From Endocalyx cinctus (Eukaryota; Ascomycota; Sordariomycetes; Amphisphaeriales; Apiosporaceae): 64,000 bases of DNA. The position numbers and the translations under genes are program-made. The DNA is taken from positions 4,924,441-4,988,440 of the forward strand of contig BCKC01000001.1 in assembly GCA_001600455.1 (NCBI GenBank), in the 5' to 3' direction. The notes beneath the pieces were generated by a model. It had not been told where the DNA came from. It worked only from the letters and a program-made list of their open reading frames with translations, and searched no databases. Within the stretch, counting starts at the first letter, position 1. Every line of letters starts with the position of its first letter. Positions 1 to 64,000 of the stretch are shown here, piece after piece.

Positions 1-1161
1 ATCTTTGTTCCTTTCGTTAGAGGGGGTTTTCTGTGTATTATATTGGTTTTCGAAAATGCGAATATTTAATAGTGAGCAACGTGCCGTTTCTGGAACAAGC
101 CATGACCCTCAGCTCTGGACTGCATCGTAAGTTGAGGGCGTCCCTTGGCGTTTATGTACCGACGTGGTTGCCTTTACCGCAGCTGAACATACATGATTGG
201 ATTAAAGAAAGGACAATCCACGTAACATTCAATGAAAGGTTTCGCATATATCTTACATATACGTACTATGCCCCTAATTATATATCAAAGTTCTGACCAG
301 ATGAAATATGCTAGAAGTTAAGTACCGCCAATCTAGATCTGCTCATCTATGGAACGGCACGTCCCGGATGACCTTAGCTAATTATGATCCAATCATGTTA
401 GGATAGTGTTAGAAGTATCTATGAAGCGCCACAGACCTTGACCATGAGTTGTACATTCAGGGTCACTATTTCACATGTATTATTTTTATATATAATAACA
501 GACTTTCACCGGTTTATATATATATATTCTAGATTATACTACAAAACTATACATATAAATGCATCTATATATCTAAGTTTAAATAATAAGAACTTATATA
601 AAATGTTAAGTAAAACACCAAAAATTAAGAATCATGATAATTCATAAATCATACTTTATGTAATTATGCCTGAACTGCCACTTACCCTTACCCCACCAAC
701 TCACCTACTTACTTAAGCACTTGTCGTATTACACAGCATAGGACGCTTCTCCAATCGGGGTGTATGAATCTGACATCCAGCGGCACGAGTTGCTGTTAGC
801 ATGTAATATTCGTTTCGCCCTGCCCTCCAAGGAAAGCAGCCCCTCACTAAAAGGGGAAAGAGGCTGTCGTAGAGAAACAGAATCAGTCTCTATCCTTCGG
901 AGTCTATTCACTTTCTCAATTGTTCTCTCACTCTTTGTTCTTCCGATACTCTTTCTTCTTTCTCCTCCTTTACTTTATTTTCTTTTGTCTTATGATATCA
1001 TTGAACCATCAAAAAGCACTTTGCTTATAATCTAAATATACTTGCATTTGTTTGTCCACCTAGTACAAACGCACTCCTGAAAAAGTCTAATAATTTTCTG
1101 TCACCCTATTCAGTCAAATCAGAAATATTTTTCCCTAAAAAAAAAAAATACAAAAAGAACC
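1..1161. other. Intergenic, no gene recognised
   Basis: AT-rich sequence in which short open frames exist but none shows a recognisable motif, codon bias or splice structure. The last 60 bases before the start codon at 1162 are A-rich (A run near 1,137-1,148), as is common just upstream of fungal start codons, so the promoter of the FMN reductase gene is probably within this stretch. Confidence 0.5.
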
Positions 1162-1749
1162 ATGGCGAAGATTGCTCTCATTAACGGCAGTGTTCGTACT
1201 CCCCAGGTGGGAAGCAGCGTCGCCAACTGGGTCCATGATGTCCTGAAGACGCAGTCATCTTCCGAGGTCGAGATCGAGCCGGTCGCCATCAGCGACTTCG
1301 ACTTGCCAGTTTATGATGAGCCCGTCATGCCGGCCACGGTATCGGCCGCAAACCCGCTACAGAAAGAGCACTCGAAGAAGTGGAGCGCCACCATTGCTTC
1401 TTTCCAGGGCTACATATTTGTCATTCCGGAATACAACGGCAGCATGGCGGGCGGCACTAAAAACGCCATCGACTACCTCTATACCGAGTGGCCTGGCAAG
1501 CCCGTTGCCATCATCAGTTACGGTATTCGCGGCGGGTCTCGCGCCAATGAGCACCTTAGCTGGAGCCTTGAAAACGTCATGAAGATGAAGGTCGTTGACA
1601 CCAAAATTACCCTCGCCTTCGCCCCGGCAGATATTGGTACTGCCATCGGTGGTGCTTTGGGAGAGGAAAGCGCTAAGGTGTGGACTGAGGATGGCAAGAA
1701 GGACGAGATCCTTAAGGCGCTAGGAGAGATCAAGGATGCGCTGAAATAA
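1162..1749 (+). CDS. NAD(P)H-dependent FMN reductase-like flavoprotein
   Basis: A single-exon gene encodes 195 residues, the usual size for the FMN_red flavodoxin-fold family. What is seen: an N-terminal beta strand and phosphate-binding loop ([13 protein letters not shown], about residues 7-19), the family signature [18 protein letters not shown] near residues 88-105, and a GIRGGSRA loop near 121-128. Members bind FMN and reduce flavins or quinones with NAD(P)H in the cytosol. It lies at the left edge of the meroterpenoid cluster, so a role in supplying reduced flavin or reducing a quinone intermediate is possible but is inference only. The start is the first ATG, after an A-rich leader, in the context ACCATGG. 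It could equally be a housekeeping gene outside the cluster. Confidence 0.9.
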
Positions 1750-2047
1750 TCAACTAGATCAATAAGGATCTAATTGGTCATGTAAATACTTTAACATCCG
1801 CTTCGCTAAACTCTCAAAAAGTCAAAAGTCATCTAACAAACAGACGCATCTAAAATTACGTCTTTGATTCTATAATATTCCAGTGACATCATCTTCTTTA
1901 TTGCAACGTATAAACTAGGCAGTGTTAGCTCCTCAGAAATGCTACTGAAAAGTAAACACAGCACGAATCAATATTCCAAGGTAACATACACGAGAGAAAA
2001 CTTCACCAGTCAACTTTTTACAAGGTTGGAGAATCATGCCCACCGTG

Positions 2048-3656
2048 TCAAACCGAAATCAACTTAGCTAAGGCGCTCTGTGCTACCTCGGCCGCGTTCC
2101 AAAGCCAGTACGACTGCTGCATCTTAACCACGTCACTGTTCTTGTTGGCATCGGATGCCTCTTTCCTCTGTAGGTCACGCATCACCTGTGCCTCACGGTC
2201 TGTGACGTGAAGGTGTTCCCTCGCTCGGTACGTCGCCGCTTGTATCTGCTCGACACGCTCTTTACGCGACGCCTCGTAAGCCTGTAGCGATAGGCTTAGC
2301 TGCTCACGTGTCTGGATTATCGAAAGCAGCGTCGCGATCGCCGCGGCGTCGTCAACCGCTTGTGCGACTCCCTGTCCGAGGTAGGGCCTGGCTTTGAGTT
2401 AGTATTGAGTGGAGAGAAAATAATTCTAAAGGCGAAAAAGTATACATGAACTCACAGCATCGCGTGACATGCGTCTCCGAGGAGCATCGTGGTACCCTTG
2501 AACCAGACAGGTGAGGGAGGATGGGCAAACATGCGGAAATTGGGCACTTCAGCTGGTGCGAGGGCGATCAGCTTCCGCAATGTATTGTTCCAGCCCTCGT
2601 AGTCGGAGACGACGTCTTGCTTGTCAGCCATCGAAGTCCAGGACTCCTGGGTGTCCGCCGATGCTTGTCCGTGATCGGGGTGGATCAAGACCACGTTGAG
2701 AAGTTCGTGATTCCGCACGGGATACGCAACGACGTGTCTCGATGGACCATCCCAACGCACAGCCCACCGCCGTTGAACTAGTTCCAGCAACTCTGAGTCG
2801 GATTCAAGCACGCGACGGTCCAGCGTGAACCGATACGCTGCCTCTCCTGTGGGCTGCGCTCGCGCCGCCTCTGGGGGGCATACTTTCGGTTTGATGGACG
2901 ATTTTACACCGTCAGCGGCGATGACCAAGTCAAAGCCGTCAATGCGCTCGCCGTCAAACAGGACCACGGTGTTAGTCCCAGTGTTTACATCCGCTACCGC
3001 GGCCCCGAGACGGATCTCGATCTTGTCAGATAACTCACGAGCCCTCGCCAGAAGAGCAAGCTGAAGGTCCCCGTGGTGGATCGAGTTCTGCTTACCGACG
3101 GGGTTCGCCGCCGTACGCGTCACCAGCTCCCCTGTGTCCCACTTGGCGAGCTCGATACCGTCCAGGGGTACGCATGCCGAGATGTTATCCTCATTAAATA
3201 CTCCTTGGGCTATTTTATAATAGATTCGCATTAACAGTTTGATATCGCTTGAGATAGAATTTCAGACGCATAACGTACATTGGTACCATTGCTTCGTTGT
3301 AGGAGGTAAAGCGACCCCGGCCCCGACGTGAAGTAGCTACCTATAGTCAGCAACTATATGAGTATAATGGGCAAGAAATATATGCTTGCCTGAGATGTGG
3401 CCTCTAGAACAATTACATAATGTCCTCTATTTGCGAGCGCTATGGCGGCTGAAAGTCCCCCAATACCTTTATTTCAAGTATCAGCGTCGGAAACTTAGGT
3501 TGTAGACATACTGTTATACACACCGGCTCTATTAGCATATTAGCAGAGGTTTCCAAGTTAGTAATAGGTTTGGATCGTGAGGAAATTTAACTTCTCGTAC
3601 CCTATTACTATAACCCGGAACTGTAAAACACACGATTTATGATTGATGTCCGTCAT
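2048..3656 (-). pseudogene. Salicylate-hydroxylase-like FAD monooxygenase, probably damaged at its 5' end
   Basis: The C-terminal two thirds are clearly a class A flavin monooxygenase. An inner part (3231-2456) carries FDLVIAADGVKSSIK (the DG motif) and GDACHAML. A clean intron (2455-2388) joins it to the last exon (2387-2048), which continues PYLGQGVAQAVDDAAA, so the GD motif is intact. Upstream pieces are scattered. GIGGLSAAIALANRGHYVIVLEAT can be read from about 3466 and VGAGVALPP at about 3327, and there is an ATG at 3656 followed by FRVIVIG. An in-frame TGA at 3264-3262 could lie inside a GTACGT..TAG intron (about 3281-3214). I found no GT-AG intron that joins FRVIVIG to GIGGL in frame, and the expected Ala-Gly of the GAGIGG loop is missing. 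I therefore call it a likely pseudogene. A non-standard splice or a sequencing error could rescue it. Confidence 0.55.
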
Positions 3657-4222
3657 CCTATTTGGCAACTAATCTAACATTTCAAATGTTTCCTATGATC
3701 GTGTCGAGGATTTGTCGCAGGTTCGAACTATATTTCTTCTGACTACATGTCTTCCGATTGAATACAGGTCATAATTATGAGCTGATTGATCTCGGCAGTC
3801 CTCCCCTTATATGGGAAACACGTGATCGGTTCGAATCATATATTCCTGGTTTGTCCTCTCTCCAAGTAAGCCACCGTCCAACTCAGCTGCAGTAAGCATT
3901 CAATCAAGCGATCCCCGTTGTGCTTTTTCTGTCCTTCTAACTCTCGTATTTTATCAACAATTACTATCTTCGAAATTTACATCGCTAACTACGATGAATA
4001 TGTTAATTTTTTAACTTCTATGTAATTTATCCCCCCTTTTTTTTCATTTTACCATTTTTATATAGAGAAAAAAAAATCCACTCTTTCAGTCACGAATCTC
4101 TATAATAGCCACTGTAATAATACTAGTTGGGGCCTGCGGTGATAAAGTGGTTGGAAAGAGACGTCCTAATACCATATCTATAACTCAGATTACAGCATAA
4201 TCCTTAAAAAAGCATATAGACA
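3657..4222. other. Shared upstream region of two divergent monooxygenase genes
   Basis: Roughly 570 bases of AT-rich DNA between the damaged FAD monooxygenase (-) and the membrane-fused monooxygenase (+). No coding signal is seen. It would hold both promoters, but I can point to no specific operator. Confidence 0.4.
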
Positions 4223-6660
4223 ATGAATGGAAGCGACAAGAGAAAAGGTGTTCGAGTGATCATCGTCGGAGGATCTGTGGCCGGACTTACTCTCGCCCTA
4301 AGTCTTGAGCGTGCAGGGATCGACTACATCGTACTCGAAGCTCGAGACCGAATTGATCCTCAAGTTGGCGCCTCCATCGGCATTTTCTCCAACGGCGCTC
4401 GTATTCTCGATCAGCTGGGTGTCTATGATGATATCGAGAAAAATATTGACGAGCCGATATGGGCCGAAACACTGACAGGAGAAGGAACTCTGGTGCAAAG
4501 AGCCGACTCTCTCCGTCTTATAGAGTCACGGTATGTCATTTTTATGTTTTCATTCATATGTTTTTGTTCAAACGACCTTATACTCTACTGGGTCGAGTCT
4601 AATAGTCTACAGCACTGGATATCCCGTGGCGTTTCTCGAGAGACGGAGAGTCCTCCAGATACTGTACGACCACTTTCCTGACCGAAGCAAGATCCTCACC
4701 AGTAAGAGAGCAATTACTGTTAAACATCTTGATAACTACGTGCAAGTGAAATGTCAAGATGGCTCCGAGTACACGGGAGACGTAGTCGCTGGTGCAGACG
4801 GCGTACATAGTCAAATCCGTCAATTGATGTGGCGCCACGCGGAATCTATCAATGCCTTAAAACATTTGGAAAAGGATAAAACGGGTAAATAAGCACATTA
4901 AATCGCGCGTGAAATAATTTACAAGAACGCTAACATGCCACGTCGTAGCCATGTCCGCTGAGTATCGGTGTCTCTTCGGCATCTCTTCTACTGTGCCGGG
5001 GCTAGTAGAAAAAACGCAATACCGAACCTTTAACAAAGACTGGTCTTTCCTCATTGTTGTTGGAAAAGATAACCGGTGTTTTTGGTTCGTGTTCCAGAAG
5101 CTTAACGGAACATATTACCCTCCCAACATGCCGCGCTACAATCAAGAAGCAGATCAGAAAGAATTCATTAAACCGTTCATGGGCCGATATGTCTCCCAGA
5201 AGGTTACCTTTGACGCTGTGTGGAAAACGAGAACCGCCTCGACCCTAACAGTCTTAGAGGAAGCCCAGTATACTCACTGGACTTACGACCGGATCGTATG
5301 CTTGGGAGATTCTATACACAAGATGACTCCAAATATGTAAGTTATATTACCTATAACTGTGTTGGTATAATAACGAATTATGTGATAATACAGCGGCCAA
5401 GGCGGCAACTGGGCAATTGAAAGCGCCGCCGCCTTGACTAACGCCCTTCACTCAGTACTCGGGCGCACGAAGAATCAACCTACGACATCCGAACTCCAGG
5501 CAGCTCTAAACGAGTATGAGAAAGGTCGACAAGCGCGCACTATTGAGGTCTGCGAGACCGCCGGCTTCGCTACACGGCTCGAGGCCTTTGCCGGCGTTAA
5601 GCATCGTCTTATGGCCCTTTACATGGTTCCTTACGCAGGCGACATGCTCGTCGACGTGCACTGCCAGGCAGTATCCGGGGCGCCTAAGCTAGAATTCATC
5701 CCCTCGCCTGAAAAGTCTATGCGGGCCGGTACGGTGTTCCAGACGGTTGAATTTCTTGAGGCAGGCGATAACCCTGGCTGGAGAATGCTACGCGCTGCTC
5801 CATTACTCGCTCTGTGTCTTGCTGCGGCTCGTTACGTCGGATCTTTTGACCCGTCACTGCTTGGAGAACAGACGGATGGACCGGAGATTTCCCTGGGCGG
5901 TTTAGCTTCTCTACAGGTGATTGGTATGATTGAAACTATGCGTAGAGGCAACAATTTCACCTTGGCCGCTTTATGGCCCGTCTTTGCGGTTATTGGCCAA
6001 TGGAACGGGATCCTGATATACACGATCCCTGTGTACTTCTTTCTTCATTACGTGCAGTGCTCACCAAGCCGGTATGCTGCCCCTGACAATCGCCTCGTTC
6101 CAACGAATTACGCCCGGACAGTTGTCGCCGCCGCCGCCATCGGGTGTTTCCTCCCAGCTGCCGGCTTTGCGTTTTTGGGCGGTAGGACGTACGAGTATAT
6201 GTGGCAGATATATCCTGTGGCTGCGACACTAGTACATCGTCTCTTCGCGTCCTTCATTCTAGACACTACGACGATTGACAAGATTCGGAATCCTCGAGCG
6301 GATATGATGCATCTGCGTTTGGCCTATGCGGTTAGCGGTCTCGCTGGTGGTGCAGCGTACTGGTATTTCGGTGGCATGAGCTCAACGTGGGGTTATCTTT
6401 TAGACGTATTGAAGCTACGGAGCGCGCACGATAGGCTAGGGGGAAGCCCAGGTCACCACACCCGTTACTTTCATTCGATCATGTTTGGTGGTGGGCTTCT
6501 CTGGGAGATGCTCCACTTGCGAGACCTAAAGTGCGCGGGAAGGCTAAAGTCAAGTTATCTGAAAATAGCAGGAACTTTGATCGGCACGGCCGTACTGTTT
6601 GGTCCTGGTGCTGCGATCGCTTTGGGATGGGCTTGGAGAGAGGAAGTATTGGCACAATAG
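4223..6660 (+). CDS. FAD-dependent monooxygenase (epoxidase type) fused to a C-terminal multi-span membrane domain, copy 1
   Basis: Four exons (4223-4530, 4613-4884, 4949-5336, 5394-6660) join in phase to 744 residues. The N-terminal half is a PaxM-like FAD monooxygenase: [18 protein letters not shown] (dinucleotide fold, about residues 11-28), [14 protein letters not shown] (DG motif) and [16 protein letters not shown] (GD motif, about 312-327). Relatives in fungal meroterpenoid and indole-diterpene pathways epoxidise the terminal alkene of a prenyl chain. From about residue 448 the protein changes to a hydrophobic domain with several predicted helices, including MIETMRRGN and, about 30 residues on, PVYFFLHY. 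That layout suggests a protein anchored in the ER membrane. Whether the domain is only an anchor or a cyclase is unknown. It sits beside the cyclase-like gene, with which it converges. A paralogue with the same layout lies at 36,658-39,085. Confidence 0.9.
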
Positions 6661-7237
6661 GTTGGATTATATAATGAGGCAAAGAGTTAAAGACTATTCT
6701 GAGGTGGCTATAACCCGTCCACCGACATGTGAGGGAAAATTGTATGTTATCTAAATGGAGCATTTCATTATGATTGTGTGAAGTATACAGCTTCGAACAC
6801 AGTAGAAATCCCGATTTTAGAGTATCAAAGTCTGGTATATTTCGACGTTATATCCACTCAAAAGAATACGATTTAGTTGTAGATGAATCAATTTTATGTT
6901 TGTGTTGGGTTTATACCAGGTGATACATGAGTATCTACACAGTTCGAATTTCAACTTAACTAGAATCTTCATCTGCGACTCAAGTACATATATATCAGAT
7001 GACATGTCTAATACTTTTTCTTGCTGTACGTTGCTAGAAGCGCTACGTTAAGATAAGTGAGTCTACTGATAGCCATTTATCTTTCACCCTGCATTAAACC
7101 CATCCGTGAAGAGACGTGAAGTAGTTAGATCTCGCTTTACAGTTCATCGTTACCGTAAACACGAACGTATTCGGCTAGCGCCCTGAGAGGCCAAAATAAT
7201 TTGTAATTGGCAAAAAGCATGACCCTGATCTAGCATG
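6661..7237. other. Convergent intergenic region
   Basis: About 580 bases between the 3' ends of the copy-1 monooxygenase and the cyclase-like gene. It holds only 3' flanks; I see no gene and no repeat in it. Confidence 0.5.
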
Positions 7238-9623
7238 TTAGCTTTTCTTTCCTAAAAGAACTATCTGCATCGGAAAAAGATTTGTGTGATATACGTACCC
7301 ATGTTCAATGCCACCCTCGGGACCTTCTTGGAGCCACTGCCCCTTAGATTGCTGTCGAGACATAATGAGCCGTAATCCACGTCTGATCGGTTCTTTATCA
7401 GGATACTGTGCATGCATCAGTCCTAAGCAGGCCCACGCGGTTTGGATTACCTGCGATTTTTCGCGCTGTATGTATTTATCCTCTTTGAGGCTGAGGTAAG
7501 ACTCCCCCCAACCCCTGTCCTCTTTCTGCACTCCTATGAGGAAATCGCATCCGCGTCGAGCAGAGTCGCTGTTAGAGTAGGTCTCTCCGGCCAGGGCTAA
7601 GGCTTCGAGGGCGTACATAGTTCCATATGTGAAACAAATACCCCATTGCGCATACCACCCGCCAGACGGCTTTTGCTCGGCCCTGATAAAATCAATCCCT
7701 CTCTTCCTGGCCGCTTTGATGTCTGCGACGCGATACTCGGGATAGAACTTGGCGAACAAGGATAGGGCGGATATGGCCTCGGCCGTGCACTCCACGAAAT
7801 CGAGCGTGACCATGGTCTTCCCTGCGAACTCACCCATCTCGAGCCACGCCAGCTTGTGGGATCCCTGCCTCTTGTCCCAAATTCCGAAGCCGCCCGTGTC
7901 GTTTTGGAGGCCCAGTAGGCAGTCCGCACAGTCTTGTAGCCGGTCCGGCGAGATCATCGTTTTCGCCGCTAATGCTCCCGCATCTAAGTGGTGTACTTCT
8001 TGCAGCTCGAGAACGGCTTTTAGAGCCTCGGCCGTGCACTCGCTGAGTACGTATCCCTGATATCGAGTACTCCATGGCCATCCGCCCTTCCGGGGCTGGC
8101 GGTAGCACTTTTCCTGTCCAGGGACGTTTTCGCGCAGCTGGTGGTCCTCAAGGAATGCGTGTGCTTTTAAGAGGGTCAATCGATGTGTAGGCTCCTCAGC
8201 CGCCCCAGCAGCCGCCAGTGCCTGCACTACGAGAGACGTATCCCAGGCCTGCGTTCCGTCGCTGACGTTGCAGGACATCCCGTCAGACGTCATCCAGAAA
8301 TGTCGCAGCAGAGTCTCCCGGTGCATCCGCACGCCCTCGCTGTCTTCTCCATCGTGTATCAGGCACGCAATCAAGTTAGCGGCGTTACTTATCACCGAAA
8401 GCCCGATATACTCGCTGTTCTTGTCCTCGGCCTCGAGGAGCTCCCAGGCGCGTTTCTCAGCGAGGTCAACCGTGGCTGGCTTCCGCATGAAGGGTATATA
8501 CAACACGACCGTCAACCAGTTCATTAATCGAACTAGCCACCATTTTGGGTGCGCGTTATCTACCTCAGCGAGTGAGGCTCGGTGGCCAGCGAAGTCGATG
8601 CTTGAGTACTTCTCCTGCGTGTACAGCTCTGTTCGAAGCTGCCGTATTGTCTCGTCGCCAGTATACGTCCATTTCTTGGACCAGATGTATGATAACGAGG
8701 CGAGGTTAGTGCGCGTCTGAATGTACCACTTGCTCGGGTGGGTGGGGTCCGATTCAGACGCCAGGCTAGGTCACCGATCACATTATTAGCCAATCGCTCT
8801 TCTTCCACACAGTGAACTACTGAAAAGAAACAGCGTAATAACATGCAGGTGGGCGTTTGAAAATGTTGACCTACAAGAATTCGGGCAAGAATGGATTAAC
8901 ACAATCCCATTCCATCGCGCCGAGCACGCACAGCCAGAACTTGGCGATCCCGGGCACGTGAGTAGCACCGCCGTAGCTGTGCAGCAGGGTGCGGGCCCTG
9001 ACCAGACGAGGGTCGTCCGGACTCGCCCTGAGCAAGCGTAGGACGACGTAGTTGAGGACGGTGCCGATGGCCGAGCTCTCACCCTCGACATGCCAACCCC
9101 AGCCGCCATCCTCATCACGCTGTCGCGAGAACAAGTACCGTTTGATCTCGACGGCATACGCCGGCGGGATTGGCGACCCCGTCACATAGAGGCCGATAAC
9201 CGCGCATGGGAGCAACATCAGGGGACCGGCGCTCTCACCTCCCCAGGATCCGGAGGGCAGCTGCAACTGGCTGAGAAATGAACTTGCCGCTTTCACGGCC
9301 TGTAGGGGTGTCTGAGCTATTGGAAAATCTGGCAAACCCTGGGATAATGTCAGCACCAGTATCTTTACCTGCTACTCTCACTCCTTTAGAAATCATCAGA
9401 TGTTACCTACCGTGTCGAGACCGAGGTAGTGCTTGTCATAGACAGTTTGGGGCCATTTTTTTAGCTCCTCCTCGGATTCTAGATAACGCCATCCCTGCCG
9501 CCCTCCATCGTCGACGAGCCTCCAACGCAAGTAGTCTGTCTGCTCGTCTCCGTTGGCATCTCGGCTCAGGTGACCGTTCGCCGAAAACGCCTGCCATTGT
9601 TTCAAGCGAGTTTCCATGTTCAC
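7238..9623 (-). CDS. Oxidosqualene cyclase (lanosterol synthase) family protein with altered catalytic residues
   Basis: Three exons (9623-9411, 9338-8875, 8765-7238) splice in phase to 734 residues, or 732 if the second ATG at 9617 is used; both match family length. The N-terminus (DYLRWRL, WPQTVYDKHYLGL, TGLPDFP) and the repeated QW motifs (SGSWGGE, DEDGGWGW, QKEDRGWGESY, QQSKGQW) place it closer to eukaryotic lanosterol synthases than to bacterial hopene cyclases. Those enzymes protonate an epoxide with the Asp of the DCTAE motif. Here the site reads LSECTAEA, so Asp is Glu (residue 468, codon 8041-8039). The conserved active-site His (yeast 234, in a WWVHTR context) is Gln in WYIQTR (residue 242, codon 8719-8717). 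The C-terminal tail lacks the usual VFN-SC-I sequence. Inference: a neofunctionalised class II cyclase acting on an epoxy-prenyl polyketide rather than a sterol enzyme. An inactive or non-enzymatic protein is also possible. Confidence 0.88.
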
Positions 9624-10617
9624 TGAAGCTGGTCGTTTTACTAGAAGCTTTGATTCACAATACGGGTGATAAATTTGAGCAAGACAGCTAATTAGTAGAC
9701 GGCTCTACACAGCAGACTTGAGCCGAACATCTCATACTAGAACTAAAACCACAGAGCGTCCTATCTGACCACCGATCAAAATTATGCATGGCATAATTGA
9801 ATTATGCAGTGTATAAATGCGATGCATAAATCAACGACACGGTTTGCCGTAAGCAGTCGGTTCGCATTACCTCGTTTCGATTCGAACTTCTAAAAAAGGC
9901 GAGAACATCACTTCTCTAATTAAATTTGATTGGTCAACTAATGATTTATTTCTATTGGTCAGTGAGGTTACAGTTTACCAGGGGGTAAACTGAGCACCGG
10001 TCTAAATTTTACACCCGCGTTCAACTTTTGCCCTACTCAACAGCGGTTCAACGTACATCGACTTTTGTAGTTATTTACTATGATAACACTATTACAAAAT
10101 AGACTATAAAATCTACTACTAAACTGAGACTTAGCGTAAGCTTAACATCAGTCCAGCGGCGACGACACGGTTAATAGTTAGGGTTAGTCGCTCGCAGCGC
10201 GGGTTAGGATCTGGGTTAGCTCTAGGGGTCTGGGGGTCTGGGGGGCGGTGCGAGCCCCCATTAGTGTATACGATATTATGTTCACGATGTGTGTTATGTT
10301 ATGATTTTTTTTATTCTCAACGGAGGCTCAGTGTAAGTAAAAGTTGAACCCGGGTCTAAGATTTAGACCCGTGTTCAGTTTACCTCTGCTGACCCCCTGG
10401 TCGACTGCAAGCTCAAAAGAAACTAACATCAGGGGAACGATACATTTAATTACTTCTAGAATTTTTTCCTAGCATAATGAATCTCAAAGTGAAATGAAGT
10501 CTAATTGCGATGTATTGAGTGCTATTTATCTATCTATGAATTATTGCAGGGAAAGGCAAGGAAGAATTGACAAGCAAATAAGTCGTTTTCGAAATGTGAA
10601 AATAGTTACAGTTAAAA
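9624..10617. other. Intergenic region between cyclase-like gene and HR-PKS 3' end
   Basis: No gene is seen. Most of the right half is occupied by the short inverted-repeat element described separately (about 9,976-10,416). The left part would hold the promoter of the cyclase-like gene, which is transcribed leftward. Confidence 0.5.
9976..10416. mobile_element. Short non-autonomous inverted-repeat element (MITE-like)
   Basis: The two ends are imperfect inverted copies. The left end (from about 9,978) reads CCAGGGGGTAAACTGAGCAC and then CGGTCTAAA and GTTCAACTTTTG. The reverse complement of the right end (about 10,416 leftward) reads GTCGACCAGGGGGTCAGCAG, then GGTAAACTGAACACGGGTCT, then GGGTTCAACTTTTAC. 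About 430 bases are enclosed, without coding capacity. The middle is G-rich with GGTTAGGGTTAG-like runs near 10,177-10,225. I could not identify a target-site duplication. A lone copy of the right end sits at about 28,704-28,765, which supports a dispersed repeat. Confidence 0.65.
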
Positions 10618-11240
10618 TCATACTGCCTCCTGGTGCCTGTTCTTCTGCCCCTGTATCTTCTCCAAGATCCGAGACCGTGCTAGCTTTCCAAGCTCCAAGA
10701 CTGATGCGGCCGTGGTCAGTTCGAGGATGGAGACGTGCGACGCCAGGTTCTGGACCCACCAGCTTTGTAGCTCGATTGCGATAAGTGAGTCCACTCCTAA
10801 CTCTGCCAATCCCCTATCCATGTCGAGATCCGAGCTGTCCCCAAAGATCAATAAAGTCGTGAGACACTCAGCCACTTGACCGGCTAGGAATTGCGCCGTG
10901 CCCGCCTCGTCTGTCATCAGAGAGGACCCTATGGGGTCGCGCAAAGCTTCCTGCATGAATTGCTGCAGGGCGTCGTCTTTCTCTTTACCCCCTGAGCCTT
11001 CCTTTCCACCCTCTCCTAACTGGTTTTGATTAGCACGGTCAACCTTGAGACCCAAGCCGCGTGCGTCAGGAGGGTGTTGCCCGAGTCCAACTACAAATTG
11101 CGATTGATTCATATAAGCTGAGCTAGTGGTCGGGAGAGCCGGTCCCGGGAGCCATGAGGCTCTGATGGCTAGCTGAAGCGAGCTGAGAAAATCATTCTCC
11201 CGGATAACTAGAGAGTAACGGAGTTAGAAATGCTCTTTTG

Positions 11241-11279
<39 letters not shown>

Positions 11280-14200
11280 ATGACTATGTCGACGGGGTCT
11301 AGGAGGGTGGGCCAGTAATTTTTTACATATATAATAGAAATTATATCGTCTACTGAGTTTATTACTCTCAAGAGGGAAATTATCTGAAAGTGAAATAACT
11401 TACGCTGGGCCCCTGCGCGGCGGAGATTCTCGAGAATAGCCGTGTTCTGACTAACAAACCCGATATCCTCCATGACCCCTAGATCAACTACCGAGGCTGG
11501 TAGGCCTTGCTGTTGTCGAAATTGTACGAAAGCGTCGAGGAAAGTACTGGCTGCAGCATAATTGGCCTGCTTTGGGTTGCCCTGAACACCATAAATGGAA
11601 CTGAGCAGGACGAAAAATTCAAGCGGTTGATCTTTGAGTGCGTTGTGAAGGTTCCACGTCCCTTGCACTTTGGCTTCAGTAGCGCCTTGCCAACTCTCGA
11701 TGGTCATATCAAGCAGTGCCTCGTCCTTATCATCAAATACTGTTAGTTAATATTTGCCTTTTTCCTAGATACATTCACATCGCTGTATTTAGGCGATTAT
11801 GGAAATTGGATGTTACTCACCTTGAGCACGAGGGCCAGATGTAGCACTCCCGCCACTGGCTTTTGCGCATTAGCAACTAGGGATTCGACCGCGTTCGTAT
11901 CGGCTACACTCCCGGTGGTGATTTGTACATGGCATCCGAGTGCGTTCAATTCATGTATTAGCGATGTTTCCGCCTCTCCGATGGGCGAAGCCGAGCGCGA
12001 CATAAAGATCAGAGACCCAGCACCTCTTTCAGCCAGCCAAACGGCCGCGCTCTTCCCCAGGCCGCCTAACCCGCCGATTAGTATGTAGGACCTATCTCTG
12101 CGGAAGCGCATGCCATCGGAAGACGGTGAACTAGGTAGCATCTGGAGATCCTCCGGAAACTCAATGCAGACGGCACCAATAGGACGACGAGTGCCCTGGA
12201 ATTGCTGGAATGCCTGTCTAATGTCACTTGGACTGAAACAGGTGATAGGTTTGATCGTCTTGACTAGGCCATCCGTATATAGCTTGACGCTCTCTTCAAG
12301 GAGGCTATAATATCGGAATTAACATTAGTCATATGCATCAAGAAGAGAGAGGATGATGCTTACCGTCGAGCTACCGAAGGCTTTTGAGCCATCAAAGCCG
12401 CGATATCAAGTCCTTGGAATCCTCGGTTTCTAGAAAACATGGACATATCGAGTTTACCGTGGGCAGCGGAATCTCTACTTGCCAGTTCGACGAGATTACC
12501 ACCTTCGGCGACGCAGTTCCAGCTGCTGTGTAGCAATTCTCCCGAAAGAGTATTCAAAACGACGTCTACACCACGGGACTTCGTGCCCTGCATTATACCG
12601 GGAACGAAAGACTTGGCGTCTTGCGAGAAGATTCTACACTCGGGAATTCCTTGCTCCGATATGAGATATTCTTTTTCCTCATCGGAAGCAACAGTTGCGA
12701 ATATCTAATGTATATATTAGATGAAGTCAGTAAGCCATGCAATAGTACTCATGGGTGAATGCATATCAGCTTCTTACCTCTGCCCCCTTAATCCTTGCTA
12801 CCTGCACTGCAGCAATACCTATTGCGGATGAAGCGGAGTGGATAAGGACCGTATCTCCTACAGCTAACGAGTTGAGTTCTAGGAAACCTCGTATAGCAGT
12901 GGCGTATGCGGTGGGTAGTGTTACTGCTTCCACGAGGTTCAAGCCGTTGGGGAGCTTCACGCATGACTGTACCGAAACCCGGACATGCGTTGCGAGGGAG
13001 CTGGGAGCCCAACAGAGAACATGGTCTCCGACGTGGAAACCTCTATCTTCGGCACTGGCGTGTGAACGAATAACAGTACCTGCACACTCCAGGCCCAAGC
13101 CTCGGTTATTATGCACAATCCCTAAAGCAAGTTGGGCATCCTGTAGAGGTATGGTGAATTAGCGAAGGTGGTGCAAGAGCTCATAATATAAATGTCGTGG
13201 ACTTAGCTCGCCTTTCTACTTACTTGATAGGTGACCGAGGAGGCACGGACGGCAATTTCAATCTCTCCTTCTTTAAGTGGTGTCGATAAAGATTCATATG
13301 ATCCCTCCCATTGTAAGCTTGTTAGAAGACCTGGCTTCGCGATACGAAGCTTTCGGACTACCTGCTCCTCAGCAGCCGGTGGAAGCACTTGGTCGGCATC
13401 ACGAGTGATGTAGCGCGGAACATGCACCACGCCGTTCACCAGAGCATACTCGCAATCTAAAAGGCTCCCACATTCTTTCTTTTGAATCTTAGCCAATACT
13501 TCCACAACCGAGTTCTGATTCGATGTCTCAAAAACCGTGTCTACGTCTAGCTCCATGGTTGCAAACCACGTACCAAGTTCTAGACGGACAGTGCGGGCAA
13601 ATCCTAGCACCATAGCCGAGTAAGGGTTTTTTGATGCAATTTGCGCCGGCCTCGTCAGCCATAAGATTCTGTGGCCTTGGAGATTAGTGATGAAGCTTAT
13701 GAGTCCCCGGAGAGTTTTATCCGTAAGATCCTGGAAGAAGGTCTGATACTTATCCTGTACATCGAGTAGTGAGACGACATCCATGGGAGTGGTAGGCAAA
13801 TCCGATAAAGAGCATAGAGAGACATCGTAACCTCTAGATTGGAAGCTAGACATAATATTCTTTACCAGGCTCGTTGTCTTTGCCATCTCAGGGTCTGATA
13901 CCAGAAGGCCCAAGGACTTAGAAGAAGTGTCCAGTATCTCATTGGCATCTACGGCACGTGCAGTGATAATATTATCGAGCTGAAAAGGAGCGTCCTGGTC
14001 CATTATGGCCGTCACTTTTTCAAATCCGGCTTCATGTAAGACGTTCTCCCACTGATTGGCTTGTATATAAGGCTCGTTGGGCCTCCCGTCTGGTTCTCCT
14101 AGCCACCAGCCCGATAAAGTTCCCTGGTAAATGGAGTCATATTAGTAAATCTAGTTCGGTTGAATTCGCAAGTATAGAGCGCGATATTCTTACCATAATG

Positions 14201-17200
14201 TAGTTTACCCATTTCGCCTCTGATATTACCAGTCAGCATCGATGTCATGTACAGCTAATACAATTAGGTTGTCGACATACCTGAACAAAGTTCCAGCAGA
14301 AACAGGCGTCCTCCTGATCGGAGCAGTGATCGGCAATGCCTCATTGTTTGCAGCAGATCAGGAGTAGCGTGAAGAACCTTGCATCTAGTTAGCATAAATT
14401 CTAACTTATAGTCGAGGCGCCAAGAAAGAGTGAACATGACTTACATTCGCAGCCACAACAAGATCATAGCTGTTAACCTCTAGACCCTGAGAAGCCGGAT
14501 CGTCGCTGATGTCTAGCACGGTGTACTCAATATTTGGATATTCACTAAACCGTTCCTTGGCCGCCTTGAAGAAACCGGACGATATGTCTGTGTAGGTGTA
14601 TGTACTAAACAAGCATTCCCCAGTAGCGGGATCCGTTAGGGCTGGAACTATCGTCGAGGTGAACCCGCCTGTGCCGGCTCCGATCTCAATAACACGTAGT
14701 GTTTTCTTGGCATGACCTAGAAGCTGGAAAAAATGCCGGTGATCTAGCATGTTGAAGAAATTGTATATCTCCATAAGGAGGTTATCCTTGATCAATACCG
14801 CAAGTGGCTCTATCACTCCTGTAAAGATGTCCTCGACATTGTCGAAAATACGCGTCACAGCTAGGGCGATGTTCCGCACGGGAGTCTCGAGAGCCTCGGC
14901 ACTCAACTTCTTGATCGCTTCTTTGCATTCTAAGGAGTTCATGGTGAATATTGTATCTGTATTTTGTACAACCTTACTGCCATTTCGTTGGATGTTATCG
15001 ATATAGTCTTCGTTCCATTGCTTAAACCGGTTGAAGTGATGGTGCGTACTTTCTGGTAGAGACTTTAAAATTCTCGTAGTCTCGAAAACGCAGAGGATGT
15101 TGAGTCTCTCGACGAGTTCTAAACAACTACTATAATCCGTAGTTTGATGCACCAACGACTGAATCTCGACAAGGTCAATGTCGGGTCGCCACTGTAGCAA
15201 GCGGAGCTCCTGCATCACATCATTTTCAACACTGTTGGTTACGTTGTCTAGAAGACGAAAACTGATTCCTTTGGCTTGCAGTGCTATGGTGCCACCTATG
15301 GTATGGATATGTCCATGGGCTCTCAAGGTGTCAGAGCTATCCGAGACGGTGTATGTATCGCAATAAAGGTTGTCGAAGTTATTCACTCCGCTACCGACAT
15401 ACAACTCATCAACGTGGACGGGAAGTGTTAGCTTGCTCATTAATCTTGTATGTCCCTTTACTGAGCCTAAAATGCAGCATTGTAGCAGTTGATCAACCGT
15501 TGTCGGATGTAGTGTATCGGAAGGAGAGTCAAGCTCTCTGGCAAGGATTGCCGAAACGCTATCCCGGAGTATGTTGTATTGCAGATTTTGTATCCCCTGA
15601 AATTTGGGCCCATACTCTAGACCAGCTTCCTTAGCGGCCTTATACCACTTATCAACTGGTACTTTTCTAAGCCCATCAGTTTCAAAGAACGAATCTTTTT
15701 CAAATGGGGGTGATGACATGACATTTCCGGCATGGACCTCTCCAACGCAATGCCTTGTCCATTTATGATCATTGTTGTATGATATGATGCTAAACTCAAA
15801 CCAAGTCGAGTCTTGATTATCGGTCAGTCGGCTAGGCTGTAATCGGGTTATTATTTCGGTCGACTGCGCCTGCTGTAATGGCATTGCTGTCCCAATGGAG
15901 AGTGAGCGGATGGTGAAGTCTTCGGAGCCAGATACTTGTCGGATAGCTTCTCCGGCCATGGCGACGTAACCTGCCGCAGGAAAGACTACATCATTGGCCA
16001 CTATATGGTCTGCAAGCCATGGTATCTCTTTTAGACTAAGTAGCTTTCGCCAGCTTGGTTCAATATCATTTCCGCCGATGAGCCGCGCGCCTAGAAGTTC
16101 ATGTTCCGGGAACGAGCGCGTGCGAAAATCTCGCGAGATACGACTCTCGTTCCAGTACGATGCGTCGTGGGTCCAGGCGTATGGTGGCAAGTTATGCATC
16201 GTTGTCCCTTTCGGATTCATAGCGGAAAAGTCGGGGATTACACCTTGACAATAAAGCTGGCCTGCGGCGGTGAGCAGTGATGTTGTTGAATCAGTACCCC
16301 TGCTGAGACAACTGTTATATACGACTTTATGATCTAGCTCCTTGCATATCTGACGGAATGGTCCCGATAGTGCTGAGTGGGGTCCCAACTCAAGAGCCAA
16401 GCCAAATTTTTCAGTGCTTCTCTCCAATGCACATTCCACTGCGTCAAGAAACAGGACTGGGTTTTCCATATTAGATCTCCAGTATGCCGGCCCGAGTAGA
16501 GCGGGATCCTGAATAATCTCCCCGGTGACAGAAGAGAAGAATGGGATGGGCAGTGCGCCAGTCGAGGGGGTAATGGTGGAAATGAGTGCCTCATAAACTA
16601 CTCCAACCGTTTTCATATGGTCTAATTATCAGAGATCTTCAGTTAGTCATATTAACAAATTCTCTTCCAGACACACAACCTCACGTTCATGCAGGCAAAT
16701 ATTTATGAAAAATATGCACATACCAGAGTGATACGCCCTATCAATCTTGAGTTTTCTAGCCAACGCTTCCGGCCGATGCTGGCGGACCCGCTCCAGTGTA
16801 TCTTCTACAGCACCGTAGTCTCCGGAAATTGTGACACTCGATCGACTATTCTCGCAGGCAATAGTACTTCCGGTACTGAGTAACGCCGACATCTCGTCAC
16901 GACCAAGCCCTACGGCCGCCATTGCTCCCGGTCGCCGTTGCTGGACACTGGCAACACCCCTATAGAATGCTACCAGAATAGCGTCTCTCATGTTAAGTCC
17001 GTCAGCCGCGTAAGCAGCTGCGATCTCTCCGCTAGAATGGCCGACGACACCGTCGGGGGTAATGTTCCAAGTCCGCAAGAGATTGACCAGCCCGATCTGG
17101 ATGGCGGTACAAATGGGCTGGGCATGTTCTGCAGAATGAATGGACTTTTCATTCAGCAACAACTCCTCCATACGCCACGCAGGCGGTTGAAGAGTCTTGG

Positions 17201-19194
17201 AAAGCCATCTGTCCATCTGCCTGATATCTTCCGCGAAGGACGGGAAGGTCCGGATCAACTCGCGACCCATACCGGGCCACTGGGCTCCCTGACCGGTAAA
17301 GATGAATAATAAGCCCTTACCCTTCGATGAATCGGAGCTCCGGACAGCGAGACCTGGTTGATACGATGTCCCGTCCGTTACACAGAAAGACCTCACCCTC
17401 TGATGATGTCTCTTAGCACCCAAAGTGTACGCGAGATCCGTGATTCTAAAATTGCCAGAATCGACAAAATTTTGGTAGTTAGTCAGAACTTTTGTAAGAG
17501 ATGTCTCGCTGTGGGCAGAAAAAACAAGAAGCTGTTGAGAGGGTTTGATTGGCGTCTTCAAGTCGCCGTTGACTCCGATGATACTATTAGTACCATTGAT
17601 ACCATTGATACCATTGATTACATGAGCACCATTAATACCGTTACTAACACCAGTATCATTGACGCCATTGGTACAATTGACTCCGTTGACTCTGGTGATA
17701 GTATAATCATGGGATGTACAGGCAGTTGAACTTAGTTCTTCAAGAATTACATGTGCATTAGCACCACCTAGACCGAAAGAGTCGACGCTAATCCTGCGAG
17801 TTCGGTCTTTAGGCCATGGGATGGCCTGAGTTGGCACTTTTAGTTTGGCTTCGGTGAATGGAACTATTTGACAAAGCTTTAGTAGTTATTCAACAAAATA
17901 ATGTATACAGATCAATATTAAAGATCGTGGGGAAGAAGGGTTCGCTAACTTTTGGAATTGGGATTTAAATATTTGATGTTGGGAGTGATAATTCCTCGTT
18001 CGAGACTAAGAATAGCTTTGATAAGACTACTCAAACCGGCAGCCCCTTCTCCGTGACCAATATTCGGCTTGACCTAGAGACAAAAAGTAATTAATTAGCA
18101 TAATGCATGAATACATCGCCATATTGTATAATAGGGTTTAATTTAGTCGTACTTACGCTACCTATATAGGTCTCCTGAGAGTCTTTGCCCCCGAAAACCT
18201 GAACAACTGCAGCGACCTCAAGAGGGTCTCCTGTTGCCGTTCCAGTGCCGTGGCACTCGACCACAGGTGTTTCTCCAGGATTGCTGATTCCAGCTTTTTC
18301 GTATGCCCGTCGTATCAAACTTGCCTGGGCTTCTGTGCTGGGATTCGTAAGACCGACCGTCTTTCCATCTGAGTTTATTGCCGTGCCGCGGATAATTGCA
18401 CGAATAGGATTTCCGTCTCGTAAAGCATCATCTAGTCTCTTAACGTATACCGCGTTGACGGCGTCAGCTCGCGCGTAGCCATTTGCAAATTCATCGAAAG
18501 TGTTAGAAGATCCGGAAGATGACAACGCTCCCAGGTTATCGAGGGCCATAAAATATTCCGGCGATAAGAGGAGGTTAGACGCGCCTACTAATGCTCCAGA
18601 GCAATCTCCCCGCTGAAGGGCCTCACATGCAAGGTGCAGCCCTATTAAACTCGACGAACACCCGGCCTTGACAGTCATACTTGGACCGTGTAAATCCAAT
18701 TCGTATGACACGCGGTTGGCTAGAGTAAAGTCGTCCATACCCGTGATTCCGTAAACATTTCCGTCCTGCGGATCTCGAGCTTGCATCTGCAGCCAATCTT
18801 GACCGAAGCTTCCCGCGTAGACGGCAATGTCTCGCCCGCGCCAGCCTAACTCTCCAGCGTTCTCTAGTGACTCGTACATGACCTCCAGCAGTAATCGTTG
18901 CTGAGGATCTACTCGGGCTACTTCGGCCTGAGACATACTGAAGAAGGCCGCGTCAAATTTGTCGACTGGCTCATCAAGGAAGTAGCCGTGCTTCATCGAC
19001 AAGCTACTGGCTCCGCCTGATTCCTTGTGGAAGCCATCAATGTTAAAACGCTCGGGAGGAATTGGTCGCCGTGCATCTTTCTGGTTGACCAATAAGTCCC
19101 AGTAAGACTCTTCATCATGACAGCCTCCAGGTAACCTGAGACCAATGCCAACAACGGCTATAGGACTTGGTGTAGAAGACTCTCGTGCTATCAT
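10618..19194 (-). CDS. Highly reducing type I polyketide synthase (KS-AT-DH-MT-ER-KR-ACP)
   Basis: Twelve exons join in phase to about 2,533 residues: 19194-18157, 18073-17950, 17863-16724, 16621-14445, 14377-14281, 14219-14194, 14123-13224, 13140-12778, 12704-12364, 12304-11821, 11725-11404, 11207-10618. Domains in order: KS (AGCSSSL Cys about 179; [20 protein letters not shown]), AT (GHSSGE Ser about 664), DH ([16 protein letters not shown]is about 973; Asp about 1144 in TVDQLLQ), C-methyltransferase ([10 protein letters not shown] about 1412-1421), ER (about 1810-2110), KR (IGGLGGLG about 2145-2152, Tyr about 2286) and ACP (LGVDSL Ser about 2478). No release domain follows. The start at 19194 gives the proper KS N-terminus; an upstream in-frame ATG at 19242 adds 16 atypical residues. 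It should build a reduced, possibly methylated acyl chain and hand it to the SAT domain of the adjacent divergent NR-PKS. Odd points are an Asn-Gly-rich KS-AT linker and an atypical ER nucleotide loop. Confidence 0.95.
11241..11277. repeat. Homopolymer A run (37) inside an HR-PKS intron
   Basis: An uninterrupted run of 37 A on the plus strand (T on the coding strand) lies in the last HR-PKS intron (11403-11208). The flanking exons are in phase without it, so it does not affect the protein model. Its exact length may be an assembly uncertainty. Confidence 0.9.
17567..17690 (-). repeat. Coding minisatellite, Asn-Gly-Ile/Val repeats in the HR-PKS linker
   Basis: On the plus strand the DNA repeats ACCATTGAT-like units. 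On the coding strand it gives about ten NG-x triplets (such as [18 protein letters not shown]) between KS and AT at about residues 446-487. A flexible linker is the simplest reading. Repeat number is likely to vary between strains. Confidence 0.75.
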
Positions 19195-20084
19195 GATGCC
19201 AAGACTGCTAAAAAAGCAGATATAATATTTCTCCAGTATCAAGTCGTGTTCGAGGAGAGTCTATGTATTGAAATAAGACAAGACGTATGATATGAAGTGG
19301 CGAGAATGTATTTTGCCAAAGTCAGCTTCCTTTCAAATCTAGCAGCAACGCGGTGAAGACTCTCACAAGACTGTCTCTGTGCCTATCTTTCTCTCTTTCT
19401 CTCCTTCAACCACCTTCATATGTCTCACACTTTAGTGCTGAGATGGGTCAACAACTTGCTACCCGCTAAATACATAAACCGCTTATCTCTTTCGTGACAT
19501 AAAGGCAAGATACCCGGGTAAGCTGACTGATAGATAAGAACCGACACGGCTTTCAGCTCGCCTTACCTCAGATATGTATTTGTCCCATACCTGTGATGCG
19601 TCTAGATTGCCGTGGATCTCTGTGGGAATCGACCCTAGCAGTCCCGTTTCGTCTTGCCCATTTTGCTATCTCGTGTCCCGAATACTCACACAATAATACT
19701 TCGAGACTGGTTAATTTGAAAGCTAAGTTGGCTGAGCCACATCCATGCTTATGGATCTGCAAGTAAGCTTTGTTAGGCTCCGCAAAGGCGCTCGGAATAG
19801 GGACGTCCTATTAACTAGTTCACACTCAGCATCCACAAGACATTGACGACGCCAGGTATTCCTCATTAGTTTCGCAGAAAGTTGAGGTGTACTAGTACGC
19901 AAGAATTTTCATGCTAGATCATAACTATCAGAATCCCAAACGCGTTATCGAGTTTACCTATCAGAATTAGTAATAAGAATAATTCATATACTCAAGCTGA
20001 TTTCACTGCCCTGGTGATGGATACTGCTGCACGGAACATACGCCACCATTTTTCAACACTTTAATTTCTTTTAGTATCAACACA
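19195..20084. promoter_or_regulatory. Divergent promoter region between the two PKS genes
   Basis: An 890-base gap separates the start codons of the HR-PKS (-) and NR-PKS (+). No other gene is apparent in it. Head-to-head placement is typical of collaborating fungal HR/NR-PKS pairs and would allow shared control, presumably by one of the two Zn2Cys6 regulators nearby. I cannot name a binding site with confidence. Confidence 0.55.
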
Positions 20085-23000
20085 ATGGCTGCAGAAAAAA
20101 TTCTGCTCTTCGGCGATCAGGCAGATACCCCGATCCCCATGATTCGTAGACTTGCAGATCGAACCAGCCAGTCCAAGAACCTCGAGAATTTCTTTCAGAG
20201 TGCCGTTGATAATGTTCAACTGGAGGTCGCCAAACTTACTCCCGATGAGCAGGACACTATAGGCTCGTTCCATTCGGTGCAAGATCTGACGCTGGCTCTA
20301 GCGGACAAGACTGACCGCCATGGCATCGCTCAAATGGTTTTAGTGTTTGCCGCTCGCATCGGCGAGCTCATACTGTATGTTATTCTCTAAATAGGTTACC
20401 AAGTTTTTTTTTAATGGACTAACATAAATGTTCGTAGACATTCGGAGAGCAACCCAGCCTTGCTGAGCAGTTCAACGCCTGTTCTTTCACTAGGGATCTG
20501 CGGAGGACTCCTTCCTGCCGCTGCCGCTGCAGCATCTACTAACGTTAGTGAATTGATAGAAGTGGCCAGCTATCTCGCTGCAGTTAATTGTCGGGTTGCT
20601 GCTGCGATATCGAGACGCTCTGTTCAGATTGAAGACAGTACAGACAGCTGGGCATTCTCAGTTCTGGGAAAAGTTGTCAGCGAACTTCCTAAGCTTTTGG
20701 CTCAGTTCCATAAAGAATATGTATGGCATGATCTTACATCTGACAAGCTCTGCGATCTTTAATGAACTCGGGCAACAAACTAATATAACGCGCAATATTA
20801 GTCAATTCCACGACATCGTCAAGCGTATGTAGCAATTAGCACACCTACTTGGGCTACCATTTTTGGACCGCCGTCAGTCCTGAAAAAATTACTACGAATG
20901 CCTACATTAAGTAGCTGTGAGATTTCCAATATACCGGCATTTGGAGCAGTTCATGCAAGTCATCTCGCTGTCCCAGACTTTGATGAACTCGTGCCAGAGA
21001 GCCCGCTGCTTAACAAAGTAATTAAACCACACTTCAAGCTCATTTCGGGGAGCAAGTATGAGCCATTTTCGGGATCTACGTTAAGGGAGTTATTACCAAA
21101 AATCATGCTCGACATCTTCCAGAACAGCACCAATCCGGCCCGGCTGTTCGATCTGACTGGCTCATATCTCCAGAAGGGGAAAGACATCTCACTCTATATG
21201 CTGGGGGCTACAAGTTATCTAGTACTCTTACGACGATCCTTGCATTCCCAGAAATTCCAGGTCGCGTTGAAGACAAATGCGCCTAGCTTGTCAAGCACCG
21301 AGCTTCGCGGAGGTTCGGGCTCTGTCGCGATTATCGGTATGTCAGGCCAGTTTCCAGGAGCAGCAAGTGTGGACGAAATGTGGGAGGTGCTCATGCGACG
21401 GGAGGAGCTTCACAGAAAGGTATGTATACTTCCATAGACGTGTACAACACGTAATTGGTTGGCACATTGAAAAATAAGTAATAAGCGGACTAATACTCGA
21501 TGTTTTATAGGTTCCTCTAGATCGATTTGACCCTGATGACTATTTGGATGAGTCTGGACGAAGTCCCTATGCAATCACATCGCCATATGCTTGTTTTCTA
21601 GAGAACCCGGGACTCTTCGATCACAAGATGTTCAACGTCTCGCCGCGAGAAGCAATGCAAATGGATCCGGGTCAGCGGCTAGTGATGCATGCGGTCTATG
21701 AGGCTCTTGAAGATGCCGGCGTCTGCAACAATGGTAGCTTAGCTACGGATAACAAACGCATAGGCACCTACATAGGCGATGGCAGCGACGACTGGAGAGA
21801 CCTTCAGCAACATAGCGGTGAAGGAGTAGACAAATACATTATTCAGGGTACGCAGCGGTCTTTCACTCCGGGACGCTTGAATCATCACTTCAAGTGGGAA
21901 GGCGCTACATTTTGCGTTGACTCTGCTTGTGGCTCAACAGCTTCTGCCGTCGGTCTGGCCTACAGATCATTGGTGAGCCGTGATTGTGATACGGCCATCG
22001 CTGGCGGATCCAACATCATAGCCACTCCATTTTGGCAATCTGCGCTAAGCAAAGGCGGTTTCCTGTCGACAACTGGAGGGTGCAAGACGTTTAGGGGAGA
22101 TGCTGATGGCTACTGTCGCGGAGAGGCGGTTGGGATCATTGTTCTCAAAAGGCTAGAAGATGCCATGCAAGATAATGATAATATCATCGCGGTCATTCGT
22201 GGCTACGCTCGGAATCATTCAGCCGAAACTGTATCCATCACTCGACCCCATGCTGCGACTCAGGAACGCGTATATCGGAAAGTCCTCCATACATCTGGCT
22301 TAGAGCCCAGCGATATCAGCTACGTTGAGATGCACGGCACAGGAACCACCGCCGGAGACTCAGCGGAGCTAGAGTCCGTCTCTAATGTTCTCGCACAGAA
22401 AGGAGCGCGGGACACACCGCTCGTAGTTGGTGCGATCAAGGCCAACCTGGGTCACGCCGAGGCGGCATCGGGCATTTCATCCATCATGAAAGCGGCCATT
22501 ATGTTTGAGAAAGGTGTCATTCCTCCACAGGTTGGAATACCTGAAAAATTGGGACATTATGACTGTCTTGAGCAAGGCCTGATCCTAGTTCCCGGGGAGC
22601 CCGTTCCGTATACGCGCCAGAGCATCGGCCGGAAGAGGACGATGATAGTAAACAACTTTGATGCCGCTGTAAGTACTCACCTTTTGGTATTTATCTTTGA
22701 TTAGACGATTTTTCGTATTAATGTGAAATGTTACTATGTCAGGGAGGAAATAGCTGCTTCATATTAGAAGAACCTCCCATGCCTCCAGTTAGAGCACTAG
22801 ACCCCCGGCCATTCCATACCGTCACCATTTCGGCACATAATCTGTCATCACTAGAGCAGTACAAACGCCGTCTTCTAGATTTTTTAGTTGAGAATCCATC
22901 AACAAATCTCGCAGACTTGGCTTATACGACCACAGCGCGGCGGATGCATCACTCTCTACGTTCCGCCTATGCCGGTGGGAGCATCCAGAACATTATTGAT

Positions 23001-26000
23001 GGCCTGCAACGTGATCTCCGGCGAGACCAAAATAAGGAAAAAGCTGTAGGAAAGGCTTCCCCGATCGTATTTGCCTTCACTGGTCAAGGTGCGCATTACG
23101 CGGGAATGGGTGCAGGCTTGTTCAAGTCCTCGCAGTCATTCAGATCAACGATTGTCGGATTACAACGTGCTAGTTTAGCGCACGGATTCCCGCCTTTTAT
23201 CCATCTTATTTCTGACCCAGAAACAGCTATTGATGGCGCCACAATAATCCAGATCAACTTGGCCCTAATCACTCTGGAGATGTCTCTCGTGGACCTCTGG
23301 AAAACCTGGGGTATCACACCAGATATCGTCATCGGTCACAGCATTGGTGAATACGCCGCCTTGTATGCCGCAGGCGTACTTTCATCCACTGACGTCATAT
23401 ACCTCGTGGGCAGCCGGGCTCGGCTGGTTCAGAACAGTTGCACCGAGGGAACCCACGGAATGCTGTCGATCTCAGGCACTACCGATGATGTGGCAGTCAT
23501 ACTAGCTGACGAGAGTTTAAATTTAGCACAGCGCTGTGAGGTGGCTTGTCGGAATACTCCCAGCATGATAGTGCTTAGCGGCGAGAAGCAAGAGCTGCTT
23601 CGAGTTGAGGATTTGCTTAAAGCGCGCAAGATTAAATGTCGATTGTTAGATGTACCATACGCCATGCACTCGCGTCAGATGGAGGGTGTCTTACCAGGAC
23701 TCCGTAAAGCCGCCGAGGGTGTTCAGTTCAAAGCTCCAAGTCCCAACATTAAAGTCATTTCTACTCTACTGGGCGTCGAGCACGTGGTTTTCGATAGTGA
23801 ATACCTCCTAAGGCATACCAGAGAGTCCGTTAACTTCCAACAAGCAATTTCCCACTGTGTTGAAAAAGGCCTCATTGATGAGTCAGCGCTCTGGTTGGAG
23901 ATGGGTCCCAACCCCATATGCCTCGGTCTCATTCGGTCGAATATCGCTAGCATCACGTCTGAGTGTGTGCTGCCCGCACTTAAAAAAGGGGAAGACAACT
24001 GGAAGTCGGTTTCAAATATAACAGCGGCTTGCTACAAAGCCGGGAAGACCGTTAGCTGGCGAGCATACCATCAGAATTTTGCGAAAAACCTATCACTTAT
24101 TAAGCTGCCCAAGTATTCCTTTGACACCCGAAACTTCTGGATGCCATACAAAGCAGTGAGAAGTGTCGCGAACGGAAGTGAGGGGGCACTGCAGCCTATC
24201 TCGGCGTGTCTACACTACTTGCTAAAGCAGGAAGATAATAGTAAAGAGCAGTCAGCTATTTTCAAGGCGACAGTATCGAAGCCCTCGCTGCTTTCCATGA
24301 TTCAAGGACACAAGCTCTCTGGCATTACGGTTTGTCCGGCAGGCGTGTTCAGCGAGATGGCGCTCACAGCAGCCCGATATCTCCTCAGTGAAGGTTCCTG
24401 GAATGCTACTTTCCCGCCGCTTTCGGTCTTTGACACACAGATCGACCATCCCATCATGCCCGAACCTAATAACGCGAACCAAGCTATCCAAGTGATCATC
24501 AAAAGATCGAAGGGGTCAGATGAGTTTGCGGTCTCCATATCAGACCACGCCAAGCCTTCGGTAGTCTCCTCAAAGTGCATCGTCCGACTCAGGGACAGTC
24601 ATGCTTTCGAGGCCGAGCGAAGCCGCGTGCTAGAGGTTGTTCAGCCCAAGATCGCGAAACTGAAGAAGGCCGCAGCGGCCGGACTTGCCAACAGGTTCCA
24701 GGGAAAGTTGTTCTACCGACTATTCGCAAACCTCATGGGCTACGACGGGCAATACGAAGGTGTGCAGGAAGCCATCGTCAGCAGCGATTTCACCGAAGCC
24801 TTGGCGTCCGTCCGACTTCCCAGACCTAAGAGTGGTATGAACGCTGATGATTCGTGCACGCTCTCTCCATACTGGATCGACGCTCTCACTCACCTAGCGG
24901 GTTTCCTGTTTAACGGAAACCCTATGAGTTCTGGAGACGACGTCTACATCGGAACGCACATGGAGCGCATGGAGATCGTGGCCAAAGACTTCTCTCCAGA
25001 TGTTACGTACCAGAGTTATGCTTTTATAGAGCATCCCGAAAACTCGGATATTTACCGCGGCCATGTATATATCCTGGACGGTAACTACGTCGTCGGATTT
25101 CTTGAGGGCGCTCGGTTCCGCAAGATGCCACGCCACACGTTGCACAGAATTCTGGGCAAACCAGACCCTCCGAAGAAGTCCAAGGAAATTTCTACGCCAT
25201 CCAAACCCCTGACAAACGGCGCTACAGCGGTCCTAAACGGTAAAAATAGCGACGTCAACGGCCACATCGCCACGCCACCAGTAGTAAACAGCGGTAGTCA
25301 CAACAAGCCACTCTATAAGGTGTTGATCGAGCAGATCATCGAAGAAACTGGCATGGAAGGGGACGAGTTAACACCTGCGACTTACTTCGCCGAAATTGGT
25401 GTCGACTCACTCATGAGTATCTCGATCCTCGCAGCGCTCAAGTCAGAGACAGGAGTCGAGCTCAATGCCTCCTTTCTCATGGACTACCCTACTCTTGAGG
25501 ACGCCCAGAGACAACTGCGGCTGCTCGAACGAAATACCGCAGATAAAGCCGAGGAAGACGCCCCCTTCGTAAATGGCAACGGTGCGACGGGTCTGCCGGA
25601 GTGCAACGTGGTCCTCATGCAAGGGTCCCCCGTCACCGCCGGCTCCCACCCGCCCCTCTTCCTCATCGCCGACGGCGCCGGCTCCGCTGCCGCGTATATC
25701 CACCTGCCAAAGCTAGGAAGCGACGTGACGGTCTATGCGGTTGAGTCCCCATGGGTCAATGATCCCGCCAATTTTACTTGCAGCTTTGAGCAGGCCGCAT
25801 CATTGTACCTGGCGGCGATACGGTTGAAGCAGCCAGAGGGACCGTACATTGTAGGAGGATGGTCAGCGGGTGGAGTCTTCGCCTACGAAGTTGCGAGACT
25901 CCTCCTCGAGGCCGGCGAGGTCATTTTGGGGTTGATAGTCATCGATATCACGGGACCCCGGCAAGAGGATCATACTAAAGTAGCGCCACCGACAATGGAA

Positions 26001-26472
26001 ATCATCGACCAGATCGGGATGTTGAGCGGGATCGAAAGGAATTTTGATGATGAGGCGGTCGAGTCCCAGCGCCTCAAAAGGCACATGCTGAGTACTGTCA
26101 CCTGCTTCAGCAAAATGGACCCGACTCCCATGAGCCCTGGTCGGAGGCCAGGATGCACGTTCGTCGTCTGGGCCAAAAAAGATGTCTTACCTAAGAAGGC
26201 GCTGGAGGCTCTGCCCTCGGGCCTCAACGCCTGGTTCTACCCTTCATCGCACGCTGAGATCGGCCCGTATGGTTGGGACGCGCTAGTCGGTGAGGAGATG
26301 GAGATAGTGCAGATCGAAGGTGATCATTTCTCCATCATGACAACTCCCGAGGTAAATCTTTTCTTTATCCTAACTCTAACACTTACACAGGCACTAACTG
26401 GTTTTTATCTAGGTCACACAGCTCGGGAACATTGCCCAGCATGCTGTTCAGAAGTGTTATCAAATGCTGTAG
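20085..26472 (+). CDS. Non-reducing type I polyketide synthase (SAT-KS-AT-PT-ACP-TE)
   Basis: Six exons (20085-20374, 20438-20720, 20802-21419, 21511-22668, 22743-26351, 26413-26472) join in phase to about 2,005 residues. Seen in order: SAT with GICGG (Cys about 118) and IPRHRQAYVAIS; KS with VDSACGSTASA (Cys about 537) and MHGTGTTAGD; AT with GHSIGEY (Ser about 983); product template with QGHKLSG (His about 1305) and WIDALTHLAGF (Asp about 1495); a single ACP with GVDSL (Ser about 1671); and a thioesterase with GGWSAGG (Ser about 1824), an Asp in WAKKD and a His in GDHFS (about 1978). There is no C-methyltransferase. A complete SAT next to a divergent HR-PKS implies loading of an advanced acyl starter, then aromatic ring formation in PT and release by TE, probably to an alkyl-substituted resorcylic-type acid. 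The ring pattern and exact release mode are inference. The last 19 residues come from a small 3' exon. Confidence 0.95.
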
Positions 26473-27276
26473 ATGCTTCATGTGCGTTGATTACTTAAAT
26501 AGATATTAATTAGAGATTTCAATTAGATCATATTTTCCAATTATGCCTTTAACTGTGAATTCACAACTATGAACTTGTTTATGGACCAGCGTCACAATTA
26601 TTTTCCCTCATACCAAAAAACGAAGTCATTCATTCCAAATTTCCTACACTTGGTTAAGTCTGAAACATGTTTAAACTCTAACTATTAACTACACTTGAGT
26701 CACTTTGTGTAATGCTTCTTACCCGAGTATGATATCCATAATCGATATACCTAGCACATAATTAGTAACCCAATTCTTACATCAAGGCCGCATGCTGCTT
26801 GTGCTTGGCTACAGCTATCTATCGATTATCCGATAGCTTGCTGCAATAATATCATATCATATCCTTGCTATAACCCTGCTGACAGGCTCCGAGAGATCGA
26901 CGTAAGATCTAATTGGTTACCAAGGGTCTACCAAAGACGTAAAGGGCAACCGGAATCGATCTATGGGTACTCTGCTCGTACTGCCAGTTTCAACCGCTGG
27001 AGCTGCTTGCCCAGGCAGTTTCCGCTCAAGCTGGCCCCGTTTTCAGATTAGATGTGCTGTACTGGAAGCCTCTTGAGTGCCTGCATGCCTAGTATGGGTA
27101 CTTGTTCAATGGAGATGCGGCAGTCCTCCACCCTCATATAATAATCTGTTCCGTGTTCACGACTCTACAGTGAAATAAAATAGTATACTATACATAATAT
27201 AGTTCATAAGTGAAATTATCATCAATAAACAGCCATATTATTCCTTTTTGCTGGCAAGGAATTTGAGGTATCAACA
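26473..27276. other. Intergenic region between NR-PKS and prenyltransferase
   Basis: About 800 AT-rich bases with no recognisable gene. It holds the 3' flank of the NR-PKS and the promoter of the co-oriented prenyltransferase gene. Confidence 0.5.
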
Positions 27277-28477
27277 ATGGCAGTCAATGGAGAGAAGTAT
27301 GCGTCTGCTTACCCGCCTTCCCAGCACAATTTGCTCCGAGGGCTTTGGCAGTTGTTACGGCTTCATACTTTCGAAGGGCTATCAACCGCCAGTATCGGAT
27401 GTACGTGTCATCATATCTCCATGGAGAAGAGCTTAAATGCATCCACTTCGCCAAAGGGATTAGCTATTGACTTATTCTTCTCTCAGGGCTTGCTTTATTC
27501 TTCTACGCGATTCAGCAGCAAATCTCGTGGGACATTCTGAAGAATACGTTTTTGGGTATCTTCGCCAGTTATGGAATCACACATGGTGTATTCTGCATGT
27601 GGAAGTAGGATCATCTCTCTATTTTTTTTTTTTTTTTTTTTTTGCGGTTTTTTCCACTTAAATGCCTTGCTAAATAAAAATCTCATCCCTGACCACTTTG
27701 ACCCACAGCGATATCTGCGACCGAGACTTTGACGCGCAGGTTGCACGGACAAAGAAGCGCCCGCTACCATCGGGAATGGTCACCTTGGAGGAGGCTATGG
27801 TAGCTTTCATCATGGGCGTTGGCGCTTCTGTATGGGTCACGTACGCGATACTCGGCGAGCAAGTCACCTGGGCCATGGTCCCGGTCTGGGGACTTTCCTT
27901 CCTGTATCCGCTATGTAAGCGCGCCATCTGGGCTCCTCAAGTCGTGTTGGGCTTGACCATGGCTATGTGCGTGATACCGCCATGGGTAGCTCTTGGGAAT
28001 GATTATAATAGCGAGAGTGTGGCCCTGCCCGCCTCGCTGTTCGGTGCTATTTTTTCCTGGCTTGTCTATCTAGACTTGATCTACGCATCTCAGGTGAACT
28101 AGCTCATACTACCATCCAGACGTGTTACTCTCGTTAAGTTTTATCTAATATCCTCTTGTATGTAGGACCAACCCGATGATATAAAGGCTGGGGTTAAGTC
28201 GCTGGCGGTCTTCCTAGGCGATTACCTAAAAGCGGGTCTAACGGTTCTGGGTTTGGCTCAGATCGGGTTCTTTGCCCAGGCGGCCTTCGAAGCTTCTGCT
28301 AGCAGCTTCCTATGGATTCTTGGCATATTTGCCTGGGCCGTCTCGGTTCCCTGGAGCATCTTGTCGCTAGATCGAGGAGACCGTGATTCGGGTGGACGTA
28401 TTTTCCTGTTCAACGCTGTTCTAGTGCTATATCTCACGGCGGTCTCCGGCGTGGATGTCTGGGTATCAAGTCAGTGA
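27277..28477 (+). CDS. UbiA-family aromatic prenyltransferase
   Basis: Four exons (27277-27400, 27487-27604, 27709-28093, 28166-28477) join in phase to 312 residues, normal for this integral membrane family. The two Mg-prenyl-diphosphate motifs are both present: NDICDRDFD, spliced across the second intron, and DQPDDIKAGVK, spliced at the third. Several hydrophobic helices follow. Fungal members attach farnesyl or geranylgeranyl groups to polyketide-derived aromatic or pyrone rings. It follows the NR-PKS in the same orientation, so the NR-PKS product is its likely acceptor. No prenyl diphosphate synthase gene is visible in the window, so the donor (probably farnesyl diphosphate) would come from primary metabolism. 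The second intron contains a 22-base T run. The start codon has a good context (CAACAATGG). Confidence 0.93.
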
Positions 28478-28927
28478 GAGGTTCAATAGGAAAGACATAC
28501 CTGAAGAAGGTTAATTCATGTTCGCCAAGGTTTAAATGTAACTAGACATCCATCAGGCAAAATTGACAAGATTCCCCTCTCTATAATTTCTTACGGCATA
28601 TAGATCGTCATATCTTGGGTCCACACAAAATTACTCGATATAGTTCCCTGTTTTTGGCTTGGCACGCAATCTCGATCGGATCTTGCTATACCATGCCAGC
28701 GAGCTTGAAGTCGACCAGGGGGTCAACGGCGGTAAACTGAGCACGGGTCTAAATTGCCCATGCCAGCATACATGGATGATGCTAGGTTACTAAAATAAAC
28801 ATTTTGCGGGCCGATCCATAAACTAAATAGCTAACTACTTAATTAGGAATTTTACCATGGCGTAGAGATGAGGAGCGACTAACTAGTAAGTCATATCCAT
28901 TGATCAAACTATGTAGTATTTATTGCA
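28478..28927. other. Convergent intergenic region holding a lone repeat end
   Basis: 450 bases between the 3' ends of the prenyltransferase (+) and a regulator (-). No gene is seen. It contains the lone repeat end at about 28,704-28,765. Confidence 0.5.
28704..28765. repeat. Lone copy of the end of the 10-kb inverted-repeat element
   Basis: About 60 bases (GAGCTTGAAGTCGACCAGGG, then GGTCAACGGCGGTAAACTGA, then GCACGGGTCTAAAT) match the reverse complement of the right end of the element at 10,358-10,416 with few mismatches. I found no partner end nearby, so it is a solo end or deletion remnant. Confidence 0.6.
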
Positions 28928-30698
28928 TTATTCAACATCAAGATTGAAGACATGACTATATCTATTCACTGCCCAAGGCGTTCCGCGAGTGATTCTATCA
29001 AGAATATGTAAGGCCTCTTGTCGAGCTATATGTCCTTCCAAGATGTCTATAGCAATAAGTAAGCAGAATGTCGCTACATGGGTGAATTCTCTGGCAAAAA
29101 AAAAAAATGTAATCATTAGTATGGCTGGCGCAGATTTGAACTGTGTACTTGAGCTCACATACCTGTCCTCCGCTTGGGAAGCAATTCCGCAAATATCCAG
29201 AGCGTGTCTGATCTGCACGCGTTTGTCATTTAGAGGAGACCGCGGCTCCACCGGCGTTAACTTGGCTAGAAGCATACAAGATGTATGGTACAAAAGCCGA
29301 GAAACGTTCGCAGCTGATCCAACCAACAAAACGCGAGGAATGAATGTTTCCGGCTGATGTTCATCCGTATCTACAGCCGGTACATAATAGAGAGGCATCA
29401 TCGATCTCGGTACGTTATTCGCCCATTGGTCGCACAAGCTCTTATACAGCTCGCATTCTGCAGCAAGGGTGTTGGTTGAGTATTTACTTGCGTCTTCGCT
29501 TAACTCTGCGTGGAGGATCGCAACTTTGGTGCAAATGTAGATCATTCGGTGTGCCCAGTCACTTTCCTTACCAAATAACTCCTCCCCCGAGTCCAAGGTG
29601 TGACTGATGTTTGACGCAAAATCGCTTAGATCTTCGGGTACCCATACGAGAGGGGCGTTATGATACAGAATATAACTCAGCTCAATTAATGCATGCGACC
29701 AAAAGCATACCCCTGCAAAGCCTGAGTTGCTGCTTTTGCACCCCGCCTTGCGCATCAAAGCCGATGCATGCTCCATGTGGCTTGGGTCACTGCCGCCACC
29801 CACGAGCTCAGTGCAACCACGAAGAACCGCTGTCGCTACATGTACAAGTGTTGCGACACAGACAAGGTTCTCCTCGTTAGAATTGTGGGCCTCGGTTTGT
29901 AGATTAGCACATGCTGGACTGTGACGGAAAGCCGGTTCGATGAGTGTGAGATAACTTGCGGCACATTCCATAATAGCAGAGTAGAGTATAGGTTCACTCA
30001 AGGCACGAAAGGGTAATATATTTGTAAACTGACGAGAGTTAGCACAATGAAGTCACACTTTTTTTTTTATTATTATTTTATTTTTTGGTCGTCTAACCTA
30101 CAAGCTTATTACTGCCAGTCTCGAGACAGTCTAGCGATGGGCCCACCTTCTCGACGAAGATCTCTATCAACAAGCCCTCATCTGAATCATTTATGAGTCG
30201 TGACGAAGATTCCCGACACTTGGATGAAATAGATAAATTATCTCCCTCTGAGTCGGCATTTCTTTTCGGCGACACACTTACAAAGCCGTTATCAGGAGTC
30301 GGCGGACCAGGCAGCGTATTTCCCTGTGATATGGTAGGTTTAGGAGCAGTCGAATCCACTGTATAGCCCGCTGCTATATTCCGTGATTCATCATGGAACA
30401 CGAATGAGAAATCCGGCGGCAGTTTAGTAGACGACTGCAAAGGATTTGTTTGTATATCAATGAAATTTAGACGGATTCCCCTTTCGCACAGCCTATTTGA
30501 CTTCATGCAGTTACGACACCTGAAAATATAATTACATGGTTAGCAATTGTCGCAATTCTCTTTTTTTCTTGTTATTTCTCCTAATTACGCTGAAGCTCAC
30601 CTAGGCGAAGCTTCGTCGCACTTGATATGCCTATCGCGACACGTTAAACAACCGGTCCGGACTCGGAACTGTGTCATGTCGTCTCTCCGATTCGGCAT
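28928..30698 (-). CDS. Zn2Cys6 transcription factor, candidate cluster regulator 1
   Basis: Four exons (30698-30601, 30519-30102, 30028-29163, 29090-28928) join in phase to 514 residues. The zinc cluster is created by splicing across the first intron: [17 protein letters not shown], then [11 protein letters not shown], giving C-x2-C-x6-C-x6-C-x2-C-x6-C at about residues 16-43. A Ser/Thr/Pro-rich linker follows, then a long helical region typical of the fungal-specific middle homology/ligand domain found in many pathway regulators. It lies just after the prenyltransferase and is transcribed toward it, so a role in controlling this cluster is likely but inferred. The last intron (29162-29091) holds an A-run (T on the coding strand) that mimics a Phe-rich insertion if it is not removed. 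Confidence 0.88.
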
Positions 30699-33469
30699 TG
30701 ATATAGCAGAGACGGTCTACAGTATAATAGAACCGTTACGGGGGAAGACAGGTAGATACACTATCGAAAATTTCTCTTGACGCTGTGGTAATCCGGCGTG
30801 ACTTAGCGGCCCACAAGACCGGTGTAAACAATATTTTAGTCGGGGTTTATTTGTTGAGTAACTAAACTCCGACAAGCATTTAGAAAACCTGGGTAGGTAG
30901 GAAATCACGATTGCTGCATGATTGAGTAAGCTGACGGTGTTATTTCCATCGAGATGAAATAACTGAACCATGGAATACGTCTCCTCCTGTCTTGGCACGT
31001 TAGGACGACCAACTTACCAGATATGTTATACGAGGGAATGATAGTGTACGATATTTTGGAAGGAATATGTAAAAATCTACCTTTACTAATTGAATTAATA
31101 CGTATAGACTCCTTCTTGTAAACCCTGTTTCCTACGTCCTGGTTCAGGTATGAGCTCGGAGGTGGTCAAAAAAAAGTTCCGGGTCAGCAGGGATGTCAGA
31201 AAACACATCCATGCCTGTGCATGTTCGATGTACTATGTACACAGTCAGGCAGTGTAGAGTGTACTTTTACAAATCCCCCACTTCTGTCCACTTTGACGGT
31301 AAGCTTTTAGTGTATGGCTGAACTTAGGCTGGGTTTATTCCCGGGAGCAATGAGGTGGTGGAAGTTTTTTTTTTTTTTTTTGGGAGGCCTCTGTTTCTGT
31401 CCTTAATCCCCCCCCATTATATAGGTACATAGGGAATCATACGGTAGAAGCTGCGTAGATGCTCAAAGCTCAGAGATAATCGAAAAGGACACTTTTAACC
31501 CAATCTGAACCTTTCTGGCACCCCTTCGCCGTGCATCATTACGACAACCCGTTTCAGGCGGCAAGGGCTAATGCCCCCTTCGTGAAGAAAACATACTAGC
31601 GAAAATATTATTAGGAATACGATTCAAATAGAGAAGCATACGTAATTAATCACCCGACAAAATACCATATTAATACCATCAAACCAAAAGCTATCTCACC
31701 AACATACAAATATAACGAAACCCACCGTACCAACACCCAACATATTATTAATAGCTTGCTAGAGCTAACATAGTAGCTACTATAGAGACTCGTCGTCAGA
31801 AAGGAGTGGAGACAAGATAAACCGTTATAAGTTATTACCAAACAGGTAATAACGGATTCGTTTTTTACCTGCTACACTCGTACTTACACTATTATTCCAA
31901 TGAGTAGTTGGCCGCGATCATATTTCATCATGCTGTATTTCAAGTCGCAACTACCGGTAACCAGGACCTTACATGGTTCGCGTTTAGGACGAAATTCAAG
32001 CCACTTATTTGGGTCAATGATAAAAGGTGCTAACAATAATAATTATATTAGTGATCTACCAATAATTGGAGGAGAGCTTGCAGCTTACAGAAATACTTGA
32101 GTCCCCAGTCAAATGAGAGTCAGAGGCAAAAGCGGGACATTATTAACGGGGAGTTTTACTGCTAAAATCAATTGTGCCCTACTGGATACGAGAGACTTGA
32201 CGTACAGATTCATACAACTAACTAAGACATAAATGATGCGATGCCGGGAAAGTGGTTTCCCCACTCTTTGAAGGATGGTATGGGATGAGGCGGGCTGCTT
32301 TACCCTCACTTGATTTGCTTATTTTCTTACACTAGTTACTTTCTCATTCAGGACGGGAGGATATTAGATCCAATAGAATCAAGCACCGCATAGCTAACCA
32401 CATAGCTAACATATCTTCCAACCCTAAATACATCATCAGCTTATCAATCATACTCTTATCAGAGTCCTAATATTATAAAATCTGCATGTCTTGATGAACA
32501 TGCAAATACTTAATGCAGTTGTTGCCGCTTAGAATAACATATTGATATGGTGGCGTCTTGACTTTACCATTAATTCACTCCGGTCCAGCTGGAGATGAAC
32601 CACTCCGGTCCAATTGCATTCGTTTCCAGGGCTTCGTATGTTGGTAAAGAAAAGAAAGAGGGTTATATTTTACTATCTATATTTGAATGGAAAGGGTTTC
32701 CTAATAACTACTCACGTAGTGTAGCGTAGCTTTCTTTATCTATGCGGGGGACGGACCCGCGCGGACTACAACCCTACCACCCACCCTGCAACCCTCAGCA
32801 AAGTAAGGTTCAATGTGTATTCGCAAGGAGAAAGAACCTTATAATTCTTATCATGTTAGTAGTATGCTGCAAAACTGGGAAGAGCTATGCCTCTTACACT
32901 CTCTCGGCACTACACTAGACTAATTATCTTGACGGTATTGTCATAAACAATTAGGCTAGACTACTTATCGAACGCTTTTTTATGCAGGTAATCCGAGTAA
33001 TATCATCACTACTGTTGGGAGTGAGAGCAGAATAAGGTAGCAGGTACTTTATACGTTGTCTGACTAAGTAAATCACGGTGAAGACACGTCAAAAGTATTG
33101 GCGGATAATCTGGATAATACCTCCAGTCACGTGTTATCCTTGTACCAGAACCTCGGTTTGCTGAATATTATAACACCTGTTAACCTTGTCCTGCCTTGCT
33201 GTTTTGCTGACATCAGACTTATGCCATGTAATTTACATGCACGATAGTTCAAGGTACACAATCCGTGAAGTGAACGTAGGGCATAAAGACAGGCTTCGAA
33301 AGAGATTATTACAAGACGGAACAGCAGCTCTGAGCGAACTAGATTTTGTTATTCTCTTCCTACTCAGAAAATATCCAATTTCAGTTCTCTTCCTTTCTGA
33401 TTATTCAATTGCCTTCCCTCAAAGCGATTGATTACTAACAGAGAGTTTTAGCTCTAGCTTCAGATCGCC
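30699..33469. other. 2.8-kb intergenic region, no gene recognised
   Basis: AT-rich DNA between the two divergent Zn2Cys6 genes. Short open frames lack motifs. A T run sits near 31,363-31,381. Nothing here supports a gene, although a small unannotated non-coding RNA cannot be excluded. Confidence 0.45.
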
Positions 33470-35429
33470 ATGGCCACCGAGACTCGAAGTCACAATGGTT
33501 GCTGGTCATGTCGTTTAAGGAAGAAGAAGTGCGACGAGAAGCGGCCGATGTGCACCGAGTGCATGTGCGTTGGACTCGAGTGTCACGGCTTTGGTGAGAA
33601 GCCTGAATGGATGGATCGGGGTTCCCGTCAGAGGGCACAGGCAGCGAAGATGAAGCAGAAAGTAGCACAGGCCATGAGGAATCGGCGTTTGAGCCAAATT
33701 CGAGATCAGCACGAGTCAGCAACGACGAAGGGCGGTCCGAAATCTCGCACCGCCACTACCAACGCTGAGTCACTACCAAACCCAACCATGAGCGTACCTG
33801 CTTCTTCGAACATCCCCGCAACCAGCGAAGAGATCCTTGTGCCCCCTACTGAGATCTTTGATGACTCTGTATTATTATTTCAGCCCGATCTTGGCCATTT
33901 CTCTCCGTCTCAGCAGACAAACTTGGATACCGGGTATCAGCCAACTCTAGGTGACATGACGTTCTTCTCTAGCCCTAACTTTGATATACCGGAAATTGAT
34001 CTTCCAGCTGCCGAGAATATCAATATGGCACATAATTCGATCACATTAGGTGGTCCGAATGATCGTCGTGCCACTTATCCTACGCTTGAAGGTCAGACTG
34101 ACTTGCATATCCCCCCATGTGGGCCTACTAATCTTTCCATGCTGCCAATTGCCAGTGTAGAAGATGCTACCTTGCTATCTTACTACCTGAACAAGACGTT
34201 CAACTGGCAATTCCCTTTTCACGGGTCAGCCGGCAGCGGTTTTAATCAAGGAAATTTCATCTGGCTCATGTCCAGGTCACGGCCTCTATATCTAGTGTCG
34301 TTATCGTTGAGTAACTCGCACAGAAATAGTAAAGCCACAGATCGGTCACAATCAAGTCATGATCAGACACACAGATATGAATTGGCGGCCGAAGAGCTGA
34401 GACGCAAATTCAATACTCAAAAACCGGGAGACGATGTTGCCATATTGGCATCTATCGTCTCATTTATCTCTTCCACTGTATGATCCTCGATTTTCCCGAT
34501 ACTGTGGTGAGATTTTAAGTTAGCCCAAATATGTGAGCTGACACAGGTCTTGGCAGTTTCTTCGTACGGACAAAGTTGACTGGAACGATTACCTGAAAGT
34601 TGGCGTTGCTGTAATGACGCCGTGGATCGCGCAGCAGCCCACCGAGGTCAATCCGAAGCTCCAGAGAAACTCGGAGGATTTCTCAAGGTGTTTTTTCGCT
34701 AGTTCTATTATACGATTTCACATACTATCGGCAATAACTCTAGAAAACTCCCCGTCGCTGACCGACAGCTATAAGAGACTGCTAAAGTCGAACAGTCCCG
34801 CCATCCGCTTCGACAGCGTGTCTGGCTGCGAGAACTGGGTGTTCAACCTACTTCTCGACGTCTACCTGTTACGGGACTGGAAGAGGAATACTCGAGCCGC
34901 GGGCCTGCTAAGCCTCTGGGAATTGACCTCCAAGGCAAACACGATTAATAACGACCTAGAGCAGAGAATCGCGAGTAACATCAAAGAGATCGAATTGCAT
35001 AGAGAAGAGCACCGAAAGGCTCAACAGCCCTCCAGGTACAACATCTGCATAGTCACCCACATATTCGCCTGCGCCGTTTCCGTCTTACTGGAAGTTCTCG
35101 TGTCCGGGGCCTACCCACAACTTCCAGACATCAAGCACAAGGTAGAGCGTGCGCTTGAATCATTTGCGTACGTAGAAGATCCAGACCTGCTGGCTGCAAT
35201 GGTGTGGCCACTCTTCGTCGTGGGGTGCGTCGTGGAGCAGGAGCAGTACGAGCTTATCCGGCAATTGATCTCATCTGCGCAGGGCGCTCGCTCTAGCACG
35301 GACCCTTGCAGCCTCGCTTACTTGCTGGAATACTGCTGGAAGTCAAGGGAAACGGGCGAGGTCAAAGATGAAACTTTTGACTTCTCCCATTTCGGCAGCT
35401 GCGCAACTCACAATGCCCTGATCGCCTAG
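33470..35429 (+). CDS. Zn2Cys6 transcription factor, candidate cluster regulator 2
   Basis: Two exons (33470-34477, 34557-35429) give 626 residues. The N-terminal zinc cluster is complete: CWSCRLRKKKCDEKRPMC, then TECMCVGLEC, giving C-x2-C-x6-C-x6-C-x2-C-x6-C at about residues 11-38, followed by HGFGEKPEWMDRG, a phrase common to a group of fungal regulators with a Fungal_trans_2 domain. A low-complexity Ser/Thr/Pro linker and a long helical C-terminal region follow. I placed the acceptor at the second AG (after GGCAG), because only that keeps frame with FLRTDKVDWNDYL; the intron is 79 bases. It lies between the core cluster and the second membrane-fused monooxygenase, in the same orientation as the latter. 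Its targets are unknown. Confidence 0.87.
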
Positions 35430-36657
35430 TGTGAATTGAATAGGAGCTCCGCTTGCCACCCACAGAACGACCTGAATTTAAGACGCCGCGTCATCCCGTA
35501 CCGTAGTCACTGTACAGGTAACCCTATTGGGCTTCACTACCCGCCACGTCGCAATCTGAGTTAATCGATTAATGCAGTGGCTGTTGACCAACGCTGCTTT
35601 AATCCGGATAGACTAATTATTTGTTACTCTATTGGTTACTATACGAGGTGTTGTCCTGATGGTTCTGCGCATGCGGCGTTTTATTGGTTGTTAACATGAT
35701 TATAGAGGAAGTAATTTGTTAATTTAATGATAAGGGCTCTTGCAGTATCCCATTAAATGTGCATCAAGTTCCATGGGGACTTTTTTTCTCAATGGAGTGA
35801 AATAGATAAACTTAGGTAAATTATATTAATGTTAACGGATAATAAATACAAGTCTGTTTTCAAAAGTTATGTCTAATTACTTAGACTCGATACTAGAACA
35901 GTTAAACAATCCGATAACTAGTCGTAATAAATGAAGTATGACACAAAGAGAACCAAGTAATACGATCGCACCATAGCTTAACATGAACTTCTGCTCAATT
36001 GGTGTAATTAATCAAATGTTAATAACTGTTTTTCTTTTCTTGAAGGGGGGAGGGGGAGATATTGGCAAATTGATTCGACCCAGTCATGATCTTCTCTCTT
36101 CATTACACAATATTCTCTTTAATTATGGTTTTCAAAGTGATTTACCACTATGCTTGAACTAAGATTCGCTCAGTTGATACCTATGAACACCAAATGCAGA
36201 TTATTAACTGGTTAGGAAAGCTGACACTAGAATAGCCTCGCCGAAATTGCCAAGGGCACGGCCGCGCAGGTGGGGAACGGTCTCGTATTCACGTACACGT
36301 GCAGGTGTAGTGTCGGAGTGAGAGTAATCCTCGGATGTTTGCCGAGGAGGCAAGTTTAGCCTAACGAGGTAGTTCGAAACAAGGTTCACCAGACACTAGG
36401 GTAGGATAGATCTGACATGATGATCTGACATGCTTGCAACCCAAGTGTCTAGGGAAAATATTACCCGTTAGGGCTCGAAACGCCCCCCTGACTAATTTCT
36501 TAGTCTTTTCGGACCATTAGTCAGGCGTCGGCTCGAGGCCTGGCGCATAACTCCGAGCTCGTGATTATCATAATACTGCTTCGCTTGTAAAATCCGTCAC
36601 AGAGACCAACCAGCTCAGCACTCGCGAACAGGTAAAGAAAGAATAAGGACAGCGATA
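35430..36657. other. Intergenic region, no gene recognised
   Basis: About 1.2 kb of AT-rich sequence upstream of the second monooxygenase/membrane fusion. No motif, repeat or coding signal that I can support. Confidence 0.45.
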
Positions 36658-39085
36658 ATGGCGACTCCGTTCAAAGTCCTGATCATTGGCGGTGGGATCG
36701 CCGGCCTGTCGCTGGCGGTAATGCTGGAGGCGTATGGGTTCGAATACGACTTGTTGGAGAAGCACGCCGAGGTGGCTCCTAAGTTAGGGGCCGGGGTCGG
36801 GCTGACTCCCAACGGCGCTCGAATACTCGATCAGATCGGCGTCTGGGAGGAAATGTGCAAACTTGCCTCGCCTGTTGATTCCGGTATCGCGCTCTCTCCG
36901 GAGGGCCAGACCGTCATCTTCAATCCGCATATGGGAGAGTGGCTAGAGAAACTGTAGGTTTTTTTTTTTTTTTTCAGCCCCCTCTTTGCCGTCTGATTTT
37001 CTGCTGCTAAGTTTCCTACTAGCTTCGGATACAAGATCCACTTCCTCTCACGCTACGACTGTCTCCGGATCTTGTTTAATAAGATCCGGAAGAGATCGAG
37101 CATCCACTTACGACAGGAAGTAGTCAAGATAGAAACTGGGGGGAAAGGAGAGCGAGCACGTGTAACAACCAAGGATGGCTCGGTATACACGGCTGACATC
37201 GTCTTTGGTGGAGACGGCGTCCGCAGCAACGTAAGGCGTCTACTCTGGGAGATAGCCGACGCAGAAAGGCCCGGCTATATCCCTAAGAAGGACAAGACAG
37301 GTCAGAATCCCTGGTTATTTTGGTGCCCCCGGTAATAATTGACACTTAAGTCAGGCCTCATATCTTATTACACCGCCGTGATCGGCGTCGCTCAAAACCC
37401 GGACCTACCCGAAGGCGGATCCGCGCGGGCGTACAACCACCAGCGGTCCTACTTCTTCCAGGAAGGTCGCAAAGGGTCCGGAGAGTTCTACTGGTGGCTC
37501 TGCGTGAAGAACGACAAGACCGAGAGAGGTGTTCTGCCCAAAATCTCGAACGAGGTGAAGCAGGGCCTGCTCAACCGGTACGCCGACGACCGGATCGGGC
37601 AGGATTTAACGTTGGGACGGCTGTCACAGGAATCCGTCTACTCGACCGCTATCCCTCTTCAGGAGTTCGTCTTACAGAAATGCTTCTATAAGAACGTTGT
37701 TCTGATCGGCGACAGCTTCCGCAAGCTGCACCCGGTGGCGGGCCAGGGTGCCAACTCGGCCTTCGAGGAGAGCGCCTTCGTAGCGGATATCCTGTGGAAC
37801 CTGCGAGATAAGAACGCCCTACGCGACGAGGTAGCCATTGCACGCGCCTTCACGGATTACCAGAGCGAGAGGTTCACGCGCACCACCGCGCTTATGGCAG
37901 AAGCTAACCTTGCCCAGCGGCTGGAGTCTCTCGATAACTTCGTTTTAAGGATCATAGCGCTGCATATCGTACCTCGGCTTCCGTTTATAGTCGCGTTCTT
38001 AGCCCAGTTGGGGGCTTCTTTCACCCCGGCGAGACGCCTGCAACACTTGCCTCCGCCAAAAGCAGGCTTGTGCCCTTTTTCGCAGGATATGAAAGCGCGC
38101 ATACGTCCACGATCCCTCTCGGCGACGCTGGGGTGGGTGAGTATGCTCGTCCTGGCGGCATGGATGCCATATTTGTCATCCAGCTATGCCACCTCAAAGG
38201 ATGATAGTCTTATAAAAGATGAATTTGCTCATCTATCTCACATCTCTCAGTGGTACCTCTCCATGCTGGCCGTGTCTATTAGTGTAATTTGGGTTATCGA
38301 ATCATATAAGGTTTCTTCCCTTATGTCTCCATTTGTCAGGTAGGCTTTATCTTCTATCCCGTAACTTAGTTCTTTGTCGGGTCTAATATGTTTGGCCATA
38401 CTCTAGCGCCCTGGCCTGGATCCTCGCCTCCACTTTCTGGGGCTGGGAAAAGGCCGTGCCAGTCTATTTCTGCTTACACATCTTGGCTAGTAGCTCTGTA
38501 GCCTACTACTTCATGCCGCAGACCATGACTGACCTCGGCGCCGCAAAATCCCTGCTTGCCGGATCTTTCTTTATTTACGGCATCACCGCTGTCCGCGTAC
38601 TCGGCGGTCATGCCGATGACAATGAGTTTTCTGTCATTCATGCTATTCTCCCCGTAATGGTATACCTCGGCAGCTACATGCTTAAAGCTGTGTCAAACGT
38701 ACCGGAGGGCGTGGACGTCGTATTCAGCACCATCGATCTTCCTTACCAGCGGCGGTTTTTACGGATCCTTACCGGCATCTCCTCCGCCGTGCATATTACA
38801 CTGGTTTTGAGATATGGTACTATTTTACTTCATGAAGGTTTTCAGAACGCGTTGATTGTGCCGGTTACGGGATCTCTCGTATCGGTGAGCGCAGTTGTTG
38901 TGACTTGGTGCTTATATGCGACGTGGGAGCTCCGAAGGATCGAGGCAACCGATACCTCAATTGTTCATTCTTGGATTACAGTGCTTCTGAGCACTGTATT
39001 CGGTGGTCCGGCAGCTACGTTAGCCAGCACTTTTAGTTGGTACAAGACTGAGTTAGCTAGAGCGACGTCGTATGAGCATAAGTGA
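36658..39085 (+). CDS. FAD-dependent monooxygenase (epoxidase type) fused to a C-terminal multi-span membrane domain, copy 2
   Basis: Four exons (36658-36953, 37023-37300, 37355-38339, 38407-39085) join in phase to 745 residues, one more than the copy at 4,223-6,660. Motifs: VLIIGGGIAGLSLAVMLE (about 7-24), GGDGVRSNVRRLLW and GDSFRKLHPVAGQGANSAFEE (about 311-331). In the GD motif Arg-Lys-Leu-His replaces the commoner His-Lys-Met-Thr, so substrate or function may differ from copy 1. The C-terminal membrane domain starts near residue 449 and shares the IE and PVYF-x-LH landmarks with copy 1 at nearly the same spacing (30 against 31 residues). An ER-membrane epoxidase acting on prenylated polyketide is the likely role; any cyclase activity is speculation. 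It marks the apparent right end of the cluster. Confidence 0.9.
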
Positions 39086-39636
39086 ACTAAGTCAATGTCC
39101 GGATATCGTGTATGGGCCATCTCTAAACTGTTTAGATGTTTGGCGATCGATATTCAGGTTTCCAGTTGGGAATTTGAAAAGAAAGTGCCACTTAAGATTA
39201 GCAGTGGATGCGGGATCAGGGATGTTATATTGCTAGAGAAGTGGTCATGAGACGTATGCAAAGGTTTTAGAGTCGTCAGATTTGGTATATAGTTATTTCA
39301 AAACGGGATACAGAGTAGTGTAAAGGTTACGATGCCTCGAGCAGGAAGAATTAGAATCTTATAATTACTTGTGAGCTACCTAGGCCATATCGTGGGAGCT
39401 TCTAAGCGATTTAATGCATTGCGGCGATGGTTCTGCACACCTACCTTAATTATATATCATGGTGACGGGCAAGCAGTTATTGGAGCCAGATAAGGCTTTA
39501 TATGCCCGAGTCTATCAGGTCTTTTATTGGATAATAATTTTGCCGTTAAATTTTGCTTAAAGCTTCTCTGGCTACTCTAACAGCCACTCTAACGTTACAT
39601 GTTGTCATGTTTCAGCCCCGAGTAATTTTCCACACC

Positions 39637-39689
<53 letters not shown>

Positions 39690-40160
39690 TTCTCTCTCTC
39701 TAGTTTGCCCCTTTTTCTTTTTAACTCATAAACCCCAGCTAAGTTCTACTCTCAGGCTTTGCGAGCTGCAGTTTACGCCCTGTTATAGATGTTTTTCTAT
39801 GGTAATTAATACTCATACTATCGTAACCAAACGGTAATAATATCCGAGCCTCACTGTTACTTTTCTAGATTATGTTTGAGAAAACTAGATGCCGTATTTT
39901 CATATATCTTACTGTTGAAAAACTACTCACAAGTTCCGTAACTCCACTAGAGTGAAAATACATCTACACTGTTAAAAGGTAAATCATAATACTATATATA
40001 CGGATGTCATGACCGGTTCCATAGCTTCAAAACGGAAATATCATCAAGCATTTGTGATATCTTGACCATCATCACTACTGCCACCAGAACAGATCGGCCT
40101 TCTTTCAGAAAGACTTTTAATATCCAGTATTTTTCCTCAGCACAGGATAAAAGAATCATC
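39086..40160. other. Intergenic region with poly-C tract
   Basis: About 1.1 kb with no gene. It contains the 52-base C run at 39,638-39,689 followed by a short TC repeat. Confidence 0.6.
39638..39689. repeat. Poly-C homopolymer, 52 bases
   Basis: An uninterrupted run of C, followed by TTCTCTCTCTC. Such a long C run is rare in AT-rich fungal intergenic DNA. It could form four-stranded structures, or could be an artefact of sequencing or assembly. Confidence 0.9.
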
Positions 40161-40415
40161 ATGGCTCCTTTATCTCGCCGGAATCTACTGATCCTTCTGT
40201 TATTATTCATTGGTTTCTTTCCTTATCCCATTATCTACGGTGTCGGTGCCCAGCGAGGCTCAGTTTTCGTCTGCGGCGACAATGCGTTAGCCCGCAAGTG
40301 CATGTCGCCGCCGTATAACTTCCGCTGCACTACAGATGGTTACGTGAACTATGACATGCCGCTCAGAGATTGTCAGGATACGACGCGATGTTCCTGCGAG
40401 GTTTCCTCCATTTAA
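40161..40415 (+). CDS. Small secreted cysteine-rich protein
   Basis: An 84-residue single-exon frame. It begins MAPLSRRNLLILLLLFIGFF, a strong signal peptide (basic n-region, Leu-rich core, probable cleavage after GVGA near residues 27-31). The predicted mature part of about 54 residues has six cysteines, an even number that could form three disulfides (VCGD, KCMS, RCTT, DCQD, RCS, CEV). I do not recognise the family. Size and composition fit a secreted effector-like or antimicrobial-like protein, but that is only a class description. The ATG at 40161 was chosen because it gives the signal peptide; the open frame extends upstream without one. It stands alone in a gene-poor, repeat-bearing stretch. 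Confidence 0.6.
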   Translation: MAPLSRRNLLILLLLFIGFFPYPIIYGVGAQRGSVFVCGDNALARKCMSPPYNFRCTTDGYVNYDMPLRDCQDTTRCSCEVSSI

Positions 40416-43400
40416 ATGTGTAACATCGCTGAACCCAATCCCTAGATAGATACCACTGATAAATAGAAAAGTTTGAAGTTAACTTATCCACTAATTAGTT
40501 AGATTAGAAATAAAGACCAAATTCTTCTTTATTTGTTCACTGTCATCCCACATAAATCGTATTACTTGGAGTCACCTGACTCCTTCCCACTTTTGCTCAG
40601 ACGTGAATGATGAAGTGTGCTTAATCGGTCTATCCCATGCTCAGATTAGCCGTAGTTCTACTTATCCTTGCTCAGTTTTTTAGATGCATTAATTATCGAA
40701 ACCGTATTGCCCAAGCCCATAAATAATTAACTGGTATAAATATTAATACATAGACTCGATTTCTAGACAACCTTCTCTCAAGCTGTATTAGTTGGACATT
40801 AGCAAATGTGGCGGTGCTAAAAAGATGACTAACCCAGAGTCTTTTATTATTAGTTAAACCCCACAAAGCTGTATGTAGTTTCTAGTTTTATGATAAATCA
40901 AGTTATAGCGAGTTTAGCAGAGTCTTCTGCGTTGTTTCTCCCTCACAAAGAAGAGATTATTGGCGTGAATGATTGAAAATGGTTACGGTTCTAAACATCA
41001 ACTTACATGTATATCGGTCAGTAGTTAATCAATTCAATATCCTCTCGTCTGAATCAAGCTTACTCCCCCAACAAACAAAACAAAAATAAAATGCCTCATG
41101 CATTATATATGTATCTCTTTTAATTGATCACAGTGGCTTTCAGATTTAAAGCGATGAGAGGATAAAAGAACCCGGTACAAGAGAGTAACGATTGAAATCT
41201 ATTTATTGTCTAGACAAAAAAAAAAGAATTATTGTTCTCTTGTCTGAAGAAAACCATTGGACTGTTTATAATACAACGATCCTTTGTCAATTACAACCGG
41301 CTCAGTCGACTTACGAATCACACGTCCTAGACTGGGTTTTCAGCGCGGAAAAGTAATTATAGGCGGCGTCTCCACCTATCGTATCCGAGGATTCCCTCAA
41401 AGCCCAGGTGTTGGGTGAAAATCATAAGATTTTACTGTTACGAAATGAAGTTATTATTGATAATTGATGTATGTGAAATAATTCTGCTAGTCAGAATTAT
41501 TTCGAGTGTAAGTGAGCCGGCGTACAGGCCAGCTCCGCACCGGCCACATACACCAGCCTGTGGCTGGTGATGTGGCTGGTGTGGCTTATACTTCAATGAG
41601 ATACTAATAATCAACACCAGGACTATGTAGGCAAGGGATCGAAGATTTTGGTTATCGACAGCGATCTGCATCACATATTGGTGATACTTTGCGAGAGAGA
41701 AACAAACTTCAGCGTTGGAGTACCAAAGGAATCGAAGACCTGGGGCGGCTGAGATCTGATTATCTTTCATCATCATACGACCGACGTCTAGCCGCAGGAT
41801 CATTGCGGTATGGTACTTTTGTCCAGTAGTTAATAGTCGTAAAGAACTGTACTGTGAAGGCTGTGGCAATCTTCCCGCCCAGTTGTCATTTAGCTCGGGG
41901 CCGACTCAGATATCGCTCCGTATAAAAAAGGGGGGCTCTTTTTGGCCCCCAATTTGCCACCGACTCTCAATTCCTTGAGACGGCGTCTAATAATTCATAC
42001 AGCATATCAGTCTCTATAAGTAGAATATATCTACTTATCCAAGTAATTATAACTTATCTAATACTTATTTAAATAATTTCTGCTTCTGCGGGATTATGAT
42101 GACCGTCAAGGCTTAGCCGTATCGTTGCATCGCAACAAACCCGATAATGCATGGCACGGTAACATTGAAATGGAGAGTAAATATCTCTTTCTAGAATAGA
42201 TTCCTACCTTTTTTTTTCCTTTTTGAAACTCTCTAATATGATGCAACGAAAAGCAACTTTACGGTATATTACATAGATGACGTTCATTCTCGAGCAGTAT
42301 CTCTTCTGCCCTGTTGCGACGGTATTAAGCCACTTGCTGCCGTTTCAAAAAATCAGGGGTTTAATGCAATGAGCCCTGTCTGCCCTATCCAGATTGATCT
42401 GGGAATGTACCCCCTGTTAACCTCCCTGCCTCCGACCAATCGAGCCAATTATACCCCAACCTTTAGAATTGTAATCTACATAGTAGGCGCTAATACTGAT
42501 CCGACCGCCAGCGCCGTTCAGGCAGTCCTGGTAGTCAGGCAGCAGGCTAAGCAATAATTCCAAGGATCAAAAACTAGGCAGAAGTCGGATGGAACCCTAG
42601 CATGTGGAGATTCGATTGTATATACGAAATGCACATATTGAGTACTTGTCACACTTCTCATACGTGTGGCAGATCCTTCAAAAATCCCGAAATAGTGGTT
42701 TGCTATGGCTCTTGGCGATTCAACTTTCATTCTGCTTATACTACATAACTAATAGTACCGTACTGTTTAACTTTCAAGTAACGTACGTCAACTTAGTGCT
42801 TATCTATAGCGATTAACCCGCTGTGAGATATGCTATACTACAAATGGATATCCGCTGAGCTGCACTATCGTTAAGCTGAGTTAGCAGGCGTAACAGGCTA
42901 CATCAGGACGAATCGGCAGATCGGTTAAGGTTGACGTTTAACGTTTAACGGTTACAGAGTCAAGGCTCATCCCGAACGTCTGGGTAACGGTACACTATAG
43001 ACCCCTTTTTAATACATCCTGCCTATATTTTTTCGTGGTGTGTAGTATATTATATTATATGATTTTGTTGATTATTAGTAGCTAGCTGGAGTATAAGCCA
43101 CACCAGCCACATCACCAGCCACAGGCTGGTGTATGTGGCCAGTGCGGAGCTGGCCTGTGCGCCAGCTCACTTACATTCGAAATAATTCTGACTAGCAGAA
43201 TTATTTCACAACATCAACAACAATAATAACTTCATTTTTCAGAACAGTAAAATCTTACGATTTTAACCCAACAGATTTTCTTTGTTCAACGGAAGTATTG
43301 TATACTATGTACGTCAAAGCCAAATCCGAGGGTCAAATTCTTAAGGCAGCTAGGTTCAACTATTAACCGCCCAGCCGCCGTCGTTAAACCCCTGGCGATA

Positions 43401-43949
43401 CTTCACATGCCCTAGTCAGTTGAATTCTCAAGTTTCAATTCACCGACCAATGCTACCCACGGAATCCTTCGATTAAGTCTGGATCCCCTCTTTAACCTAG
43501 TCATCTAGCTATACATCTTCTTACATCTCGTGTACAGGCTTAGATAGTTGCACATTATCATGACAGGCCACGGTGACATGTCAGCTATATCTTAATTAAG
43601 TATTCTAGTAAGCCGCCCTCATTATGTCCTAAAGTAATTTCGGAATAATATGAGCACAAATAAATATAAACAGTATGTTGCCTATATCTCTAGGTCAGTT
43701 CATGAGTTGTTTCCATCTCTCGTTATTTATATAAGTTCGTGGTCAAGACTAGATGATCTTGCTTCTTCAAAATATTTCCATATACTTCAGTAGATTTACT
43801 ATTATAGCTTGGACGTCTGATTCAGCAGGCCGTGTTACCTGGGTTATGGAACACTAACTAGCTGATCATATTCTCGCTGTCTTTCTCATAATTACATTGT
43901 ATTATCCTACTCAAAAAAAAAAAAAAAAAAAAAAAAAAGTTCAAAGAAA
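40416..43949. other. Gene-poor region around the inverted-repeat element
   Basis: AT-rich DNA with no gene I can support. Most of it is the element at 41,409-43,273. A 26-base A run (43,913-43,938) ends just before the start codon of the next gene. Confidence 0.5.
41409..43273. mobile_element. DNA-transposon-like element with about 183-base terminal inverted repeats
   Basis: The first and last about 183 bases (41409-41591 and 43091-43273) are inverted copies with a modest number of mismatches. Both outer ends read TGTTGGGT inward. Both contain a palindrome (GAAATAATTCTG, then CTAGTCAGAATTATTTC) and the phrase CACCAGCCTGTGGCTGGTGA. The 1.5-kb interior is AT-rich, and I see no transposase or other supportable coding sequence, so it looks non-autonomous. 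I could not identify a convincing target-site duplication, which leaves the superfamily open. Confidence 0.8.
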
Positions 43950-46900
43950 ATGTCCGAAGCACCTGGTTGTCTACATGTCGACCAACATGACGACAATATC
44001 ACAGACCATTTAATCCACTATCTCGGCTGTCTAGAGTTCTGTGATCGAAAGACTTTTTTTGAAGATGAAAAAATATGGGACACGGAGGAAGAGCATCAGA
44101 GGAATATTGGAAATTCGCCAGAGGTCGCTCAAAAAACTGTGGCTGAAATGAAACATAGCTGGAAAAAAGAATGCGAACGCGAACTGCGTCGTATCACTTT
44201 CCTACGTCAGACCCTACGGGAAGATGGCATGGATCGGCATCTTGTTTATTGTTTAGAACGGAGCGCGAGGGAATGGAGGCAATCTGACCAATACAAGAAT
44301 AGCATTGAAGAAGTACGACAGGCACGGAAGCGGGGTAAGAGACCGAATGGCATCAGTTCAGAGTTTACTACGAAGCCTTACGGCCGATATGATGTCAAGG
44401 AAGATATTCACATCCCTTTCGTCCAATTCGAGAATGGTCAGAAAGTTAATGAGGACGTTGACGAGGAGCGAGTATGGGGCACATTCCCGTATCAGAGTAC
44501 CAGCATGAGCAGATTGATGGGTGAAAGGGATGAGGCTCGAGGGAAGCCGGAAGATAACCTTCTCTACCACGATCGATTCCCTCAACGCATCAAATATTTC
44601 CATTTTCATTCCAATAACATGACTGTAAGTTTATCTTTACTCATTAAACTGCCGAAATAAACCCTGTGAATAATCTAACCGTTCGTTAATAATCTAGTGG
44701 ATCGAGGTAAGAAACGAAAACGGTGCACGAACCAATTCTCATTACCGAATTATCCAACTTATTCATCTTTCAGGAAGCACTGGCTCGGTATTATGGCGAG
44801 AGCTACGAGAACTCTTCACGTAAATTCTGCAAGCTTCACCAGCCCAAGACTACTAGAAGCTCCTTGGTTCTCCGTCCCGAATATTGGGAACAGCAAGCAC
44901 ACGGCAGCGAGCAAGCGCCCCATGTTCGACACATGCAGCCCATGTGCACGACAGTATCGTCAGGCACCGACAGCGATGCGATTCTAAGCAATGTGGTACT
45001 ATTCGTAAGTTATGGTTTTTTTAAGCCGATAGGATCATGCTGATATTTGTATTTTGAGATGCCTTACCTGCACTGGGACACATCGAGAAAGAGAGAGCAA
45101 TTCGCTAAGGAGATGGAAAGAATCATGCTGGAAAAAAAGCGATGCAAAAGAGAAAATGAGAAAGAAGCATGGCAAAACCGAATTGAATCCAGAAGAAGAT
45201 TACATAACAAAGTCAATCAGAATGAGAATGGCGTCTCCAAAGGATCCTCGTGGTCAGAGAGAGGCTATCAAAGCGCAACCAAAGTCACATCCAGATCAAT
45301 ACTTGACTTTTCCAGCGAGCGGCCGACGTTCAAGAAAGAGAGAACTCACACCATGACCGAAATAACAGAGTTTAGCGAGTTCTACGATGAAATCGAGTTC
45401 AAGAATAAAAAGAACCTGAAGTTTCACCAAAAAAAACTTCAAATCGACGAGCGTGGACGCGTCATGGTGCAAAGCCCCCTTGGAAGATATTTTCTGGATG
45501 CCGCAAGACTGTATGACGGTATGTCAAACTACAGAGATAAGAAAATAATGCGAAAGTACTTGACGTTAGACAACCTATCTTTCCAACCCCGACGAACGCT
45601 GGATCAAGCGTACTATTGGACACTCAGGACAACTGCCGCGCGAGACAAAGATCAGGTTGTCTACCGCGCAACTACTGCCAAGCCGGAAAGCTTTCATCGA
45701 TATGAGTACAAAGATAATAGCTTCGACAAAAAGTCCAAAACAGAACCCAAAATTAGCTCAACGGGGGGTTCAGACACTAACCCTGAGAGTGGCTCAAGCA
45801 AGAGCCCTGGCACCAATACAAGTGAAAGGGTATGGGCAGATCATGAGAAGTCTGGTCCAGATGTAGAGAAAGGGCCGTGCCGCGATTGCAGGGCAAATAT
45901 TCGAAAGCGTTCTCGTGTCATCATGGTCGATCAGCTCTGGATGTGGATCTTGGATTCAAAGACAATCATCACCTGTTTCCCTAGACGATACGGGTCGAAT
46001 AAAACCGACACATCCAGTGTGCACGGGACAATAAAGCAGCGTCTGAAGGATATCGGACCGGATCAAATACGTTCGGTCTTTGACCTTGGGCTCATCATAT
46101 TTGACGAGTGTGCCAATGCCCTTTTTGACAGAACCAATACCCTCGATCTAAAACCTCACGTAATCGACGATTTCTCGAAAGCTATTGGCAATGTGGTAAA
46201 TAATATTTAATAGCTACATCACTACCTAGAATGCTTAAATGCTTGAAGAAACCGGAATGGCTGACTTATTATTTCAGATGCACAAACAAACAAACGCCTT
46301 CGAAAGACTGTGGAATTGGACCGATCGAGCTAGGAATATCTACTATTCGCGTGGCGAGATCGACGTGTCCGAGCTCCACGTACCGCTGCTCGACATCAAC
46401 CCTGAGGGGAAGCTTGAACGAGAGATTAAAGATATCATCGAGGAGCTGGATATTATGCTGCACATTACGGAGACCCAGAAGCGCATTCTCGAAGACTACG
46501 TCGAGAACGCTGAGAACTTCCTTGACCAGGAAGGAAAATACCGTGGCAGCCCTAAAAGGGGTCGAAACTGTTGGCGGAGGTGGGCTCAGATGGGGCCGAG
46601 AGAAGGAGGTCGTCCTAGTGCAGGGGGTGGAGGTGGTGAAGGGCATCGTCCTGGTGAAGGAGGTCGCCCTGGCGAATGGGGTCCTCCTGGTGGAGGCGGC
46701 TTCCCGGGGCACGAACCTCCGCCGCCCGACCCCGCAGAACAGAACTACTACTGGTTCAAGCTCCACGCAGACGCCCGTATAACGCACATGATACGGCGGG
46801 TCGAAGAGCTAAAGAGTCTGCGTAGTTCTGCTAACAGCACCGCTGAAAATGTAAGCATCCCCTTTTTATTCTCGAACCCCCATCAGCATGTTCGCGGAAA

Positions 46901-47723
46901 ACTTGCAGCTTACCAGACAAAAGGTTAAAACTCTTGTCGATCTCAAACAGCAGCAAGCAAGTGTGGTACAGGCATGGCAAGCTGTGAGGCAATCGGATGA
47001 ATCAATCAGACAAGGCCGATATGTCCTGATGTTTACGATAGTAACCGTCGTCTTTGTAAGTTATCACCCCTGTCAGGTGCTGAGTATATAGCGCAAGCGG
47101 CGACTAATTTAACCGCAACAGCTTCCCCTTTCGTTTGTGTCTAGTGTTTTCGGAATGAACAACCAAGAATTTGGAGATAATAGCTGGGCTATCGCTGATC
47201 AGTTTAAACTAATCTGTAAGTATATCATATTCACCACAGAGCCAGTCATCAGCCCCTTTACCTGCTTTATCATCCGACATTGACTTCTATACGTTATATT
47301 TCATCACTAATCGTGGATTACCTACCAGTCCCTGTCTCGGCCGGCGTCTTCGTCCTCAGCATGTTCCTCACGTTCGGCACGTGGTTCCAATCTGTGGCCT
47401 GGTACGCGTACAACTTCGCGCTCACGAACCTCCTGGTCCGCACGGGGCTGTACGGATTGTGGGTCCGTTGGGGCAAGCCTAGCCGAAAGATCTACAGCGC
47501 GGGCTCGGTCTGGGCGGACGGGCAAAAGAGGAAGTCGCGCGAGCGCGTGTTCGCGCGGAACCGCGAAGCGAGCAAGCGTCGTGACGAACTCGAACAAAGG
47601 TTATATGAAATGAACGAAAAGAAAGTAAGGAGCCAAAAAACTAGCGCGGCGTCGAGCAGGACGGTGGTGTCAGGTGGCGATAGTTCGCGTGCGAGACGTG
47701 TAGCGAACGATTCTCCAGTTTAA
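43950..47723 (+). CDS. Large CorA-like membrane protein (divalent-cation channel fold)
   Basis: Eight exons (43950-44624, 44698-44706, 44774-45004, 45059-46195, 46278-46850, 46909-47055, 47122-47215, 47329-47723) join in phase to 1,086 residues. The second exon is a 9-base micro-exon encoding WIE. A long cytosolic part rich in charged helices includes YLHWDTS (about 308) and RRTLDQAYYWTL. It is followed by a coiled-coil stretch and a first membrane helix ending PLSFVSSVFGMN. The GMN triplet (about 935-937) is the signature of CorA Mg channels, and a second helix follows (GVFVLSMFLTFGTWF). Residues about 775-845 form a Gly/Pro-rich insertion. Such CorA-like proteins with very long N-termini are common in filamentous ascomycetes, and their transport role is largely untested. 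It converges with the HET-domain gene, with only 173 bases between stop codons. Confidence 0.85.
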
Positions 47724-47896
47724 GTTAGATTTGACTTAGGTTGTGCCAAGTTTTAATTTCTTTTTTTAATTTTTCTTCTCTCATCAAACTTCTTACTGGT
47801 GTAATTATACTTCTAATGTAATAGCTGTCAGTTTTCACTTCTATTTTAGCTTGACATGGGATGAAATATAGTTATTTTTACGCCCCCTGCCCCTAT

Positions 47897-49951
47897 TTAA
47901 TCAAGTTGTATTTCTTTCTCACAAAATCCAGACACATCACCATCGTGATTATAAGTCGTACAAAACCCAATCCTATTGAACTTGTGTTCAGCATCTGCTC
48001 CAATAGCATCCAATACCAGAAAATACCGCGCGAGATTGCTCTCCACTGCTAGCAACGCCCAGCACTTTCGCGCTTCCTTTCTATTGAAGGTATCGAGAAC
48101 GCAGCCATTGAAGGCCTTCTCTGCTATCCTGGCATCCTCTACCGAATCACTCTCGCATACCGTCAATGTCCCGACGTGGTCGCCAGAATCTGGAGGATGG
48201 TAGAACATCTGTGAGAGCTTACCGCGGATCCTAAGTAGCCCTCGTGCGGTGTTTTCCGTAAAATCTTCCTCGTCTCCACTTATCGAAGCATCAAGTATAG
48301 TCATTGCTACATACTCGTCATTAGGACCCATCCCGATACGCATCCCAAAGAAGTGCACGGGACCATCCAGTGAAGCCCAGCTCCAGCTCGGCGCTCTTCC
48401 ATCTTTTTCTGGTTTCGATAAGTAGCTACATTGATCCGATAGTTGATAGCCCCACACAGGCCGCCGAGGGACGTGGACGTAGTGTGCACCCCACAGGATG
48501 CCGGTAAGTAGGTCTTCTTTCCACAAGCCCGCCGCGTACGTGGATTTATTACCCTTTCGAGCTAGGGAAGCTTGAAATGCCCGCGCGGCACCTGCCAGTG
48601 CAGGCAACTTGTCAGTTCCGAACGACAGAAACCTTGAGCTGTAATCTTCAACGATGTTATACCATGTCTTGAACGAGACTGCCTCGGAATTCCCAAACGT
48701 CTTGCGCAGGTTGACAAAGTCTTTTGTCACCTGACTAGCACCACCAAAGTTGCCTCGCTCCCCAGTCTCGGAAATGCATTCTGTGCGACATTCCCAAAAT
48801 ATTTGCTGTTCGCCGAAATGGAGCAGGGTTGGTGAAAGGAGACGTTCTTGCATGCACCAAGCGCGCTTCCCTAGTGGACAATCGTCCAGATCTGTACTGA
48901 ACCTCTTGAGTATCGCTTGAACTCCCTCATTTTCTTTGCCTGTGTTGCCGGTCATTGCTACGGGGGCGCGTTTTCGATTTAGTATTCCTTGCGTGCTGGA
49001 TTCAGAGTTCAACGCACTTATCGTCACAGTAGCGTCCGAATACACAGCCGTCATCTTTGCCGCCTCTCTTCTCCAGTCATCTGCGTCATCCTGAACGATA
49101 CATATAGCGTCGATCCAGAGATAACGGATATCAAGCTCGCGAGTGATCCGAATAGCGTCTTGGAAATTCTTCGGGAGTGCATGAACAGAAATCCCCTTTT
49201 CCTGGTTTGGCAATGTTGACCGAACCGTCTTGTTAGGTATATCACCACCCCAACAATGACTCAGCGCGATGTAAGGTGCACGCTCACCAGGACCAGAGAT
49301 ATGTAATCTTACGGGTTGATCGGCGCCCGAGGGTCCAAGGTCGAGAACTCGAGTTGGTAAAAGTGTCTCGCTCTCAGAGTCACCGAATTTCCTTCCACAT
49401 TCGGGATGACTATATGAACACTCCTGCAGCCATGCCTTCGCAGTCTCGAAGAGGCTTTCATAATCTTCTAGTACGATCCTATCCCGGCCATCCATTTTCT
49501 CGAATTCTCTAGTGTCCCAAAGCAGCCGAGGAGGAGGACATACCATACCAAAACGAAATGTATGAGGTGGTGGCTGTGCAAAGCTAAATCTGCCCCCGGT
49601 GGGCATATCTGCGACACCATCGCTAAAAGCGACGCGAAACCAATACTTATTTTGAATAGTCGAGCTTCTCCACCAAGGATATAGTCCAAACCATCCGTTA
49701 CACTTGTCCCGACTAAGAGACTCCAGATTGTGGATGAATACGCCACAGAGCGCACAGCCTTTACTTGCGCTGGACTCGAGGACCTCGAGGTTGTCGCAGT
49801 GGCGGAACGCATCTCCCCAATTATAGAGAGTCGGTTCCACGAGCCAGTGATTATTTGGGTAAACCTCTTGAGGCTCCCAGTTAAAGCTGACAAAATCCGA
49901 TGTAAACTGTTCGCATAGAGCGCATAACTCTTTATGAGAACTTTGGTCCAT
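47897..49951 (-). CDS. HET-domain protein (heterokaryon incompatibility type)
   Basis: A single-exon gene of 684 residues. The HET domain spans about residues 227-400: YIALSHCWGG at 227-236, LPKNFQDAIRITRELDIRYL, WIDAICIVQDDADDW at about 279-293, and YSDATVTISAL. N-terminal Cys pairs (LCALC, GCALC) precede it. HET domains mediate cell death on contact between genetically different hyphae in several ascomycetes and form large, fast-evolving families. There is no NACHT or repeat domain, so this is a stand-alone HET protein whose partner is not evident from sequence. It converges with the CorA-like gene. It is unlikely to belong to the biosynthetic cluster. Confidence 0.92.
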   Translation of the reverse strand: MDQSSHKELCALCEQFTSDFVSFNWEPQEVYPNNHWLVEPTLYNWGDAFRHCDNLEVLESSASKGCALCGVFIHNLESLSRDKCNGWFGLYPWWRSSTIQNKYWFRVAFSDGVADMPTGGRFSFAQPPPHTFRFGMVCPPPRLLWDTREFEKMDGRDRIVLEDYESLFETAKAWLQECSYSHPECGRKFGDSESETLLPTRVLDLGPSGADQPVRLHISGPGERAPYIALSHCWGGDIPNKTVRSTLPNQEKGISVHALPKNFQDAIRITRELDIRYLWIDAICIVQDDADDWRREAAKMTAVYSDATVTISALNSESSTQGILNRKRAPVAMTGNTGKENEGVQAILKRFSTDLDDCPLGKRAWCMQERLLSPTLLHFGEQQIFWECRTECISETGERGNFGGASQVTKDFVNLRKTFGNSEAVSFKTWYNIVEDYSSRFLSFGTDKLPALAGAARAFQASLARKGNKSTYAAGLWKEDLLTGILWGAHYVHVPRRPVWGYQLSDQCSYLSKPEKDGRAPSWSWASLDGPVHFFGMRIGMGPNDEYVAMTILDASISGDEEDFTENTARGLLRIRGKLSQMFYHPPDSGDHVGTLTVCESDSVEDARIAEKAFNGCVLDTFNRKEARKCWALLAVESNLARYFLVLDAIGADAEHKFNRIGFCTTYNHDGDVSGFCEKEIQLD

Positions 49952-51469
49952 ATCTTCTAATAATGATCCTGTGATTAATGGTTGGAGCCTTATTCTCTTG
50001 ATACATAGTATGCCTATCTAGTGGATACAGAGATTTACCCCACCAGCCTACGAGCAGACGAGAAGATCTTCTTTCAGCTGATAATATCCCAGCAAATTTT
50101 AGCCAATTGAGAGTAATGCATGGATTATTAATATCGCATATTGCTGACTCTAAATCTCAGGGTTAGGGTTAATATGATAAAGTTTCAGGGGTAGGTTGGT
50201 TAACAAGAATGGATCATATATTTGGAAAATAGGCGGTTTGTAGCGAGACACTCGCATAGAAACTCTGCCTTTCTGATTGCGAGGGGAAACATATGCTGTC
50301 GTCCAACCCTTTTTTTTTTTCTGAAAAATCAATGAATTTCTGTATTATATGCGATGGAGCGACGGCTTGATCTGAAGAAACCGGTCCGAAAACTGTCTAC
50401 TTTTATAGAGATTTAATCACTTTCCCGGACAGCCTTTGGCACCTTTTTCTCTGTACGGGCCACCCAACCGATAATACTTCGATAGCCACTTCATTCAAAA
50501 TCATGTCAGCAAATACACTAATACCGCAAGCTGAATTCTTCTCTTCATGGAAGAGACTGGCCTTACGGATCTGTACTGTATTATACCTTCAAGGCCAGAC
50601 ATGCTCGTTCAGTCCCCGTTACTGCTACTAGATTTTAACACTAAATCTTATCTACAGCTACATAATCGCCTAGATAATGCAGGCTTAATGTATAGCAGCG
50701 CATATATTTGTGATGACGTCGTCTCTAGGTTTCTTATTTGCCCCTCCACACCACTAATACTGAGACAAATGTACTCCAACCTTGCACCCGTTCGCGCTCT
50801 TACATGTCAGTTTTAACTCTCCCTTCCACTGACTCTTGTGTTGAAATGGCTCTATACGATCGTACTATTCAAATGCAATATATTATTATTATTATGTGTA
50901 TTCTTGTTGTTCTGATTCTCAAGTTCAAGAGATTTCCGTACGATTAGGAGATATTCCCCTTAAGGGGGAATATCACCTGCCTCGTACATACTATACTAAA
51001 ATAGCTGTACGATAGTATCGTAAGCCCCTGTTACCAGTATTCCAACAAGAGTATTTTAGGTCTTGAAAGGGACCTTCGTGTATGGAGTCGCCTAGGAAGG
51101 TAAACACGGAGGCGCATAATTTAAAGACTACATGCGGAAAGACAGCGAACCTGCCGCGATTTTTGTTAGCCAAAATCTCATCAAAATGGGGTTGTAGTAC
51201 TTCATCATGAAACACTTACTTGGAATTTATGCTTGATAGTGCTATCATAGAACATGTTTCTCAGAAATACCGCCTCTAGAGAGGCTACCTAGACGCAGAG
51301 AAAAAAAAACAGCGGGATAGATGGGCTGCTACCATCAGAAATCAGCAAAGGTATATTTCAATATTTGGTCCATTAAAATCCATAAAATAAGGGTACATTA
51401 CAAGAGATAAGCAAACTGACCGATGTACAAGAATCAGTCGCATGTTCTAGAAATCCATTCATTGCACGT
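49952..51469. other. Intergenic region, no gene recognised
   Basis: About 1.5 kb of AT-rich DNA upstream of the HET gene. Short frames without motifs. A short inverted repeat (about 10-base arms) lies near 50,951-50,971 (ATTCCCCTTAAGGGGGAAT). I see nothing else. Confidence 0.45.
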
Positions 51470-51840
51470 GTCACACAAGGTGCGTGTTAACGAAGCGAGT
51501 ATTGGGGTTTTCAGCAGTCATGTAAATAGTCTGTCATTTTATTTGACTAGCCGCCGTAGCAATCGGATAAGCGCCGAAGCCGGTCCAAAGAGTCATATGG
51601 ATCATTCCCGCGCTCTAGTGCTAATCACCATCGCGGACTGGTTCGCGTGAGGAAGAAAATCCTGGAAAACGTCTATTGAGGTGGTGATATTATCAGCAAT
51701 GGCTTGCGAGAAGATCTCTGCCGTCGAGGTGGCGACCGGGATCGCTTCAGACGGTGCACCCGCGTTAGAGACGAGTACGTTAACCTTCCCGACCTGTTGA
51801 GCTGTAACCAACCATAATTGCATATATGTGAGACGTTAGC
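51470..51840 (-). pseudogene. Short-chain dehydrogenase/reductase remnant
   Basis: Reading leftward, one frame gives QQVGKVNVLVSNAG, the NAG signature of SDR enzymes, and continues to MVISTRARE before a stop. A second frame then gives GFGAYPIATAASQIK, the place of the catalytic YxxxK, here degenerate (Y-P-I-A-T). A further frame gives AENPNTRFVNTHLV, which matches the strand after the active site. The pieces are in the correct order but in different frames, and the N-terminal cofactor loop is absent. This is a decayed, truncated SDR gene. It lies near an intact FAD monooxygenase in the same orientation. Confidence 0.75.
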
Positions 51841-52002
51841 TATGTCAAGTGTGGACTTCGGTCCACCGGGTAAAACTTGTATCTAGGAGCGTGTGATAAT
51901 TAATATAGAGTCTAACAAGTAGTAACTATTCACGAGGAGGATATCAGGTCTAAATTGATATTATATAGGCATGCTATCCAAGTACCAGGCCAAAATATAT
52001 TA

Positions 52003-53772
52003 CTAGTCTTTGGCCATCAAACTCATAAACCATGTCGGTAGGCTGGAATTCAAAGCCAATATACCGAAAGGCACCACTAACAATAATGAAAGTGTTTTAA
52101 GAGTCCCGCCCGTTAATGGTATCCAGCTACCTCCACTATTTTTGCCCGAAGCCAGTTTATCAGCTTCCTCATCGTCCTTCCATGGCATAATTCCGGGAGG
52201 GAAATTGCCAACGTCAACGTAACTAATCTTGTGGCCTCCCCGTACCCATTCACACAGAACATTTGCTGCGGGTCCTATAGGCAGAAGTGGTAGGATGAAG
52301 CTTAGGATCGTATATGCTCGCGTAACCCTCGCTTGCACTCTACTTATAAAACCAGACATGCTCACGATATAATTGGCACGTCCTATTCTATCTACCTGAT
52401 ACTCCGCGAACATAGCGTCCAGTGCCTCTGCGCTAGGCTTCGGTTTATTTTGGAGGTTAACCAGAGAATAGAGACGGTTACAGAGATCAATAACGTCCTC
52501 GATCGCCGTATTTCCACCTTGGGCGATATTAGGAGTTGCCTAAATTCATAAGATTAGCTTTATTCATGCTTAGGTCGGTAATTGCGACCCGATGCTGGTT
52601 GATTGATTACCTTGTGCACCGCATCTCCAGCTAGGACGATACGTCCATGATGCCAATTTTCTAGCACGCCTTCTTCTACAGAAATCAGATCGCCACGGGT
52701 CCGGTTATTCCAAAGGTCTCCGAACACGACAGATTCGGTTAACGGTTGGTTGGCGATACTAGCCGCCAAAGCTTCGGCGTCTTCATCGGTGTACTTTACT
52801 CGCTCGGTCGAGTGGAACGGCTTGTCAAGTAGAAACATGACGAAGAAAAAGGTGCAATGGGGCTGTGCGAGCAGAATGAAAGAGAAGCGTGATTGCTCCA
52901 CGTAGGTCACATCGCTGTTACCTAGAGATTCAAATGATGGCGCGATACCGACCAAACATTTCCACTCCACTCTAAATCCCTCTATTGCAATAATAATTGT
53001 CATCAACTGGTGTTATCATAAACCGGTAGAGTAACATCCGGACGAAATAAAGTCATCCGCGAAAAAAAGAAAGTCTACAACATACCTTTTTGCTCTTTCT
53101 CCTTGATCATTCCTGGCGAGAGCTTGTTTGCATGTTTCCACATCTCGCTGCGAACCATGCTATAGACACCGTCGCAGCCAAGTACCATATCTCCCTTCTC
53201 CACTGTCCCATCTCGCATCACGACTTCGACGCCATCTTTCGTCTGCTTGATTCCGCTTATGAGAACATTCGTCCGAATCGGCGATTTATCCGGCAGTCCC
53301 TCATACAGAATGCGCAAAAACTCGCGTCTCTCCAGAGGCAGTAGATTGACCCCATGACTTCATCAAATGTCAGCTGACAAGCACAAATACCATTGATCAT
53401 TTCTTTCAACACATGATAACTATTATTATCCAAACGGGCAAAACGCGGAGAGAAAAATATATATATTTACTTCTTAACCACGCGGTGGAACAGATCGTTG
53501 GATTCGGCGAGCGAGCCATCGGGACGGCGAGTATGGGTCATATCGTGAGGCACGGCGATTTTCTGCGTCTCTTCTAAACAGCCGATCTGGTGCAGCACGC
53601 GCACGGCTTGCGGAAAGATGCTGATGCTAGCACCTTCAGCTGGCGCGACATTGTCTCGTTTCTCGAGCACGACGTGCTCAATACCTGCTCTCTGGAGACA
53701 GTGCGACGCTATCAGCCCAGAAATCCCTGCACCGACGACGATAACGCGAAAGGCAGAATCTGGGGAAGACAT
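52003..53772 (-). CDS. FAD-dependent monooxygenase (epoxidase/PaxM-like) without the long membrane fusion
   Basis: Four exons (53772-53471, 53357-53086, 52981-52611, 52539-52003) join in phase to 493 residues. Motifs: FRVIVVGAGISGLIASHCLQ (about 8-27), MVLGCDGVYSMVRSEMW (DG motif) and IVLAGDAVHKATPNIAQGGN (GD motif, spliced across the last intron). The C-terminus has a few hydrophobic stretches (SFILPLLPIG; LSLLLVVPFGILAL), giving at most a short membrane anchor, as in ordinary fungal epoxidases of this family. It is 13 kb right of the cluster's apparent edge with a CorA-like and a HET gene between, so whether it serves the same pathway is open. The start at 53772 was preferred to the in-frame ATG at 53784 because MSSPDSAFRV is the usual N-terminal length. 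Confidence 0.88.
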
Positions 53773-56700
53773 GGTAATTATCACGATTTCTTTTTTACAA
53801 CTTCATCTCTAGAAAGTTGATGAATAACTTAGGAAGACGACACCTTATGGTTTTTTTATAATTATAATAAATAGGATCTGCAAGAAAAATACCCTTGAGG
53901 AACACCAATGATTAATACTTTTGATGATGGTTACGTGGCAGCGTCTTACCCAGGAAAACCTAGAATGTGGTCTGAAAATTTTCAAAAACGAATTCAGATT
54001 ATCAGTAATAAAAGAGGGGTTGATAGGGTTTTATACCCAAATGTAACCACTTGAGGAGGCTGATCTCATAAGTATTGTAAGCAGTTTGCATAGTTCTATA
54101 GAATTAGTTTGCAGCAGACGTATCAGGAGTGAAGCTCCACTCGTGGATAAGTCGATATGAGTTCATATAATCGTGCCACACTCCACTCATAATTCAGTTC
54201 GCTTCATTCAATTCGTTTCGTTCAGTTCAGTTCGTTTCCAACTCACGCCGTCACTCTGTCGCTGTGAGTTCCGAACGAGACGAATGATAAGTGGGGCGTA
54301 GCAGGTTAGTTGTAAAAATGCTTGACAGTATACTAATTTCTTTCCACATTCTCAGAAGTGTATCCCGTTTATTCAAGACTGAAGGGAAGAAGGGAAAAAA
54401 GAAATAAATTAAGCAAAGGAAACTAATTAGATAATTATTCATTTTTCAAAGAATACTGACTGATCCAGTATGAATTTGCTTCTATCTTCGACGAGTCCTT
54501 TCTTAGATAGACTTTGACCTTGGCCGCGTCTGATAGGTAATTAGTGGACGCAGAACTCCGCCGTCCGTCTTGTAGTCTTCAATAACCAGCTCCTCATGTA
54601 GTTTCATTTCTTTCTAACCCTCCTTATTTAGACTTTGAGATCTCGTTAGGTGCTTGGGGCATTTAATAAGCCCCGCCTATTTGTGACTAGAAGATAACCC
54701 GAAAACCTGAATGGTCAACGGGCATCATGTCGCAAGGTAGCAAGTCCTACACTTTGATCATATTGTCGAAACAGTTAACGCGGTAACGCACATCTGTTGA
54801 GGGGGACGACTTTTCGCGCATCGTTCTTGATCAGCGATGAACGGGCCTTCTCCCCGATGCCCTGCCAGGCAAAAGAAGAACTTCCCACCTGCTTGTGGAC
54901 TGGGTTCATGTATATATAGTCTACCATTACTCCGCATAAAACAATCTAAAGGCGCAGAGCGGCCGATTATGTAACCCTTGCTATGACGTCGTTTGCAGCA
55001 GTAAATTCACGCGTGGCGACGGCTTAAACAGGCGAAATTTCTCTTCACCGCCACCTTCGAATCTCTCTCTCAGCGTTATCTTGCTACGCCGTTCGACCCT
55101 CCATATCATCCTTCTTACACATCGTTTTCAGCCGGTCCTCGGCGGCGGATCGACGATCTCAACTTTGACACATCATTCGCGCTAGATGAAGCGGGGGGAC
55201 GTTCATCGAGGAGCGGTTACGCCTGCTGGCATTTTGCGGTAACCCTGGTCTCTTGAGATATCGTCATTTGCTTCGATACAAGTTCTGTAATTAGGTATTA
55301 AAGGAAATCTTTGAAATAAAATGTGACCTATAGAATGATGAGAGAAAAAACACGGTCGAACGCGTTTGCTGAAGACTCGACATGTAATATTTGTGAGGGA
55401 GAGATAGGCTAAATTGCTGGGATCTGCTTCATTTGGTTGCCAACCGCATTGCCGCATAAGGGGTGCAGCTCAGTTGAGGTAGAACCTTGGCTTGTCCCGT
55501 GAGATCCGATTCACTTCTACTTAATGAGGATATACTATAAAGCATAAAATATGAAGACAGACTAATAAGTGAAAACTAACGACCCTAAGGCCGAAATATG
55601 ATACTCTGGGGGCGGAAGTGTAGTCAATCACAACGAGCTGGCATTGAACAAAGCATTTAATTATAATGTAGCGATAAAACCTTACGCAAACCCCATACCT
55701 TACTTCGAATAAGGAGTTCGAATTATGTGGCAGTAGCTTCGATAGCGAAGTGCATAAGCTCAACTAGGCAAATACAATGCCATATTTCCTCCGAAGATTT
55801 TCTTATAAACTTAAGTGGACATTCCTTGGGTAACACCTGCAAGAGACTTAAAATAGTGGGCGATGAGTTCCGTTAGAGTAACCTTTCAGTACAGTGTATT
55901 ATACGAGAAGTAGTATGGAAGTGCAAAATACCTTTCCTCGAGCACTTACATCTGGTGAGTCCATTCTGATAATTTTGGACTACAAAGGAGGCCTCTAGAT
56001 TAAACTCAAGTGGTGAGTTGAATACGATATAATTACTTTGAAGTATAATATTAAGCTTTTCTGGGAGCGGAAAGTGCTAATAGTTCTCGGTATCTTGTCG
56101 TAATTATGTTTCCACCTGGAAAGGAGGGCCTCCATGGAGTCGACGATCGCTCTAGTCTCGGCAACAGTATTGACGAGTTTCAAAATACAATGCATTATAG
56201 CATGATGCAATTTTATATTTTATAGTACTTCTGGTACAATCGTTATAATGATAGATAATACAGAGTTTGGAATAGTTGTTATACGGCGTAAGTTGCTCTC
56301 CGCCTCAGAGACAAACATCTGTGTAACTAGTAGTCCCACTGTTAGGATTTGCACCGTACATAACTGGAGTCCTAATTGGGTACCACTCGCCGACGATCTC
56401 TACTCTGTCTTATGGTAGCATGTCCATAATCTGATGGAATGGTTTAGACTAACTATTCTCCTCGAGTAGGTTTTTTTCCCATTCGTATATTAACAGAACT
56501 ATACACTTTGATAAAATGGCATTAGATTTGTAGCAATTCGTCTAAGAAGATAAAGCATTGTTTCCAATGTAACTTAATTATACATTTAATACAAATCCAA
56601 GTAAGAAAGGAGGATTTCTGACCATAGAGTGAGGTAGCTTAATAGTATTCTTTCACTATCTATGAGCTGTCTCAAGTCAAAATCCGTCCTCGCAGGCCCT

Positions 56701-57706
56701 TCAAGTTCAATCTCAATTTGTCGCCGTCTTGTTTATTGAACTAAGTCTAAATAAAGCAATGACTTCGGTCCAAACCGAGTGTGATGCTCTTACTCTTTTT
56801 TTTTCCGGGATACCAACCGGGTACTTCATGGATTCCACGTGATAGGTATAATCACATTCCCGGAATCTTTTCGTGGAATCCTAAGGGAACATGCGTTTCT
56901 TGGAAAACAAACTCGGTGGTTACCGGTTTATCAAGCCTTCTAGTACAACAGTGCGTGGTGGATTTTAGGTCAAAAAGGGGGATAAGCATTCCATCTTGTC
57001 GCGAAACAGAAAAGTTGACTAACACGGGCAGAAAAGGTTTCATGTCTCCTTTCGGGGAATGACTGTTCCAGGCTCTTGGCAACATGCGAGCTATAGCCTG
57101 CGGCCTAATTGTCCGATTCACTAACGATTATTGCGGGCTTAGCTGAGCCAGAAAGGGAATGAGGCAACAAAAATAAAAGCAAAAGTACTTTGTTCTTACT
57201 GAATAATACGGCGCAGCATTATGCGTAACCGATGCTCGTTGGTCAGTTTGGAGCCTTGCCTATAAATTGAGACTGTTATTGGATCAAAATTAGTACCAAG
57301 ACGGCCGATAATGGGGGCAAATCAACATTAATATACTTGGCGACTAGGTAGTCTCCGCTATCTAATAGGATCGTATCTAACATCTCAGGCTTTTCACGTC
57401 ACTTGGCATTATAATCAGTGGTCAATTGAGCGATGAAAGAAAAAAAAAAAAAAAATAGGATTCGTATTAAAATAGATGTCATCTTATTGACCGTGACTCA
57501 TGTATATGTGCCATTAGCGAGTGCCATATTAACCCCTTACCATCGATATAAAGTGATGTCCAAGGGCCACGAACTTCTCTTTCATATTTATGAGTTTCTT
57601 GCGTGTAATAATATCGCGACTGAAAGCAAAAAAAAAAAAAAAAAAAGAGAGAGAGAGAGGGAGACTGTTATCTGATCCAGTCAATCAGCCAGTTTACACC
57701 ACCACA
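53773..57706. other. 3.9-kb gene-poor region
   Basis: AT-rich DNA with many short frames, none with a recognisable motif. Degenerate TTCGTTCAG-like tandem sequence lies at about 54,190-54,240, and A runs lie just before the next gene (about 57,438-57,455 and 57,630-57,646). No RNA gene or complete repeat that I can support. Confidence 0.45.
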
Positions 57707-58301
57707 ATGTATGCCCTTAAAATATATAGTGCTATAGCACTACTATCCGTAGCATCAGGGTCTACAATAGTACAACACGACGGGCAAGAGATCATCTACT
57801 GCGAATTCGGGCGCGGTGACCCAACAGCGTCGGACTGCCTAAACGCTGCCGCCCTCATCGACACGCATGTGTCTTACACATCTCACACGCAATTTTGGTA
57901 CGGCGACTGCCAACTCAACGTCACGACCAACGGCACCGACTCAGTCTCCGGACAGCAGTACTTCGATGGTGTGCAGACGATCCTGTCAAGATGTGGAGAA
58001 GCGGGCCGATTTGAAACCAACAACACGAACGTACGTACAATATTACATATCCCTTGCCAAATGAAAGAAATGAGATTGATATTAATAAGAAATTTCACAG
58101 ATCACAACGACTGTCTGTCAAATATGCAAGTATGGCAGTTGTGCCACTTGCAACTCCCCCGGACAGGGTCCCTTGAAGTACGATGGCACCACGATAACGG
58201 AAGTAAATGAGCTGAATGATGGAATGACGGTACGGATAGGTGCTTCAGCAGCTCTCATAGCATGCTTTACATCGTTCTACTTTTTGTTTATCTTCTTGTG
58301 A
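57707..58301 (+). CDS. Small cysteine-rich secretory protein with C-terminal hydrophobic tail
   Basis: Two exons (57707-58030, 58101-58301) join in phase to 174 residues. The N-terminus MYALKIYSAIALLSVASGS is a plausible signal peptide. The body has several Cys (YCEF, DCLN, DCQL, RCGE, VCQICKYGSCATC) and N-glycosylation sequons (NVT, NGT, NNT). The last about 19 residues are hydrophobic (ASAALIACFTSFYFLFIFL) with no charged residue after them, as in GPI-anchored precursors. I do not recognise the family. It could be a cell-wall or surface protein, or a secreted effector-like protein if the tail is removed. The first ATG that yields a signal peptide was chosen. The upstream leader is a run of A followed by GAGAGA. 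Confidence 0.55.
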
Positions 58302-60045
58302 TCTTCTTATAAGGAGACTACCACAACCTTCATTCTCATTTTTGAGTTCTCTGATAAGTTTACGCTTGATGATACCCACGATATATATATATATATATCT
58401 AAGATAACAATATAATTATTTAATAATTAATATAGATTAGAAACTGAGATTTATGTTACGGAAATGCTAATGTTCGCTAAAGAACGTGACCTGAACACTC
58501 TTGCTGATCGCATACTGAAATATAAGACGTAAGAAATTGTCCGTTAATGATTTATTATAAGTAAAATACTCTGTAATCATCAAGTCAGTTTATTCTCAAA
58601 CCCGTACCAATGAAGATATAAAGCTGTGGCTTTTCATCATTAAACGCGTCGCCATTTAATAATCATATCTCTATCTAGAGATACCAGGTTACCATATCTC
58701 CGCAGTAATGCAAGTCGTCTTTGGCGGCAGAAATAGGCGAAAATCTGTAGGGCCTAGTTAATTCCATTCCACTGTGTAAAATATATCTCGAATCGAGAGA
58801 CTATATGTATAACCGTGATGAATACTTCATACCTAATACACTCTTTTGCGGAATCATATATCCGCCCCGCCTCCAAACAGAGGGCCGGAATCAGAGTATC
58901 CTACTCGTCCTTACGTCTGTTTACGTGGAGCAGTTTTACCCCATCGGTTCAGGTTCGTTGATATATTTAACAATTCCCTAAAAAGTAGGATAGATAGAAG
59001 ATTGAAGAAGTCTTTTCACTCTCTCCCGACGACGATAACAATAACAAATAATAATAAAAGGAAAATAAATTTTGAGGCTACTTTAACTAAATCTACTGTT
59101 ACATTCTCATACAAAGAGATATATAATTGGCATGAACATTATAGTTAAGTGACTTAAACTTTTAGTAGATCTAGCTGAGGGTCTTAATCTAGTTCGTCAG
59201 AAGTGGATTAATCTTAGTTAACAACTAACTCCTTTGTTATCCGTTAGGTTTTCACTTATTCCTAACTAAAGCTGAGCTTAAATGAACTTCAATCACATCT
59301 ACTAATAACATCTGTTCCGGTATTAGGGGCCGAGGTTGAGAAAAACAACTACTATTCCCTCTACTTATTACATTTAGCTGACGTAGTTTCTGATAGCAAT
59401 AATCTACTTAATCAATTTCATCTAAGGACTATAAATATCTTTGGATTGAACTATATCCTCCTATCAGTTTACTGCAGATGTGTAAAAGTAGTGCTGATGG
59501 AAGAAAAGAGAGGGGAGTTTTGCTGGACTACACTAAAGTTATGATATTTCAATGTTGTAAGCCGCTATATCAACTAACCACAGCATATATAGAAGCTTAA
59601 CCTAGTGTCTTGGTAAACCCTACACCGTTACATCCTCACCGGCGAAACTACCAGGTTGATACACCAAAAAAAAAGGAGATGATCTTCAGTTAACCATAAT
59701 ATTGTATATACTGTTTCAATATACTGTGCCAATCCAATCATCATCATTCAATGATTGGTACTTCAAACCCTTAACGACCCTCTCTGAACCGAAGTCAATT
59801 GAAAATATCAGTCGCATTGTGATAATCAATCCCCTTGTAGGTGATCGGCATTCCATGCTCTTATTATAGGGTTCAGTCTACCCAATATCGGCCCATAATA
59901 CGAATGATTCAACTTGTGTTGAAATATTGCAATGCTACCCCGCCTCTCCTCTCATCCTACTCTCAAAGTTCCCACCCTATCATACTTGTTTATACTTCAC
60001 AGATTCAAGCCGTATTAATTAAATTAAATATACAAGAAGATCACA
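58302..60045. other. Intergenic region with TA microsatellite
   Basis: About 1.7 kb, AT-rich, no gene recognised. A TA dinucleotide run lies at about 58,381-58,399. Confidence 0.45.
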
Positions 60046-61530
60046 ATGGCTGGCTGTTTCGATAACTCCTCCTTAAAGGTTCTATCCCCCGGGGACGAGA
60101 CCTATAACGAACGACAGCTCTCGTATTGGTCAAAGAGCGCTCGGATTAACCCGACATGTATCGTATGCCCTCGCTCAAGCGCGGAAGTAGCTTCCGCGCT
60201 CAAGGCCGTAATCAGCGCGCAAAAGCCATTTGCCGTGCGTAGCGGTGGCCATACCAACTGGCCCGGTTCGAACAACATCGAAGGCGGGGTCACCATCGAC
60301 CTTGGTTCAATGAGCGCCATCAGCTACGATGAGAGCACCGAGATCGTTCAAATCGGCCCCGGCGCCAAATGGCGCGACGTCAATGCCGAGCTGCACAAGT
60401 TCGGCCGCTCCGTAGCTGGCGGTCGGGAGGGCAAGGTCGGAGTCGCCGGATTGCTCCTCGGCGGCGGCTATTCTTACTTCACCGGAACGAAGGGTTTTGC
60501 TTGCGACAACGTTCTGGAATTCGAAGTGGTACTTGCTGACGGAAGTACTATTAGTGCCAGCAAAGACAGCCACGAGGACCTCTTCCGCGTACTCAAAGGA
60601 GGGTCGAATAACTTTGGTATCGTCACCAACGTCAAGATGTCCACCATAAAGTGCGAGAAGATTTGGGCGGGTTTGACCATGTTCAATAAAACTCGAATCC
60701 CCGAGTGTGTTGACGCCTTCTGTTCTTTCACCGATAACATACGAGATGACCTTGACAGCAATCTCATCACCATCTGCACCCACCTGCCCAACGCCAAGGA
60801 AACCACCGTTGTGGCGTTTTATAACCAAGTGGCTGGAATCGAGAAGGCTCCTGCATACAAGAAGTGGCTCGATATACCAAGTGACGACAGCCAGGTCAAG
60901 ATGACCAATATCTCGGATATGATCTTCGAATATGACACCCCAGCGGGATACTAGTAAGCTAAAGCACTCAATATGATAAACTGCCCGCCCACGACGCTTT
61001 TCATTTATGGTTGCTAATTTACCTTCAATAGCGTTACCTGGTTTACGTGCTGCTTTAAGAACGACCCACGGATTATCAAAAAGGCATCGGATATTCACGA
61101 CGTATTAGTCGAAGATCTTCAGACCCTCATTCCCGACAATAACTTCATGACCCAATGCTGTTTCCAACCTCTACCAAAGACATTTGCGGAGAACTCTATG
61201 AAAGCCGGCGGCAACGTGATGGGACTAGAAAACCATACCGACGACGGTGTCTTGTTCCTAGCGGTGGCCATGGTGCCAACCCAAGAGCTGGAAGCCTTCT
61301 CTTACCCAAGAGTGAGAGATTGGGTGAACGAAGTCAAGGATTATGCTAGTACCGTCAATGGTTTGCTTCCGTGGGTATACTTAAACTACGCGGACAAGAG
61401 TCAGGACCCGCTTGGGAGCTATGGTTCTGAGAACATCCAGAAAATGAAAGACGCTTCGACTAAGTATGATCCTCAGCAAGTGTTCCAGAAACTATGCCAG
61501 GGTGGATTCAAGATATCGAAAGTGGCTTAA
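60046..61530 (+). CDS. FAD-linked oxidase, BBE/6-hydroxynicotine-oxidase type
   Basis: Two exons (60046-60953, 61032-61530) join in phase to 468 residues. The FAD_binding_4 domain is clear: VRSGGHTNWPG (about 64-74), whose His is the usual covalent FAD attachment site, and VGVAGLLLGGGYSYFTGTKG (about 130-149). The position where bicovalent enzymes carry a second Cys reads GGREGKVG, so attachment is probably through His only. A BBE-like C-terminus is present (VYLNYAD, KYDPQQVFQKL). No secretion signal is seen, so it may be cytosolic. Such enzymes oxidise alcohols or amines or drive oxidative ring closures in many fungal pathways. It is 21 kb from the cluster edge, so membership is uncertain. 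The ATG has a good context (CACAATGGC). Confidence 0.92.
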
Positions 61531-64000
61531 TATTATATGCTGAAGGTGAGCTTGCAGCTCGCAAAAGAGCCTGGTTCTGTTAAAGTCAGGCGTAATGACA
61601 AGAATTATTATTAACCAAAAAAAAAAAAAAACATAATATCATATTGGCAAATATATATATCTGAATCATCCCTCATCTCCAGATTTGAAATTTAGTTCGT
61701 GTTGAATCGCATTAGATAAAATCTCCCATGCTACTATTCGTCTAACTTGTAATTACGAAAGAGCTCGGCAGCATGTAGCCTCATCCATCTTTAGTAGTTA
61801 CGGGCTTAAAATGCCAGATAAGAGCAGGTTTGATAGCAGAGACCTACATATCATAGCTCGCAATGGCAGTAGTCCTTTTCGTCAAGTTTGAGACGTTAAC
61901 TTCGAATTATCAAACAGATCAGGCGTTGTGGTACATTTAGCACGTAATAATGTCAATTTGCCTGACTGCGACGGCTTCCGAATTCGCATGCAAATTCCTG
62001 AAATCGAGTCCGAGACTGCAGTATACAAGCTCTTCCTCCCAGAACCCTGTATTAAGGTCTGCTAATTATTTTATTATTGAACTCCCCTGCAACGTGCCAC
62101 TCCTATGATTTATCTACTTCAAGACATTGCAAGCCATCGTTTGTTCACCTTTGAGAGAGCGGAGAGCGGTAATGATGTATGGTCCTGCCTTTCTACCAAA
62201 GACAAAGCCCCTACAGGCTATTTCGATCGTGAAACTCCGCTCCAAAATGCTAATCTTCTCTTTAAGTGTGTATCCTTAGAAAGTCGGCGTAAATCTGAGA
62301 ATCCCTATTCAACTACCAACTACCACTGGACTTTTCCAGTGTCGGTATGCGTGAGCACCTCTTCGAGAAGCGACCAAGGTCATTTCCCATTCCTGTTTGT
62401 CCCAAGCAGAAATTTTGTGTTTCTCTTTCACCTCCAAGATTGAAACGACAATCAGAAACATCGGTGACATGATTGGGTGGGGTCGGTGACAGTAACACCA
62501 TATATCATGTTGCGACATTAGCTAAAGATTCGCCCTTGCACCTTGTCCCACATATCTTATCTGAAGGCTCCAACTAGGTATAGCTATACGGACTTATCGT
62601 GGAACATAGTTCATAATTTTGGCTTCCATAATATATCGGTCACGACGAACGAGAGAGGTCAGCCACTTGTAACATCCTTATTTGGTTGGGGAACTAATAG
62701 TAATGCGCCAGTTATTTTATCGGGCCCGTTGCTATTTCTGTCGATTTGATCCTGTAGAAGAATAGAGTCGCTTCAATTACTCACGTGCCTGACGGGGCGA
62801 AACTGGAAGACCACACTCAATGCACGACGTGGGCGAATCAGTACTTCTAGATACGTTATATTTAAATTATGAAAGTGATATAAGGAAAGCTGGGTTATCC
62901 TTAGGCTCACTTTAACTAAGTCCCTACCTATAGAGAGGCAATCCAAGCAGGAAAGGACGCTCGTCACCTTTGATTTGCACTGCGGGATTGGCTAGGTGAC
63001 CGTATGACGATCCGGAAAGGTATTTCGGTAAGTTGGAAGCTTGGGCTAGGAAGAGGATGAAGGATATGGGCATTGCTTCGCCCAAGTGAGCACATATCTA
63101 CGGGCTTAGCTGCTTAAGTATATAATTACCACAGTGTTTCACTTAGCTGTTGCCCAGTTGGCATGAAGACCTCATGAATGTAACGGCCCATGTCCCAGGC
63201 CATAAGAAGCGAATAACACAAGCTACAAAACTGTTATATCCTGTCGGTTTGGCCTAAGCAGAGAAAAGAAACTCCTTTCTTGTGAGCTTTACTGATGATG
63301 TATCCTCGTTGATATCCTTCTCCAACGAAAAGAATAGTCGCGTTTGGACAATAAACTCTAGTATATTATCATAAGAACTTTACAAGATAACGTAAAGGTG
63401 AGATTCACTGATAAAAAGGATTTTATAAATATGATGGCTAGAAACATAAAATAAAAGGAAAAACACGCGCGACGTGAGTCTCTTGGCAGAGTGGTGTACA
63501 GCATTTATTGTGTTTAAGGGGTAACTTCTAAGTGAATAGGGGCAGAAGACAGGAGGGCAGGAGGGCAGGAGGGACAGTATTATTATCGTTTATGTTATAA
63601 TACTGTATACATGCATTTTTCTTAAGTTTATCTAGTGTGTTATATTTAGTGACTTTAGTGGTTTAGGTACCTTAGATACAGCACTGTGATTGGCGTTTAC
63701 AATCTGCCCCTCATCGCTAACATGCCTGCATGTCTTGACGTGATATCGCAACTTAGCGACATGACGCTAGAAGCTTCGAGTACCTACGGCCCTGGAGACG
63801 TCCGTGATAAAACTTAACTGTATGACTCTTTTACCAACGACGTAGTGCTGGTAGTGTAATGTAGTCTCGAGACAGCGAATATCGAATTATTTAATATATA
63901 TTTATTATTCGCATTTATCAGATTTATCGCCCTTTTTAGTCCCGTCTAAGTCAAACTGTGACTCGAAGAATCACAAGAAAATAGCTAAATGAATAATACC
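61531..64000. other. Right-hand intergenic region
   Basis: About 2.5 kb with no gene I can support. A short minisatellite of GGGCAGGA units lies near 63,548-63,573. Open frames near 62,105-62,443 and elsewhere lack motifs and codon bias. Confidence 0.45.
63548..63573. repeat. Short GGGCAGGA minisatellite
   Basis: About three tandem copies of an 8-base unit (CAGGAGGG), G-rich on the plus strand, in otherwise AT-rich DNA. Confidence 0.8.

Follow-up and report, generated by a model that had tools for sequence, protein, structure and literature searches.

The window, by which we mean the whole 64,000-nucleotide stretch of Endocalyx cinctus DNA analysed here, carries on its minus strand (7137..9617) a gene of the oxidosqualene cyclase family. 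Very probably its product is a class II terpene cyclase of the AtnI type, part of a meroterpenoid cluster resembling those for cochlioquinones and arthripenoids, and the gene probably derives from a lanosterol synthase of Eurotiales via transfer. The assignment is based on the gene model, Pfam, TIGR01787 and homologs, among them AtnI of Arthrinium sp. (P0005), which is 65% identical to the window cyclase. The earlier note knew of no well-described fungal meroterpenoid cyclase in which the catalytic Asp is replaced by Glu and a conserved His by Gln. For the key change this is not supported, since AtnI, an enzyme already described, carries the same Glu; the pair of Glu and Gln belongs to one subclade. 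AtnI-type cyclases are already described, and the window gene adds a member with the active-site changes of the Gln subclade. The AtnI group would represent a sterol enzyme converted to a meroterpenoid cyclase, instead of the usual Pyr4 route. Its signature, Glu for Asp combined with pocket changes, offers a sequence test against lanosterol synthases, whose name these proteins often bear, and a short list of residues for testing how a C30 cyclase might come to accept a C15 chain that bears an aromatic head. Moreover, the nesting of the group within the lanosterol synthases of Eurotiales suggests the site of recruitment.

The cyclase gene comprises four exons (9617-9411, 9338-8875, 8765-7299 and 7224-7137) separated by three introns of 72, 109 and 74 bases, all GT..AG, and its frame is open up to the stop codon, giving a product of 741 aa. 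The fourth exon encodes the C-terminus FANYKLFWPLRALAEYVRVYGNDEL, in agreement with the ends of the homologs P0001 and P0002. A gene end at 7238, as modeled earlier, was rejected because this position lies inside the third intron and the final residues of that model are intron-derived. When the protein is aligned with human oxidosqualene cyclase (1w6k), for which the residue letters were verified, Gln240 in WYIQTR corresponds to human His232 and Glu466 in ECTAE to human Asp455, and Tyr238 and Gln240 stand where lanosterol synthase has the pair Trp230 and His232. The Glu and Gln replacements described in the earlier note are real, whereas its 734-residue model, the end at 7238 and the numbering 468/242 have to be corrected to 741 aa, 7137 and 466/240. 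A base error or chance is an unlikely source of the two residues, since the Glu is common to 12 other sequences and the Gln to three relatives of the same subclade.

The protein scores above the cut-offs for Pfam PF13249 and PF13243 and for TIGR01787, and below those for TIGR03463 and TIGR01507. The AlphaFold model of P0001, which is 82% identical to the window cyclase, has a mean pLDDT of 89.6 and a pTM of 0.91, and its best PDB match is 1w6k with a TM score of 0.92. DCTAE, the motif by which ERG7 is recognized, reads ECTAE in the window cyclase. A bacterial-type squalene-hopene cyclase was rejected because LSEC is found where DXDD is expected and TIGR01507 stays under its cut-off. Pyr4-family cyclases are small, membrane-spanning proteins, and this identity was rejected as well for a protein of 741 residues with oxidosqualene cyclase domains and fold.

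To follow the two replacements through the family, 193 rows were aligned, consisting of 191 proteins from two protein searches (best 120 of 289 and best 120 of 611 matches, the scored candidates being those that share most words), the window cyclase and the lanosterol synthase of the host. At the Asp455 column 180 rows show Asp and 13 show Glu, and among the matches listed all Glu rows are relatives of AtnI: the window cyclase, P0001-P0009, P0023, P0025 and P0060. Twelve of the 13 were placed in the clade by an 87-row quick tree that left out P0060, which was assigned by similarity only and whose Glu is less certain because its gene model is faulty just past this residue. The His232 column is composed of His (182 rows), Gln (5), Glu (3), Thr (1) and gaps (2), with Gln in the window cyclase, P0001, P0002, P0009 and additionally P0010. 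Within the 13 Glu rows, four have Gln and eight have His, while P0023 is without that region. The earlier note asked whether both residues are fixed among close homologs: Glu is shared by these 13 rows, Gln by four of them. Judged from these sequences, Glu is a mark of the whole AtnI group and Gln a mark of one subclade. A literature search, with most subscription journals outside its scope, found no paper with the motif ECTAE or ECTGE, and a mention of the Glu in print is possible. Outside the Glu clade, the lanosterol synthase-like P0010 of Thermomyces lanuginosus keeps Asp and has Gln at the His232 position. P0115, P0117 and P0120 (Fusarium, Thelonectria) form a separate, long-stemmed oxidosqualene cyclase group that has Glu at His232 but retains Asp, and these may be further cyclases outside sterol synthesis.

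The replacements extend beyond these two residues. Nine near-full-length clade rows (P0009, P0018, P0023, P0025 and P0060 were left out) were compared with 59 ERG7-like rows, namely the first 60 non-clade homologs of more than 690 residues minus P0018. In 213 columns the ERG7-like rows are at least 95% conserved, and 29 of these columns are replaced in all nine clade rows. The replaced columns make up 14 of the 34 in the pocket and 15 of the remaining 179 (p 8e-6 in Fisher's test, with a position list fixed before the data). An alternative list gives p 2e-7; it was drawn up after the residues had been seen, and the earlier list is the one to use. In both lists the pocket positions, and the end of the pocket to which they are assigned, are putative, being based on background knowledge of 1w6k and not on its coordinates. 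Replaced in all nine rows are human Tyr98, Trp192, Trp230, Val236, Gly380, Thr381, Val453, Asp455, Val520, Phe521, Ile524, Phe696, Asn697 and Ser699. Trp387, Ser454, Met525, Cys533, Thr534 and Trp581 are unchanged throughout, and so is Cys456 in eight of the nine rows, P0007 having Val. Several of the bulky residues replaced in the clade line what we take to be the sterol-ring half of the pocket. The pattern of replacements fits an enzyme in which the acid and the A-ring end are retained and the far end is opened for an aromatic head.

A further 14 columns are altered solely in the Gln subclade (three rows). Five of them belong to the listed pocket positions: in human numbering, Met replaces Phe103, Gln replaces His232, Val replaces Pro337, and Trp replaces both Phe444 and Tyr503. 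The subclade consists of the window cyclase, its relatives from Monosporascus CRB-8-3 and Astrocystis, P0009 and P0023, in the last of which the Gln region is missing. Its members might make a different ring system or take a different head group compared with the arthripenoids. This variant of the best explanation, which it does not exclude, draws on the five pocket columns and on the full support of the subclade in the tree (100/100), but we regard it as rather unlikely, because the kinds of neighboring genes match the arthripenoid cluster, the substrate may be the same and the changes may just tune packing. In its wider form the idea is put forward tentatively: a second round of pocket changes in the Gln subclade could have led to another skeleton or head group and, more broadly, the Glu and the loss of the sterol-ring pocket could go back to a single conversion of a Eurotiales lanosterol synthase that was then moved between fungal classes.

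The origin of the clade was addressed with a careful tree of 39 hand-picked rows, without the partial sequences P0009, P0023, P0025 and P0060 and the long-branch P0018. In this tree the Glu clade (nine rows including AtnI) stands apart from the lanosterol synthases with a support of 100/100. The Gln subclade within it is equally well supported. P0010 of Thermomyces and P0241 of Talaromyces join the Glu clade with a support of 100/100, and all of them fall with the Eurotiales rows in a group of 17 rows (100/100); a pairing of the clade with P0010 alone has less support (92/82). The lanosterol synthase of the host joins the Xylariales rows (100/99). AU tests reject a union of the Glu clade with the three ERG7 rows from Xylariales (p 2.9e-5) and a monophyly of Eurotiales that excludes the Glu clade (p 0.0045), p values that are optimistic because the groups were named after the 87-row tree had been seen. 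A duplication of ERG7 within the host was rejected as the source of the cyclase by the tree and the AU test. Members of the Glu clade come from Sordariomycetes, the Dothideomycete Plenodomus, the Leotiomycete Bisporella, which is the first branch, and Aspergillus. Hence, a Eurotiales lanosterol synthase was probably recruited and then spread between classes by transfer; the nesting is supported by the tree, and from it we infer the direction and the transfer. Some caution is due, since a Leotiomycete and no Eurotiales row branches first and the stem is long (0.36).

The sequence P0018, from a contig of 2745 bases, is oxidosqualene cyclase-like, with Asp kept and Thr at the His position. In the 87-row tree it sits on a long branch beside or inside the Glu clade: the group of 13 has a support of 100, and the branch that would separate P0018 from the 12 Glu rows one of 5. 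Of the 14 pocket positions changed in the clade, P0018 deviates at 11 from the consensus of ERG7. This hints that the pocket may have changed before Asp was exchanged for Glu, and P0018 is possibly an intermediate or a third kind.

The genes around the cyclase are of the kinds present in AtnI-type clusters, namely an HR-PKS, an NR-PKS bearing a TE, a UbiA prenyltransferase and FAD monooxygenases (FMOs). Coordinates of these genes are ORF spans. The HR-PKS (10621..19260, minus) shows KS, AT, DH, MT, ER and KR domains by Pfam and an ACP that is weak and below cut-off. The NR-PKS (20001..26498, plus; 20001-20387 outside the Pfam scan) contains SAT, KS, AT, a weak DH/product-template region, ACP and TE. 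The UbiA prenyltransferase (27229..28474, plus; PF01040, E 6.2e-31, match in 27674-28474) is AtnF-like. FMO1 (2051..3261, minus; PF01494, E 1.3e-6) is a candidate for the hydroxylation or decarboxylation of the aromatic ring. FMO2 (4220..6660, plus; PF01494, E 5.4e-17), whose C-terminal part is hydrophobic and, judging the translation by eye, probably membrane-spanning, is a candidate prenyl epoxidase. FMO3 (36574..39085, plus; PF01494, E 4.9e-22 in a scan of residues 1-575 encoded by the joined ORFs) likewise has a hydrophobic C-terminal part and is a candidate second prenyl epoxidase. A Zn2Cys6 transcription factor (33458..35429, plus; PF00172, PF11951) might regulate the cluster. Beyond the left edge of the window, at a distance of 4.5-5.8 kb, there is a P450 ORF (C1:4918624-4919955; 92 of 410 candidates scored), with a probable N-terminal P450 piece, recognized by eye, nearer to the window, and this P450 may belong to the cluster. 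No acyltransferase was recognized among the window ORFs given to Pfam, a subset of all ORFs; a Nectria cluster is reported without acyltransferase in a review (PMC12565317).

Four further features were seen in the window. A gene for an NADPH-dependent FMN reductase (1081-1749, plus) near the left edge adjoins the FMO genes. Large ORFs occupy 43866-47720 (plus), the two largest without Pfam match. A HET-domain (heterokaryon incompatibility) protein is encoded right of the cluster (47897-50017, minus). Another FAD monooxygenase, identified by Pfam, and a short-chain-dehydrogenase-like fragment, identified by eye, are found at 51605-53802 (minus), apart from the main cluster.

The association of cyclase and prenyltransferase recurs in relatives. 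The window UbiA has 66% identity to AtnF (P0130) and 78% to P0121 of Monosporascus; the locus numbers of P0121 and of the cyclase P0001 differ by three. With the best 120 of 125 matches of the UbiA protein search, and contigs of equal size taken as the same, relatives of the cyclase and of UbiA share one contig in seven of the 12 other clade members among the matches listed (P0001/P0121, P0002/P0123, P0004/P0127, P0006/P0128, P0007/P0124, P0008/P0125 and P0009/P0139). Among the same matches, none on the same contig was seen for P0003, P0005, P0023, P0025 and P0060, and the cyclase matches listed include no clade cyclase for the AtnF-like UbiA proteins P0122, P0126, P0129 and P0131 (Stachybotrys elegans, Paramyrothecium, Bipolaris sorokiniana and Rhypophila).

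Three cyclase-family genes were found in the host genome (44.76 Mb, 15 contigs): the window cyclase, a squalene-hopene cyclase and a lanosterol synthase. The last, on C3, is an intact ERG7 of 747 residues with Asp and His in place; it is 80% identical to a Poronia protein and 78% to a Hypomontagnella protein, values that make a Xylariales-type host probable, and 43% identical to the window cyclase. The separate, normal ERG7 that the earlier note proposed to look for is thus present, and together with the distinct clade it supports the view that the window cyclase has left sterol synthesis. It is very improbable that the protein is instead a triterpene synthase, for lanosterol or another product, that has diverged without giving up oxidosqualene as its substrate and stands in the cluster by chance. 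Such an enzyme would explain the near-whole-length match to oxidosqualene cyclases and the naming of the entries P0002, P0008 and P0025 as oxidosqualene:lanosterol cyclase, but not the exchange of the catalytic Asp and of His232, the changes at many pocket positions that are conserved elsewhere, the grouping with AtnI, the recurrent linkage to UbiA and the presence of another ERG7 in the host. The squalene-hopene cyclase (C4:814030-816054) is intronless and of the bacterial type, with a DVDD motif and TIGR01507 above cut-off. A P450 match (C4:817222-818463) lies about 1.1 kb beyond it, and the two possibly form a small triterpenoid cluster.

Cyclization of an epoxyfarnesyl chain on a polyketide, as the earlier note expected, is the most likely function predicted from the AtnI clade and the cluster content. 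AtnI and the cluster suggest Glu466 as the acid, the sequence of steps and the type of product; the substrate and a role of Gln240 are likewise predicted. The HR-PKS would make a reduced starter, which the NR-PKS might accept through its SAT domain and convert to an aromatic acid. One FMO may then hydroxylate and decarboxylate this acid, UbiA would attach farnesyl, and one or two FMOs could epoxidize the farnesyl chain. Finally, Glu466 of the cyclase would protonate the terminal epoxide and fused rings would close, the loss of Tyr98, Trp192, Phe521, Ile524 and Phe696 presumably making room for the aromatic head where a sterol would have its C/D rings and side chain. Asp455 is the proton donor of lanosterol synthase. 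That its loss (Asp being present in 180 of 193 rows) left a catalytically dead protein, with cyclization carried out by another gene, a Pyr4-type cyclase in the window being conceivable, is scarcely credible, since Glu, like Asp, is an acid and is present in AtnI, which has genetic support, both neighboring Cys and the Trp residues are kept and the reading frame is intact.

The preferred reading, an AtnI-type cyclase acting on a prenylated polyketide, can be compared with several known systems. MstE, a class II cyclase of cyanobacteria (6sbc, a structure with farnesyl dihydroxybenzoate), takes up an aromatic acid that carries farnesyl and is a weak fold match to the P0001 model; it is about half as long as the window cyclase, with 13% identity, and requires no epoxide. 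Human lanosterol synthase 1w6k resembles the window cyclase in fold, length and the residues Trp387, Trp581, Cys456 and Cys533, but Asp455 is exchanged for Glu, His232 for Gln, Trp230 for Tyr, Trp192 for Ile, Phe521 for Ala, Ile524 for Thr and Phe696 for Ile, and the window cyclase falls in a separate clade. According to PMC6678101, a hydrogen bond connects Asp455 with lanosterol in 1w6k, and Trp230, His232 and Asn382 are among the conserved residues. The Pyr4 membrane family provides the usual fungal meroterpenoid cyclases in the general scheme given in a study that selected for Pyr4 (PMC10882540, Yan and Matsuda 2024). By its description in PMC11296971, StmT of the Aspergillus stemphone cluster is similar, being proposed to initiate the closure of a tricyclic ring system in a comparable PKS/prenyltransferase cluster, whereas the stemphone NR-PKS is reported there without TE and the window NR-PKS has one. 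AtnI shares with the window cyclase the family and the clade, the Glu in place of the catalytic Asp, a Tyr and an Asn at human positions 230 and 236 and the kind of cluster. According to the review (PMC12565317, citing Zhang et al. 2018, Angew. Chem.), deletion of atnI leads to polyketides bearing farnesyl, and AtnI is suggested to start ring formation via protonation of the terminal epoxide. AtnI differs from the window cyclase in having His232, Phe444 and Tyr503 (human numbering) in place of Gln, Trp and Trp, and ECTGE in place of ECTAE. Its motif indicates that Glu is compatible with the cyclization function.
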